Source: Desulfobacteraceae bacterium | GTDB taxonomy: Bacteria; Desulfobacterota; Desulfobacteria; Desulfobacterales; SURF-7 | Length of the DNA: 51,646 bases | Reading direction: 5' to 3' | NCBI GenBank assembly: GCA_003599865.1 | Contig: QZKS01000058.1 | Coordinates: 1-51,646, forward strand | Shown here: piece after piece, positions 1-51,646 of the stretch | Layout of the letters: every line of letters begins with the position of its first letter | How positions within the stretch are numbered: the stretch's first letter is position 1 | Position numbers and translations under genes: made by a program | Notes under the pieces: generated by a model | The model's database searches: none | Told to the model about the DNA's origin: nothing | What the model saw: the letters and a program-made list of their open reading frames with translations, nothing else

Positions 1-762
1 GGACTGCACATCCAGGAGGCCTTTGGTAATGATAAAACCGATATCGCCCGGCAGATAATCCATATAGCTGGAAAGATCGATCCCTGAAACATTCAGGTCC
101 AGCGTGGTTTCCATGGAATCGGCGAACGGTTTTGCACTTACATCGGCTGTAATTTTCGTGTCATTGACCTGAAATTTAAGTCCCGGCTTTGTATGGATTT
201 CCAGGTGTTTTTCAAAACTGGAAACAAAGGGAAGGGAAAAGTAAAGGTTTGAAATGGTATGTGTCTTCCGGACAACCTGGTCGTCCACTTTGATTTCTCC
301 ATTCACAATCTGTAAATTGCTGATGGAAAATGGAAAAACGGCTGGACTTTGTTCTTCCGGCGGTTCCGGGGTCTCTTCTTCCGGTTTTCCCAGAAGGTCG
401 GAAAAGTTAAAGGTCGTTTCCGATATCCGGGTGATATGAATGACAGGGGCATCCAGGCTGATCTCTTTCAAGACAAGACCCAGCCGGAAAAGGGAACTCA
501 TCTGGACATTGACAAGAAGGCGGTTGAAGGACAGAAATAAAGAGGTATTATTTTTTTCCGCAACCGAAAAATCTTCTAAAGACAGGGTCAGGGTATAGGG
601 GTTGAATCTTGCCTCCCGGATGGTTACCGGACGTTTCAATGCGTCACTGAGTTTTTCCGGTAGCATCTTCTGAACAAGGTAAGGGATAACGAAAAAGCCG
701 GTCAGGGAATATAGTACAAAAATTACGGCTGCGGCGAGGGACAATTTTTTGTTTCGGCTCAT
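1..762 (-). CDS. DUF748 / AsmA-like envelope protein, N-terminal part
   Basis: An open reading frame runs off the left edge; 254 codons are visible from an ATG at 762. The N-terminus has one membrane anchor (about residues 6-28, rich in A, V, F, L, I). It is followed by a typical DUF748/AsmA beginning: 'RPVTIREARFNPYTLTLS', then 'FNRLLVNVQMSSLFRLG', 'LKEISLDAPVIHITR' and 'FNFSDLL'. Members are long periplasm-facing proteins related to AsmA and are tied to envelope biogenesis or lipid transport; the exact role is usually unknown. A proline/glutamate-rich linker at about residues 125-140 separates the first two beta-rich segments. The ribosome site is weak (AAGAAG upstream of the ATG). The family is recognised from sequence pattern; the C-terminal bulk lies outside the window. 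Confidence 0.8.
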   Translation of the reverse strand, partial: MSRNKKLSLAAAVIFVLYSLTGFFVIPYLVQKMLPEKLSDALKRPVTIREARFNPYTLTLSLEDFSVAEKNNTSLFLSFNRLLVNVQMSSLFRLGLVLKEISLDAPVIHITRISETTFNFSDLLGKPEEETPEPPEEQSPAVFPFSISNLQIVNGEIKVDDQVVRKTHTISNLYFSLPFVSSFEKHLEIHTKPGLKFQVNDTKITADVSAKPFADSMETTLDLNVSGIDLSSYMDYLPGDIGFIITKGLLDVQS

Positions 763-819
763 GATTTTTCTTCTTTATGCGTCCGGGAATGTCATAAAAA
801 GTCGCAAATTGCCTTTTAT

Positions 820-892
820 TGTCATTCTGACGAAAGTCAGAATCCAGTAATCTCAGAAGCTTCTGGATGCCGGATCCGGTCCGGCATGACGG
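820..892. repeat. Dispersed palindromic REP-like repeat
   Basis: Two dyads lie back to back: GTCATTCTGACGAAAGTCAG followed by a TGCCGGATCC/GGTCCGGCA inverted repeat ending in CATGACGG. The second dyad recurs in opposite orientation inside the element at 7639-7777. This is the usual intergenic repeat type of many proteobacterial genomes and could form a cruciform or mRNA hairpin. It lies between two divergently read genes. Confidence 0.7.
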
Positions 893-1058
893 AGATGGGA
901 CTTTTTACGGTTTCATCACTTTTGAGGGTCATCGGTTTTTTTATAAAACCCTTTTTATGCAATACGGAATGGAGTGTCAAGCAGATAGGCAATATAACAA
1001 TCTGCTTTTTACCGGCAGGGTTTTGTTGTAAATTCATTCAATTTCATGTACTGACACC

Positions 1059-1080
1059 TTGAGCATATTGATTTGCTCAA
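1059..1080 (+). promoter_or_regulatory. Inverted repeat upstream of the alpha/beta hydrolase gene
   Basis: TTGAGCA (1059-1065) and TGCTCAA (1074-1080) form a perfect 7-bp dyad with an 8-nt centre, ending 24 nt before the start codon at 1105. It could be an operator or a leader hairpin. No convincing -35/-10 pair was found around it. Confidence 0.4.
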
Positions 1081-1104
1081 AATTACATTCCGTATGGAGG
1101 ATGA

Positions 1105-2304
1105 ATGCCTGACAATCCCGGTAATCTTTCAACAGACCTTCGCGGGGTCGGAAACCTGACCATTGACGCCATCAAGGGTATTACCGATATCGTGGAATCC
1201 CTGCATCAGACCATAGTGGGATTTGCCGGCATGTTCGGATCACCCGGTCAGCTTCGGACAAGGGGTATCACCGGAATGGTCTACCGGAATATCCATTCGG
1301 TGACCGATCTGGTGGGGGACGGAATCGACTCCCTGCTGGGTCAGCTCAGCCAGGTCATCGGTGAAAAGGATTCATCCCCGGCCCGTGAAGCCATCATTGC
1401 CGCCTTGAATGGTGTTCTCGGAGATCATCTTGTCGCCAGGGGCAACCCCCTTGCCATTCCCATGCAGTTTCGAACCGGTGGGAAACCATGGGATGAAAAG
1501 ACATTCGCCGATGCGATCCGGCAATCCAACGGACCATTGGTCATCATGGTCCATGGGGCATGCATGAATGACTTGCAGTGGAAACGAAAAGGACATGATC
1601 ACGGCCAAATGCTTGCCCGCGATCTGGGATTGCTGCCGGTGTATCTGCATTATAATACCGGACTTCATATTTCCGAGAACGGCAGAAAATTTTCCGATCT
1701 TCTGGAAACACTTGTTAAACGATTGCCACAATCGCTTGAACTTTACATCGTCGGCCACAGTATGGGGGGACTTGTTTCCAGAAGCGCCTGCCATTACGGA
1801 AAGGCGTCCGGCCAAACATGGTTGAAGCATCTGCGGAAACTCATATTCCTGGGAACCCCGCATCATGGAGCGCTGCTGGAAAAAGGCGGAAACTGGATCG
1901 ATATCATCCTGCAAATCAGTTCTTACAGTGCTCCTTTTTCCCGGCTGGGAAAAATCCGGAGCAGCGGCGTGACCGACCTGCGTCATGGCAATTTGCTGGA
2001 TGATGATTGGCAGGGACGGGACCGGTTTGCTTTTTCAGGAGATCAGCGAGTACCGGTTCCCTTGCCCGAAAACGTGCAGTGCTGTTCCGTCGCTGCAATC
2101 ATCGGAAAGGAATCCGGCATCATTGGGGACGATCTGATCGGAGACGGTCTTGTGACCGTAAACAGCGCTTTGGGGCGTCATCATGCGCAAATGAATCTTT
2201 GTTTTCCGGATACCCATCAGAAGGTTATCCGCGGGATCCATCACATGGATCTTCTCAGCCATCCGAAAGTTTATGAAACCGTCAAAACCTGGTTGAAACG
2301 GTAA
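1105..2304 (+). CDS. Alpha/beta-hydrolase (lipase/esterase-like)
   Basis: 399 aa. The nucleophile elbow is GHSMGG with Ser219 as the likely catalytic serine, preceded by an oxyanion-type 'VIMVHGACMNDLQW' strand near residue 150. A histidine in 'GIHHMDLLSHP' near residue 380 and an Asp in 'GDDLIGDGLVTV' near 345 are plausible triad partners. This pattern resembles PGAP1/lipase-type hydrolases acting on lipid or ester bonds. The first ~130 residues are a separate, mainly helical region ('NLTIDAIKGITDIVESLHQ') without a clear match. There is no signal peptide, so it is probably cytoplasmic or loosely membrane-associated. The ATG at 1105 was chosen over one at 1101 because it opens this frame and follows GGAGG by 4 nt. 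The substrate cannot be read from the sequence. Confidence 0.82.
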   Translation: MPDNPGNLSTDLRGVGNLTIDAIKGITDIVESLHQTIVGFAGMFGSPGQLRTRGITGMVYRNIHSVTDLVGDGIDSLLGQLSQVIGEKDSSPAREAIIAALNGVLGDHLVARGNPLAIPMQFRTGGKPWDEKTFADAIRQSNGPLVIMVHGACMNDLQWKRKGHDHGQMLARDLGLLPVYLHYNTGLHISENGRKFSDLLETLVKRLPQSLELYIVGHSMGGLVSRSACHYGKASGQTWLKHLRKLIFLGTPHHGALLEKGGNWIDIILQISSYSAPFSRLGKIRSSGVTDLRHGNLLDDDWQGRDRFAFSGDQRVPVPLPENVQCCSVAAIIGKESGIIGDDLIGDGLVTVNSALGRHHAQMNLCFPDTHQKVIRGIHHMDLLSHPKVYETVKTWLKR

Positions 2305-2346
2305 AAACCGTATCCGTTCCGCAAAAAAATCAATTCAAAACCGGCC

Positions 2347-2375
2347 TTGACACTACCACATAGTGGTACTATTAT
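2347..2375 (+). promoter_or_regulatory. Sigma70-type promoter with a palindromic operator in its spacer
   Basis: TTGACA (2347-2352) and TATTAT (2370-2375) are separated by exactly 17 nt. The spacer holds the perfect inverted repeat TACCAC-ATA-GTGGTA (2354-2368). A protein bound there would block polymerase directly. The gene for the large HTH protein lies 310 bp downstream, so autoregulation is a natural hypothesis; no regulator has been shown to bind. Confidence 0.72.
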
Positions 2376-2462
2376 CCGATTATGGATTCATGTAAAGCCT
2401 CGTTGGTTTTCATGGTTCAGTGTGATCTTGAACCGACATGGCAGAAAAAAAGGAGGAGTCCC

Positions 2463-2639
2463 ATGAGAAAATCAATTCCCATCAAAGCTAGGAGCTGTTG
2501 CCTGCATGAAAAGGAACGGGTTGTGAATGAACTTCAATTTTGTGAATTTAGCGCTTTAACACCGGAGCAGCGCTCTGGGTGTTTTCAGCAGGTGGCAAGA
2601 AGCAGCGGGGAGCGTGCCAAAGAGTGTTTATATAGCTGA
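2463..2639 (+). CDS. Small cysteine-rich protein of unknown function
   Basis: 58 aa. The start is the ATG at 2463 because AGGAGG sits 6-7 nt upstream; an ATG at 2382 in the same frame lies directly behind the -10 box without a ribosome site. Five cysteines (12, 13, 27, 40, 55) in so short a chain suggest metal binding or disulfides, but no known zinc-finger spacing was recognised. Charge is mixed and there is no membrane segment. It is the first gene behind the palindrome-bearing promoter and 45 nt ahead of the HTH gene, so the two are probably co-transcribed. The function is unknown. Confidence 0.6.
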   Translation: MRKSIPIKARSCCLHEKERVVNELQFCEFSALTPEQRSGCFQQVARSSGERAKECLYS

Positions 2640-2684
2640 TCGGTGCGATCCCGGAATGAAGATTGCGTTTAACAATAAACAGAC

Positions 2685-4067
2685 ATGAGATTGTTTGACG
2701 GAATGAATATTCTGACCAAAAAAAGAGTGAAATTGACTCGTTCCGTTCTGGAGGATTTTCATCGGAATGCGGCAAAAGACGGCCTGTCTGTGCTTTCCAG
2801 GCAGACAGGCCTTTCTTATGGGCTCTTGTACAATATCGCACACGGCAGGGTGAAAACGCTGTCCATCAGGGATTACCGGATCATTTTTAACAAAGACCCG
2901 ATCGTGCAGATGCCGGATCGAAGAGACGGAACATATTTCCGGGATATGGTCAAGCTTTGGCTGTATCTGAACAATGATCAAAGCGAGAGCGGCCTGTACC
3001 AGGAGTTTTTTGACGGGAAAAAGAAATATAAAAAAACGGATTATCGAATTTTTACCGGTGAAATCGATACGGTCGAGCCACGGCTGGAAGAACGCATGGA
3101 GCAAAAGTTTTTTGCCCAGAGGCTTGACCGGACCAAGATTCAAAGCTGGATTGAAGATCTGAACGCCGGCAGCCGGAAGAAACGCGTTCCCTATCCGGAA
3201 ATCAAACCGATTCTTGAGTTTATACACCAGACCACTGGTATCCATCCCACATTTTTGCTGAAACAGAGTGTAAAACGATATGAAGAGGGAAACCTTCATA
3301 CCGTGTCCGGACAGATATACGAGCGTGTCCTATCGATCAGAAACGAAATCCGGCAGTACCTGGACTCCGGTCAGACGCCCGACCGGGAAAAGATGCGGGA
3401 CAACATATTGGGAAAACGGCCGGACTTTATCCCATTTTATGAAGTCGAGGACAAACTGGATTTTTTGCGCGAATACGGCGGACAATATCCCAAAAAATAT
3501 CTTGGCCGGGGGATCGGTTATTACCGGAAAAAGAAAATCAAAAGTATTGCCCCATGGCGTCTGGCAAAAATTGACGAGGATTGCCGGGATATTATCCGCA
3601 AAAAAACCGGGCTTCCGCTTTCATCCCTGCCGGCAATGTTCATGAAACAGGAGGTCGGCAAGCTGTTATCGGTATTAAAAAGAATCTCCATTCAACAGGT
3701 CTGCGACACCAACGACGTTGAATTTGAAGCCGATATCATCAAACAGATTACCCTGGGGCACGAGCAATACCGGAACCGGAATCAGGTGCTGGTGCGGTTT
3801 GATGAGGCTGCCCGGTATCTGAAAATGAAGCAGAAAGCATTTGATTACATGGTTGCCAATCACAGCGGGCTCTTCAAGAAAATTGCGGTTCGAAAGGAAC
3901 AGGGCTGGTATATTCCGGACATCTATCTGGACACACTTAAAAAAGTGATTGGTTTTTCCCTGATCAAAGGAAAATACAATTTTCTGGTTTCCCGGAAAAA
4001 GGAAGGCCGCCCGGCATGCTATGTTTCGGTATCTGCCGCTGTTGTCTCTTCCGGTTCATCATCCTGA
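2685..4067 (+). CDS. Large DNA-binding-like (helix-turn-helix) protein
   Basis: 460 aa, basic. Residues ~25-60 ('LSRQTGLSYGLLYNIAHGRV') read as a helix-turn-helix of the Xre/Cro style with a short turn. A second possible DNA-binding segment near residues 370-425 ('FDEAARYLKMKQKAFDYMV', then 'GWYIPDIYLDTLKKV') resembles an excisionase-like winged helix. The middle is rich in K, R and Y without a recognised domain. There is no enzyme motif and no membrane segment. A strong ribosome site is lacking; an ATG at 2703 is an alternative start. It follows the small Cys-rich gene behind a promoter containing a perfect dyad. It may be a regulator of that operon; I do not recognise the family. Confidence 0.65.
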   Translation: MRLFDGMNILTKKRVKLTRSVLEDFHRNAAKDGLSVLSRQTGLSYGLLYNIAHGRVKTLSIRDYRIIFNKDPIVQMPDRRDGTYFRDMVKLWLYLNNDQSESGLYQEFFDGKKKYKKTDYRIFTGEIDTVEPRLEERMEQKFFAQRLDRTKIQSWIEDLNAGSRKKRVPYPEIKPILEFIHQTTGIHPTFLLKQSVKRYEEGNLHTVSGQIYERVLSIRNEIRQYLDSGQTPDREKMRDNILGKRPDFIPFYEVEDKLDFLREYGGQYPKKYLGRGIGYYRKKKIKSIAPWRLAKIDEDCRDIIRKKTGLPLSSLPAMFMKQEVGKLLSVLKRISIQQVCDTNDVEFEADIIKQITLGHEQYRNRNQVLVRFDEAARYLKMKQKAFDYMVANHSGLFKKIAVRKEQGWYIPDIYLDTLKKVIGFSLIKGKYNFLVSRKKEGRPACYVSVSAAVVSSGSSS

Positions 4068-4093
4068 ATGAACCGTACATTTTTAATTCCGTA

Positions 4094-4122
4094 TTGCAAT
4101 AGTCGATTGTCGACAATATAAT
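4094..4122 (+). promoter_or_regulatory. Promoter with 12-bp palindrome upstream of alkB-like gene
   Basis: TTGCAA (4094-4099) and a perfect TATAAT (4117-4122) are spaced by 17 nt. The perfect palindrome ATTGTCGACAAT occupies 4106-4117 and touches the first base of the -10. TTGTnnACAA dyads are typical of GntR-family (FadR-like) operators, so repression relieved by a fatty acid, acyl-CoA or similar ligand is plausible. The regulator is not identifiable in this window. Confidence 0.68.
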
Positions 4123-4176
4123 ATGTGCAAAGTCAGGACCGGTTCTGCCGTCAATCCGTCACACTAAGGAGATATT

Positions 4177-5226
4177 GTGGATATTTTGTCATTTTATCTG
4201 GTTTACCTGGTTCCGTTCAGCGTCATTGCAGGGTATATGCTGGGAGGTGCCTACACCTTTCTGACACCGGTGGTTGTTTTTTTGATCGTTCCGCTTCTGG
4301 ATATCGTGATCGGAAAAGACACCGGAAATATACCGGAGGACCGGACCCGGGAGATGGAAGAGGTATTCGGATACCGTCTTGCGACATGGTTTTGCGCGCC
4401 CGTTCAGATGGGCCTGGTATTTTGGGGTGCCTATGTCGTTACCTATGAAGAACTTACTTTTCTCGAATGTTGCGGATTCGTCTTTTCCATGGGAACGTCA
4501 TCCGGTGTTCTGGGGATCAATGTGGCCCATGAGCTTGCCCATCGGGTGAATACAAAACTGGAACCCGGCCTTTCCCGGCTCATGCTGTGGAGTGTCCTTT
4601 ATATGCACTGGGGTCTGGAGCACGTAGTGGGGCATCACCGCATGGTCGCCACCCCGGAAGATCCGGCAACCGCACGATTTGGAGAATCGTTTTACCGGTT
4701 TCTGCCGAGGACTGTTTTCGGCGGATTCAACAGTGCCTGGTCGTTTGAGGCCGAGCGGCTCGGCCGGGCCGGAAAACCGGCCTGGAGTCCGGAAAACCGG
4801 ATCGCTGTCGCGCTTCTTTTTCAGACCTCCCTGCTGATCCTGATTGCATTGGTTTTTGGCGGGCTCGCGCTGATATACTGGATACTGCAGGCGGCGATAG
4901 CCATTACCCTGCTGGAAATTGTGAACTATATCGAACACTATGGACTCTTGCGAAAACAGACCGGAGAAAACAGATATGAACCGGTAAAACCCCGGCATTC
5001 CTGGAACTCCAGCAACTGGCTGACCAACCGTTTTTTGTTCAATCTGCAGCGGCATTCCGATCACCATTATAAACCGGGGCGCCGCTATCAGGTGCTGCGG
5101 CACCACGATGAAAGCCCCCAACTGCCGACCGGTTACGCTGGAATGATCCTCCTGGCAGCGGTTCCCCGCTTGTGGCGGTCTGTCATGGATCCAAAGGTGG
5201 AAGCAGGCAGGGGAAGATCCGATTGA
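4177..5226 (+). CDS. alkB: AlkB-type membrane alkane/fatty-acid hydroxylase
   Basis: 349 aa, GTG start with AAGGAG 5 nt upstream. It is an integral-membrane di-iron oxygenase: hydrophobic helices fill residues ~1-110 and 205-255. All family histidine motifs are present: HELAHR (H118, H122), EHVVGHH (H149, H153, H154), the signature NYIEHYGL (H254) and QRHSDHH (H293, H296, H297), with the associated 'VATPEDPATARF'. Known enzymes use O2 and electrons from rubredoxin to hydroxylate terminal methyl groups of alkanes. No rubredoxin or rubredoxin reductase gene is adjacent. The gene is single, behind its own promoter with a dyad operator, and converges on pcm. Length is slightly under the ~400 aa of classical AlkB. 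The substrate could also be a lipid or other medium/long-chain compound. Confidence 0.9.
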   Translation: MDILSFYLVYLVPFSVIAGYMLGGAYTFLTPVVVFLIVPLLDIVIGKDTGNIPEDRTREMEEVFGYRLATWFCAPVQMGLVFWGAYVVTYEELTFLECCGFVFSMGTSSGVLGINVAHELAHRVNTKLEPGLSRLMLWSVLYMHWGLEHVVGHHRMVATPEDPATARFGESFYRFLPRTVFGGFNSAWSFEAERLGRAGKPAWSPENRIAVALLFQTSLLILIALVFGGLALIYWILQAAIAITLLEIVNYIEHYGLLRKQTGENRYEPVKPRHSWNSSNWLTNRFLFNLQRHSDHHYKPGRRYQVLRHHDESPQLPTGYAGMILLAAVPRLWRSVMDPKVEAGRGRSD

Positions 5227-5247
5227 CCGGTTGAATGGGAACTGTGT

Positions 5248-5973
5248 TTAATAGGTTTTGCCGTTCTCTCCCATCATGGGCACAAACCGGACAGGAATGA
5301 CTTCCTTTTCACGGATTTTTCCTTTTTCCTTGACCAGCAGAACCAGTCGCTGGTCATAGGCTTCCCCTACCGGAATGATCATCTTGCCCCCTTCCGCCAG
5401 CTGTTCCTTCAGGGGTTCGGGAATATGGGTAGGGGCGCAGGTCACGATGATCGCATCAAACGGGCTGTGTTCCTTCCATCCCTGATACCCGTCTCCGATT
5501 TTGACCTGAACGTTCCGGTATCCCCGTTCCGCCAGCAGGTTCTGTGACCGCTTACCAAGGCTTTCGATGATTTCAATGGTGTATACCTGTTTGTATAACT
5601 GGGCCAGTATCGCCGCCTGATATCCGGAACCGGTCCCGATTTCCAGGACGGTTTGATCCGGATCCGGGTTCAGAATTTCGGTCATGAGCGCAACAATATA
5701 GGGCTGGGAAATGGTCTGGTCCTCGCCAATGGGAAGCGGATGGTCATTGTAGGCAAGATTCCGGTTTTTTTCCGGAACAAACCGATGGCGGGGGACCGTT
5801 TTCAGCGCATCCAGCACACGCGGATGGAAAATGCCCCTGCTTTCAATCTGATTTTTGACCATTTCATGGCGAAGACGGGTGTACTCTTCTTCTTTTGGTT
5901 CGGATGCGACACAACAGACAGAACAAAATGAGTAAACGCAAAGACAGATGATGATATGAAATCGTTTTGTCAT
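5248..5973 (-). CDS. pcm: Protein-L-isoaspartate O-methyltransferase with signal peptide
   Basis: 241 aa. It methylates L-isoaspartyl residues using S-adenosylmethionine to start repair of aged proteins. Diagnostic parts are 'MVKNQIESRGI', 'VPRHRFVP', 'PIGEDQTISQPYIVALMTE', the SAM-binding 'VLEIGTGSGYQAAIL' and 'GDGYQGW'. The first ~24 residues are a hydrophobic, Cys-rich leader ahead of 'SEPKEEEY', which the classical cytoplasmic enzyme lacks, so this version is probably exported, perhaps as a lipoprotein. AAGGAGAG precedes the ATG. About 270 bp covering the start and the first ~80 codons are duplicated near 9.6-9.86 kb with only about nine mismatches in the coding part. Confidence 0.9.
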   Translation of the reverse strand: MTKRFHIIICLCVYSFCSVCCVASEPKEEEYTRLRHEMVKNQIESRGIFHPRVLDALKTVPRHRFVPEKNRNLAYNDHPLPIGEDQTISQPYIVALMTEILNPDPDQTVLEIGTGSGYQAAILAQLYKQVYTIEIIESLGKRSQNLLAERGYRNVQVKIGDGYQGWKEHSPFDAIIVTCAPTHIPEPLKEQLAEGGKMIIPVGEAYDQRLVLLVKEKGKIREKEVIPVRFVPMMGENGKTY

Positions 5974-6001
5974 GGGGTTCTCTCCTTTTTTGTGTGGTCA
6001 G
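5727..6001. repeat. Direct duplication of the pcm 5' end (left copy)
   Basis: This segment (promoter-proximal region plus the first ~82 codons of pcm) recurs in the same orientation at 9587-9859. The 245-bp coding part aligns without gaps at roughly 96% identity by eye. The two copies bound the AT-rich island at 6.0-9.59 kb, as expected if the island arrived by recombination or insertion that reconstituted the pcm start. Confidence 0.85.
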
Positions 6002-6242
6002 AAAACTGCATTGGTCCCTTAATCCGGCCATATGGCCCATTTTAAAAAAAACAGTATCTCAAAGCAATACGTTACAATGAAATGGTTGGATCATGGTAAG
6101 TAATTTTCGCAATCATTGAGATAAGATGCTTAAAAAATATTTGAGTAATGGGTAGATTGATTTTTTTATTCAAATCATTGGTTGTTTACAAATTAAAAAA
6201 ATGAATATATGTAATGAGCATTAAGCACTAAGGAGTATAAAA

Positions 6243-6689
6243 ATGAAAATATATACAATAGGTTATGAAGGGATTAATGCAAAATCCTTCATGGCGTGGT
6301 TGAGAAATTACAAAATTGATATTGTGGCTGATATTAGGTATAGACCTCTTAGTCGGAAAAAAGGATTTTCTAAAAATTGTCTTCGAGAAAGTCTTTCAGA
6401 GAATGATATCGAATATTTAGGATTTCCTTCATTAGGAGTTCCTAAGGAAATACGTGATGAATTAAAGGATACAGGTAACTATAAATCCTTTTTTAAAAAA
6501 TATAGAGAATCGTTAACCTCTAAGAACGAAGAATTATTCGAACTGTTTGACAAAATTCAATCTGGGAAACGTATAGCACTATTATGTTTTGAACATGACC
6601 CCAATAAGTGTCACCGAGTTATCTTGGCTGAACAGATAAAAAAAATGAGCAACAATGGATTTGAGATTAGTCATTTGAATCCTTTTTAA
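6243..6689 (+). CDS. DUF488 family protein
   Basis: 148 aa, ATG with AAGGAG seven nt upstream. The family pattern is clear: 'IYTIGYEG' at the start, 'DIVADIRYRPLSRKKGFSK' in the middle, 'YLGFPSLGVP', and the C-terminal cysteine-containing 'RIALLCFEHDPNKCHR'. DUF488 proteins are cytoplasmic and widespread, and often sit in accessory regions; the biochemical role is not established, though the conserved Arg and Cys-His pairs suggest an enzyme. It is strongly AT-rich and converges on the next gene with a 6-nt gap, a pairing suggesting a two-gene functional unit. Confidence 0.85.
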   Translation: MKIYTIGYEGINAKSFMAWLRNYKIDIVADIRYRPLSRKKGFSKNCLRESLSENDIEYLGFPSLGVPKEIRDELKDTGNYKSFFKKYRESLTSKNEELFELFDKIQSGKRIALLCFEHDPNKCHRVILAEQIKKMSNNGFEISHLNPF

Positions 6690-6695
6690 TTACAG

Positions 6696-7484
6696 CTAAA
6701 AAAGTAGTTGTTGCCTCCTTCTGGGTGGATAAAATATACCTAATATACAAAAAATATTTTGCCATTTTGCGATGTTACCCAAAATTAAATAAGGTTCCCT
6801 TTTTGGACTGCAGATGTTCGTAACTTTATCTGTTATTTTTTGTTCCCAATCAATATTCTTTTTCACCTTTCTATACAATTGCCCGAACTCCCAATCGAGG
6901 ATACTCATATTATGGGTTTTACAATATTTATTGTAGCACCTGAATCTAAGTACTAATCTAAATGGTAAAAGATCTATATCTTTAGGTTGCTCAAACAATC
7001 CCATTTGGGCGAGAACACCGTTTTTTTTAATCTCAGCCTCTGCAATCTCTTCGGTAGTCTTTTTTTCAATGATAAAGTCTAATATTTCTTTTGGTTTAAC
7101 AATGCCAAGCGAAGTTTTATTTTGTTTTTGTGCCAGTAATAGATCTTCAACGGAATCAAATACTGTATTCTCATTAATGATCCATTTTGCACGTTCATTC
7201 CAATCATCGCTTGTGCCAATTACATCTCCAATTTCAATTGTGTTTTCAATAGGATTATAACTTTCAGGCCTTGAATCGGAGTTGGCCTTAACAATTTTTG
7301 TTTTTATCCACTGATATTTTTTGAACTGAAATTCACCAGTTAAGTATCGATACCTAATTGGATATAATCTGATTAATTTTTTAGTGGATTCTTGGATACC
7401 TGCAGTACAAACAGTCTCAGTATATTTTTTGCTGATTTCAGGATAGGTTTTTACTAAAACTAAGATATTTTGTTTATCTTCCAT
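6696..7484 (-). CDS. Conserved-looking partner of DUF488, unknown function
   Basis: 262 aa, cytoplasmic. Recognisable blocks are 'VCTAGIQESTKKLIRLYPI' with 'QFKKYQWIKTKI' near the N-terminus, a 'MGLFEQPKDIDLLPF' linker, a 'RFRCYNKYCKTHNMSILDWE' segment at ~195-215 and the C-terminal 'LGIFYPPRRRQ'. The C-x3-C-x2-H spacing followed by DWE looks like a metal-binding or nuclease-like knuckle; that reading is inference. In my memory of similar sequences, genes with this Cys-His-DWE block occur next to DUF488 genes, which supports a linked function. The ribosome site is weak (AAAGGA about 16 nt upstream). AT-rich like the rest of the island. Confidence 0.7.
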   Translation of the reverse strand: MEDKQNILVLVKTYPEISKKYTETVCTAGIQESTKKLIRLYPIRYRYLTGEFQFKKYQWIKTKIVKANSDSRPESYNPIENTIEIGDVIGTSDDWNERAKWIINENTVFDSVEDLLLAQKQNKTSLGIVKPKEILDFIIEKKTTEEIAEAEIKKNGVLAQMGLFEQPKDIDLLPFRLVLRFRCYNKYCKTHNMSILDWEFGQLYRKVKKNIDWEQKITDKVTNICSPKREPYLILGNIAKWQNIFCILGIFYPPRRRQQLLF

Positions 7485-7584
7485 GATTTTTTATTAAAAA
7501 TCCTTTAAGAAGTATATTAAAAACAGTAACCCAATTGATCTGATTTCGTGATTTCGTTTGAGATACGTATATATATCATAATAA

Positions 7585-7614
7585 TTCCATATAATAACAA
7601 ATTGTTATTGTCAA
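7585..7614 (-). promoter_or_regulatory. Possible promoter with palindrome for the leftward DUF488-partner gene
   Basis: Read leftward, TTGACA (7614-7609) is followed after 17 nt by the weak hexamer TATGGA (7591-7586). The spacer contains the 17-bp palindrome AATAACAA-A-TTGTTATT (7593-7609). The poor -10 keeps confidence low, but a dyad inside the spacer matches the design seen at 2347 and 4094. Confidence 0.35.
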
Positions 7615-7638
7615 TAACGTAGTTGCGAAGGGGTGTGA

Positions 7639-7777
7639 TTAAAATCGTTGGATTTAAACCTGAATATGGATAGTGCTATGCTTCATTTCATGCCCGGCTT
7701 TCACCGGAATGACGGGCAGCGCTTTTTGCGTCATGCCGGACCTGATCCGGCATCCAGTGTTTATCCAACGATTTTAA
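7639..7777. mobile_element. 139-bp REP/MITE-like element with 15-bp terminal inverted repeats
   Basis: TTAAAATCGTTGGAT (7639-7653) is mirrored perfectly by ATCCAACGATTTTAA (7763-7777). The interior carries the same palindromic block as 820-892, in opposite orientation (GCGTCATGCCGG...ATCCGGCATCCAG), plus a CCCGGCTTTCACCGG dyad. No transposase is encoded; it is a non-autonomous repeat. About 10 bp to its right, GCATAAAATCATGGATGTCC (7790-7809) matches the ends of the transposase remnant at 9162-9555. Confidence 0.72.
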
Positions 7778-7833
7778 GTACACCAAAAAGCATAAAATCA
7801 TGGATGTCCCCCCTTATCTCAGGGTTTGGACAA

Positions 7834-7878
7834 CAAAAAAAGGTAACGGGTAAGTAATAGAATCTTACCCGTACCTTT
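7834..7878 (-). terminator. Rho-independent terminator of the structured-RNA/peptide transcript
   Basis: Read leftward, AAAGGTACGGGTAAG pairs with CTTACCCGTTACCTT across a 9-nt loop and is followed by TTTTTTT. It starts only a few nucleotides after the stop codon of the 29-codon peptide, closing a compact transcription unit. Confidence 0.85.
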
Positions 7879-7881
7879 GAA

Positions 7882-7971
7882 TTAAAGCAGCACGGAAATC
7901 AAAGCTGCTACAGCCTTAATAAGCACTGCAACCGCTATGATCAACCGGGCTATATTTCGGGTTCTTTCCAT
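7882..7971 (-). CDS. 29-aa hydrophobic micropeptide (toxin-like)
   Basis: ATG at 7971, AGGA about 9 nt upstream (7984-7981), stop TAA at 7884-7882. The peptide begins with a charged 'MERTRNIAR' and continues as a 20-residue membrane helix 'LIIAVAVLIKAVAALISVLL' with one central lysine. Size, N-terminal positive charge and hydrophobic core resemble type I toxins such as TisB (also 29 aa), but there is no sequence match to claim. It follows a long structured leader with a terminator switch and precedes a strong terminator. It could be a toxin, a small membrane regulator or a leader product. Coding status is inferred from the ribosome site and composition. Confidence 0.55.
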   Translation of the reverse strand: MERTRNIARLIIAVAVLIKAVAALISVLL

Positions 7972-7985
7972 TTTAATTGTTCCTC

Positions 7986-8297
7986 ATGAAAAGGCCCGAG
8001 CCGGCTCAGGCCATTTTAGCCTGAGAGTATGTTTATTGTGCCCTGGCAAGGCACTATCCCAACTCCTTGATCAAGAGAGTTGAGAGTTCGGACAGCTCGA
8101 TACTTTGTACTGATCCCGCCGGGACCGCGCAGTCCGATGGATAGCGGTAACCCACCTTCGTGTGGGGCCACGTCCTTTTCGGTAACTGCTGGCACATTTT
8201 TCAGACTGCCCTTTAGCCGAAGTCTCCAACTCCGACACAGGGCGTGGAGTCGCCCTATCTAACAGGTATCCGAGTTTCCTCCCGGGCCTGGTAGGGT
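7986..8297 (-). ncRNA. Long structured RNA / leader, class unknown
   Basis: About 310 nt, GC-rich within a very AT-rich region and poor in coding signal. Read leftward it begins ~5 nt after TATAAT (8307-8302; no good -35 seen). It contains many local stems: a GAG-GAAA-CTC tetraloop hairpin, AGGGC/GCCCT, CCCAC-ACGAAG-GTGGG, GGAC/GTCC, CAACTC/GAGTTG around CTTGATCAAG, and GTGCC/GGCAC. The 5' end CCCTACCAGGC can pair partly with GCCTTGCCAGGG near 8041-8052, closing a terminal helix. It ends in the terminator switch described separately. It does not match my memory of 6S RNA, RNase P, tmRNA, SRP RNA or common riboswitches. It could be a riboswitch-like leader, a type I toxin mRNA leader or an independent ncRNA. 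Confidence 0.6.
7988..8025 (-). promoter_or_regulatory. Mutually exclusive hairpins (attenuator) before the micropeptide
   Basis: Read leftward, CTCAGGC (8025-8019) can pair with GCCTGAG (8011-8005). The same GCCTGAG arm can instead pair within GGCCTGAG-CCGG-CTCGGGCC (8012-7993), a GC-rich hairpin followed by TTTT. Only one of the two can form, giving an antiterminator/terminator design of the riboswitch or attenuator type. The AGGA ribosome site of the peptide follows within 10 nt. Confidence 0.6.
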
Positions 8298-8514
8298 CTA
8301 AATTATATGTATTAATTTTGTATAACAGCTTGTTATGTTCTATGCAAATAAAAAACTTGACCATGTGACCGGGCCATTCTCAAAAAATAAAGTTTAAAAA
8401 ATAAAATTATTTCGCCTGATTTTTTTAATTTTTAATTTTTTTTATTATTATAAATAGAAGAGCTTCCGACAGACGGAGCTGAAGAAATCAATAATTAAAT
8501 AAGGAGCAGCAAAA

Positions 8515-8946
8515 ATGAAAAAAGAAAAATCATTGTCATTTGACCGAGAAAATCATCAATTATTATTCGCAACAAAATACTACTTTAATCTATGTGAAAA
8601 TTTAATAAACAAATTTGATAATAGTGAATCATATCTTGATCTAAATTTAAAAGATTTTAACGATACAAAGCTGTTGTATCAAATTCATCTGGCATCTTGT
8701 TGTTTTAGATTATCTGCTATTATTGAAAAAGACAGCAATTACAAGAGGGCTTATTCATATCTAAATGAAAAGGACAAAGACCAATATATTGATAAATATT
8801 TACCTTTTTTAATTAGAGACACTGTAAGCCATAAAGAACAACCTGACCATCCTAAGTTTGATGCACGAAGGCGTGAATTAGAAAATATTAAGATTCAAAG
8901 AGTCCATGAAATAATAAAAGAGGCAATAGTCAGCCGATCGAGATAA
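8515..8946 (+). CDS. Candidate HEPN-like RNase / toxin, divergent from structured RNA
   Basis: 143 aa, AT-rich, predicted nearly all alpha-helical and cytoplasmic. Residues 101-106 read RDTVSH, matching the HEPN active-site pattern R-[ND]-x3-H, placed in the C-terminal third as in minimal HEPN proteins. Proteins of this size and motif include toxins of HEPN/MNT systems and other RNA-cutting defence proteins. No MNT nucleotidyltransferase is adjacent; instead the structured RNA is divergent on the other strand. AAGGAG lies 8 nt before the ATG. A short bulged hairpin (8461-8480, AGCTTCCG/CGGAGCT) lies in the leader and a terminator follows the gene. The HEPN assignment rests on one motif plus fold expectation. 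Confidence 0.5.
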   Translation: MKKEKSLSFDRENHQLLFATKYYFNLCENLINKFDNSESYLDLNLKDFNDTKLLYQIHLASCCFRLSAIIEKDSNYKRAYSYLNEKDKDQYIDKYLPFLIRDTVSHKEQPDHPKFDARRRELENIKIQRVHEIIKEAIVSRSR

Positions 8947-8965
8947 TCCTCTTTTGCATACAAAA

Positions 8966-8992
8966 AACCCGGTCTTTCGACCGGGTTCATGA
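8966..8992 (+). terminator. Rho-independent terminator after the HEPN-like gene
   Basis: AACCCGGTC-TTTC-GACCGGGTT is a perfect 9-bp stem with a 4-nt loop, 20 nt after the stop codon. It is preceded by an A-run and followed by CATGATTTTG, so it may work in both directions. Confidence 0.8.
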
Positions 8993-9161
8993 TTTTGATA
9001 TAATAACGAGCTTCTGTTAAGTTCTGTCACCCTGGATCACCTGAAACGGTAAACCGAATACTTGTTTTTCATAAATTCTCTGTTCAAGCTCTTCTCTCGT
9101 TTGCTGTTCAATTCTGGCGATCAACTCCCATATTTTTTCTATGCTGCTTCCGTCTATTATA

Positions 9162-9555
9162 GGACTCCCATGATTTTATGCTTTTCTGTTCGGATTGTTT
9201 GCGATACGAGTTTGTCATGCTACGGAAAACGAAAATCGATGTTACCGGGGCTCTGCATCATGGAGTGTCGTCAGGGGAATCGCTCGTCGAAAGATATTTC
9301 GATCCGATGATGACCGGGAAAATTTGTTAGAGTGACTCTCCAAATTGTTTTCCGAGACCCGCAGACCAACCCTTTTGGCTGGGCATTGATACCAAATTAT
9401 GTTCATCAGCTTGGTATGATAATAGTTGGAATTGCACGGAGGTTAAAACTTGTGCCGGTCAGCGGTCAGCCGTTTGTGCATGAAATGGACTGAATTGGAG
9501 GATAGGCATCAATTCGATCTGATTTGGCAGGAAACGCATAAAATCATGGACGTCC
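9162..9555 (+). mobile_element. Decayed REP-associated (IS200-like, Y1) transposase between 25-bp inverted repeats
   Basis: The 25-bp ends at 9162-9186 and 9531-9555 match in 22 positions as inverted repeats; the core is CCATGATTTTATGC. From 9217, 'MLRKTKIDVTGALHH' is the usual start of REP-associated tyrosine transposases. After a frameshift, 'VRGIARRKIFRSDDDRENL' and, past a stop, 'LSKLFSET' and 'NPFGWALIPNYVH' follow, matching the next conserved blocks. The rest, including the catalytic tyrosine region, is lost. At least one stop and two frame changes make it a pseudogene. It is the right-hand edge of the pcm island. Confidence 0.78.
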
Positions 9556-9585
9556 CCAATTACGCATGGACGTCCCCAATTACGC
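9546..9585. repeat. Two tandem copies of a 20-bp unit
   Basis: ATGGACGTCCCCAATTACGC occurs twice head to tail (9546-9565, 9566-9585). The first copy overlaps the right inverted repeat of the transposase remnant. The pcm duplication begins at 9587, directly after the second copy, which marks this as a recombination or transposition junction. Confidence 0.9.
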
Positions 9586-9586
9586 A

Positions 9587-9833
9587 CAATGGGAAGCGGA
9601 TAGTCATTGTAGGCAAGATTCCGGTTTTTTTCCGGAACAAACCGATGGCGGGGGACCGTTTTCAGCGCATCCAGCACACGCGGATGGGAAATGCCCCGGC
9701 TTTCAATCTGATTTTTGACCATTTCATGGCGAAGACGGGTGTATTCTTCTTCTTTTGGTTCGGATGCGACACAACAGACAGAACAAAAAGAGTAAACACA
9801 AAGACAGATGATGATGTGAAATCGTTTTGCCAT
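9587..9833 (-). pseudogene. Truncated second copy of pcm (5' end only)
   Basis: It encodes the first ~82 residues of the methyltransferase, including the leader peptide, 'MVKNQIESRGI' and 'VPRHRFVPEKNRNLAYND', almost identical to the intact gene at 5248-5973. It then breaks at 'PLPI' into unrelated sequence at the 20-bp tandem repeat. The SAM-binding domain is missing, so it cannot be active. The upstream region is also duplicated up to about 9859. It lies 59 nt downstream of the leftward GT-C gene, probably the original position of pcm before the island separated them. Confidence 0.88.
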
Positions 9834-9892
9834 AGGGTTTCTCCTTTTTTGGGGTCAGAGATATTTATTGGTTGGAAATAACGGCAAAAATA

Positions 9893-11413
9893 TCATTTGC
9901 TGATTGGCGATCGCTGAAATACGGCAAGGTAATATGGTCCAATGGTGTGTTGAATTTGAGCGATTTTGTAATTCTTTTTGAACCTGCTGTCGGATGTGAT
10001 GGCACCAATTACCGGATATTCCGGGAAAATGCCTGTTCCTGATGTTTTGATCGTATTCAGGATCATCAGGTCCGGGGTTTTTTCAAAAACATAATCTACT
10101 ACAGGTTTGGTATTCCGCTGAAAGTGCCCTCCTTCTGTCCTGGAGATAAATGAATCTGTGATGCCGGTCAAGTCAATAATACGGCAATGGTTCAGTTTAT
10201 AGGGAATGATTCCGATATCCCAAAGGGCAATGGTTGTCCCCTCCGGAACTTTTTTCTGTAGGGATTTGGAAAGGGTGATATGACCGTTAAATGTTGATCC
10301 GCTTTTCCAGGTTTGATCAAGATATGTGGGCAAAGACGCACGATAGGAAAGAAGGATATTGATAGCAATAAGAACAAACGCAGCGAATGTGAGTTGTCGG
10401 AAAGGAATCCATGCAGAGATACGTTCAAGCCCGAAGCCTGCAAAAACACTCATGATCGGGACATAAAGAACAAAAAAGCGCAATCTTGGGACATTCACAT
10501 CACCACCTGTATAGACGACAAATGCCATCCCGCTGATCAGAACACACATTGGAATCAGGAGCCTTTTTTGTTTCATAACGGAAAAGAATCCGATGACCAT
10601 GAGTACCGTCATGGGGAGCCCGAAGGTCTGCATACCCAGCCGGATAATGGATACGGAGTTTTGAGCGTTGATCAGCAATGATCCGCCTGTTTTTGCGTAA
10701 TACGTGTTGGGAAGGAGTTCACCGAAGGTCGTATAGCGCCATATTAGCAATGCCAGACAGATAACGGAAAAAAGTATTGTATTGCGAAAGAATTCGAAAA
10801 AAGGCCGTTCTTCTCCGGAAAACAGAAAGCGAAGGCCGAGAATGAGCAAGGAAAACGCCACTCCTTCCGGCCGGATCAGGCACAGGCAGACCAGGACCGT
10901 GATAAATTGTAAACCGAGTTTTTTCTGAAGAATAGACATATACACAGCGGCAACCAGAAACAGAGAATATAATCCATTTTCCGTGCCGCTGCCCAGCCAG
11001 TAAGAATAGGGGATGCAGAAGACCAATGAGAATACGGCAGTGAGTCTTGCGATAAAATGCAGCTCAAAATGTTTCAATAATTGTGAAATCAGTATGATTA
11101 CGGTTCCGCCGGCAAAAAGGGAGATTATTTTAACGGCAAACAAGGGATCGATTCCCATTTTGATAAAAACAACAACCATCCAGACCAGGAGGGTATTGCT
11201 GTATCCTTCTACCGGCGGGACACCTTTTGAAAAGGTCGGTCCAAAACCATCGGCCATATTTTTTGCATAACGCAGGGATACAAAAATATCATCAAATAGA
11301 ACACTGGAAAAAGTATAAAACACGATCAGGTAGGCAGCCAGAGCCAATCCGGTTAAAAGGATGTTGCTGTCGAAAAGTCGATCTGTTTTCCGGCCCGGTT
11401 TTATGTTCATCAT
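9893..11413 (-). CDS. GT-C-type membrane glycosyltransferase
   Basis: 506 aa, with about ten or more hydrophobic helices across residues 15-370 and a soluble C-terminal third. The first periplasmic loop has the GT-C aspartate pair and context 'FDDIFVSLRYAKNMADGFG' with 'PPVEGYSN', as in arabinofuranosyl- and mannosyl-transferase-like proteins that use polyprenyl-phosphate sugars. 'YSYWLGSGTENGLYSLF' follows in a later loop. Such enzymes transfer sugars to lipids or proteins outside the cytoplasmic membrane; acceptor and sugar are unknown. AAGGA lies ~10 nt upstream of tandem ATGs. A second protein of the same general type is at 23144. Confidence 0.75.
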   Translation of the reverse strand: MMNIKPGRKTDRLFDSNILLTGLALAAYLIVFYTFSSVLFDDIFVSLRYAKNMADGFGPTFSKGVPPVEGYSNTLLVWMVVVFIKMGIDPLFAVKIISLFAGGTVIILISQLLKHFELHFIARLTAVFSLVFCIPYSYWLGSGTENGLYSLFLVAAVYMSILQKKLGLQFITVLVCLCLIRPEGVAFSLLILGLRFLFSGEERPFFEFFRNTILFSVICLALLIWRYTTFGELLPNTYYAKTGGSLLINAQNSVSIIRLGMQTFGLPMTVLMVIGFFSVMKQKRLLIPMCVLISGMAFVVYTGGDVNVPRLRFFVLYVPIMSVFAGFGLERISAWIPFRQLTFAAFVLIAINILLSYRASLPTYLDQTWKSGSTFNGHITLSKSLQKKVPEGTTIALWDIGIIPYKLNHCRIIDLTGITDSFISRTEGGHFQRNTKPVVDYVFEKTPDLMILNTIKTSGTGIFPEYPVIGAITSDSRFKKNYKIAQIQHTIGPYYLAVFQRSPISK

Positions 11414-11544
11414 GAGTTTGAAGTCCTTTGAAGAAAGCCACCAAGCTATAAGACGGTGGGTTGTTTGTTGTCAAGGAAAGGTTTTGATCCGTGCAGAAAC
11501 AAATAAACTGTCCGGTTATCAATCGCCGGCATGTGATTACAGCA

Positions 11545-11841
11545 ATGGAAGAAGAAATTGAAGTTACGATTTCCAATCCAGTTGTATCCAATTTTGATTT
11601 TGATTGCTTTAAGAAAACAATCCTTGAAATAATTGAAAAATTATCAGGAGATGCCCATTTAGAGATGGATAACGGACAAAAGGTTTTCTATCTTTGTGTC
11701 CAAGATTTTTTTGCTGAGATCAGAGCGTTTGAAATAATGAATAAAGATATTCCAGAGACCCAAAAAGAAACACTTGTTCAAAGCCGCATCGGACAAGGTA
11801 AATTTCGTGCGGATTTGGTTGAATTTTGGGGAGGCTGTTCG
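11545..11841 (+). pseudogene. Truncated HNH-endonuclease-like gene
   Basis: The frame encodes about 99 residues from an ATG at 11545, ending in 'ETLVQSRIGQGKFRADLVE' followed by 'FWGGCS'. The GQGKFR...W.G.C sequence is the lead-in to the HNH core of a common family of small HNH endonucleases, where 'CAVTG' and the HNH residues should follow. Instead the frame runs into an IS21 transposase remnant on the other strand, so the catalytic part is missing. The ribosome site is poor. The frame stays open to 11898 but the tail is foreign. Confidence 0.62.
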
Positions 11842-11975
11842 ACATCACCATTCTCATGGAGACTGTCCGGATTGGTTTTGAAGCCCTTTATGCCATAATG
11901 GTCCAGGAGATCCTGATAATTCCGGGTAAATTCTTCCGGATGGTCGGTTTTGTTTACCGCGGACCGCCCCCCAGC
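11835..11975 (-). pseudogene. Fragment of an IS21-family transposase (IstA-like)
   Basis: Read leftward the DNA encodes 'HPEEFTRNYQDLLDHYG' and then 'NPDSLHENGDVEQ'. The EF..Y..LL.HYG....P...ENGDVEQ string is characteristic of the IstA catalytic core. Only about 45 codons remain, with no start and no helper istB. The boundary at ~11835 coincides with the break in the HNH gene, so the insertion probably destroyed it and then decayed. Confidence 0.7.
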
Positions 11976-12269
11976 AGGAAAAAATGAGATTTACTCCTAT
12001 ATCTTAAAATCAATTTACATTAATATTGATGCCTGATATAAAAGTTGTCCAATTTTATTCCTTTCCATCCGTGAATATATATTTTCAAATCAAGGGCTAT
12101 TCCAGAAAGTCGTTAATTCAACTGTAGGAATAGATGAAAGTTTTGAGAATGAATGATGTGATTCTGCTACTGAATCAGATAATGCTTATTCGTGGACGGA
12201 AACTTACTCGTCACTCTTGTCTCTGCTGGGCAAAAGTGATTAATATTTAGATAGCTGAAGGGAGGGGAA
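11976..12269. other. AT-rich intergenic region without recognised gene
   Basis: No coding frame of note. It probably contains the promoter of the lipoprotein pair; the only clear signal is the strong ribosome site GGGAGGGG just before the ATG at 12270. Confidence 0.5.
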
Positions 12270-12656
12270 ATGAATTTCTTGTCAAAGCGTAACAAATCGT
12301 TGTTTTTTGTTCTACTGTTATCTTTTCCGACATTTGCGTGTACACCAATGATCGGGAACCCAAGTTTAACACTAATGACGCAAGATTTAAAAATGGATTC
12401 CTCCAAAATAGAACTCATAGGTGATAGTGCCGATGAAGAATCGGAAACAATGTATTGGTTTCTGATTCTTGGAATGGCAGGACAGGAGCCAAGGCATGAA
12501 AGTGTCGTGTCAAGATTGCTGGAAAAGCATAACGCTGATTTACTACTGGATGCAGAACTTTATACAAGCAATTATGGCATTCCATACATTTTTATGACTT
12601 TTAATACCACGGTGAAAGGTCGACCGGCTCGAATTAAAGAAGGAGGTTACAAATGA
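12270..12656 (+). CDS. Small lipoprotein, unknown function (first of pair)
   Basis: 128 aa. The N-terminus is a lipoprotein signal: KR-rich start, hydrophobic 'SLFFVLLLSF', and a lipobox ending at Cys24 (TFAC). The mature part contains 'YWFLILGMAGQEPRHESVV' and 'ADLLLDAELYTSNYGIPY', which look like one alpha/beta domain; I do not recognise the family. GGGAGGGGAA lies 5 nt upstream of the start. The stop overlaps the next start by 4 nt (ATGA), so the two proteins are translationally coupled and probably work together at the envelope. Confidence 0.75.
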   Translation: MNFLSKRNKSLFFVLLLSFPTFACTPMIGNPSLTLMTQDLKMDSSKIELIGDSADEESETMYWFLILGMAGQEPRHESVVSRLLEKHNADLLLDAELYTSNYGIPYIFMTFNTTVKGRPARIKEGGYK

Positions 12657-13006
12657 CAAGAAAAGTCATATTATGCATTATGATGATCGCCATATTGGGA
12701 ACTTTCGGATGCGCGTCACATGTATTCAATAATCCCATGACAATATCAACAAAAGTCGGAGCCGCAAAAAATCTTATACCAATTCAAACAGTAAGAGCAG
12801 AATCAAATCATTATTTTTTCATCTTGATCCCAATCGTTCCCGACCCAAGAGATATGCATGATGATTTACTGGAAGAGGCTAAAAAGGTTGGTGGAAATGC
12901 AGTTGTTGACTATCAAATTCGGAATAGCAGCACCTTTTGCTGGATGTTTCCCGGAATTGTCGTTGTTTCAATGGAAGGTGTAGGAACCGCTGTTAAGTTT
13001 GAATAG
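12653..13006 (+). CDS. Small lipoprotein, unknown function (second of pair)
   Basis: 117 aa with a lipoprotein signal ending at Cys20 (TFGC). Mature part: 'ESNHYFFILIPIVPDPRD' and 'LLEEAKKVGGNAVVDYQI', the latter recalling the A..lGaNAVv motif of small YbjQ-like or heavy-metal-associated lipoproteins; this is only a pattern resemblance. It overlaps the upstream lipoprotein gene by 4 nt and both share 'F(F/L)IL' followed by a helix, so they may be distant paralogues. AGGAGG precedes the ATG inside the upstream gene. A terminator follows. Confidence 0.75.
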   Translation: MTRKVILCIMMIAILGTFGCASHVFNNPMTISTKVGAAKNLIPIQTVRAESNHYFFILIPIVPDPRDMHDDLLEEAKKVGGNAVVDYQIRNSSTFCWMFPGIVVVSMEGVGTAVKFE

Positions 13007-13030
13007 TTTAAATACGTTGAAAAAAAGATA

Positions 13031-13060
13031 GGCGTTGTAGAATGTAACAACGCCTTTTTT
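13031..13060 (+). terminator. Rho-independent terminator after the lipoprotein pair
   Basis: GGCGTTGT (13031-13038) pairs with ACAACGCC (13047-13054) across an 8-nt loop, followed by TTTTTT. Confidence 0.88.
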
Positions 13061-13203
13061 CATTTCGCACCCTATCGAACCAAATTATAGAAAATCAGCA
13101 GAGTAGTCGCAGGGATTTCCAATAAGTCAATGTCATCCCAAAGCTCTTGAGCTTCAATGAAATAAATCCCATGTTTATTTTTGTTGAGATCCGATTTTTT
13201 CCT

Positions 13204-13277
13204 GGGTGGTCATATTGTTACCTCCTATTTATGATTGTTTGGCGACAATCAAGAAGGTATCTGACCACCCTTTTTTT
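13204..13277. repeat. Nested inverted repeat ending in a T-run
   Basis: GGGTGGTCA (13204-13212) pairs with TGACCACCC (13262-13270); inside, GATTGT-TTGGCG-ACAATC forms a second stem. TTTTTTT follows on the right. Read leftward, an AGGAGG plus ATG opens a 12-codon frame that stops at once. It could be a terminator for the convergent genes around it, or the end of a lost mobile element. Confidence 0.5.
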
Positions 13278-13339
13278 ATCAAGGTGTCAACTCAAGTTCG
13301 TCTTCTGGCAGCTATCAACCTGTCATATAAATTAAATTT

Positions 13340-13945
13340 TTACTCAACCTTTTCCAACACTTCAATGCCATGAGTATGGCCTTGAACAGCGATCGTCAAC
13401 TTATTCGGTCGTTTATGGACTATTAAAGCAAATCTGCTGACGGGCCTAATGCTGTTATCCAAATTAGAATATGCAAAAGCAATAATATTACCATAAATAG
13501 AAAATGTCCCAATCGTGACATCATCCCAAGATCCACCAGCTTCAAAATATCCAGAGTTTATTTCATAGGTCCCATCATCATTGAATGTGACTTCACCACT
13601 TTTTTGCTGGCCTAAATTAGTCGTATTCCATTTACCTGGTAATATCAAAGTAAGATCGGCATTTGTTTCGGTTAAGGCCTCCTCGACGTTTTCAGCTTCG
13701 ATTTCACTCACTCCATCTGAATTTTGATAGATAACATTTTCAGCCAATACTTGTGTCTCTGTGTCTACAGTATCGGATTCAGCATATGCTGATCGGACTA
13801 TATCTGAATTAAAGACTACATTTCTTGCTAAATAACGCTTCTCATTAGAAGGGTTTGTTGTTGAACTGCTATCACTTCCCGATCCACAGCTAAATAAAAA
13901 TAATGCTACTGTTAAAAAGAAACCAAAAAATGAAAATCTTTCCAT
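13340..13945 (-). CDS. Secreted lipoprotein, possibly lipocalin-like
   Basis: 201 aa. The signal peptide has a lipobox ending at Cys20 (LFSC), then a Ser/Gly/Thr-rich linker (21-35). The C-terminal half (residues ~103-200) has alternating short beta strands: 'LPGKWNTTNL', 'GEVTFNDDGTYEI', 'GSWDDVTIGTFSIYGNIIAF' and 'RFALIVHKRPNKLTIAVQG', the look of a small lipocalin or META-like barrel that measures 'W...' and 'TF' strands. The middle is acidic. Likely anchored to the outer membrane; no ligand can be named. It is alone and leftward, with AT-rich flanks. Confidence 0.65.
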   Translation of the reverse strand: MERFSFFGFFLTVALFLFSCGSGSDSSSTTNPSNEKRYLARNVVFNSDIVRSAYAESDTVDTETQVLAENVIYQNSDGVSEIEAENVEEALTETNADLTLILPGKWNTTNLGQQKSGEVTFNDDGTYEINSGYFEAGGSWDDVTIGTFSIYGNIIAFAYSNLDNSIRPVSRFALIVHKRPNKLTIAVQGHTHGIEVLEKVE

Positions 13946-14409
13946 TAGGATTACCTCTCTTTTTGAATATAATATGTAAAACTTGTTTGTACCTCATTCT
14001 ATTTTTTTTTCAACAATCTTTCGTATAATATGTTAACTGATTAATTGTTCAGCACTTTTTATTCAGCAAGATTGCAAATGCTCAATGTGCAGTAATGCCA
14101 GTGATTACCTGTTTTGAACAAAGGCCGTGAAAGATCAGCGCCCCAAACCAGTACCCCAAAAATAAAAGAGGCTAATTTCCCACTTTTCATTTGCCGATCT
14201 CAATAAGTGAACAGCTCCCGACAGTGATTTCATATAAATCTCATAAAGCCGACATGGCGAAGATGGTTAGAAAAATTCTGGATGAGGCAACGGGCTCCGC
14301 TCATATTATGATATCATCCAACACATTTCTTTAATAATTGTTACAAACAGTAGGTTTAAAAATCTTGATTATTGGTCTGCAAAAATATGCCGGCATCTTT
14401 TCTTTTCAA
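13946..14409. other. Non-coding, AT-rich stretch, no feature recognised
   Basis: About 460 bp with frequent stops in every frame. Short reading segments around 14100-14340 vaguely resemble transposase debris but could not be assigned. A perfect palindrome ATGCCGGCAT occurs near 14387. Confidence 0.4.
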
Positions 14410-14470
14410 ACACATACAATATGTGTATTCATTTCTTGTTTGACATGCAATTCCAACTTGATGTTATAAT
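14410..14470 (+). promoter_or_regulatory. Promoter region of hpf
   Basis: TTGACA (14440-14445) and a perfect TATAAT (14465-14470) are separated by 19 nt, longer than ideal. Just upstream is the inverted repeat CACATA-CAA-TATGTG (14411-14425), a possible activator or repressor site. Confidence 0.55.
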
Positions 14471-14555
14471 GATTCAGATAAAGGGGAATCCTATCCTTTA
14501 TATCTATTGGAATCGAATTGTTTATCCTGAACACAACGGTAAAGGAGGACTGAAT

Positions 14556-14897
14556 ATGGAAGTTACAGTTAATTTTAAAAATATTAAATCATCCGATAAA
14601 TTAAAAGATTATATTGAAAAGAAACTGAACAGGGTCGATAAGCTGTTCGATAAGCCCACAGAAGCACGCGTAGTTTTTTCTAAAGAAAAAGAAATCCGTA
14701 TTGTTGATATTAATCTTATTGGCAGCAAGTTAAATATTCATGTCAAAGAGACCGGTAAAAATATGCGGCCAACGATTGATCTGGCTGTAGACAAATTAAA
14801 AAGTCAGTTAAAAAAATTAAGGGAAAAGATATACGACCATCGGACACAGCGTAAACCAAGGGAAGAAGTTGTTGAAAATGAAATCGTCGAGGAATAG
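14556..14897 (+). CDS. hpf: Ribosome hibernation promoting factor (short HPF/RaiA family)
   Basis: 113 aa. It binds the 30S subunit and holds ribosomes in an inactive state in stationary phase or stress. The fold pattern beta-alpha-beta-beta-beta-alpha is visible: 'MEVTVNFKNIKSSDKLKDYI', 'EKKLNRVDKLFDKPTEARVV', 'DLAVDKLKSQLKKLREKI' and a basic 'DHRTQRKPR' tail. The true start is the ATG at 14556, because AAAGGAGG lies 7 nt upstream; an in-frame ATG at 14421 lies upstream of the promoter and is not used. There is no C-terminal dimerisation domain, so it is the short form. It stands apart from rpoN, its usual neighbour in proteobacteria. Confidence 0.88.
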   Translation: MEVTVNFKNIKSSDKLKDYIEKKLNRVDKLFDKPTEARVVFSKEKEIRIVDINLIGSKLNIHVKETGKNMRPTIDLAVDKLKSQLKKLREKIYDHRTQRKPREEVVENEIVEE

Positions 14898-15037
14898 ATA
14901 CATACCAAATTCCGTTTGGAAAATATAAAGACCGACTCCTGATGGAATGGGAGTTGGAATTATCACTGTTGAAGTTATCACTCTGAATTACCCTGATGTC
15001 TACTTCAAAGGTTGGAAATAGTTACGCTCAAAAAAGA

Positions 15038-15067
15038 AAAGGGCTGACTCGTTAAAGTCAGCCCTTT
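15038..15067 (-). terminator. Terminator of the tRNA transcript
   Basis: AAAGGGCTGACT (15038-15049) and AGTCAGCCCTTT (15056-15067) form a 12-bp stem. Read leftward the stem is followed by TTTTCTTTTTT, so it ends the tRNA-Lys/tRNA-Glu transcript; it could also stop hpf transcription. Confidence 0.85.
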
Positions 15068-15110
15068 GGCTAAATATATATTTTCAAGGCATTGCTGCCT
15101 TGGTATCGAC

Positions 15111-15188
15111 TGGCGTCCCCAAGGGGATTCGAACCCCTGTTGCCGGCGTGAAAGGCCGGTGTCCTGGACCGGGCTAGACGATGGGGAC
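15111..15188 (-). tRNA. tRNA-Glu (TTC)
   Basis: Full cloverleaf read leftward: acceptor GTCCCCA/TGGGGAC, anticodon loop CCTTTCACG with anticodon TTC, T-loop GGTTCGAATCC, and an encoded 3' CCA. Confidence 0.95.
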
Positions 15189-15206
15189 AACAAACTGTCT
15201 CAAATG

Positions 15207-15282
15207 TGGTGGGCCGTGCGCGACTCGAACGCGCGACTCTCTGCTTAAAAGGCAGATACTCTACCGACTGAGTTAACGGCCC
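15207..15282 (-). tRNA. tRNA-Lys (TTT)
   Basis: Cloverleaf read leftward: acceptor GGGCCGT/ACGGCCC, anticodon loop CCTTTTAAG with anticodon TTT, T-loop CGTTCGAGTCG, and an encoded 3' CCA. It lies 18 nt upstream of tRNA-Glu and is probably co-transcribed. Confidence 0.95.
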
Positions 15283-15449
15283 TATAAACAAAAGGCTTTT
15301 AGCTGTTTATTCCACCCTTGTCAACTGAAAAAGGGCGGGGTTTTCATTTTTTTGGAAACAGGTTTTTAACCTTCTGAAATGCTGATGTATGTCATTTAAA
15401 AAAAATGCAGATCGTTATTTTGGAGAGCACTTTACCCATTGCCGTTGAA

Positions 15450-16898
15450 TTATTTTCTCCAGAATTCCGGAGCCAGGAGTATGATCACCGTATAGACTTC
15501 AAGTCGGCCGATCAGCATGCACCAGATCAGAATCCATTTGCCTGCGGCCGGAATCAGGGCATAATTGTCAAGCGGTCCCACAAGCCCGAATCCGGGACCG
15601 ACGTTTCCGATGGCGGATGCTACAGCGGTGATGGATGTCAGAAAATCCACGCCGGTTCCGGCAAGGAGAATCGAACAGAACACAAACAGCCCCAGATAGA
15701 GCGCAACAAATCCGAGAACACTTCGCATCACATCTTCCGGAATCGTCTTACCGCTGATTTTGACATGGGAAACAGCCCTGGGGTGAATCAATGTAAAAAT
15801 TTCCTTATAGCAATATTTCATGCAGAGCATGATCCGGATGCATTTCATACCGCCGCCGGTCGATCCGGCAGATGCGCCCAGAAACATGCAAAAGAAAAGG
15901 ATACTTTGGGACATTCCCGGCCAGGTTTCATAGTCTGCCGTGGCATAACCGGTTGTGGTGACGATGGACACAACCTGAAACAGGCCGAAGCGGAATGACT
16001 CCCAGATACTCTGATAGACATCGCCGTAAAGGTCAAAACCGACAAGGATGGTCAGCACCAGAACAACACCCAGGAAGAAACGGCACTCTGAATCATTCCA
16101 GAAGGCAAGTGTATTTCCTTTGATCATTTGAAAATGGAGGGAAAAGTTGATTCCGGCCAGGATCATGAACAATACGACCACCATGTCGATGTATGAGCTG
16201 TTAAAATGCGCAATGGAAGAATTCTTGGTGGAAAACCCGCCGGTGGGCATGGTGGTGAAGGTGTGACAGAGCGAATCAAAAAAGGTCATTCCGCCGAATA
16301 AAAGCAGGATGACTTCGATTATGGAAATCAGCAGATATACTTTCCACAGGATTTTTGCCGTGTCCCTGATCCTGGGTTTGAGTTTGTCCGGTACGGGCGA
16401 GGGGACTTCCGCCTTGTAGAGCTGCATTCCGCCGACACCCAGAAAGGGGAGGATGGCAACGGACAGGACAATGATACCCATGCCCCCAAGCCATTGGATA
16501 AGGCTTCTCCAGAACAATAATCCTTTGGGAACGCTTTGGATATCGGTCAGGACCGTGGCGCCTGTGGTGGTAAATCCGGATACCGACTCAAAAATGGAAT
16601 CCGTAAATGAGGGAGATATTTCTCCCAGATAAAAGGGCAGCGCCCCGAACAAGGCAATGGAAATCCACGCAAAGGTTACAATCGCCATCCCTTCACGGTG
16701 ACTGATATTGGCAGAACTTTCCTTTCTGGAGCCGATATAAAGGGTTCCGCCGGACAGGATGGAAATCGCCATGGATATCAGGAAGGGATTTACGCTTTCA
16801 TCACCATAGTACAGGCCGCACAGCAGGGGGAATATCATGGTCAGGCCGAGAAAAACGATCAGGATGCCCACCATGGAAATAATAAAGGGCCACCGCAT
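15450..16898 (-). CDS. trkH: Trk potassium uptake membrane subunit
   Basis: 482 aa, about ten or more membrane helices. All four pore-loop segments of the TrkH/KtrB superfamily are visible with their filter glycines: 'SGFTTTGATVL', 'TTMPTGGFSTKN', 'SIVTTTGYATADYE' and 'AIGNVGPGFGLVG'. 'GASAGSTGGGMKCIR' follows the third pore loop. It carries K+ into the cell, gated by the cytoplasmic nucleotide-binding partner TrkA, whose stop codon (TAA, 16901-16899) is immediately followed by this ATG, so the two are translationally coupled. Full length for the family. Confidence 0.95.
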   Translation of the reverse strand: MRWPFIISMVGILIVFLGLTMIFPLLCGLYYGDESVNPFLISMAISILSGGTLYIGSRKESSANISHREGMAIVTFAWISIALFGALPFYLGEISPSFTDSIFESVSGFTTTGATVLTDIQSVPKGLLFWRSLIQWLGGMGIIVLSVAILPFLGVGGMQLYKAEVPSPVPDKLKPRIRDTAKILWKVYLLISIIEVILLLFGGMTFFDSLCHTFTTMPTGGFSTKNSSIAHFNSSYIDMVVVLFMILAGINFSLHFQMIKGNTLAFWNDSECRFFLGVVLVLTILVGFDLYGDVYQSIWESFRFGLFQVVSIVTTTGYATADYETWPGMSQSILFFCMFLGASAGSTGGGMKCIRIMLCMKYCYKEIFTLIHPRAVSHVKISGKTIPEDVMRSVLGFVALYLGLFVFCSILLAGTGVDFLTSITAVASAIGNVGPGFGLVGPLDNYALIPAAGKWILIWCMLIGRLEVYTVIILLAPEFWRK

Positions 16899-18260
16899 TT
16901 AAAAAAACTCCAGTTTGACGGTCAGGATTTTTTCAATCTGCTGTACCGCTTCTTTGCGGGCAAAAATAATGATGCGGTCATCCGGTTCAATAATACTTTC
17001 CCCGGAGGGGATGATCACTTCATCATTATGGATAATGCCGATCAGCAGGGCGCCTTTTGGAAATGACAGGTTTTTCAAAGGTTTTCCAACAATGTCGGAG
17101 GTGGGCAGGGCAATGGCTTCCAGAACCTCTGCCTCTTCCCCTTTGATGGATATGGCGGACAATACCTTGCCTTTCCGGATATGCTGCAGGATGGTATTGA
17201 TGGCAGACAGCCGCGGGCTGACCACCTGTTCGATTCCGATCATGGACATCAGGGGGAAATAGCTGAACTTGCTGATCTTGGTGATGATATCCCGAACACC
17301 CATCCGTCTGGCCAGCAGTGACACCAGAATATTGGTTTCTTCATCATCGGTAAGGGTCACAACCGCGTCCATATCGGCAATATTTTCTTCCAGCATCAGG
17401 CTCTGGTCTGATCCGTCTCCGCATAATATTACGGTTTTTTTCATGCTTTCGGCAAGTTGAGAGCATCGTTCCGGATTTTTTTCAATGATTTTTGTATAAA
17501 TTGATTTTTCTTCCAGAAAGCTTGCCAGGCGGTATCCGATCCGACCGCCGCCCACGATGAGAACCCTTCGAAGCGGTCTGGCCTGTTTATCAAAAGCCGA
17601 AAGCATTTCATCCACATTTTTGGTTTCACTGATAAAATAAATCAGATCATTGGCAAGAAGCCGGTCACTTCCCCGCGGTATGATCAGTTCCTCATTCCGG
17701 ATCACCGCTGCAATCAGGGTTCTCCTTCCCAGTTTTTTCGGGATTTCGGAAAGACGGATACCGGCAAGGCGGGCATTTTCATCCAGACGGATGCCGATGA
17801 ACTTCATTCGTCCGTCGGCAAACTCTCCGATATCGACGGCGCCGGGAACGCTCAGCAGCCTTTCTATGGTTTTGACAACCTCAATTTCCGGATTGATGAC
17901 CGTATCAATGTGAGGGGCAAATTCTTTAAATCGTTCGTGATATTCATCAAAATCCGAATTCCTGATCCGGGCCAGTTTTTTGGTTACCGGGGAGAGAATG
18001 TCTGCCACAAGGCAGGCCACCAGATTGGTCTCATCACTGTCGGTCAATGCCAGGACAATTTCGGCTTCCCTGACTCCCGCCTCCTCCAGCATGACCGGGC
18101 TGCTTCCGGAACCCTTGAGCACCTGGACATCGATTGCATCTGAAATCCTTCGCAATGCCTCTGAATTCTGGTCGATAACAACCACATCCTTGTTTTCAAG
18201 CGCAAGCCGTCCGGCAATATGAAATCCCACTTCACCGGCTCCGATAATGATAATTTTCAA
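16899..18260 (-). CDS. trkA: Trk potassium uptake regulatory subunit
   Basis: 453 aa from a TTG at 18260, chosen because GGAG precedes it and the protein then begins 'KIIIIGAGEVGFHIAG', the normal TrkA start; the frame stays open further upstream to 18422 without family similarity. Two tandem units are present: Rossmann RCK_N domains with GxGxxG at ~residues 8-13 and ~235 ('VLIVGGGRIGYRL'), each followed by a TrkA_C domain. It binds NAD(H) or ATP and controls TrkH conductance. Length matches E. coli TrkA (458 aa). Confidence 0.93.
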   Translation of the reverse strand: MKIIIIGAGEVGFHIAGRLALENKDVVVIDQNSEALRRISDAIDVQVLKGSGSSPVMLEEAGVREAEIVLALTDSDETNLVACLVADILSPVTKKLARIRNSDFDEYHERFKEFAPHIDTVINPEIEVVKTIERLLSVPGAVDIGEFADGRMKFIGIRLDENARLAGIRLSEIPKKLGRRTLIAAVIRNEELIIPRGSDRLLANDLIYFISETKNVDEMLSAFDKQARPLRRVLIVGGGRIGYRLASFLEEKSIYTKIIEKNPERCSQLAESMKKTVILCGDGSDQSLMLEENIADMDAVVTLTDDEETNILVSLLARRMGVRDIITKISKFSYFPLMSMIGIEQVVSPRLSAINTILQHIRKGKVLSAISIKGEEAEVLEAIALPTSDIVGKPLKNLSFPKGALLIGIIHNDEVIIPSGESIIEPDDRIIIFARKEAVQQIEKILTVKLEFF

Positions 18261-18406
18261 TGTGTTCTCCAGTATTGATCCGGAATCATGAAGCCCCTGT
18301 CCTGTTGATCGCCTTGAATGAGATTGTCCTTTTGGAAATGACGTTCCGGGATGTTTAAACCATTTTGATGAAAATATCAACTTGCCGGCAGGGATTGGAT
18401 GCATTT

Positions 18407-19306
18407 TCAACCATGAAAGCAATCTCCGTAGATCACCTCTATTCGTGTTCCATCTTCCTGTTCGATAATCAGGGCGCCTGTGTCGTTCACATCCAGCGCA
18501 AGACCTTCATGAGAATCATTGATGGTGATGATTTTTACATGCCGCCCGATTGTCATGGTGTATTGCTTCCATTGTGAAATGATATCTGCCGGCGGACCGC
18601 CGGACAGGACAGCCTGAAATTCATCCAGAAAAGAGGAGAGCAGCCTGCGGCGGTCAACAACGGTTCCCATCAGCTTTTTCAATGAAACGGCATTGGGTTC
18701 CCGGTTTTCCGGGGCATTGTTCACATTGATGCCGATACCGAGGTTCACATAGGAAAGCCTGCCGGATTCAACCCCCATTTCCGAAAGCATGCCGGAGAGT
18801 TTCCGGTCGTTTACCAGGATATCGTTGGGCCATTTGACCTTGGCATCCACCCCGAACATTTTTTGCAGGACTTTTGCCAGGGAAAGGGATGCGGCAAAGT
18901 TGATGCGAAATGCCAGAGCCGGTTCCATATCCGGGCGCAGAACAATTGTAAAATACAGACCGCCGGTTTCAGAGTGCCAGATGCGCTGCAAACGGCCCCG
19001 CCCCATGCTCTGGAATTCTGCAATAACAACCGTAAAGTCCGGGCATCCGCTTGCAGCCATATCCCTGGCAACATCCATGGTGGAAGATACTTCCCGGAAA
19101 TAATGGATGCCGGATTCCCGGCCTGGAAATTCCCAGGGAAACGGAATATCCGTTTTTATCCGAATATCGGATTCTGAAGAAGGGCTCATTTTTTCATTCA
19201 TCAGTGTGTTGTTTGTCTTTACAACGGCAAAGGCATTTCCAGTGTCGTCCGGATGCGGCTTTCCCGAATCCGGAGAGTATGAAAAGATCGGGCAGGAGTC
19301 AAGCAA
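18407..19306 (-). CDS. birA: Biotin--[acetyl-CoA-carboxylase] ligase
   Basis: Up to 299 aa. It activates biotin with ATP and attaches it to a lysine of biotin carrier domains. Signatures: 'QSMGRGRLQRIWHS' (biotinyl-AMP loop, GRGR), 'KVKWPNDILVNDRKLSGML' (catalytic KWPND) and 'YVNLGIGINVNN'. There is no N-terminal HTH, so it is a group I enzyme that does not repress biotin genes. The start is uncertain: a TTG at 19306 without ribosome site, or an ATG at 19201, which removes a low-similarity 35-residue stretch. A biotin-dependent carboxylase is encoded 5.5 kb away (24810), with its biotinyl lysine in AMKM. Confidence 0.9.
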   Translation of the reverse strand: MLDSCPIFSYSPDSGKPHPDDTGNAFAVVKTNNTLMNEKMSPSSESDIRIKTDIPFPWEFPGRESGIHYFREVSSTMDVARDMAASGCPDFTVVIAEFQSMGRGRLQRIWHSETGGLYFTIVLRPDMEPALAFRINFAASLSLAKVLQKMFGVDAKVKWPNDILVNDRKLSGMLSEMGVESGRLSYVNLGIGINVNNAPENREPNAVSLKKLMGTVVDRRRLLSSFLDEFQAVLSGGPPADIISQWKQYTMTIGRHVKIITINDSHEGLALDVNDTGALIIEQEDGTRIEVIYGDCFHG

Positions 19307-19318
19307 AAGAAATGGATC

Positions 19319-20212
19319 TTAAAAACTGTGTTTTCTAAGGGTTCCGTGATTTTCAAGGTTTTTATCGGCCGGTTCGTTTCCGAGGTTGAACCGTTTCCGG
19401 ATTCTATCCAGAGAAACCAGGCGTCCCTGACGGGAAGAGGGGGTCAGGAATGATTTCAGTTTGTACTCCAGTGTTCTGGGATGCAGTTCACTGCTGATGG
19501 CGACAACGCCTTCGATGATAATTTTGCCGAGAAGGAGTTCGTGATTGGTTCTTTCCTGGATATTGGCGGCAAACGGAAGGAAAAGAAAATTCGAAAGCAC
19601 GACGCCATAGAGGGTTGATGTGAGTGCTACCGGAATGGTTTTCAAGATGACGGATGTGTCATCAATGCCGCTCAGCATGGCGATCAGTCCGACCACGCTT
19701 CCCACCACACCAAAGGAAGGGCATATTTCCGCAAGGGTTCGCAATACACGTTCCGAATCATCTCTTCGCAGTTTGAAAAAATTGATTTCCGTGTTCAGCA
19801 GATCCCGGATCTGTTCGGCAGGGTATCCGTCCACCAGATATCCCAGCGCTCTTCGCAGGAGGAGCATGGTCGCCTCCTCTTCGTCCTCTTCCAGAGACAG
19901 CAGCCCTTTTAATTTTCGTTTTACGGAAAGATCCACCATCACCTCTATGATTTCGCTCTCTTTTTTTAAAGGACGCCGGTATGATCCGGATAAAACCTTA
20001 TACACGGTTACGAGCCGTTCCAGCCGGAAACTGATCAGTGCGGCGCCGAATGTTCCGCCCAGAACAATGGCGATTCCGGACAGGTTGAAAAACATCGCGG
20101 TATTTCCATTCAGAAGAAAACCCGCGAAAAAAATAACCACACAGATGGCAAAGACTGTCAGATTGCGGTTGGCCATGGACGGTCCATTAAAAAAAGTTTT
20201 TTTCAATTTCAT
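19319..20212 (-). CDS. motA: Flagellar motor stator protein MotA/PomA type
   Basis: 297 aa with four membrane helices: near residues 18-36, 40-60, and the pair at ~170-215 containing 'CPSFGVVGSVVGLIAML' and 'PVALTSTLYGVVLSNFLFLP'. The cytoplasmic loop between helices 2 and 3 is charged, as needed for rotor contact. With MotB it forms the ion channel that powers flagellar rotation. AAGGAAA precedes the ATG. MotB is encoded 15 nt upstream in the same operon. Whether it uses H+ or Na+ cannot be decided from the sequence; the compact form resembles PomA-type proteins. The C-terminal ~30 residues are an unusual charged tail. Confidence 0.9.
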   Translation of the reverse strand: MKLKKTFFNGPSMANRNLTVFAICVVIFFAGFLLNGNTAMFFNLSGIAIVLGGTFGAALISFRLERLVTVYKVLSGSYRRPLKKESEIIEVMVDLSVKRKLKGLLSLEEDEEEATMLLLRRALGYLVDGYPAEQIRDLLNTEINFFKLRRDDSERVLRTLAEICPSFGVVGSVVGLIAMLSGIDDTSVILKTIPVALTSTLYGVVLSNFLFLPFAANIQERTNHELLLGKIIIEGVVAISSELHPRTLEYKLKSFLTPSSRQGRLVSLDRIRKRFNLGNEPADKNLENHGTLRKHSF

Positions 20213-20227
20213 TATATTTCCTTGCTG

Positions 20228-21040
20228 TCAAAATGAATCAAAAGAGAATCCGTTCGTTGTGATATGAAACGACTTCGTTGTATTGGCTGTCTGCCCCCTG
20301 GTGCTCTGCGGCAGATCTTTGGTAATGACGATCTCCACCCTTCTGTTTCCGGCTTTTCCCGTTTCCGTTTCATTACTCCCGACCGGCAGATTTGAAGCGT
20401 GACCGGTGACATAAAAACGCCTTTCAGGGATCTGCATGTCCTCAATGAGGAATCGGGCCACTGTAGAGGCCCTTGCTGTGGACAGCTCCCAGTTTGTGGC
20501 AAATATTTTTGAGTGGATCGGATCATTGTCCGTATGCCCGATGACATTCACAATATAGGGTGTTTTTTTGATGATACCCGCAATTTTTTCCAAAGATTGT
20601 TTTGCCTCGGGCCGGATCTCCGCCATTGCCGTATCAAACAGCAGGTCCCCCGGAAGGACGATCCTGACAATCTGTTCCGATGCCAGAACGATATTGTTGA
20701 TATCCTTCACAGATCCGGCATTCACCGTGAGACTGGTATCGGAAGGCCTGGTATCCCTTGGATTCTGTTCCCCGGCGGAAAAGGATGCCTTCTGGGCAGA
20801 CTGCCCTTCCGAAACAACAGGGTCACCTTTTCCAAGCATTTTTTCCGTCTTGGCGGAATGGAAGACATACATGACCAGGAACATCACAAACATTGTCATC
20901 ATCAGGTCCGACCAGGCAATGGACCAGTGAACGGTTTTGGGTTTTTGCATTCGAAAAAACAGATCCGGGTCGCCGCCGGTCGAGTCGGATGAGAACGGCT
21001 GCTGATCATAAAGAATTTCATCATTTCGACTGTATTTCAT
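20228..21040 (-). CDS. motB: Flagellar motor protein MotB/PomB type
   Basis: 270 aa. A single membrane helix carries the ion-binding aspartate Asp45 in 'SIAWSDLMMTMFVMFLVMYV'. The C-terminal half (~130-265) is an OmpA-like peptidoglycan-binding domain with 'VIGHTDNDPIHSKIFATNWE', 'LSTARASTVARFLIE' and 'NRRVEIVI'. It anchors the stator to the cell wall. The linker (75-125) is Ser/Asp-rich. The ribosome site is weak. First gene of the motB-motA(-birA?) leftward operon; the next gene upstream ends 240 nt away. Confidence 0.93.
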   Translation of the reverse strand: MKYSRNDEILYDQQPFSSDSTGGDPDLFFRMQKPKTVHWSIAWSDLMMTMFVMFLVMYVFHSAKTEKMLGKGDPVVSEGQSAQKASFSAGEQNPRDTRPSDTSLTVNAGSVKDINNIVLASEQIVRIVLPGDLLFDTAMAEIRPEAKQSLEKIAGIIKKTPYIVNVIGHTDNDPIHSKIFATNWELSTARASTVARFLIEDMQIPERRFYVTGHASNLPVGSNETETGKAGNRRVEIVITKDLPQSTRGQTANTTKSFHITTNGFSFDSF

Positions 21041-21277
21041 AGGGGGTGGTCTTTTCTTTGTGGTTTGTCGTGCGATCCTGCACTATATTGTTATCGGATC
21101 ATGAGCGGATATCTTTACCATTTCTTTTGTGAAACGATGTCATCCGCAATATCGTTTGAATATGATTCGAGCAAGAAAGCGAAAAGTATGCCAGGGTGCT
21201 CGTTCCTCGATTATGAAAAGATTGCAGCGGATTGCAGGCTATTGGTTCGGAGCCGGTACAGGAAAAGTTTTCCGGTA

Positions 21278-21520
21278 TCAGAAATTTTTTCCCCGCACAT
21301 CATGGATGATTTCCAGAATTTCATCCTGATGCACGATGGGAGCGCAAACTTCACCCCAGCCTTTTTGAACCTGAAACAGGCCGTCATAGGCAGTATCATG
21401 ATAAGATTTTGCAATATACGCGATGTTCCGCTCATCCAGGATGGAACAGACAAGCTGCGATTCAACGGCACTGTCCAGCACGGCAATTTTGATAAATGAG
21501 TCTGGTTGACCGGATTCCAT
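21278..21520 (-). CDS. DUF2007 putative signal-transducing protein
   Basis: 80 aa. Pattern: 'FIKIAVLDSAVESQLVCSIL' then 'ERNIAYIAKSYHDTAYDGLF' and a C-terminal 'QVQKGWGEVCAPIVHQDE'. The alternation of a beta strand, a helix after 'ESQLV' and an acidic end matches the small DUF2007 fold related to PII-like proteins. The family is annotated only as a putative signal transducer; no ligand is known. It stands alone between motB and a small unknown gene, both leftward. Soluble, no membrane segment. Confidence 0.7.
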   Translation of the reverse strand: MESGQPDSFIKIAVLDSAVESQLVCSILDERNIAYIAKSYHDTAYDGLFQVQKGWGEVCAPIVHQDEILEIIHDVRGKNF

Positions 21521-21587
21521 ATGGCATTCATCCTTTCCGATTTATACGATGAGTTGAGAACATAAAATAGGCTGTCATACCGCAAAG

Positions 21588-21845
21588 TCAAGCATACAGG
21601 TCGATAATCATCCCCTTTGTCCGGATGTCCGGAGAAATGATATTTTTATTGCGGTTGTAAATACTGTTTTCAAGATCCTGCCGGATGTAGTATCGATATT
21701 GCTGTTCTCCGGATTGCAGAGAATCATCGGACAAGAAGCGCCTGTTCAACTCCGGATGATTTTTTTCATCCGGTTGATTTGCCGGAAAGGTGTCACGGCG
21801 CGGCTGAAAATAGGGGATCAGGTGTTGATTTGCCGTAATTTTCAT
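21588..21845 (-). CDS. Small protein, unknown function
   Basis: 85 aa from an ATG at 21845. A longer version starting at 21953 would overlap the divergent gene at 21920 and is less likely. The protein is polar, with a Tyr/Arg-rich middle ('QQYRYYIRQDLENSIYNRNK') and a terminal 'IRTKGMIIDLYA'. That ending looks like the short conserved tail of small Desulfobacterota proteins near flagellar genes; this is from memory and not certain. No signal peptide, membrane helix or metal motif. No good ribosome site is visible. Confidence 0.5.
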   Translation of the reverse strand: MKITANQHLIPYFQPRRDTFPANQPDEKNHPELNRRFLSDDSLQSGEQQYRYYIRQDLENSIYNRNKNIISPDIRTKGMIIDLYA

Positions 21846-21919
21846 GGCGGTGGTTTCCGTATCTGAAAATGCAATAATTGAACCAGTCACAACGGTTCTG
21901 ATATGAGAAGGATTCCGGA

Positions 21920-23026
21920 ATGAAGACAATACTGTTATTTTCTGCGTTGGCATTTTTTTGTTTCTGCTCCTGCGCGCCGAGGCCGTTTGATGAAGCGGCC
22001 TGGAATCAGAAGATGAAGAGTCTGAAGGTTTCCGACCTGTACGAGGACCATTATCGTGACGGGCGGTTTTTCAACCCATGGATGCCCATGGAAGAGAAAG
22101 GCCTGTTTTCACTGATTCGATGGAAGCTGACCGAAAAAATGGATTATTCCGATGAGGAAAGGGAATACCTGCCCAAGGTGATTCCGGGAGCGGTGGAGAG
22201 GATCCGCGGGAAAGAGGGTCGGAATTTTATCATGTGGCTGGGGCATGGAAGCTATCTGATCAAACTCGGAAAAGAGTTCTGGCTGCTGGACCCCATATTG
22301 ACGGAACGTGCCCTGATCATCAAAAGGAAAATTCCGCCGGCACTGACCCCTGAATCCATCAAGGCCGTATCCGATCATTTTCATGTGCTCCTTTCCCATA
22401 ACCACTATGACCATTTTGATCAGGAGACCATCGAGGCGCTGCCGGACGGATCGACCATCATCACGCCTTTGGGATTCAAGGATTGTATTGACGGTTTTTC
22501 CGGCAAAAAGGATGTGCAGGAAATGGACTGGTGGGGGGAATATACCAGCAGCGGGGGGACAAGGATTACATGCCTCCCGGCACAGCACTGGTCAAAGCGG
22601 GCCACAGTTGGGACCAACAAGAGCCTGTGGGCGAGTTTCATGATTGAAACACAGGACCTGGTGATTTTTTTCGGCGGTGACAGCGGATATTTTATCGGAT
22701 ATCAGGAATTCTCCCGGAAATTTCCTGCCGTCGATTATGCCCTGATACCCACAACCGCCTATCATCCCAGATGGTTCATGCACTATGCGCATATGGATGT
22801 GGATGAGGCCATCGATGCCTTTCAGGAACTCGGGGCGCGATACTTCATTCCCACCCAATGGGGAACGTTTGGTCTGGGGGATGAACCGCCGGGATTCCCT
22901 GCCCTGGATCTGAAACGAAAAATTCAGGAACGGCAGTTGAACAGGGAGCGGTTTCTGATACCGGATGTGGGAGAAATCATTGACCTGCCGGATCGGAAAC
23001 CGATGCCGGAAGGCATGACGCCGTAA
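21920..23026 (+). CDS. Metallo-beta-lactamase-fold lipoprotein (NAPE-PLD/UlaG-like)
   Basis: 368 aa. The signal peptide is Cys-rich and ends at a possible lipobox Cys18, followed by 'APRPFDEAAWNQ', so the enzyme is probably attached to the envelope. The metal motif 'LLSHNHYDHFD' gives H160, H162, D164 and H165; further ligands are in 'PAQHWSKR', 'FFGGDSGYF' and 'HMDVDEA' / 'IPTQWGTF'. The order and the 'WLGHGSYLIKLG' strand match the NAPE-phospholipase D and UlaG-like branch, which hydrolyses phosphodiesters or lactones using two metal ions. The substrate is unknown. AAGGA lies ~8 nt upstream of the ATG. A GT-C gene follows after 117 nt. Confidence 0.85.
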   Translation: MKTILLFSALAFFCFCSCAPRPFDEAAWNQKMKSLKVSDLYEDHYRDGRFFNPWMPMEEKGLFSLIRWKLTEKMDYSDEEREYLPKVIPGAVERIRGKEGRNFIMWLGHGSYLIKLGKEFWLLDPILTERALIIKRKIPPALTPESIKAVSDHFHVLLSHNHYDHFDQETIEALPDGSTIITPLGFKDCIDGFSGKKDVQEMDWWGEYTSSGGTRITCLPAQHWSKRATVGTNKSLWASFMIETQDLVIFFGGDSGYFIGYQEFSRKFPAVDYALIPTTAYHPRWFMHYAHMDVDEAIDAFQELGARYFIPTQWGTFGLGDEPPGFPALDLKRKIQERQLNRERFLIPDVGEIIDLPDRKPMPEGMTP

Positions 23027-23143
23027 AACCGTAATCAAGGTGTTGTCAGTCACTTTTCACCTTGACATATCGTCACCTCTCAAATAATTTTCATGTCTTA
23101 ACATGGAGCAGGGCTTGGATACCCTTTTGAATTCACTGGAAGA

Positions 23144-24790
23144 ATGGAGAAGTTTTTGATAAAACAGAATAACAAACGTTTCAGGATGTTTGAAACCATA
23201 GATGACTCATTCTCGGAGAGCGCCGCATTAATATTTGCCGGGGTTTTTGTTTTTTTTCTTCTGCTTCTGACCTGGATAGATCAGCAGGGGGTTTTCAGGC
23301 TTGCCAGTGATGACTCATATATTTATCTCGGATATGTAAAACAGCTTCTCCGGAATGGTGATCTTTTCTCCTACAATGTCGGTGAAAAATCGGCAGGCAC
23401 GACAGGCCTGCTCTATTATTATCTTTTATCTTTGATTGCTTTTGTTTCTCACAGCCTGTTTGCTTCCGGAGTTATTGGAAACTTTCTGACAGCGGTTACT
23501 TATACAACGAACGCCGTATTGTTTCTGGTTTATGTTTTCCTTTTTGTCAGGATATGGAAAATGATGGGGGGCAGGATTGGACAATCCCGGATTTCATTCT
23601 CCGGGGTGCTGGTTTTTTCCATAACCCTGCTGGGTGTGCGATTTCTATGGGGATTTTTTTCCGGGCTGGAGAACTCCCTCACCACGTGCCTGATTCTTTG
23701 TATTTTCTATCTGTTTTTAAAACGGTCACACTGGTTGTCCATTTCGCTTTCTTCCGCTTGCCTTGTCACTACAAGACCGGATTTGATGCCCATCGGCGTT
23801 CTGATCGTGATCTGTGGCGGCTTATTTTCCTGCAATACACATCAACGTGAATCCTCTGTCAGGAAGCGATTATACTCAATTGTGTTTTCCGTTCTCTCAT
23901 TCGGTATTTTCGTGCTGATAGTGGTCTCTCCATGCTGGTATTTGACCGGGTCTCCTCTGCCAAGTTCTCTCGGAGCACGCGTTACCATACCGGCACTCCA
24001 AAATCCCGGGCTTTTGTTTCATAATATAAGGGATCTGATGTCGAATTTTACCTATCTGACCAATCCCTGGGTGGTGGGGAGCTTTATTTGTCTGATCATC
24101 GCTTTTGCCGTTCGAAAAACGAAGATGGGCGGAGTGCTTCTGGGCAGTGCTCTATTGTTGTTCAGCTTCTACATGATGAGAGGTATATTAAACCTTTATT
24201 ATACCGGTGTCCAAGACCGATATATCTCCTATACCTGGCCATTGTATGTTCTGATTGGCGCTCATGGAATCAGGGTGCTGCTGGGAAAAATCAACTCGAG
24301 CCCGCCTGCCCTTTATAGGAAAATGGCTTCGGCGGCATACCTTATGATTTCCATTTTTTTGACTTTCTATGGTTTTATGGACTTTCGCAGAGAGTTGAAT
24401 TCAGATATTAAAGAGATGAACCAGGTTGTGGTAACACCTTCTTTATGGATGGCGGAGAATTTCCCTCCCAATACGCGCGTAGCCATGGAGCCTGCAGGCG
24501 CCATTCGTGTATTTACGGATTTATACCTTATTGATAATTTAGGACTTACTACAAGCCATGTCTGGGAATATGTAAAGAAAAGGGCCAGAAAACAACATAT
24601 TTCAAATGATGCATATTATGAAGGGTTTTTAAAATACAATCGTGTTGAATATGTGTTTGATTATCCGCAGCGTTTACAGCCCCTGAGCAATAAAAAATTA
24701 TTTGCTCCGATCATATTCTGGGTGCCGGATCAGGTACGTTTTTCCGGAGGTACGATTGGTGTGTGTAGGGTTCGGCGCGAGTTGTTCTGA
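23144..24790 (+). CDS. GT-C-type membrane glycosyltransferase-like protein
   Basis: 548 aa, about eleven membrane helices from residue 30 to 425, then a soluble C-terminal part. The first external loop has the aspartate pair 'ASDDSYIYLGYVKQLLRNGD' followed by 'KSAGTTGLLYYYL', the layout of GT-C enzymes using polyprenyl-phosphate sugars. 'SGLENSLTTCLI' parallels 'SGTENGLYSLFL' in the protein at 9893, so the two are probably distant paralogues. Acceptor and sugar are unknown. The ribosome site is modest (GGAAGA). The stop lies 19 nt before the carboxylase start, suggesting co-transcription, though base composition is more AT-rich than that of its neighbour. Confidence 0.7.
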   Translation: MEKFLIKQNNKRFRMFETIDDSFSESAALIFAGVFVFFLLLLTWIDQQGVFRLASDDSYIYLGYVKQLLRNGDLFSYNVGEKSAGTTGLLYYYLLSLIAFVSHSLFASGVIGNFLTAVTYTTNAVLFLVYVFLFVRIWKMMGGRIGQSRISFSGVLVFSITLLGVRFLWGFFSGLENSLTTCLILCIFYLFLKRSHWLSISLSSACLVTTRPDLMPIGVLIVICGGLFSCNTHQRESSVRKRLYSIVFSVLSFGIFVLIVVSPCWYLTGSPLPSSLGARVTIPALQNPGLLFHNIRDLMSNFTYLTNPWVVGSFICLIIAFAVRKTKMGGVLLGSALLLFSFYMMRGILNLYYTGVQDRYISYTWPLYVLIGAHGIRVLLGKINSSPPALYRKMASAAYLMISIFLTFYGFMDFRRELNSDIKEMNQVVVTPSLWMAENFPPNTRVAMEPAGAIRVFTDLYLIDNLGLTTSHVWEYVKKRARKQHISNDAYYEGFLKYNRVEYVFDYPQRLQPLSNKKLFAPIIFWVPDQVRFSGGTIGVCRVRRELF

Positions 24791-24809
24791 AGCGGATCAG
24801 GGAGGAACC

Positions 24810-27800
24810 ATGCAGATCAGGAATTTGTTGATTGCCAACCGGGGCGAAATCGCCATCCGGATTATTCGTGCCGCCAATGAACTGGGAATGGGAACGGTGG
24901 CGGTCTGTTCTGCGGACGATACGGCATCTCTTCATACCAGGATGGCGGACAGGGTGATGGTGATGGAAAAAGAGGGTGTAGCCGCTTACCTGGACCCGGA
25001 CGGGATCATCCGGGCGGCCAGGGCCGGAGAATGCGATGCCGTTCATCCGGGGTACGGTTTTTTGAGTGAAGCAGCCTGGTTTGCCGAGCGTTGTGCTGCG
25101 GAAGGACTGGTATTTGTCGGACCGTCACCGGAGATGCTCGGCCTTTTCGGCGACAAGGTCCGATCCCGCGATCTGGCCCGCCGCTGCGGAATACCATTGC
25201 TGCCCGGAACCGAAAAGGCCGTCACACTGCAAGAGGCCATGGATTTTTTCAAGAAGCTCGGGCCTGACGGAGCAATCATGATCAAGTCTCTCTTCGGAGG
25301 CGGCGGGCGCGGGATGCGTCCGGTATATCATTTGGCGGAACTGGAAGAGGCTTATCATCGTTGCCGTTCCGAGGCGCTTGCGGCTTTCGGCAACGGCGAT
25401 CTGTTTGTGGAAAAGCTGATCCGTCGCCCCCGCCATGTTGAAATTCAGATTGTCGGTGATGGAAAAGAGGTGATCCATCTGGGAGATCGCGATTGTACCC
25501 TGCAGCGGCGCCATCAGAAATTGATGGAGGTCGCCCCTGCCTCATTCCTGTCTCCTTCTCTTCGCGAAAGGCTGGAGGAGGCATCTCTTGCCATGGCCCG
25601 GGAGGCGGGATACCGGAGTCTTTGCACTGTCGAGTTTCTCGTTGATCCGGAATTCGGAGAAGAAGACAGCTGGTTTTTCATGGAAGTCAATCCCCGGCTT
25701 CAGGTAGAGCACACCATCACGGAAGAATTGACCGGTGTGGATCTCGTAAAAGCCCAGTTGGAAATTGCCTGCGGAAAGTCCCTGGCGGATCTGGGCCTGA
25801 TGGATCGTGATTTGTATCAGAAAGGATATGCCCTTCAGGTTCGCATCAACATGGAGACCATGGACGGGAACGGGAATACCGCTCCTTCCGGAGGAACTCT
25901 GAGCGCGTATGAGATCCCGTCGGGAAAGGATGTCCGGGTCGACGGCTGCGGTTACAGCGGTTATACCGTGAATCCTGCTTTCGATTCTCTCCTGGCCAAG
26001 CTGATCGTTTACTCCGAATCCCCCCGATACGAAGATGTGGTGAAGAAGGCTTATCGCGCCTTATCCGAATTCAGGATGGAAGGCATGGAAACCAACATCC
26101 CGTTCCTGCAGAACCTGTTATGCCGTCCGGAAGTCATCCGCAATGATTTTCACACAAGGTTTATTGAGGAGCATGCTGTAGAACTTGCACAGCCGTCCTT
26201 TTGCCATCCGGGTTTCTGCGAGCCGTCTGTTTCTTCGGTTCCCCCTGTTGCGGACGATATTCCGGACGGCCCTGCGGGTCTTTTCCCGGTCCGGTCGGTC
26301 ATGCAGGGAAAAGTGGTGGAGATCTTCGTCCGTCATGGTGATGCCGTTACTGCCGGACAAAAGCTTGCCGTGATCGGAGCCATGAAAATGGAGCATGTGA
26401 TCTGTGCGGAAAAAAGCGGATATATCCATCGCATTCTGATTGGCGTAAATGACACGATCACAAAAGGCTCCCTTCTTTTTTTCATGGAAGAAGCAGAATT
26501 CGGTAAGTCCCTGGAGAGCAGTTCGGAACCGGTGGACCTGGATGCCGTCCGGCCGGATCTGGTCGAGCTCAGAGAGCGTCTTGCTTACACGCTGGATCGG
26601 AATCGACCGGATGTCGTGGAGCGAAGGCGAATCAAAAACCAGCGTACGGTGCGGGAAAATGTGGAAGATCTTTGCGATCCCGGCAGTTTTATCGAATACG
26701 GCGCACTGGTTGTCGCTGCCCAGCGCCGCCGCCGGAGCATGGATGACCTGATGCGGAAAACACCGGCTGACGGTTTGATCACGGGAGTCGGAACCATCAA
26801 CCGGGAATTCTTCGGCGATGAGAAAGCCCGATGCATGGTCATGGCATATGATTTTACCGTGCTGGCCGGAACGCAGGGCCTCATGAACCACAAAAAAATG
26901 GATCGGATGCTGGTTCTGGCCAATGAATGGAAGCTGCCGGTTGTTCTGTTTGCCGAAGGCGGGGGAGGCCGGCCCAGTGATACGGATATCGATATCGTAG
27001 CCGGCCTGGATCTGACCACCTTCAAACGGTTTGCCGCCTTGAGCGGAAATACGCCCCTTGTCGGAATCGTGGAGGGACGGTGCTTTGCCGGAAACGCCGT
27101 TCTTCTGGGCTGCTGTGATGTCATCATTGCCACACGGCAGTCCAATATCGGTATGGGCGGGCCTGCCATGATCGAAGGCGGCGGACTGGGTGTCGTGAAA
27201 CCGGATGATATCGGTCCCATCGATGTTCAGACCGGAAACGGGGTGGTGGATCTGGCTGTTGCGGATGAAAAAGAGGCGGTAGCATCCGCCAGACAGTATC
27301 TTTCCTATTTTCAGGGCCGCAGGGACAACTGGGAGGCTGCGGACCAGCGTCATCTCCGCCGGCTCATCCCGGAGAACCGCCTTCGGGTCTATGATGTGCG
27401 GAAAGTGATCCGGACACTGGCGGACACAGGATCTTTTCTGGAGCTGCGGTCCGGTTTCGGCCGGGGCATCATTACCGGACTGGTCCGGATCGAGGGTCAT
27501 CCCTTTGGACTGATGGCCAATGACAATGCCCATACGAGCGGGGCCATCCAGGCGGATGATTCGGACAAGGCCGCCCGTTTCATGCAGCTTTGCAATGCAC
27601 ACCGGCTGCCGATCATCTCCCTGTGCGACACACCGGGGTTCATGGTCGGTCCGGAAATTGAAAAGCAGGCTCAGGTGCGACATAGCTGCCGGTTGTTTGT
27701 GGCCGGGGCAAAGATAACCGTTCCCTGTTTTACGGTGGTGCTGCGGAAGGGGTATGGCCTCGGGGCCATGGCCATGGCGGCCGGAGGCTTTCATGAGGCG

Positions 27801-28100
27801 TTTTTTACGGCATCCTGGCCCACGGGTGAATTCGGCGGCATGGGACTTGAGGGGGCGGTCCGGCATGCCTTGAAAAAGGAGCTTGCGGCGATCAAGGATG
27901 AAACAGAACGGGAAGCCACCTTTCAGTTTTTTGTGAACGAGGCCTATGCCCGGGGAAAAGCCATCAACATGGCGTCCTATATGGAGATTGACGCGGTGAT
28001 CGATCCTGCGGAAACCCGTCAATGGCTTATGCGCGGGTTGAAATCCATTCCGGCATCCCGTATTCAGGACCGGTCCCGTCCGTTCCTGGATACCTGGTAG
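24810..28100 (+). CDS. Single-chain biotin-dependent acyl-CoA carboxylase
   Basis: 1096 aa. All three carboxylase functions are in one chain: biotin carboxylase (1-~455; 'NRGEIAIRIIRAANELGM', Gly-rich ATP loop 'SLFGGGGRGMR', active-site 'EVNPRLQVEHTITE'), biotin carrier (~485-560; 'VIGAMKMEHVI' with biotinyl Lys526), then carboxyltransferase beta/alpha halves (~600-1090; 'RRRSMDDLMRKTPADG', 'EGGGGRPSD', 'FMVGPEIEKQA'). It uses ATP and bicarbonate to carboxylate an acyl-CoA. BC-BCCP-CT on one polypeptide is the layout of the homo-oligomeric long-chain acyl-CoA carboxylase (LCC) group; acetyl-, propionyl- or longer acyl-CoA could be the substrate. Start ATG 24810 follows GGGAGGAA; the frame is open upstream but without similarity. 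Confidence 0.9.
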   Translation: MQIRNLLIANRGEIAIRIIRAANELGMGTVAVCSADDTASLHTRMADRVMVMEKEGVAAYLDPDGIIRAARAGECDAVHPGYGFLSEAAWFAERCAAEGLVFVGPSPEMLGLFGDKVRSRDLARRCGIPLLPGTEKAVTLQEAMDFFKKLGPDGAIMIKSLFGGGGRGMRPVYHLAELEEAYHRCRSEALAAFGNGDLFVEKLIRRPRHVEIQIVGDGKEVIHLGDRDCTLQRRHQKLMEVAPASFLSPSLRERLEEASLAMAREAGYRSLCTVEFLVDPEFGEEDSWFFMEVNPRLQVEHTITEELTGVDLVKAQLEIACGKSLADLGLMDRDLYQKGYALQVRINMETMDGNGNTAPSGGTLSAYEIPSGKDVRVDGCGYSGYTVNPAFDSLLAKLIVYSESPRYEDVVKKAYRALSEFRMEGMETNIPFLQNLLCRPEVIRNDFHTRFIEEHAVELAQPSFCHPGFCEPSVSSVPPVADDIPDGPAGLFPVRSVMQGKVVEIFVRHGDAVTAGQKLAVIGAMKMEHVICAEKSGYIHRILIGVNDTITKGSLLFFMEEAEFGKSLESSSEPVDLDAVRPDLVELRERLAYTLDRNRPDVVERRRIKNQRTVRENVEDLCDPGSFIEYGALVVAAQRRRRSMDDLMRKTPADGLITGVGTINREFFGDEKARCMVMAYDFTVLAGTQGLMNHKKMDRMLVLANEWKLPVVLFAEGGGGRPSDTDIDIVAGLDLTTFKRFAALSGNTPLVGIVEGRCFAGNAVLLGCCDVIIATRQSNIGMGGPAMIEGGGLGVVKPDDIGPIDVQTGNGVVDLAVADEKEAVASARQYLSYFQGRRDNWEAADQRHLRRLIPENRLRVYDVRKVIRTLADTGSFLELRSGFGRGIITGLVRIEGHPFGLMANDNAHTSGAIQADDSDKAARFMQLCNAHRLPIISLCDTPGFMVGPEIEKQAQVRHSCRLFVAGAKITVPCFTVVLRKGYGLGAMAMAAGGFHEAFFTASWPTGEFGGMGLEGAVRHALKKELAAIKDETEREATFQFFVNEAYARGKAINMASYMEIDAVIDPAETRQWLMRGLKSIPASRIQDRSRPFLDTW

Positions 28101-28138
28101 CTGCTTAATCCGGCGGAACAGGGACCGGATTTTTTCAA

Positions 28139-28978
28139 TTATCCCTGAAGCAGCTTCATGATCGTGCTGCTCTGCTCGTTTGTCTGTGCGGCAGCATAGG
28201 CCCTGGCCTGAGAGAGCCTTTTCAGCCGCGCAAGGTTGATGGATTCCTCCGCCAGATCCACATCCCGGATGGTCGATTCAGCGGACAGGATATTGATCCG
28301 GGTAGTTGACAGGCCGGATATGGTGGATGACAGCTGATTCCGGGTGGAACCGATTTCCGAACGGATGCTGCCGACCTCTTTCAGGGCGGCATCGGTTATT
28401 TCAACGGCGGCCTGCGCTCCTTCAGCGGTTAACACATTGATATCCGACAGACTCCCGAGTTCCGGGTCACCCAGCCGGCCGGATTCTGCGGAACCAATGG
28501 AAATGGTAACAGTCTCCCCGGCGTTTGCCCCGACCTGGAAGGACTGGTTCACAAAATCACCGGACAAGAGCTCCCGGCCGTTATAGGAGGTATTTCGGGC
28601 GATGGTATCCAGTTGTCCCAGTAATGTATCGATATCATTCTGGATCGCCATTACGGATTCCGCACCTTGACTTCCGTTTGCCGCCTGGACTGCTTTGGTC
28701 CGGATGGTCTGGATGATATTGGTGGATTCTTCCAGGGCGCCATCTGCAATCTGGGACAGGGACATGGCGTCATTGGCATTGATGATTGCCTGACCGATGC
28801 TGCGGGCCTGATTCCCCAGATGATCGGCAATGATCATCCCGGATGCGTCATCTGCCGCCTTGTTGATCCGGCTGCCGGTTGCGATTTTTTCCAGCGACGA
28901 TGCAAGGTCTTCCTGGGCATTCCGCAATTGATTTACGGTAAACAATCCACTTGTATTTGATTGAATGGTAAGTGCCAT
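28139..28978 (-). CDS. fliC: Flagellin
   Basis: 279 aa. The conserved N-terminal D0/D1 helix ('LRNAQEDLASSLEKIATGSR', 'INKAADDASGMIIADHL') and C-terminal D1/D0 helix ('STIRDVDLAEESINLARL', ending 'NEQSSTIMKLLQG') are complete. Between them is only a short D1 region and no large variable D2/D3, so this is a small flagellin. It is exported by the flagellar secretion system and forms the filament. GAGGAGGAG lies just before the ATG. It is the last gene of a leftward operon reading from the sigma28-type promoter at 30459. Serines and threonines in the central region (e.g. 'SGDFVNQSF') could accept the pseudaminic-type sugar made by the operon at 40 kb. Confidence 0.95.
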   Translation of the reverse strand: MALTIQSNTSGLFTVNQLRNAQEDLASSLEKIATGSRINKAADDASGMIIADHLGNQARSIGQAIINANDAMSLSQIADGALEESTNIIQTIRTKAVQAANGSQGAESVMAIQNDIDTLLGQLDTIARNTSYNGRELLSGDFVNQSFQVGANAGETVTISIGSAESGRLGDPELGSLSDINVLTAEGAQAAVEITDAALKEVGSIRSEIGSTRNQLSSTISGLSTTRINILSAESTIRDVDLAEESINLARLKRLSQARAYAAAQTNEQSSTIMKLLQG

Positions 28979-29007
28979 GACTCCTCCTCGGATACTGGGA
29001 CATGTTT

Positions 29008-29460
29008 TTATGGTTCCTGACTGGTTGCTTCCTGATACCGGTTCTGTGAAAGCTGCCGTTGAAAACGGGTTTGCTTTTGTCTCTGACCCTGCGTGAACGC
29101 AATGGCGTCCTGCTGCTGTTCCCGATGAAATTCGGTTTCCATTTGGCGTTCCTGCCTCTCGAAATCCGCCTTTGCTCTCATCTGGTTCCGTTTGAAATCC
29201 GCTTCCTCCTGCTGTTCTTTCCGTTTGAAATCCGCGGCCTCTCTTTGCCGGTCTCTTCTGAAATCGGCTTCCGCCGGCTGCCGGCTCCGGGATGAAAGGG
29301 AAACCGTATAGGGTTCTCCGGAACCACGGTTCCCTGCGTTATCGGCCGCGGATGAATTCCGTCCGGAAGATACGGTCTCATAAATTGCCCGGGCAGCACG
29401 CAGATTTCCTGTGGGTATGGTCAGCACACCAGTGGAGATCTGGATTCCGTTACGTTCCAT
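29008..29460 (-). CDS. Hendecad-repeat protein, unknown, flagellin operon
   Basis: 150 aa. Residues 65-141 are seven consecutive exact 11-residue repeats beginning ADF (65, 76, 87, 98), TEF (109), IAF (120) and TRF (131), e.g. ADFKRKEQQEE and ADFKRNQMRAK. An aromatic phenylalanine is fixed at position 3 of every unit and the rest is highly charged (K/R, E/Q). Eleven-residue periodicity suits an extended, slightly right-handed alpha-helical coiled coil. The first 60 residues are a separate polar region. No signal peptide. AGGAA lies 7 nt before the ATG. It lies between an 83-aa gene and flagellin, 29 nt upstream of the latter, so a role in flagellin or filament handling is suspected. Confidence 0.7.
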   Translation of the reverse strand: MERNGIQISTGVLTIPTGNLRAARAIYETVSSGRNSSAADNAGNRGSGEPYTVSLSSRSRQPAEADFRRDRQREAADFKRKEQQEEADFKRNQMRAKADFERQERQMETEFHREQQQDAIAFTQGQRQKQTRFQRQLSQNRYQEATSQEP

Positions 29461-29473
29461 GAAGATTTCCTGC

Positions 29474-29725
29474 CTATCCTCCGATTTCGCCGAAAGCGTT
29501 GTATGTTGCCGTCGGATTTTGCTGCTGCGGCAACCGGTTCAGGGAAGCCTGATCTTCCTCCTGCCTTGCCCTTGCTTCGGCCGAGAGTTCCACCTGAAAA
29601 GCCTCGTTTGCCGTCCGGTTTCCTGTCTGCTCCGTATTGTCCGGTCTGGTTTCCGGCTCCCGTCTGACCGGTTCCGGTCTGGTCAGTGTTTCGACAGCAG
29701 TCGGCTGTATATTATTGATTTCCAT
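29474..29725 (-). CDS. Small proline/glutamate-rich protein, flagellin operon
   Basis: 83 aa. ATG at 29725 chosen because AAGGAG lies ~7 nt upstream; the frame is open 10 codons further. The chain starts 'MEINNIQPTAVETLTRPEPV', is Arg/Glu/Pro-rich (disordered look), then 'AFQVELSAEARARQEED' and ends 'QQNPTATYNAFGEIGG'. The opening and the 'F.V.LS.EA' stretch resemble the N-terminal regions of other small proteins of the same operon, as in hook-length or filament-associated proteins, but no family is recognised. It starts 13 nt after the next gene's frame end and belongs to the sigma28 operon. Confidence 0.6.
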   Translation of the reverse strand: MEINNIQPTAVETLTRPEPVRREPETRPDNTEQTGNRTANEAFQVELSAEARARQEEDQASLNRLPQQQNPTATYNAFGEIGG

Positions 29726-29779
29726 ACGATTCTCCTTTGTCTGCCATTTTGGCAAAAACAGGTTTTTTTGAAACGATCA

Positions 29780-30382
29780 TTACGTTACCAGATCAACGGA
29801 TGAACCGATCCGATAATCATCATTGCCTTTTTCGTATGACATTGCTGCCGCAGAAGACAAAACATCCGCGCTTTCCCTGTTGTTCTGTTCTCCACTCCGG
29901 GCCTGCAGCAGCGATAATTCCATCAATGCCTCCGCTTTTATACGGTTTGCCATATTGGCGACCCTGCGGTCCTGATTGGACGGATTGCTGGGCGCCAGGG
30001 CAGCAGCCCGTATTTTATCCATTTTTTCAGCAGTCGCTTTCGGATCGCCCGGTATGGGCGAACTGTCGATGCTGACTTCTCCGGCAACGGCATAACGGTT
30101 TCCATCAGGCCCTTTTTGATATTGGAACCGGGCTCCTCCTCTGACATATCCTCCTCCGGCGCTGATATGGGCCAGTTCGTGGGAGTGGACGGATCTGTCT
30201 GCATGTTTAAGCTGTTCCAGCTTCTTTTGTTCCGGCTGTGAAAGTTCGCCGCTGATTTCAGCAGACGGGCCCCTTGCATGATCAGGCGCATCTGTTTTTG
30301 ATTTTCCCGTGTTACCGGATTCCGGGTTGCCATTTGCCTGCACTGGAATGGATCTCCGGTATACCGGTTTGATTATATTCAT
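29780..30382 (-). CDS. SprA-related putative metalloprotease
   Basis: 200 aa. The zinc-protease motif HELAH (His68-His72) lies in 'ADRSVHSHELAHISAGGGYV' and is followed by 'RGGARFQYQKGPDGNRYA', 'GEVSIDSSPIPGDPKATAEK' and 'IRAAALAPSNPSNQDRRVA', the full run of the SprA-related family. The family is frequent beside flagellar genes of Gram-negative bacteria, but its substrate is not established. ATG at 30382 is used; a TTG at 30433 in frame is a weaker choice, only about 17 nt after the expected transcription start. The N-terminal 45 residues are polar and proline-rich. First gene of the operon read from the sigma28-type promoter. Confidence 0.82.
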   Translation of the reverse strand: MNIIKPVYRRSIPVQANGNPESGNTGKSKTDAPDHARGPSAEISGELSQPEQKKLEQLKHADRSVHSHELAHISAGGGYVRGGARFQYQKGPDGNRYAVAGEVSIDSSPIPGDPKATAEKMDKIRAAALAPSNPSNQDRRVANMANRIKAEALMELSLLQARSGEQNNRESADVLSSAAAMSYEKGNDDYRIGSSVDLVT

Positions 30383-30458
30383 TTTATTGTTTATTGAAAC
30401 AGTTCCGTATTCCACAGCAGACGCTCCTTGCAAACCATGATATGTCTATCCGTTCATT

Positions 30459-30485
30459 ATATCGGACCTTCGGTCAAAAACTTTA
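30459..30485 (-). promoter_or_regulatory. Sigma28 (FliA)-type flagellar promoter
   Basis: Read leftward: TAAAGTTT (30485-30478), an 11-nt spacer, then TCCGATAT (30466-30459). The consensus is TAAAGTTT-N11-GCCGATAA, so the -35 is perfect and the -10 matches 6 of 8. It lies ~75 nt upstream of the SprA-like start and drives the leftward operon that ends with flagellin. Confidence 0.82.
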
Positions 30486-30638
30486 ATCAAAATGAAAAAA
30501 AAACTGAAAAAAATGAAATTCTGAAAAACAGTCTTGTTTTTCAGCAAAGGATTGCGTATGAAATACAATTAGATATAAAAAGCACAATCCTCTGCCGTAC
30601 AACACAGATGACGTTTCCAAATACAAGGAGATCTTTAC

Positions 30639-31724
30639 ATGAAATTGATGACCACCATTCTGTTGATCGTTCTTTTTTGGTTTCCCCTGCCGGGAGCGGC
30701 GGAAGTTGGTGAGTTTTCCGATGCCGCTGCGAATGAGAGTGTTGCAGAAGATTCGGTGGACGGCTCCATGGAGGAAGTTACCGCCGTTGAAGATACAGCG
30801 GACTCTGCGCAGGAGGAGGTTCCTGCCCCTGAAGAGTCGATGGATTCCGTTCAGGAGGAGGCCATTGCCGATGATGTAACGGATGCGGTCACAGAAGAGG
30901 AAGTGATTCCGGAAGATGTAACGGACCGGATACCGGAAGATCCGGCCATGACCGAAGAAGAATCCCCCGAAGGCAGGCCGTTCATCAGTGAAGGCTTCCC
31001 GGATGAAACCGGGAGCGGGGGCTTCCCGGAAGAGGCCATACCCGCAGAAAATGGAAAAGCAGCCGGTGCCGGTCCGGGTGGGACGGGCAATCAGGAAATA
31101 GAGAAGATGAACATCGAATATCGGCAATTGAGCGAAAAAAGGGGTACGCTGGAGCAGGAATTTCAGGACCTGGAAGCGGAGCGGAAAAAGCTGATCGCGG
31201 AAAAGGACGGTCTGAAGAAACAAGAGGAAATTCCGGACTACAACAAACGAACCGAGGTGTTGAACACCAGAATTAAACAATATGAGGAAAAATGGAATCA
31301 ATACAACACAGAGGTTCAGGGGTTCAATACCCGCGTAAAAAAGGATATCGAAAGGCGTATTGAAGCGGGCAATCAGGACAATATAGAAACCAATTATGAC
31401 GCCTTTGGCGTTCAGTATGATGAATCTCTTGAATTCAATGAATCGGGCCGATCTTTTGCCGTTGATGAAGAGGCTCCGCTGGATGATCAGCGTGCATCCA
31501 TCCTGAAGTATAAGGATAAAATCGCAAAAGAGTACGAGGAATTGATCCGGGAAAGAGAGGCCATCAATAAAGAGAAGAGTCTCGTCAAAACGACTGAAGA
31601 GGTTAAGGCCTTAAACAGAAGAACGGTTTCGCTGAATGAAAAGATCATCAAATATGGCGAACGGCGGGATTCATTTGATAAAGAGCTGAAAAAGCTTAAT
31701 GAAAAACTGGAAAAACAGAAATAA
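30639..31724 (+). CDS. Secreted acidic coiled-coil protein with internal duplication
   Basis: 361 aa. Signal peptide of ~21 residues ('MTTILLIVLFWFPLPGAA'). Residues ~25-115 are very acidic with loose EEV/EE.A.DDVT repeats and little order. The C-terminal half has two related coiled-coil units: about 140-215 ('EFQDLEAERKKLIAEKDGLK', then 'TRIKQYEEKWNQYNTEV') and 290-360 ('EYEELIREREAINKEKSLVK', then 'EKIIKYGERRDSFDKEL'). Likely a periplasmic or surface structural protein; no family recognised. AAGGAG lies ~8 nt upstream of the ATG. It stands alone between the flagellin operon (divergent) and the kinase cluster. Confidence 0.72.
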   Translation: MKLMTTILLIVLFWFPLPGAAEVGEFSDAAANESVAEDSVDGSMEEVTAVEDTADSAQEEVPAPEESMDSVQEEAIADDVTDAVTEEEVIPEDVTDRIPEDPAMTEEESPEGRPFISEGFPDETGSGGFPEEAIPAENGKAAGAGPGGTGNQEIEKMNIEYRQLSEKRGTLEQEFQDLEAERKKLIAEKDGLKKQEEIPDYNKRTEVLNTRIKQYEEKWNQYNTEVQGFNTRVKKDIERRIEAGNQDNIETNYDAFGVQYDESLEFNESGRSFAVDEEAPLDDQRASILKYKDKIAKEYEELIREREAINKEKSLVKTTEEVKALNRRTVSLNEKIIKYGERRDSFDKELKKLNEKLEKQK

Positions 31725-32046
31725 TAGTTGCACTCTTATTTTGATGAAGGCGAACATCACGGTCAGTTCGTCAGGTTGGGTTAAACGAGGGATAACCGCC
31801 ATTTCCCGCTGGTAAACAAGGCTTGTGTTTTGAGGTCTTTCTGGTATAATGGATGCAATATCCGTCGTACATCCGTAACAACCGGTATTCCTGAGAACCG
31901 TAATCGGTAAGCTGTAAAATACCCTGCAATACTATTGTATCGTGTGAAGATCGAGGTCCCGGCGGTTTCCTGAGCCTCCCGTCTTTTCACATCCGTAATG
32001 GTATCCTTATATCGCACTGCTTTGCATTTCCGGCAATCCCCTGAAC
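31725..32046. other. Non-coding stretch before the kinase cluster
   Basis: About 320 bp. A 78-codon frame on the other strand has no ribosome site or similarity and is not accepted. The promoter of the kinase genes is presumably here but no clear box pair was seen. Confidence 0.4.
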
Positions 32047-34692
32047 ATGGATGACACGATCATGGAGAACCCGAAGAAAAAAAAATCAATTGCCTTTTAC
32101 CTGACCATCAGTATCCTGCTGACCACGGCAGCCTTTGAAACCGTGACGATCGGGGCGGCCTTCTGGGTGATCCGCTGGTCGGATACCCGGCATTATGAAC
32201 GAAAAATATCGGAGTATTTTCAGTTTCTTTCGGAAAATCTTTCCCTGCCTGTCTGGAATTATGACAATGACGGAATCAAAAAAATCGCCGATACCTTTGC
32301 CCAGAATGAAAATGTTTCCATGGTGGAAATAACGGATGAAAACAACAATGTCCTGTATCGTCAGATCCGGTCCATGCAGCCGGTGACGATGAAAAGGATA
32401 AAGAACATTGCGTTTAGCGGCAGGACCATCGGCCACGTCAAGGTCGGGTTCGCTCCGGGTTTTGGGAAACCATATTATCGCGAACTGCTGCTCAGTTTTC
32501 TGATTCTGGTCATGACTCTTTCCCTGCTGGCGGTCATCACCGGATTTTTTTTACGGAAGATCCTGAAAACGCCTTTGAACAACCTGATAGAGGGAATGGC
32601 TCAAATCGCCAGAGGTTCTTACGCGTTTTCCGATCATTTATATGATTATGTGGAATTCAGGAAAATCCTGGCCCAGTTTGACCGGATGGCCCAGAGCATT
32701 CGTCGGCGTGAAAGCGAACTGGCGGATATGAATCAGGAATTGTCGGCCAGTGAAACCCGTTTTCGGACCATGGCCGAATCCGTACCGTGCGCCATCTATC
32801 GATGTGTTCCGGAATCTCCATGGAATGTTCAGTTTATCGGCCCACAGATCGAAACCATCAGCGGATATCCGGCCTCCGATTTTATTCATCATAAGGCTCG
32901 CAGTTACGCCGATATTATTCATCCGGATGATCTTGAGATGGTGAAAGGATCGGTTAAGCTGGCCATGGATGAACGACGAAAATGGATTGTCGAGTACCGC
33001 ATTATTCATGCGGACGGATCCGTGCGATGGGTTTACGAGGAGGGCGTGGCTGTTTTTGATCATCAGGGTGAGCCGGCATATCTGGACGGTTTTATCCTGG
33101 ATCGGACGGAGCACAAGCAGATCGAGCTGGAGTTGAAAAAAAGCGAAGCGCATCTGCGGACCCTGATCGAAACCATACCGGATCTGATATGGCTGAAGGA
33201 TCGGAACGGGGTTTATATTTCCTGCAATCCTGAATTTGAACGGTTTTTTGGAGCCAGGGAATCGGAAATCGTGGGGAAAACCGATTATGATTTTGTCGAC
33301 AGGGAGCTGGCGGATTTTTTTCGTGAAAAAGACATGATTGCCATGGTTTCCGGAAGACCCACCATGAATGAGGAGGAAGTTACCTATGCCGATGACGGCA
33401 GGCGGGTGCAGCTTGAGACCGTGAAAACGCCCTTGTTTGATTCGGAAGGAAAACCGGTGGGCGTATTGGGAGTCGCTCATGATATCACGCAGCGCAAGCG
33501 TCAGGAAGAGGAGCTTCGCAATCTGAGGAACTATCTGGCCAACATTATCGATTCCATGCCTTCTGCGCTGATCGGTGTGGACAAAGAGGGCAATATCACC
33601 CGGTGGAACCGGGAGGCGGAAAGGATTACCGGTATCCTGCAGGAGGACGCTGCAGGGCAGCACCTGACAACGGTCATTCCAAGACTGGCGGACGAAATGG
33701 AACGTGTGCGTGAATCCATGAAGACAGGTGAAGTACGATCCGATCCTGCGCGGACCCGCTGGGAAAAGGGTGAAATGTGTTATGAAGATGTGACGGTCTA
33801 CCCTTTGAAGGCCAATGGTATCGAGGGTGCGGTCATTCGTCTGGATGATGTGACCGAAAAGGTTCGCATTAAGGAAATGATTGTGCAGAGTGAAAAAATG
33901 CTCTCTGTAGGCGTGCTGGCGGCGGGTATGGCCCATGAGATCAACAATCCTCTTGCCGGAATGATGCAGACGGCCAATGTATTGAGCAATCGCCTGGCCG
34001 ATCCGCAGCTTCCGGCGAACCAGCGCGCTGCTGAAGAGGCGGGAACTTCCATGACGGCCATCCAGGCATTCATGGAAAACCGGGGAATCCTCCGGATGCT
34101 GGAAAATATCCGACAATCCGGAATCCGGGCAGCGGAAATCGTTTCCAATATGCTCAGTTTTGCCCGCAAAAGCGACAGCACGATGTTGGCGCATAACCTT
34201 TCCGAATTGCTGGAACGGACAATGGATCTGGCCGGCACCGACTTTGATTTTAAGAAAAAACACGATTTCCGTCAGATCGAGATTGTTCGCGAGTATGAGG
34301 ACAATCTGCCCCTGGTGCCATGCGATGAAGGAAAGATTCAGCAGGTGCTTCTGAATATTCTCCGCAACGGTGCGGAAGCAATGCAGGGAGAGGAAGAGGC
34401 AGGTATGAAAAGGGCACCCAGATTCATTCTGCGCCTTTCCCATGAAAAGAAGGAAGATATGGTTGTCATGGAAATTGAGGACAATGGCCCCGGCATGGAC
34501 GAAGAAACATGCAAGCGTGTTTTTGAGCCCTTTTTTACCAAAAAAACGGTCGGCAAGGGAACCGGCCTGGGACTGAGCGTTTCTTATTTTATTGTCACGG
34601 AAAATCACGGCGGCCGGCTGAGCGTTGAATCCAAACCCGGCAAGGGTTCGAATTTCATCGTCAAGCTGCCCGTAAAACGAAAAACCGGATGA
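32047..34692 (+). CDS. Membrane-bound multi-PAS sensor histidine kinase
   Basis: 881 aa. Layout: membrane helix ~15-43, periplasmic sensor ~44-146, membrane helix ~147-169, HAMP-like linker to ~225, then three PAS domains (about 238-355, 360-480, 495-610), HisKA with phospho-acceptor His630 in 'AGMAHEINNPLAGMMQT', and an HATPase domain with N box 'QQVLLNILRNGAEAM', G1 'DNGPGMDEE' and G2 'GKGTGLGLS'. It senses an external or redox-type signal and passes phosphate to a receiver; the next two proteins each carry two receivers. An ATG at 32062 is an alternative start; no strong ribosome site. Full-length and intact. Confidence 0.92.
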   Translation: MDDTIMENPKKKKSIAFYLTISILLTTAAFETVTIGAAFWVIRWSDTRHYERKISEYFQFLSENLSLPVWNYDNDGIKKIADTFAQNENVSMVEITDENNNVLYRQIRSMQPVTMKRIKNIAFSGRTIGHVKVGFAPGFGKPYYRELLLSFLILVMTLSLLAVITGFFLRKILKTPLNNLIEGMAQIARGSYAFSDHLYDYVEFRKILAQFDRMAQSIRRRESELADMNQELSASETRFRTMAESVPCAIYRCVPESPWNVQFIGPQIETISGYPASDFIHHKARSYADIIHPDDLEMVKGSVKLAMDERRKWIVEYRIIHADGSVRWVYEEGVAVFDHQGEPAYLDGFILDRTEHKQIELELKKSEAHLRTLIETIPDLIWLKDRNGVYISCNPEFERFFGARESEIVGKTDYDFVDRELADFFREKDMIAMVSGRPTMNEEEVTYADDGRRVQLETVKTPLFDSEGKPVGVLGVAHDITQRKRQEEELRNLRNYLANIIDSMPSALIGVDKEGNITRWNREAERITGILQEDAAGQHLTTVIPRLADEMERVRESMKTGEVRSDPARTRWEKGEMCYEDVTVYPLKANGIEGAVIRLDDVTEKVRIKEMIVQSEKMLSVGVLAAGMAHEINNPLAGMMQTANVLSNRLADPQLPANQRAAEEAGTSMTAIQAFMENRGILRMLENIRQSGIRAAEIVSNMLSFARKSDSTMLAHNLSELLERTMDLAGTDFDFKKKHDFRQIEIVREYEDNLPLVPCDEGKIQQVLLNILRNGAEAMQGEEEAGMKRAPRFILRLSHEKKEDMVVMEIEDNGPGMDEETCKRVFEPFFTKKTVGKGTGLGLSVSYFIVTENHGGRLSVESKPGKGSNFIVKLPVKRKTG

Positions 34693-34699
34693 ATGTTCA

Positions 34700-37384
34700 A
34701 TGGAAAAAACCATAACCATTCTGATTATTGACGATGAACCGATTGTCCTGGAAAGTATGGCGGATTACCTGGAAGATCAGGGTTTTCAGGTATTGAAGGC
34801 CGACAACGGATATACAGGCCTTGAGATTCTGACCTCCCGTCATCCGGATCTGGTTCTGACAGACCTGCGCATGCCGGGGATGGATGGTCTGGAAGTGCTG
34901 AAGCGTGCCGGAAAAATCATGCCGGGGGTACCGTTCATCGTGGTATCCGGAACCGGTAATATCCGGGATGCCATTCAGGCTGTACGATTCGGCGCATGGG
35001 ACTATATTCTCAAACCGGTCGAGGATCTGTCCGTCATTTCCCATGCGGTGGAAAAGGCCATGGAACGTGTCCGGCTGCTGACGGAAAATCAGGTTTACCA
35101 GGAGAATCTGAAGGCACTGCATATCCAGGAACAGCAGCTCCGGGATCTGGCGGAGATGCTGCCGGAAGCGGTGTTTGAAACGGATCCGGATTTCAACCTG
35201 ACCTTTGCCAACCGCAGGGCCTTTGATCTGTTCGGATATTCCAGAGAGGATTTTCTCCGCGGGCTGAATGGTATCCATATGCTGGCACCCGAAGAACGGC
35301 AGCGTGCCCGGGAGGATTTCGGAAAGCATCTGGGGTCAAAAGACATCGAAGCATTTGAATACAAGGGAATACGAAAGGACGGCAGCACGTTTCCCATGTT
35401 TTTTCGTGTTAATGCCATCATGGAAAAGGATCGCCTTACCGGTTACCGGGGTGTCATTGTGGATATCACCGAGCGCAAGCGGACAGAAGAGATCCTGATG
35501 AAAAGTGAGAAAAAATACCGGACGATCATCAATGAATCTCCCATTGGGATTTTTTATTTTGACCGGGAAGGAACGATTCTGGAGTGCAATAAAAAATTCG
35601 TCGATATCATCGGTTCATCCTATGAACTGCTGATCGGCCTGAATATGCCGAAGCAGTTGAAGGATGAAAAGATGATACAGGCTGTCCGGCAGACGCTTTG
35701 TGAAGGAGAAGCGTATTATGAAGGGTTGTATGCGTCTGTTACCTCCGGCAAGAAGACCTTTGTAAAAATTATTTTTAAGGGAATCCGGCATGAAGAAAAT
35801 GAAGTGACCGCCGGTGTAGGACTGGTGGAGGATATCTCGGAACGGAAACTTGCGGAAGAAGAGCAGCAGATCAGCGAGCAGCGCTACCGTACACTGTTTG
35901 ATCAATCCACGGATGCGATTTTTCTGGTGGATAAACATTCCGGACGGTATCTGGATGCCAACAGGTCAGCGGAAAAGCTGACAGGACGGTCGCTGAAAGA
36001 GTTAAAACAACTGACGGTTCATGACGTCACCCCCTTCGGAGCATCCGGGCGTCTTGGCTTGATCGCCGAATCCGTAAAGGCGGAAAAGCTGGGACAGGTA
36101 GCTTACCTTCGCCCGGACGGTGAGAGGCGGATTGCCGCTCTCAGCTCTGTTCCGCTGGATCATGACATGGTCATCGGCATTGCCAGGGACATCACCGATG
36201 AACTGGCCATGGAAAACCAGCTCCGGCAGGCTCAGAAAATGGAGGCCATCGGGACCCTTGCCGGAGGCATTGCCCATGATTTCAATAATATTCTGTCGGC
36301 CATTATCGGATATTCCGAACTGCTTCTATCGGACATTGCGCCCGGCGACCCTTCCCGGAACAAGATCATGACCATATACCGGGCCGGCGAGCGGGCGCGT
36401 GATCTGGTGTCCCGGATTCTGACATTCAGCCGCAGCGAGGAGCCGATCAGTTCTCCGGTCCGCATGGACCAGGTGATCCATGAATCTCTCAACCTGCTCC
36501 GGCCGGCCATCCCAAGCACCATTACCATCCGGCAGAACATTGAAACCGGAAGCCATGTTTACGGTGAACCCACCCGGCTTCAACAGATTGCCTTGAACCT
36601 TTGTACCAATGCCTATCATGCCATGGAGGACACCGGCGGCGTACTGGATATCTCCCTGGTCGATGAGGAGATTTCGGAACAGGAGGCGGCTGTTTATCGG
36701 CTGGCGCCGGGAGATTACCTGAAGCTGAGCATTGCCGATACCGGTTGCGGCATTCCGGTGGAGCAGATGGACCGGATTTTCGATCCGTATTTTACAACCA
36801 AGGAACAGGGAAAGGGAACCGGTCTGGGACTGTCCATGGTTCTTGGTATTGTCAAGAGTCATGGCGGTGCGGTTTCCGTAGAGAGTCAGGTCGGCAGGGG
36901 AACCCGGTTCGATGTTTATCTGCCCAAAGCCCGGTATGAAGATATCCCGTCGGCAAAAGTGGAAAACCTGGCATCCGGGGGAAGAGAAAACATCCTCCTG
37001 GTGGATGATGAAAGGGACATCACGGATGTGCAGGCGGAGATGCTCAAACGGCTTGGCTATCAGGTCACCGTTACAAACAAGGTTGAGGAAGCCGTTGATA
37101 TTTTTGCCGCAAATCCAAAACAATTCGATCTCGTCATTTCCGATATGACCATGCCGAACATGACCGGCATTCAGCTGGCGGAGAAGCTCAAAACCATCAA
37201 ACCGGAAATCCCGTTGATCATCTGCTCCGGCTATAATGAAGAAACCTCCGGCAAAAATCTTCGCGGCAAGCCGGTCGATGCGTTTCTGCAAAAACCGGTG
37301 GCCATGGGGGATCTGGCAAAAGCCGTCCGGAAAATCCTGGACACGAAATCGATTTCAGACAGCACAAAGATGGATCGGGAATGA
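34700..37384 (+). CDS. Soluble hybrid histidine kinase (REC-PAS-PAS-PAS-HK-REC)
   Basis: 894 aa, no membrane helix. N-terminal receiver with phospho-acceptor Asp55 ('DLVLTDLRMPGMDGLEVL') and Lys in 'WDYILKPVED'; PAS domains near 150-265, 275-390 and 395-505; HisKA with His526 ('GGIAHDFNNILSAIIGYSEL'); HATPase with 'DTGCGIPVEQMDRIFDPYF' and 'GKGTGLGLSMV'; C-terminal receiver with Asp815 ('DLVISDMTMPNMTG'). The two receivers flanking a kinase make it a phosphorelay hub. It starts 7 nt after the first kinase stop and its own stop overlaps the next start (ATGA), so the three genes form one operon. Confidence 0.93.
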   Translation: MEKTITILIIDDEPIVLESMADYLEDQGFQVLKADNGYTGLEILTSRHPDLVLTDLRMPGMDGLEVLKRAGKIMPGVPFIVVSGTGNIRDAIQAVRFGAWDYILKPVEDLSVISHAVEKAMERVRLLTENQVYQENLKALHIQEQQLRDLAEMLPEAVFETDPDFNLTFANRRAFDLFGYSREDFLRGLNGIHMLAPEERQRAREDFGKHLGSKDIEAFEYKGIRKDGSTFPMFFRVNAIMEKDRLTGYRGVIVDITERKRTEEILMKSEKKYRTIINESPIGIFYFDREGTILECNKKFVDIIGSSYELLIGLNMPKQLKDEKMIQAVRQTLCEGEAYYEGLYASVTSGKKTFVKIIFKGIRHEENEVTAGVGLVEDISERKLAEEEQQISEQRYRTLFDQSTDAIFLVDKHSGRYLDANRSAEKLTGRSLKELKQLTVHDVTPFGASGRLGLIAESVKAEKLGQVAYLRPDGERRIAALSSVPLDHDMVIGIARDITDELAMENQLRQAQKMEAIGTLAGGIAHDFNNILSAIIGYSELLLSDIAPGDPSRNKIMTIYRAGERARDLVSRILTFSRSEEPISSPVRMDQVIHESLNLLRPAIPSTITIRQNIETGSHVYGEPTRLQQIALNLCTNAYHAMEDTGGVLDISLVDEEISEQEAAVYRLAPGDYLKLSIADTGCGIPVEQMDRIFDPYFTTKEQGKGTGLGLSMVLGIVKSHGGAVSVESQVGRGTRFDVYLPKARYEDIPSAKVENLASGGRENILLVDDERDITDVQAEMLKRLGYQVTVTNKVEEAVDIFAANPKQFDLVISDMTMPNMTGIQLAEKLKTIKPEIPLIICSGYNEETSGKNLRGKPVDAFLQKPVAMGDLAKAVRKILDTKSISDSTKMDRE

Positions 37385-39699
37385 ACAAGAAAATCCTTAT
37401 TGTGGATGACGATGTCAGTACCTGTAAAATCCTGGAACTGGTGCTCGGGAAAAAAGGGTATGATGTGCGAACGGTCAACAGCGGAAATGCCGCTATTCTG
37501 GAAAACCGGGTGCAGTTTTTTGATATCGCCATGATGGACATTCATCTGCCGGACCGGGAAGGGATTGAGCTTTTGTCCCACTTTAAAAAGGTCTGTCCCG
37601 ATACCGCCGTGGTCATGATCACCGGAGATGCATCGGCGGAAAACGCGATCCGGGCGCTGAATGAAGGGGCGGATGCCTATATCACCAAGCCCTTCAACAT
37701 GGAATATGTGGAACACATTCTGGATCAGGTGGTTGAAAAACTGAAACTGCGGGAGGATAATCTTCTTTTAAATCGAAAGCTTCAGCAGGAGCTGGGCGAA
37801 AAAATCCGGGCTGAGGCAACCCTCATCAATAATCTGAATTTTATTCAGAAGCTGATCAATATTTTCCCCAGTCCCATCTTTTATAAGGATGCCAAAGGGC
37901 GTTATCAGGGGTGTAATACGGCATTTGAAAAATATGTGGGAAGGTCTCAGGAGGAGATTATCGGGAAGACAGACCGTGATATCGCACCCGGCGATTCGGA
38001 AAAACAGATTCTTTCCGCCGGTGACGGACTGATCCGGAATGAAGATGAACAGGAACAGGAAGCTTCCATCCAATATGCCGACGGAACGGTTCATCACATG
38101 ATTGTGAAAAAGGCGTTTTATACGGATTCGGCCGGCAAACCTGCCGGACAGTTCTGTATTATGGTGGATATTACCGGGCGGAAAAATGCGGAAAAGGAAC
38201 GGCTCAGGCTATCCACCGCAATCGAGCAGGCAACCGAGAGCATTGTGATTACGGATAAGGATTCCATCATGCAGTATGTCAATCCGGCGGTGGAAAAAGT
38301 GACCGGTTATTCACGGGAGGAATTGATCGGAAAAAAGCCTTCCATACTCAACAGCGGCCGGCATCCGGAATCGTTTTATCAGGATATGTGGCAGACCTTG
38401 TCCGAGGGAAGGGTGTGGACCGGGCATCTTGTCAACAAACGCAAGGACGGCTCCCTGTATGAGGAAGAGGCCTCCATTACACCGGTAAAGGACAATCTAG
38501 GCAATATTTCCAATTATGTGGCGGTGAAACGAGATGTGACAGAGGAGGTCCGGCAGCGCAAACAGCTTCAGGTCGCCCAGAAAATGGAAGCCATCGGCAC
38601 ACTGGCCGGAGGGATTGCCCATGACTTTAACAACATTCTGGCAGCCATCATGGGCTACTCCGAACTGGCGCAGGATGAACTCCCCAAGGGCAGCCGGGTT
38701 CGGTCCCATTTTGATGAAATTCAAAAGGCCAGTGTCCGTGCAAAAGAACTGGTGCATCAGATTTTAACCATCAGCCGCCAGGATGAGTATGAAAAGTATC
38801 CGGCACAGATTCACCTGATCATGAAAGAGGTGGTCAAGCTAATGCGGGCAACCCTGCCCGCATCCATTGAAATCAAAACGGAAATCGTGAAATGCCGGTC
38901 GGTGCTTGCGGACGCGACGCAGATTCACCAGGTCTTGATGAATCTGTGCACCAATGCCTATCATGCCATGTCGGATACCGGAGGAATTCTTGAGCTGTCC
39001 CTGCGCGAAGTCCAATTCGAGTTTTCCATTATCGTGGGAGAGATCATGCTTCTTCCGGGTGATTATGTCGAGATTGCCGTTCGGGATTCCGGACATGGAA
39101 TCGATGAGAAAACGATCGGACGGATTTTTGATCCCTATTTTACGACCAAACCCAAGGAAAAAGGAACCGGTCTGGGCCTGTCCATTGTTTACAGTATCAT
39201 CCAGCAGCATAATGGGGCGATCCGGGTGCAGAGCAAGGTGGGAAAGGGAACGGTTTTTCAGACTTTTCTTCCGGTTTATACGGATACGATGAAAAAGAAG
39301 GCCCCTGACCGGAAGCAAATTCCCGGTGGAAATGAAAAAATTCTGATTGTGGATGATGAACCGCAGCTGGCCGGCCTGGGTGAAAAAATGCTTTCTCCGC
39401 TGGGATATGCGGTCGAGATTTTTACATCTGCTGAAGAAGCCCTGAAAGCATTTCAGGCCAGACCGGAATATTTTGATCTGGTCATCACCGATATGGCCAT
39501 GCCGAAAATCAGCGGCATTCAACTGGCAGCATCCCTTCGGAATCTCAGGAACAATATTCCGATCATTCTCTGTACCGGATTTTCAGAACAGGTTACCGAT
39601 GATGTCCTGAAACAGGCAGGCATCTCAAAGATGATGTTGAAACCGCTGTCTAAAAGTGAGCTGGCATCTGCGGTCAGGACGATGCTGGATGCGGAATGA
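37381..39699 (+). CDS. Soluble hybrid histidine kinase (REC-PAS-PAS-HK-REC)
   Basis: 772 aa, no membrane segment. Receiver 1 with Asp53 ('FDIAMMDIHLPDREGIELL') and 'DAYITKPFN'; two PAS domains (about 150-270 and 275-395); HisKA His414 ('GGIAHDFNNILAAIMGYSEL'); HATPase with 'DSGHGIDEKTIGRIFDPYF' and 'KGTGLGLSIV'; receiver 2 with Asp704 ('DLVITDMAMPKISGIQLAAS'). From the HisKA onward it is strikingly similar to the preceding protein, so the pair probably arose by gene duplication. No HTH, GGDEF or other output domain is present in any of the three proteins. Confidence 0.93.
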   Translation: MNKKILIVDDDVSTCKILELVLGKKGYDVRTVNSGNAAILENRVQFFDIAMMDIHLPDREGIELLSHFKKVCPDTAVVMITGDASAENAIRALNEGADAYITKPFNMEYVEHILDQVVEKLKLREDNLLLNRKLQQELGEKIRAEATLINNLNFIQKLINIFPSPIFYKDAKGRYQGCNTAFEKYVGRSQEEIIGKTDRDIAPGDSEKQILSAGDGLIRNEDEQEQEASIQYADGTVHHMIVKKAFYTDSAGKPAGQFCIMVDITGRKNAEKERLRLSTAIEQATESIVITDKDSIMQYVNPAVEKVTGYSREELIGKKPSILNSGRHPESFYQDMWQTLSEGRVWTGHLVNKRKDGSLYEEEASITPVKDNLGNISNYVAVKRDVTEEVRQRKQLQVAQKMEAIGTLAGGIAHDFNNILAAIMGYSELAQDELPKGSRVRSHFDEIQKASVRAKELVHQILTISRQDEYEKYPAQIHLIMKEVVKLMRATLPASIEIKTEIVKCRSVLADATQIHQVLMNLCTNAYHAMSDTGGILELSLREVQFEFSIIVGEIMLLPGDYVEIAVRDSGHGIDEKTIGRIFDPYFTTKPKEKGTGLGLSIVYSIIQQHNGAIRVQSKVGKGTVFQTFLPVYTDTMKKKAPDRKQIPGGNEKILIVDDEPQLAGLGEKMLSPLGYAVEIFTSAEEALKAFQARPEYFDLVITDMAMPKISGIQLAASLRNLRNNIPIILCTGFSEQVTDDVLKQAGISKMMLKPLSKSELASAVRTMLDAE

Positions 39700-39870
39700 A
39701 GGTGAACATTTCATAAACCCCGAGTCGTCTCCGGTGTACCTGCCATACGGCCGATTTTTCCGCTGAACCCGGAAACCCTGCATTTTTTTCCTTTCCGTTT
39801 TTCTTCCCCAGGGCACGATAATTCTCTTTAACTGTTTGTTATCCTATTAAAAATTTAAATATTTTTCAGG

Positions 39871-39886
39871 TGGCACATGTTTTGCT
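39871..39886 (+). promoter_or_regulatory. Sigma54 (-24/-12) promoter of the pse operon
   Basis: TGGCAC-ATGTT-TTGCT: the invariant GG (39872-39873) and GC (39884-39885) are separated by exactly 10 nt, and the flanking bases match the TGGCAC-N5-TTGC consensus. Transcription would start near 39897, ~115 nt before the pseB fusion. An enhancer-binding protein site further upstream was not identified. Confidence 0.85.
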
Positions 39887-39900
39887 GACTGAAGTTAATG

Positions 39901-39922
39901 AAAAAGTTTCATTAAACTTTTT
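39901..39922 (+). promoter_or_regulatory. 22-bp dyad just downstream of the sigma54 promoter
   Basis: AAAAAGTTT-CATT-AAACTTTTT is a perfect 9-bp inverted repeat beginning about 4 nt after the expected transcription start. Its position suits an operator that blocks initiation or early elongation, or an RNA hairpin. The MerR-like domain encoded by the first gene is a candidate ligand; MerR proteins bind dyads of about this size, though usually inside the -35/-10 spacer. Confidence 0.55.
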
Positions 39923-40012
39923 ACCGATACACGCCGATGGATATACTAAAGGTTTCAGTGCATCTTCCAGTCTCGGATTAAAAGCAACCCAAATAAAAAA
40001 AAGGTGATTATT

Positions 40013-41224
40013 ATGAGTTATCGAATCCAGGAGGTCGGCAAAAAGATTGATGTCCCTGTATCCACTATTCGATATTGGCAGAAAGAGTTTTCCGACTATA
40101 TCAAACCATTTAAGACAGAGGGTGGGCAGCGGAGGTATTCGGAGCAGGATCTTTTTACCCTGACCCGGATCAAGGATATGCTGTACCGGAATAATAAAAC
40201 CGTCGAGCAGGCACGTGTCCTTCTGTGCAACGGAAATTCGGATGTCGGGAAGATTGACTGGACAACCCAGACGATTCTGGTAACCGGCGGCACCGGATCT
40301 TTTGGAAAACATTTCTGCCGGATCATGAATGAAAAATACAAACCAAAGGTCATTCGTGTTTACAGCCGTGATGAGCTGAAGCAGCATGAAATGCGTCAGG
40401 AGTTCGGTGATGAACGGGTGCGGTATTTTCTCGGCGATGTCAGGGATCTGGAACGGCTGAAAAGAGCCATGGTCGGGGTGGATATCGTCATCCATGCCGC
40501 TGCCTTGAAGCAGGTTCCGGCATGCGAGTACAATCCGTTTGAGGCGGTAAAAACCAATATTTTCGGCGCCCAGAACATCATCAATGCCGCCATTGATTCC
40601 GGTGTCAAAAAAGTGGTCGCGCTGAGCACGGATAAGGCGGTAAACCCCGTGAATCTGTATGGGGCGACAAAACTCTGCTCGGACAAGATTTTTATCAACG
40701 GGAATTCCTATGCCGGTGAAAAAGGAACAAGGTTCAGCTGCGTCCGTTACGGCAATGTCATCGGAAGCCGCGGCAGTGTGATTCCTCTTTTCCGGGAGCA
40801 GAAAAAGAAAGGCGAAATCACCATCACCGACGAGCGGATGACCCGTTTCTGGATTTCCCTTGATGAGGCGGTTCAACTGGTTCTGGACGGTTTGTCCCAC
40901 ATGCAGGGTGGAGAAATTTTTGTACCCCGCATCCCCAGCATGAAAATCATCGATCTGGCCAGGGCCGTGGCACCGGATTGCAGAATCAGAACCATCGGCA
41001 TACGGCCGGGTGAAAAGCTGCACGAGTCGCTGATCACGGAAGAAGACGGAAGAAATACCTTGAAGTACAACGGGATGTATATTGTCATGCCCCAGCATGA
41101 GTGGTGGGAGCGCAAGAACTACACCAATGCGACGGAACTTCCGGAAGGATTTTCCTATACCAGCGACAACAACAAAGAATGGATGACCGTTGATGATCTG
41201 AGAGCGGTGATCAGCAGCAATTAA
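40013..41224 (+). CDS. pseB: MerR-type DNA-binding domain fused to UDP-GlcNAc 4,6-dehydratase PseB
   Basis: 403 aa, ATG 40013 with AAGGTGA 6 nt upstream (a GTG at 40004 lies inside that site). Residues 1-~72 are a MerR winged helix: 'YRIQEVGKKIDVPVSTIRYW', 'GGQRRYSEQDLFTLTRIKDM'. From ~80 the enzyme is complete: NADP loop TGGTGSFG (91-98), 'SRDELKQHEM' and 'STDKAVNPVNLYGATK' with Asp207, Lys208, Tyr216 and Lys220. These sit a constant 75 residues later than in H. pylori FlaA1 (D132, K133, Y141, from memory), so the MerR part is a clean addition. PseB converts UDP-GlcNAc to the 4-keto-6-deoxy-L-altro sugar, the first step to pseudaminic acid. The frame has no stop and no internal ribosome site between the halves. 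Confidence 0.9.
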   Translation: MSYRIQEVGKKIDVPVSTIRYWQKEFSDYIKPFKTEGGQRRYSEQDLFTLTRIKDMLYRNNKTVEQARVLLCNGNSDVGKIDWTTQTILVTGGTGSFGKHFCRIMNEKYKPKVIRVYSRDELKQHEMRQEFGDERVRYFLGDVRDLERLKRAMVGVDIVIHAAALKQVPACEYNPFEAVKTNIFGAQNIINAAIDSGVKKVVALSTDKAVNPVNLYGATKLCSDKIFINGNSYAGEKGTRFSCVRYGNVIGSRGSVIPLFREQKKKGEITITDERMTRFWISLDEAVQLVLDGLSHMQGGEIFVPRIPSMKIIDLARAVAPDCRIRTIGIRPGEKLHESLITEEDGRNTLKYNGMYIVMPQHEWWERKNYTNATELPEGFSYTSDNNKEWMTVDDLRAVISSN

Positions 41225-41258
41225 CGGAATCCGATGGAACCGGAAAGGTGTTGAATTC

Positions 41259-42512
41259 ATGAAAAAGCATTTTCCCAAGAGACTGAACGGCAACATGTTT
41301 GTTCCCTATGGCAGGCAGACGATCACGGAAAAAGACATTCAGGCGGTCATGGCGGTGCTGCAAGCGGATTACCTGACCACCGGTCCGAAAGTGGAAGAGT
41401 TTGAAGCACGATTTTCAGAGTATGTGGACGCATCCTATGCGGTTGCCGTTTCAAACGGCACGGCCGCACTTCATGCAGCCATGTTTGCCATTGGAATCGG
41501 ACCGGGGGATGAGGTGATCGTTCCTCCGCTGACCTTCGCCGCTACGGCCAATGCCGTTGTGTATCAGGGAGGAACTCCGGTATTTGCGGATGTGAGCCCG
41601 GACACTCTTCTGATTGACCCGTTCAAGGTGATCAAAAAAATCACCGCAAAGACAAAGGCGATTATCGCCGTGGATTACGCCGGGCAGCCGTGCGATTATC
41701 TTTCTCTTCGTCTGATTGCCGAAGAGAACAATCTGTATCTGATTTCCGATGCATGCCACGCCCTTGGGGCGGAATACCGCGGCAGAAGGACCGGCGGCGG
41801 GCCGGCGGATATTACGGTTTTCAGCTTTCATCCGGTAAAGCATATCACCACCGGTGAGGGCGGCATGGCCGTAACCGATCAGAAGCTTCTGGCCGATAAA
41901 ATGAAACTGTTCCGCAATCACGGGATCACTTCGGATCATCGCAGCAGGCAGGAGACCGGGACATGGTATTACGAGATGACGGAGCTTGGCTATAACTACC
42001 GTCTTTCAGACATTCAGTGCGCCCTCGGCATCAGCCAGCTGGAACAGCTTCCGGACTTCCTGAGTGCCCGGAGAAAAATTGCTCGTCGGTATGACAAAAC
42101 ATTTTTCGGGCAAAAGATCATCCGGCCCTTATCGTCAGGCTCCGACATCTTTCATGCCTACCATCTGTATGTTGTCCGGATTGATTTCTCAAAACTGAAG
42201 GTCAATCGGAAAACCGTGTTTAAAAAACTTCATGGACAGGGTATTGGAACCAATGTCCATTATATACCGGTTCATCTTCATCCTTTTTACCGTGAAAGGT
42301 TCAACACCAGAAAGGGCCTCTGCCCGGTTGCGGAAAAAGCATATGACCAGATTCTGTCTCTGCCGATTTTTCCTTCCATGACCGATGAACAGGTGGACTT
42401 TTGTGCTGAAACCGTCATCGAGGTGATGGAATCGGCATTACCGGAAAGTTCCGTTGATACCGATATCTTTGAACCGTTTCATCATATTTCGTTAGGAGAG
42501 AGCCATGCCTGA
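41259..42512 (+). CDS. pseC: UDP-4-keto-6-deoxysugar aminotransferase PseC
   Basis: 417 aa, DegT/DnrJ/EryC1/StrS fold. It transfers an amino group from glutamate, via PLP, to C4 of the PseB product. The PLP lysine is Lys194 in 'FSFHPVKHITTGEGG'; 'SNGTAALHAAMF' and 'VDYAGQPCD' contribute cofactor contacts. 'VPYGRQTITEKDIQAV' near the N-terminus is typical of the PseC branch. AAAGGTG precedes the start. It lies 34 nt after pseB and overlaps the next gene by 8 nt. The last ~20 residues are a charged tail. Confidence 0.93.
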   Translation: MKKHFPKRLNGNMFVPYGRQTITEKDIQAVMAVLQADYLTTGPKVEEFEARFSEYVDASYAVAVSNGTAALHAAMFAIGIGPGDEVIVPPLTFAATANAVVYQGGTPVFADVSPDTLLIDPFKVIKKITAKTKAIIAVDYAGQPCDYLSLRLIAEENNLYLISDACHALGAEYRGRRTGGGPADITVFSFHPVKHITTGEGGMAVTDQKLLADKMKLFRNHGITSDHRSRQETGTWYYEMTELGYNYRLSDIQCALGISQLEQLPDFLSARRKIARRYDKTFFGQKIIRPLSSGSDIFHAYHLYVVRIDFSKLKVNRKTVFKKLHGQGIGTNVHYIPVHLHPFYRERFNTRKGLCPVAEKAYDQILSLPIFPSMTDEQVDFCAETVIEVMESALPESSVDTDIFEPFHHISLGESHA

Positions 42513-43131
42513 AAAATCGTATTCGGAAGTGTCACGACTGGAAGGTTTATGGGGAGGGGAATTCGGCAATGCCTATGTGGACCGGAATATCGATGCCCGG
42601 AACGGGCGGGAACCATTCTGGAAAAATTTGATTGCAAGGTATGAGATTCAAAATGTTCTGGAAGTCGGCTGCAATGTGGGAGCAAACCTGTTCTGGCTGA
42701 ATCAGCTCCTGGAAAGCAGATGCGTTTTTGGAATCGACATCAATGAAAAGGCATTGAAAGAGCTGAAAAAACGCAATCCGGAAGTCAATGCCGTATGGTC
42801 TCCGGCCAAAGAGCTGCCCTTCCGTGACCGGCATTTTGATCTGGTATTCACAACCGGCGTCCTGATTCATCAGACACCTCTTTCTCTTCCCCTGGTGATG
42901 TCCGAAATCGTAAGATGCTCCCGGAAATTTATCCTCTGTGCGGAATATTTTGCGGAAGATCTTACGGAGATACCCTACCGTAACGAGCGCGGCGCCTTGT
43001 TCAAACAGAATTACGGAAAAATTTATCAGGATCTTTTTCCCTACCTGAAACTGATGGATCAAGGGTTTTTGCCCAAAGAGGAAGGCGGCTGGGATGATGT
43101 GACGTACTGGCTGTTCCGGAAGCCGGGTTGA
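42505..43131 (+). CDS. Pseudaminic acid biosynthesis-associated methylase
   Basis: 208 aa, SAM-dependent methyltransferase of class I: motif I 'VLEVGCNVGANLFWL', acidic ribose contact 'VFGIDINEKAL', and 'FDLVFTTGVLIHQTP'. The N-terminal 'SRLEGLWGGEFGNAYVDRN' and the C-terminal 'GWDDVTYWLFRKP' match the methylase usually found inside pseudaminic-acid clusters (TIGR03587 type), whose sugar target is not established. The SD is within the end of pseC. Its 'CAEYFAEDLTEIPYRNERGA' is also characteristic of that family. Probably adds a methyl group to the sugar or a derivative. Confidence 0.88.
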   Translation: MPEKSYSEVSRLEGLWGGEFGNAYVDRNIDARNGREPFWKNLIARYEIQNVLEVGCNVGANLFWLNQLLESRCVFGIDINEKALKELKKRNPEVNAVWSPAKELPFRDRHFDLVFTTGVLIHQTPLSLPLVMSEIVRCSRKFILCAEYFAEDLTEIPYRNERGALFKQNYGKIYQDLFPYLKLMDQGFLPKEEGGWDDVTYWLFRKPG

Positions 43132-43196
43132 TGCGGAATTTAAAGCGCATGACCTCAACGGGGAAATCCAAAGAGTATCATCACAAGGAGAAAAAC

Positions 43197-44621
43197 ATGA
43201 ACATCGCAATCATTGTGCCCTGTATCAGACCCTATATGAACAAGGCGTATTTTCCGACCGGAATCGCCTATGTGGCCACTGCCATGAAAGAGGCCGGATA
43301 TGAATTTGATATTATCGATATGGAAGCGCACCGGCACACGGATGATGAACTTTCCATGCTTCTTCAAAAAAAATCATATGATGTGATTGCCCTGGGGACA
43401 CTGGTATCCGGTTACAAGTATGTAAAGGGTATTGTTTCCATTGCGCGGAAAACCAATCCAAACAGCGTGATCATTGCCGGAAATTCCGTGGCATCCTCCA
43501 TTCCCGAATTTCTGTTGCAGAACACCGAGGTGGACATAGCAGTCAAGGGAGAAGGGGAGAAGACCATGGTCGACATTCTCTCCGCACTGGAAAAGGGACA
43601 GCCCCTGGAAGAGATCAAAGGGATTGTATTTTCCAGAAACGGAAGGATCGTCGATACCGGGCACCGGAATCCCATTGAGGATATCAGCATGATCCCTCAC
43701 CCGGACTGGGAGCTGTTTGACATGAAACTCTACCTGGAAAAGTCGTTTCAGGATGTACCGGAACCATATCCCATTCCCAAAGAGGACATACGGGCTTTTG
43801 TCGTCAACACCGCCAGAGGATGCCCTTTCCGGTGCACCTTCTGCTATCACGTTTTTCAGTATACCCATTATCGGCGAAGGTCTGTTGAATCCATCCTGTC
43901 TGAAATCGCGACGCTTCAGGAAAGATACGGGATCAACTATGTCAATTTTTTTGATGAGCTGACCTTTTCCAACAAGCAGCAGGTGAGGGATTTCGTAGAC
44001 GGGGTGAAAGAAAGCGGCATGCGGTTTTTCTGGAATGCGGACATCCGGTCCGACCTGTTTACGGAAAAGGATCTTCCTCTCCTCCATGAGGTGAAGCAAT
44101 CCGGCTGCATGAGTTTCGGCTATTCGCTGGAATCCGGAAGCCCGGCCATTCTGAAAACCATGAACAAAAAGCTGAAGGTGGAGGATTTCAAACGGCAGAA
44201 ACTGGCTCTGGATCAGGCGGGAATTACGTCTTTTACCAGCATCGTTCTCGGCTATCCCCAGGAGACCCTTTCGACCCTCAAGGAAACCTTTGACGTTTGC
44301 TATGATCTGGATATTTTCCCCAGCACCGGCTATCTGCTGCCCCAGCCCGGAACACCCATGTTTGAAGTGGCCCGGCAAAAGGGTGCGGCCGATGACCTGG
44401 AAACCTATCTTCTGGGCATGGGGGACCGGCAGGACCTGCGGTTCAATCTGACGGATATACCGGATGAGGAGTTTCAGCGTGAGGTGGCAAAACACCTGAA
44501 ACGGATCAATGATAAGATCGGACTGGGCCTGAATGATGATCAGCTGGTCAAGACCTTTACCTTTGTGACGTCCAAGGAGACGTCCCGGTATGCGGAACCT
44601 TCATCGGCAGCCGCATCCTGA
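43197..44621 (+). CDS. B12-binding radical SAM protein in the pse operon
   Basis: 474 aa from the ATG at 43197 (AAGGAG 5-6 nt upstream; the frame is open to 43128 without similarity). N-terminal ~140 residues: cobalamin-binding-like domain ('YFPTGIAYVATAMKEAGYE', 'VIALGTLVSGYKYVK'). The radical SAM 4Fe-4S motif CxxxCxxC is Cys209, Cys213 and Cys216 ('ARGCPFRCTFCYHV'). Downstream: 'VNFFDELTFSN' and 'SGCMSFGYSLESGSP'. Such enzymes do difficult methylations, C-C or C-S bond formation; the target here is unknown but its place between the methylase and the amidotransferase points to a modified sugar. Confidence 0.87.
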   Translation: MNIAIIVPCIRPYMNKAYFPTGIAYVATAMKEAGYEFDIIDMEAHRHTDDELSMLLQKKSYDVIALGTLVSGYKYVKGIVSIARKTNPNSVIIAGNSVASSIPEFLLQNTEVDIAVKGEGEKTMVDILSALEKGQPLEEIKGIVFSRNGRIVDTGHRNPIEDISMIPHPDWELFDMKLYLEKSFQDVPEPYPIPKEDIRAFVVNTARGCPFRCTFCYHVFQYTHYRRRSVESILSEIATLQERYGINYVNFFDELTFSNKQQVRDFVDGVKESGMRFFWNADIRSDLFTEKDLPLLHEVKQSGCMSFGYSLESGSPAILKTMNKKLKVEDFKRQKLALDQAGITSFTSIVLGYPQETLSTLKETFDVCYDLDIFPSTGYLLPQPGTPMFEVARQKGAADDLETYLLGMGDRQDLRFNLTDIPDEEFQREVAKHLKRINDKIGLGLNDDQLVKTFTFVTSKETSRYAEPSSAAAS

Positions 44622-44637
44622 TCAAAAGGAGAAAGAT

Positions 44638-45855
44638 ATGATTCGATATTGCACAAGATGCGTCATGCCGGAAACCAAACCGGATCTGTATATTGACGAA
44701 CAAGGTGTCTGCAGCGCCTGCCGGAATTTTGAAAGACGCGATGAGGTCGACTGGGCCGACCGGAAAAGACAGCTTATGGAGATTCTGGAGCGCTATCGCT
44801 CGAACGACGGGTCCAACTGGGACTGTATCATACCGGTCAGCGGCGGCAAGGACAGCACCTATCAGGTGATCCGGATGCTCCAGCTCGGCATGAATCCGCT
44901 ATGCGTCACTGCTACCACGTGCCATCTGTCGGATATCGGGCGGAAGAATATTGAAAACATCCAGAATCTGGGTGTCGACTATATCGAGCTGACGACCAAC
45001 CGTGTGGTGAGAAGAAAACTCAACCGGCTGGGAATGATGCAGGTGGGAGATATCTCGTGGCCCGAACATGTGGGCATTTTTACCGTTCCGGTCCGGGCTG
45101 CGGTACAGTATAAGGTTCCCCTGATTGTCTGGGGGGAGAATCCCCAGAATGAATACGGCGGACCGGGTGCTGCGAGCAAGGACCATGTTCTCACCCGAAG
45201 ATGGCTGGAGGAATTCGGGGGGCTTCTCGGCCTGCGGGTGACCGATCTGATCGGACAGGAGGATATTGAAAAACGGCATCTGATTCCGTTTTCCTATCCA
45301 ACCGATGAAGAACTGAAATCATGCGGTGTGACGGGAATATTTCTCGGATATTATATTCCGTGGGACGGCTATTCCAATGCACTGCTTTCCCAGGCGCACG
45401 GACTGACAACCTTTCAAACCACCGTCGAAGGATCTGTGGTGAACTATGAGAATCTGGATAACTACCAGACCGGGATTCATGACTATTTCAAGTTTCTGAA
45501 ATTCGGTTTCGGACGGGCGACCGATATCGCCTGCCTGCATGTCCGAAGGGGACGGATTACCAGAACCGACGGTCTTGAGCTGGTCCGGAAGCATGACGGA
45601 AAATTCCCCTGGACCTACCTGGGCAAACCCATTGCTGAAATTCTGGAACCGCTGGATATCTCTGTCGACCAGTTTATTCAGATCTGTGACCGGTTTACCA
45701 GCAAAAAACTGTTTAAAATGGATTCCCGGGGCAACCTGATCAAGGATCGTCACGGCAATTTATGCAAGATCAATGATGACAATCCCGAAGAGGAGAAGGA
45801 TCATGGCGACGGCACTGATCATCGATTACGGCATGGGAAACTTGCATTCGGTTAG
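44638..45855 (+). CDS. N-acetyl-sugar amidotransferase (WbuX/PseA-like)
   Basis: 405 aa, ATG 44638 behind AAAAGGAG. Zinc-type cysteines at 5, 8, 25 and 28 ('YCTRCVMPETK', 'GVCSAC'), then the PP-loop ATPase motif SGGKDS (68-73) that adenylates the substrate carbonyl. Family proteins replace the acetamido oxygen with nitrogen to make acetamidino sugars, taking ammonia from a HisH/HisF-type pair, which here are the next two genes. 'NYQTGIHDYFKFLKFGFGRA' in the C-terminal half is also typical. Its end overlaps the HisH-like gene by 53 nt, so the three are tightly coupled. Confidence 0.9.
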   Translation: MIRYCTRCVMPETKPDLYIDEQGVCSACRNFERRDEVDWADRKRQLMEILERYRSNDGSNWDCIIPVSGGKDSTYQVIRMLQLGMNPLCVTATTCHLSDIGRKNIENIQNLGVDYIELTTNRVVRRKLNRLGMMQVGDISWPEHVGIFTVPVRAAVQYKVPLIVWGENPQNEYGGPGAASKDHVLTRRWLEEFGGLLGLRVTDLIGQEDIEKRHLIPFSYPTDEELKSCGVTGIFLGYYIPWDGYSNALLSQAHGLTTFQTTVEGSVVNYENLDNYQTGIHDYFKFLKFGFGRATDIACLHVRRGRITRTDGLELVRKHDGKFPWTYLGKPIAEILEPLDISVDQFIQICDRFTSKKLFKMDSRGNLIKDRHGNLCKINDDNPEEEKDHGDGTDHRLRHGKLAFG

Positions 45856-46423
45856 ACGGGCATTTGAGGAGTGCGGGGCGGAGGTTCTGATATCCGATGA
45901 CCCGAAAGATATCCGGAAAGCCACCCATATCGTCCTTCCCGGAGTCGGAGCGTTTCATGACGGCATGACAAGCCTTGTTCAATCCGGATGGTGTGAGGCT
46001 GTTCGCAGGGAATCGGAGAAGGAAGGCATTCCCGTACTGGGCATCTGCCTCGGTATGCAGCTTCTTGCGGAAAAAGGGCATGAAGGCAGAGAAACGGAAG
46101 GATTGGGGCTGGTGCCCGGCACTGTGGAAAAACTGATCCCGGTTTCATCTATGACCCGAATCCCGCATGTGGGATGGAATGAAATCTACCGGACAAGAGA
46201 GAATCCCCTGTTTGAAGGCATTCCGGATGGAACGGACTTTTATTTTGTGCACAGCTATCGTTTTGTTCCGGAAAGGCAGGAAGATGCCATTGCCATGACA
46301 CCCTATTGCGGGGAATTTGCCTCTGCGGTGATGCATCACAACGTATTCGGTGTCCAGTTTCATCCGGAGAAGAGTCAGAAATACGGGTTTCAGGTAATCA
46401 AAAACTTTCTGGCACTGAATTGA
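45803..46423 (+). CDS. HisH-like glutamine amidotransferase of the sugar-amidination set
   Basis: 206 aa, ATG 45803 with AGGAG upstream. Class I glutaminase triad: Cys82 in 'VLGICLGMQLLAEKG', His187 and Glu189 in 'FGVQFHPEKS'. The N-terminal 'IIDYGMGNLHSVRRAFEECG' and 'LPGVGAFHDGM' are as in HisH. It releases ammonia from glutamine. Because it overlaps the amidotransferase gene and precedes a HisF-like gene with a changed active site, it most likely supplies ammonia for sugar amidination, not histidine synthesis (compare WbpG-HisH2-HisF2 of Pseudomonas). Confidence 0.88.
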   Translation: MATALIIDYGMGNLHSVRRAFEECGAEVLISDDPKDIRKATHIVLPGVGAFHDGMTSLVQSGWCEAVRRESEKEGIPVLGICLGMQLLAEKGHEGRETEGLGLVPGTVEKLIPVSSMTRIPHVGWNEIYRTRENPLFEGIPDGTDFYFVHSYRFVPERQEDAIAMTPYCGEFASAVMHHNVFGVQFHPEKSQKYGFQVIKNFLALN

Positions 46424-46445
46424 TGATGGTAAAAAGGATAAGAAC

Positions 46446-47219
46446 TTGCTGAAAGTACGCATCATACCCACCCTGCTCTGGAAGGACCTCGGCCTGGTCA
46501 AGGGGATCGCATTTGACAGCTGGCGACGGGTCGGAACCGTTCTTCCGGCAGTTAAGGTGTACAACATGAGGGAAGTCGATGAACTGATTGTTCTCGATAT
46601 TACCGCCTCCCGGGAACACCGGGAACCGGATTATGAGGCGGTTGCCGAATTCTCCGGCGACTGTTTTGTGCCTCTGACCATCGGGGGCGGGATCAGGGAG
46701 ATGGACCATATCAAAAAGCTGCTGCGGTCCGGAGCCGACAAGATCGCCATTAACAGTGCGGCTTACGATGATCCGGAACTGATTACACGGGCGGCCATGC
46801 ATTTTGGTTCTCAATGTGTGGTGGCGAGCATCGATGCCCGAAAATCGGATGACGGTGCCCATTACTGCTACTCCCTTTGCGGGTCAAAACCGATGGGACG
46901 GGAAGTTGTCGCATGGGCCATGGAACTGGAAAGGCTGGGGGCCGGGGAAATTCTGATAACCTCTGTTGAAAACGACGGCACCATGAACGGCTATGATCTG
47001 GATCTGCTGCGAAAGGTATCCGAAAATGTGGGAATTCCGGTGATTGCCTCCGGAGGTGCGGGAAATTATCAGCATATGGCTGATGCCGTTTCCATCGGAA
47101 AATCTTCAGCGGTGGCGGCTGCCAGCATGTTTCATTTTACCGAGCAGACGCCCCTTTCGGCCAAGCAGTTTCTTCAGGAAAACGGCATTCCGGTTCGAAA
47201 TGCCAACATGAGGCAATAA
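46446..47219 (+). CDS. HisF-like synthase subunit with altered active site
   Basis: 257 aa, TTG start, AAGGA ~10 nt upstream. (beta/alpha)8 barrel with HisF signatures 'ELIVLDITASREHR', 'FVPLTIGGGIRE', 'GADKIAINSAA', 'SIDARKS', 'GAGEILITSVENDGTMNGYD', 'VIASGGAG'. The catalytic Asp11 of true HisF ('CLDVKDG') is Leu11 here ('TLLWKDLGLVKG'), while the second aspartate ('SIDARK') is kept. The histidine-pathway reaction should therefore be lost, and the barrel probably only channels ammonia from the HisH-like protein to the sugar amidotransferase. It lies 22 nt after that gene and 1 nt before the next. Confidence 0.88.
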   Translation: MLKVRIIPTLLWKDLGLVKGIAFDSWRRVGTVLPAVKVYNMREVDELIVLDITASREHREPDYEAVAEFSGDCFVPLTIGGGIREMDHIKKLLRSGADKIAINSAAYDDPELITRAAMHFGSQCVVASIDARKSDDGAHYCYSLCGSKPMGREVVAWAMELERLGAGEILITSVENDGTMNGYDLDLLRKVSENVGIPVIASGGAGNYQHMADAVSIGKSSAVAAASMFHFTEQTPLSAKQFLQENGIPVRNANMRQ

Positions 47220-47220
47220 C

Positions 47221-47970
47221 ATGGGAAAAACAGTCGCCATCATTCAGGCTCGTATGGGATCAACCCGTCTTCCCGGCAAGGTGATGAAAGATCTTTGCGG
47301 AAAACCGGTGCTGGAGCATGTGATCCGGCGGGTCAGCCGGATGAAGGAAATCGATGAGATCGTGATCGCTACCACATGTCTTCCACAGGATATTGTCATT
47401 GAGGAATTGTCCGAAAGGCTCTCGGTGAAATGTTTCCGGGGAAGCGAGAATGATGTGCTTTCCCGATATTATTTTGCGGCCATGGATAACATCGCGGATC
47501 ATATCGTCCGCATCACTTCAGACTGTCCGCTGTTTGATCCCGCTGTCGGGGATTCGGTGGTCCGCTTTTATAAGGAGCATGATTATGACATCGTATCCAA
47601 TGCCGGCGCCCTGGATTCCAGGCGGACCTTTCCGCCGGGCCTGGATACGGAAGTGTTTTCCTTTCCGGTTCTTGCCGAGGCCTTTCACAATGCTGTGGAA
47701 AACTACCAGCGGGAACATGTGACGCCTTATATGTATGAGGATCCGGATAACCTCGTGTTTCACTTTCATGGTGATCACGACTACTCCCATTTTCGGTGGA
47801 CTCTGGATACGGAAGAGGATTTTGAATTGATCCGCAGGGTTTATGAGGAGCTGTTTCATGGCGAGCATGATTTTTTCATGCCCCATATTGTCGATCTGAT
47901 GATCCGGAAGCCAACCCTGGCTTGTCTCAATGCCGGTATTCAGCAGAAGAAATACAGTCATGCCGGCTGA
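47221..47970 (+). CDS. pseF: PseF/SpsF-like cytidylyltransferase
   Basis: 249 aa. The nucleotide-binding start 'VAIIQARMGSTRLPGKVM' and 'HIVRITSDCPLFDP' match the SpsF/acylneuraminate cytidylyltransferase branch. It activates the finished nonulosonic acid to its CMP form before transfer to flagellin. 'DTEEDFELIRRVYEELF' close to the C-terminus is typical of this branch. It begins directly after the HisF-like stop (TAACATG). The gene symbol follows pathway position; SpsF-type proteins in other clusters have less certain substrates. Confidence 0.82.
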   Translation: MGKTVAIIQARMGSTRLPGKVMKDLCGKPVLEHVIRRVSRMKEIDEIVIATTCLPQDIVIEELSERLSVKCFRGSENDVLSRYYFAAMDNIADHIVRITSDCPLFDPAVGDSVVRFYKEHDYDIVSNAGALDSRRTFPPGLDTEVFSFPVLAEAFHNAVENYQREHVTPYMYEDPDNLVFHFHGDHDYSHFRWTLDTEEDFELIRRVYEELFHGEHDFFMPHIVDLMIRKPTLACLNAGIQQKKYSHAG

Positions 47971-47991
47971 TAAAACAGGAAGGATTGTGGA

Positions 47992-49530
47992 ATGAATTCA
48001 TCCATACCGAAAACCATTCTGTTCCGGGCAGATGCCAATGCTGCCATTGGTTCGGGTCATCTCATGCGATGCATGGCCCTGGCACAGGCCTGTTCGGAAA
48101 AACAGATGAAAACCATTTTCGTGCTGTCCTCTTCCTCCCAGGACGCATCCGGCAGTAAGATTCTGCATGGGCTTGACATCCGGTTTGTCAGTGCTGAACC
48201 GGGGCAGTTGGATGACCTCATGCAAACGGCCGAACTGGCGGATCGGCATCAAGCCTCCTGGATTGTCGTGGACGGATATCATTTCGGCGAATCCTGGTAC
48301 CGGAACCTGAAGGAGCGGGGGCATCGCACGCTCTGCATCGATGACGGCGCTCATTTGCCGTTTTATCATTCGGATATGGTATTGAATCAAAATATTTATG
48401 CAGATGAACATCGGTATCAAAACCGATCCCCGCAGACAAGGCTTCTTCTCGGAAGCCCATATATTCTGCTCCGGAATGAATTTCTGAACCATCCGGACCG
48501 GATGAGAAAATGCCCGGATCAAGGGAAAAGGATCCTCATCACCATGGGCGGGAGCGACCCTCACAACACGACCCTGGACGTTTTAAAATGGCTGTCGAAG
48601 CTCCCGATTCCGGATCTGGTCGCTGATGTGGTTCTGGGGCCTTCCAATCAATACTTCCGGGAGATCGGACTCTTTTTGAGTCAGGTGCCTTTTGTATACC
48701 GGATTCATCAAAACGCGGCCAATATGGCATCCCTCATGGCCCATGCCGACCTTGCCGTTTCATCTGCCGGAACGACTTCCTGGGAGATGGCATACATGGG
48801 GGTTCCCAGCCTGCTCATCGCCATTGCGGAAAACCAGTACCCGGTGGCGGAAAAACTGGATTCTCTGGGCGCAGTATTTTATCTGGGGCGCTCCGGGGAA
48901 ATTTCTCCGGAACGTGCGCAGCAGGAAATCATGAGACTGATCGGTTCTCCGGATTTGCGGGAAAAACGAAAATGCATCGGGCAGGCACTGGTTGACGGGA
49001 TGGGCAGGGAAAGAGTGGTTCGGGAAATGGTGAGAAGCAGGATTGAACTGCGGCGGGCAGAGGAAGGCGATTGCCGGATGATCTATGACTGGGCCAATGA
49101 TTCCAATGTCCGGGAGGCCTCGTTCTCATCGGAAACCATATCATGGGACACGCATGTCAAATGGTTCCGGAACAAGCTGAAGGATCCGAAATGTGAAATG
49201 TATATTGCCCGGAATGAGGAAGGAGAACAACTGGGGCAGGTCCGTTTTGAGATGGATCGGAACGATGCCGTCATATCCGTCAGCCTTTCCCCTTCCTTCC
49301 GCAACAAGGGTTACGGCAGAGAGATCATTGAGATGGGAACCCGGAAGATCCTCGCGACAAAGAATGTAAAGCAGGTTCGGGCCCTGATTAAAAAAGACAA
49401 TTTTGCATCCATCCGGGCCTTTGAAAAAGCATCATTTGAAAAAAGCCGTTTGGATGAATGTTCAGAGGAGCAGGCATTCTGCCTGGTCTACCGGAAGCAG
49501 AGCGGGGAAAACCATGCACATCACCATTAA
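47992..49530 (+). CDS. pseG: PseG-PseH fusion: UDP-sugar hydrolase plus N-acetyltransferase
   Basis: 512 aa. Residues 1-~345: PseG, releasing the 2,4-diacetamido-altrose from UDP; diagnostic 'FRADANAAIGSGHLMRCMAL', 'WIVVDGYHFGESWYR', 'ILITMGGSDPHN' and 'DLAVSSAGTTSWEMAYMGVP'. Residues ~350-512: GNAT acetyltransferase (PseH type) with 'IELRRAEEGDCRMIYDWAND', 'SLSPSFRNKGYGREII' (acetyl-CoA loop) and 'ALIKKDNFASIRAFEKASFE', which acetylates the C4 amino group. Order in the chain is reversed relative to pathway order (PseH acts before PseG). GGAAGG ~12 nt upstream. The last 17 nt overlap pseI. Confidence 0.92.
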   Translation: MNSSIPKTILFRADANAAIGSGHLMRCMALAQACSEKQMKTIFVLSSSSQDASGSKILHGLDIRFVSAEPGQLDDLMQTAELADRHQASWIVVDGYHFGESWYRNLKERGHRTLCIDDGAHLPFYHSDMVLNQNIYADEHRYQNRSPQTRLLLGSPYILLRNEFLNHPDRMRKCPDQGKRILITMGGSDPHNTTLDVLKWLSKLPIPDLVADVVLGPSNQYFREIGLFLSQVPFVYRIHQNAANMASLMAHADLAVSSAGTTSWEMAYMGVPSLLIAIAENQYPVAEKLDSLGAVFYLGRSGEISPERAQQEIMRLIGSPDLREKRKCIGQALVDGMGRERVVREMVRSRIELRRAEEGDCRMIYDWANDSNVREASFSSETISWDTHVKWFRNKLKDPKCEMYIARNEEGEQLGQVRFEMDRNDAVISVSLSPSFRNKGYGREIIEMGTRKILATKNVKQVRALIKKDNFASIRAFEKASFEKSRLDECSEEQAFCLVYRKQSGENHAHHH

Positions 49531-50581
49531 CAACCGGAAGATCGGACCGGATCACCCGGTGTATATCATCGCGGAAATGTCGGCCAATCATCATCAGGAT
49601 TTCCACCAGGCCGTCCGTATTCTGGAGGCGGCCAAGGTTGCCGGGGCGGATGCCGTCAAGCTGCAAACCTATACGCCGGATACCCTCACCATGGATTGCG
49701 ACAATGCGTATTTTCGCATAAAGGGAACCATCTGGGAGGGGAAGAACCTGCATCAGCTCTATGGAGAGGCCTTTACCCCATGGGAGTGGCAGCCGAAACT
49801 GAAAGACATTGCCGATCAACTGGGGCTTGATCTGTTTTCCACTCCTTTTGATGATTCCGCCGTGGATTTTCTGGAACAAATGGGAGTGCCTGCCCACAAG
49901 GTTGCTTCCTTTGAGATTGTCGATTCCGCATTGCTGCGGAAAATCGGTACCACCGGGAAACCGGTGATTCTATCCACCGGCATGGCTTCCCTGCGTGAAA
50001 TTGATGAAGCGGTTTCCCTGCTGCAGAATGCGGGAACCACGGATATCGCCCTTTTAAAATGCACCAGCGCTTATCCGGCAGCACCGGAGGATATGAACTT
50101 GCGGACCATCCCTCATCTTTCCCATGCCTTCGGCCTTCCGGCAGGACTTTCCGACCATACCACCGGAATCGCCGCACCTGTAACTGCCGTGGCTCTCGGT
50201 GCCTGCATCATTGAGAAGCATCTCACCCTTTCCCGTGCGGATAAAGGACCGGACAGCGCATTCTCACTGGAACCGGCCGAATTTCAATCCATGGTTACGG
50301 CGGTGCGGGAAGCGCAGAAAGCCCTTGGCCGGATCTGCTACACCCTTTCGGAAAAAGAAGCCGCAAGCCGCATTTTCCGGCGGTCGCTGTTTGTGGTCCG
50401 TGATATGAAAGCCGGCGAGGAATTTACCGAAAAAACAGTCCGCTCCATCCGGCCCGGGTATGGTCTGCATCCCCGTTTCCTCGATACCATTCTCGGACGC
50501 CGGTCGTCATGCTCTATTGAAAAAGGAACACCCCTGGACTGGAAGCATGTGGGAGCAGCATCCCTGCATTCGCCGGAATGA
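49514..50581 (+). CDS. pseI: Pseudaminic acid synthase PseI
   Basis: 355 aa, NeuB fold. It condenses the free 6-deoxy-AltdiNAc sugar with phosphoenolpyruvate to give pseudaminic acid. Motifs: 'IIAEMSANHHQDFHQAVRI', 'ADAVKLQTYTPDTLT', 'FSTPFDDSAVDFLEQMGVPA', 'VILSTGMASLREI', 'IEKHLTLSRADKGPDSAFSL'. The C-terminal 60 residues are the SAF (antifreeze-like) lid: 'RRSLFVVRDMKAGEEFT', 'GLHPRFLDTILGR'. ATG 49514 lies within the end of pseGH and follows GGGGA. With PseB-C-GH-F this completes the core route in the operon. Confidence 0.94.
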   Translation: MHITINNRKIGPDHPVYIIAEMSANHHQDFHQAVRILEAAKVAGADAVKLQTYTPDTLTMDCDNAYFRIKGTIWEGKNLHQLYGEAFTPWEWQPKLKDIADQLGLDLFSTPFDDSAVDFLEQMGVPAHKVASFEIVDSALLRKIGTTGKPVILSTGMASLREIDEAVSLLQNAGTTDIALLKCTSAYPAAPEDMNLRTIPHLSHAFGLPAGLSDHTTGIAAPVTAVALGACIIEKHLTLSRADKGPDSAFSLEPAEFQSMVTAVREAQKALGRICYTLSEKEAASRIFRRSLFVVRDMKAGEEFTEKTVRSIRPGYGLHPRFLDTILGRRSSCSIEKGTPLDWKHVGAASLHSPE

Positions 50582-50667
50582 TCAAACGGCTTTCGACACT
50601 GAACGAATATCCGATGCATGCGGCTGCCGATGGTTGCCCTATGCTGAATACAAAAGGAGGAAATCCG

Positions 50668-51646
50668 ATGGGTACAAAAAAAACAGAGAATTTTTTCGAT
50701 GCCAATATGGCTGCTCTGAAGGAGGCTCACCCGCATGTCTGGAGCCTTTTTCAGGAAAACCGTTTTGAGCCCATGGGGGAAATCCGCCGATCTCCATCCG
50801 GCAAACTCAATCTGGTTGTAACAGATAAGGAAGGCCAATCAGCCTTCCTGCATGATCAGAATGATCCGGAAGCGGAAGTGCCGCAGTTTCTGGCGATGGT
50901 GCCGGAAGAATCCACCGGCTTTATCGTCATGGTCGGGATGGGACTGGGGTATGCCCCCATGACCATTCTGAAAGAAAGGCCGTTGATCCGTCATCTTGCG
51001 GTTTTTGACCGGAATCCGGGCATCCTGCTTCAGGCCATGCAGCATCTGGATCTGACCTCCATGCTGTCCGACCCGCGTCTGCTTCTGGGAATCGAACCGG
51101 AGCCCGACATCCACCGGATTCTCATACCGGCAACCCGGGCGCTCCTGGTCGAGGCCATTCATGCCTTGAAACATGTTCCGTCTTTCCGTTTTGATCCGGC
51201 CGGCTATGATGAGCTCTATGACAAGGTATTTTCGTTTGTCAATGACTGCAATGTAGGCGGCGGGACCCTGTTCGCCTTTGGCGGCGCCTTTCTGGCAAAC
51301 CGTCTGGCCCATCTCACCGCCATGCCCCATAACCGGCTGATCGATCATGTGAAGGGAGCCTTCACCGGCAAGCCCGCCATTCTCGTGGCCGGAGGTCCCT
51401 CCCTGGACAAAAACATCCATGTGCTTGCCCAGGCCAAGGGCAAGGCGGTTATCATCGCTGTGGACACGGTGCTGACCAAACTGCTCAAACACGGGGTGCG
51501 GCCGGATTTCGTCACCTCCATTGATATGGAGGAGTTTACATTTGAGAAGATTGCCGGTGCCATTCCGATGCTGAACCATACGGACCATATCGGGCTGATC
51601 TGTTCCTCCTGGGTGACCCCCCGGGTGCCCAAAACCTTTCCTGCGT
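50668..51646 (+). CDS. Maf/DUF115 motility-associated glycosyltransferase, N-terminal part
   Basis: Runs off the right edge; 326 codons visible from an ATG with AGGAGG 7 nt upstream. The Maf/DUF115 signature is 'GKPAILVAGGPSLDKNIHVL' followed by 'AVIIAVDTVLTKLLKHGVRP' and 'DFVTSIDMEEFTFEKI'. Maf proteins transfer nonulosonic acids such as pseudaminic acid to Ser/Thr of flagellin, or assist in it. An N-terminal ~190-residue domain with 'FIVMVGMGLGYAPMTIL' and 'LIRHLAVFDRNPGIL' is also part of the family. It is the last visible gene of the sigma54 operon; flagellin lies 22 kb to the left. Confidence 0.9.
   Translation, partial: MGTKKTENFFDANMAALKEAHPHVWSLFQENRFEPMGEIRRSPSGKLNLVVTDKEGQSAFLHDQNDPEAEVPQFLAMVPEESTGFIVMVGMGLGYAPMTILKERPLIRHLAVFDRNPGILLQAMQHLDLTSMLSDPRLLLGIEPEPDIHRILIPATRALLVEAIHALKHVPSFRFDPAGYDELYDKVFSFVNDCNVGGGTLFAFGGAFLANRLAHLTAMPHNRLIDHVKGAFTGKPAILVAGGPSLDKNIHVLAQAKGKAVIIAVDTVLTKLLKHGVRPDFVTSIDMEEFTFEKIAGAIPMLNHTDHIGLICSSWVTPRVPKTFPA

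Follow-up and report, generated by a model that had tools for sequence, protein, structure and literature searches.

The merR-pseB gene is a conserved gene form in which a MerR-type winged helix-turn-helix (HTH) is joined in one reading frame to a complete PseB sequence, and it lies behind a promoter module whose array of AAGTT half-sites is associated with one type of MerR domain. The encoded protein is probably an autoregulating trigger enzyme, an enzyme of pseudaminic-acid synthesis that would repress its own pse-maf operon by binding this array. The gene is contained in a stretch of 51,646 nucleotides, called the window here. Its features are as follows.

40013..41224, + strand: merR-pseB fusion gene, 403 amino acids, a single uninterrupted frame from the ATG at 40013 to a stop codon ending at 41224
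40002..40007, + strand: ribosome-binding site AGGTGA, 5 nt before the ATG at 40013
40019..40225, + strand: MerR winged HTH, residues 3-71 (Pfam match, predicted structure)
40229..40264, + strand: linker, residues 73-84, of which 73-78 have a pLDDT below 50 in the AlphaFold model
40265..41209, + strand: PseB domain, residues 85-399 (NCBIfam match, fold match, catalytic residues)

An in-frame GTG at 40004, preferred in the open reading frame listing, is an alternative start. The earlier note on this DNA described one frame holding a MerR HTH and a complete PseB, and the uninterrupted 403-residue frame and the profile searches that it proposed confirm this description. Pfam MerR_1 matches residues 3-71 (E 9.4e-14; 51.7 bits, cut-off 21.6), Pfam MerR matches residues 4-42 (30.4 bits, cut-off 28.2), Pfam Polysacc_synt_2 matches residues 88-358, and the NCBIfam PseB equivalog TIGR03589 matches residues 85-399 with 511.8 bits, above its cut-off of 407.75. 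The AlphaFold model of the fusion (mean pLDDT 87.5, pTM 0.77) has as its top fold match 2gn4 (TM 0.92 by target length), the UDP-GlcNAc C6 dehydratase that is also the nearest solved sequence. This enzyme, Helicobacter pylori PseB/FlaA1, shares the whole catalytic domain and the catalytic residues with the fusion, and differs in having no DNA-binding domain. Asp207, Lys208, and Tyr216 show no variation across an alignment of 37 sequences (37 of 37) and are shifted by 75 from Asp132, Lys133, and Tyr141 of H. pylori, in agreement with the displacement of about 75 residues noted earlier. The fusion protein contains a complete PseB, with predicted 4,6-dehydratase/5-epimerase activity.

The N-terminal part shares the winged HTH, with its conserved recognition helix and wing, with MerR-family regulators such as GlnR (7tea) and the MerR-family protein 5gpe. 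Unlike these regulators, the fusion lacks both a MerR dimerisation helix and an effector domain. In the AlphaFold model the HTH closes with a short helix at residues 64-72 in place of the long MerR dimerisation helix, and PseB follows the end of the HTH at about residue 72 with the C-terminal sensor domain of the family also absent. The motifs STIRYW and GGQRRY, which are DNA-contact motifs, are conserved in the HTH.

Judged by its gene content, merR-pseB is the first gene of a pseudaminic-acid operon that continues into maf, and the locus is one of flagellin glycosylation. The following genes lie downstream.

41259..42512, + strand: pseC aminotransferase (TIGR03588 above cut-off)
42505..43131, + strand: Pse-associated methylase (TIGR03587 above cut-off)
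43128..44621, + strand: B12-binding radical SAM protein (domain match)
44590..45855, + strand: WbuX-type N-acetyl sugar amidotransferase, PseA-like (TIGR03573 above cut-off)
45773..46423, + strand: HisH-type amidotransferase (profile matches)
46446..47219, + strand: WbuZ/HisF-type protein, marginally under the cut-offs of both models
47221..47970, + strand: cytidylyltransferase, PseF-like (PF02348; name inferred)
47992..49530, + strand: PseG joined to a GNAT acetyltransferase, PseH-like (profile matches)
49403..50581, + strand: pseI, pseudaminic acid synthase (profile matches), true start probably near 49559
50668..51646, + strand: N-terminal third of a Maf-like flagellin glycosyltransferase (Maf_flag10_N and MptE-like above cut-off), the gene being interrupted by the contig end

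The Maf-like product scores far under the NCBIfam PseD cut-off. The rest of its gene is found at the end of another contig of the same genome (C6), where it is followed, on the same strand throughout, by genes for a TPR/glycosyltransferase-like protein, a methyltransferase, a glycosyltransferase, and a flagellin (Flagellin_N, E 5e-44). A pseC match occurs in 25 of 27 fused loci, 24 of them with the match within about 0.6 kb of the fusion; the exceptions are a locus with a weak distant match only (L050), one that continues for 0.9 kb past the gene (L061), and one that ends within it (L062).

Ahead of the gene are three overlapping or closely spaced elements that together form the promoter module.

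39871..39885, + strand: sigma54 promoter TGGCAC-N5-TTGC, a pattern match found in the same place in most fused loci
39892..39919, + strand: array of AAGTT half-sites, the proposed operator (AAGTT at 39892, AAGTT at 39904, AACTT at 39915)
39913..39939, + strand: sigma28-like promoter TAAACTTT-N12-GCCGATG, overlapping the last half-site; the pattern was devised after the sequences had been seen

The array is positioned between the -12 element of the sigma54 promoter and the -10 element of the sigma28-like promoter and covers the -35 box of the latter. Transcription from sigma54 would be expected to start near 39897, within the array. The classical layout of a MerR operator, placed between -35 and -10 boxes with a spacer of 19-20 bp, is absent from the module, which is a further difference from MerR-family regulators. 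The composite array pattern is matched perfectly at a single place in the 5.0-Mb genome, the site in the window, and with two mismatches at one other; the controls give 5. Sigma54-like sites number 56 in the genome and 7 in the controls, and none of the 55 outside the module has two half-sites within the next 60 bp, so the array as a general sigma54 element was rejected. The other eight occurrences of AAGTTN7AAGTT in the genome all lie inside open frames, which is a weak argument because the site of the window also lies in a frame on the opposite strand.

The module is associated with the fused pseB genes. AAGTTN7AAGTT occurs within 250 bp upstream of 15 of 32 fused and 0 of 87 unfused genes, and a sigma54 box followed by AAGTT within 45 bp occurs upstream of 22 of 32 and 0 of 87, where the 32 include near copies from the genus of the window (L009, L010, and L013). 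Five of the 87 unfused upstreams have a sigma54 box, and in these the array is absent. When the motif is built with near relatives left out by group, 26 of 32 fused upstreams score above all 87 unfused ones, the failures being L042, L047, L048, L054, L058, and L069. Three further fused loci had no part in the motif: L197 and L198 carry a sigma54 box with an AAGTT pair, and L199 has a sigma54-like box with single AAGTT sites. Looser rules narrow the contrast, to 20/29 fused against 7/87 unfused under one rule and 22/31 against 2/69 under another, and a descent-corrected test of module against fusion has 3 pairs only and low power.

The array also accompanies MerR proteins that are not fused to anything. 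The nearest free MerR (L195, 126 residues) is 49% identical over residues 3-55, and its own gene is preceded by a sigma54-like box and AAGTTN7AAGTTN4AACTT. Within 600 bp upstream, among loci with enough upstream sequence, the module is present at 11 of 18 free MerRs with the wing GGQR[RH]Y, not found at the other 7, and present at 0 of 21 with other wings (p 2e-5). These counts exclude L269, which is a fragment of a fused gene, and two rows that were repeats (L253 and L235), the values with them being 13/20 and 0/22. As the wing rule was suggested by 6 of the 18, the free MerRs found after it may be taken separately, and they give 5/12 against 0/21 (p 0.003). One of the loci (L229) was negative in 300-400 bp and positive at -447 once the stretch was widened. 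The other MerR in the genome of the window has a wing of a different type. On this sequence comparison, the array associates with the GGQR[RH]Y type of MerR, fused or free, with pseB nearby or not. Two loci, L253 (G308) and L296 (G124), have two tandem modules of sigma54 box and AAGTT before a single free MerR gene.

Among the four genes that follow MerRs of the GGQR[RH]Y type are LegB and LegC and, twice each, glucose-1-phosphate cytidylyltransferase with CDP-glucose 4,6-dehydratase and, under cut-off, UDP-GlcNAc 3-dehydrogenase-like proteins. A GDP-mannose 4,6-dehydratase gene overlaps the stop codon of one such MerR, and in one genome fliD is found about 1.5 kb away. Given these nucleotide-sugar genes, a free MerR near the head of a cluster is the likely parent of the fusion.

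Two patterns, both devised after many loci had been seen, were used to scan 221 genomes: a sigma54 box, N4-30, and either AAGTTNAAGTT or AAGTTN7AAGTT. They give 12 + 12 sites, of which 20 are distinct, and the backward controls give 0. Fourteen of the 20 lie upstream of MerRs of the GGQR[RH]Y type (6 fused, 8 free). Of the 18 sampled genomes in which this MerR type was detected, 13 contain sites, compared with 4 of the other 203 (Fisher p 6e-14, hand count), which is not a clean test because the patterns were fitted. Two sites have no MerR directly behind them and are possible further targets: one is 350 bp before an epimerase gene (L294, G136) and the other 431 bp before a FlgN/FliT-like frame that is under cut-off (L290, G051). 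Another precedes a split-off maf operon in a congener (G001), and the remaining sites are in G070, G117, and G221. In the congener pseI is the last gene of the pse operon, and 42 kb separate the fusion from a cmcI-radical SAM-maf-TPR operon, unlike the genome of the window, where maf comes after pseI. Each of the two operons has its own, almost identical site of sigma54 box and array. Module copies at both halves would fit shared control, and recent copying of the promoter would explain their likeness.

An alternative to an operator is that the array forms part of a flagellar promoter, made up of the sigma28 -35 box and a downstream site for an activator of the FleQ/FlrC type, with the MerR domain otherwise employed or left over. 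Enhancer sites of FleQ/FlrC-type sigma54 activators do occur downstream of sigma54 promoters, and the sequence of the last half-site agrees with a sigma28 -35 box. A loose sigma28-like pattern overlaps the array in 15/29 fused and 8/17 free MerR loci and in none of 87 unfused pseB genes and 20 other MerRs (shuffled controls 0.1-0.5); in its strict form the pattern is found in 1/29 and 5/17. However, a -35 box accounts for one half-site and not for two or three, and the array is missing from the other 55 sigma54-like sites and from the five unfused pseB genes with a sigma54 box, while it tracks the MerR wing type even where there is no pseB. The HTH is, in addition, under purifying selection, but is less constrained than PseB: in the 8 of 11 pairs for which dS could be estimated its dN/dS is 0.02-0.21, and that of the PseB part is 0.03-0.10. 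A promoter part of this kind is unlikely, though it has the most in its favour among the alternatives.

MerR-PseB might instead bind the array and activate transcription. MerR activators act on overlong promoter spacers, and the spacer of the sigma28-like promoter is N12, rather than N11, in the window and several fused loci and N11 or N12 elsewhere. Against this, the array covers the expected sigma54 start and is upstream of the sigma28-like spacer rather than inside it. Activation is the less credible of these two alternatives and quite improbable.

That the gene is misread, with translation starting internally and the MerR part a separate product or joined to pseB by sequencing, is very improbable: matches to unfused PseB homologues begin at about residue 80 and an ATG stands at codon 56, but codons 57-104 hold no ATG, GTG, or TTG and the same frame is seen in 27 of 80 loci that come from separate assemblies, including that of the isolate Desulfatibacillum alkenivorans DSM 16219 (L046). 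The only such codons among the first 110 are 1, 56, and 105. Codon 105 is within the PseB fold, and codon 56 is within the MerR part with an AAGGA nearly abutting it, which makes a separate PseB product unlikely. A frameshift and an internal start, the two outcomes that the earlier note had said would overturn the fusion, are in this way rejected and judged unlikely, respectively, and an assembly artefact is rejected with the former.

The 80 loci are those kept from a genome-contig scan that had more candidates, and the record titles of the 27 fused ones are Desulfobacterales, Desulfobulbaceae, Syntrophaceae, "Deltaproteobacteria", or "Proteobacteria". Further fusions are present among 389 genomes of the class (13 full-length and 1 fragment) and 395 genomes of the phylum (7). 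The architecture, for which no described case had been known to the earlier note, thus recurs in other genomes. One fused candidate with a match from residue 17 (L071) turned out to be unfused.

In a PseB tree of 100 rows, 31 fused and 7 unfused sequences form one group (SH-aLRT 99). A single clade of all fused genes is rejected (p-AU 7e-6), and the tree requires 5 changes. The unfused L064, L065, L066, and L127 are placed among fused rows and are read, with reserve, as losses of the HTH, as the tree contains long branches and a number of weakly supported ones. No credible MerR remnants (best E 0.58) precede L064-L068, L072, and L126-L130, and phmmer found no separate MerR frame beside unfused pseB in the loci examined. 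A phage origin of the fusion was rejected, with 0 of 84 phage records covering 80% of the query, as was a plasmid origin, none of the matches listed (20 of 792) beginning before residue 58. A lone 74-residue MerR resembling the N-terminus of the fusion is encoded at 966-1190 of L192 (G180), with its own sigma54 box and array; the DNA is about 71% identical to the fused locus L120, and a second MerR fragment follows at 1461-1634. These pieces are probably the relic of a partial duplication.

Repression by MerR-PseB itself is the reading we favour. The PseB part would catalyse the first step of pseudaminic-acid synthesis, and its oligomer, presumably a hexamer like that of H. pylori PseB, would bring together a number of short MerR headpieces, each without the dimerisation helix and sensor domain usual in the family. 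These headpieces may bind the array at 39892-39919, over the expected sigma54 start (~39897) and the sigma28-like -35 box, and would most likely block both promoters. Binding in this position should repress, so that the first enzyme would limit its own pse-maf operon. The module probably descends from that of a free MerR regulator, which is found near the heads of nucleotide-sugar clusters behind the same kind of promoter and array, and in pse loci the free MerR would have become fused to the first enzyme. The suggestion that the enzyme regulates its own operon has in this way gained support from sequence, in that an array at its own sigma54 and sigma28-like promoters is tied to the MerR type, fused or free; the array also lies inside 39830-40010, the region named earlier for a DNA-binding assay. 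The accompanying suggestion, a link to sugar-nucleotide or NADP state, is more tentative. It is possible, if rather doubtful, that substrate, NADP, or product on the PseB oligomer sets the hold of the headpieces on the array at the tandem sigma54/sigma28 promoter, which would match Pse synthesis, Maf, and possibly flagellin to sugar supply. The free MerR relatives would serve other surface sugars in a like manner, through a sensor that is a separate component.

Enzymes that double as DNA-binding regulators have precedents. PutA binds DNA through a ribbon-helix-helix fold. PutA, BirA, and NadR are described as trigger enzymes, and PutA binds solely at its own put operon (PMC8249747, PMC6978683). 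The likeness is in the combination of metabolic enzyme and regulator, the fusion also joining enzyme and DNA-binding domain in one chain. The enzymes themselves are different, and the fusion, known from sequence alone, has a MerR headpiece and a sigma54/sigma28-like promoter. At the operon of the fusion, the conserved array associated with the MerR domain is a candidate binding site, and the fusion is best read as a self-regulating enzyme of the PutA/BirA type whose enzyme part is apparently a nucleotide-sugar dehydratase.

In H. pylori, flagellar genes are split between sigma54 and sigma28, and Pse synthesis proceeds in the order PseB, C, H, G, I (PMC5368276). That hierarchy resembles the present locus in shared sigma54/sigma28 control and in Pse on flagellin, and differs in that no MerR-type regulator appears in the part of the account used here (PMC5368276). 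A survey of sigma54 reports flagellar genes in Desulfobacteria, and MerR is not discussed in the portion drawn on (PMC12316311). In the open-licence literature no title or abstract was found that describes a MerR-PseB fusion or the sigma54/AAGTT module. If the proposed reading is true, a nucleotide-sugar enzyme joins the few enzymes known to control the genes that encode them. A regulatory module of sigma54 promoter, AAGTT array, sigma28-like promoter, and one MerR wing type would then be recognised near the heads of surface-sugar clusters among sulfate reducers and related bacteria, and the matching of flagellar-sugar supply to flagellin synthesis would become testable.

Two features of the neighbouring genes are of separate interest. 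The B12-binding radical SAM protein encoded at 43128-44621 is retained in the nearest relatives and might carry out a sugar modification that has not been described. Three large consecutive PAS/histidine-kinase genes, two of them with receiver domains, immediately precede the pse operon at 32047-39699.
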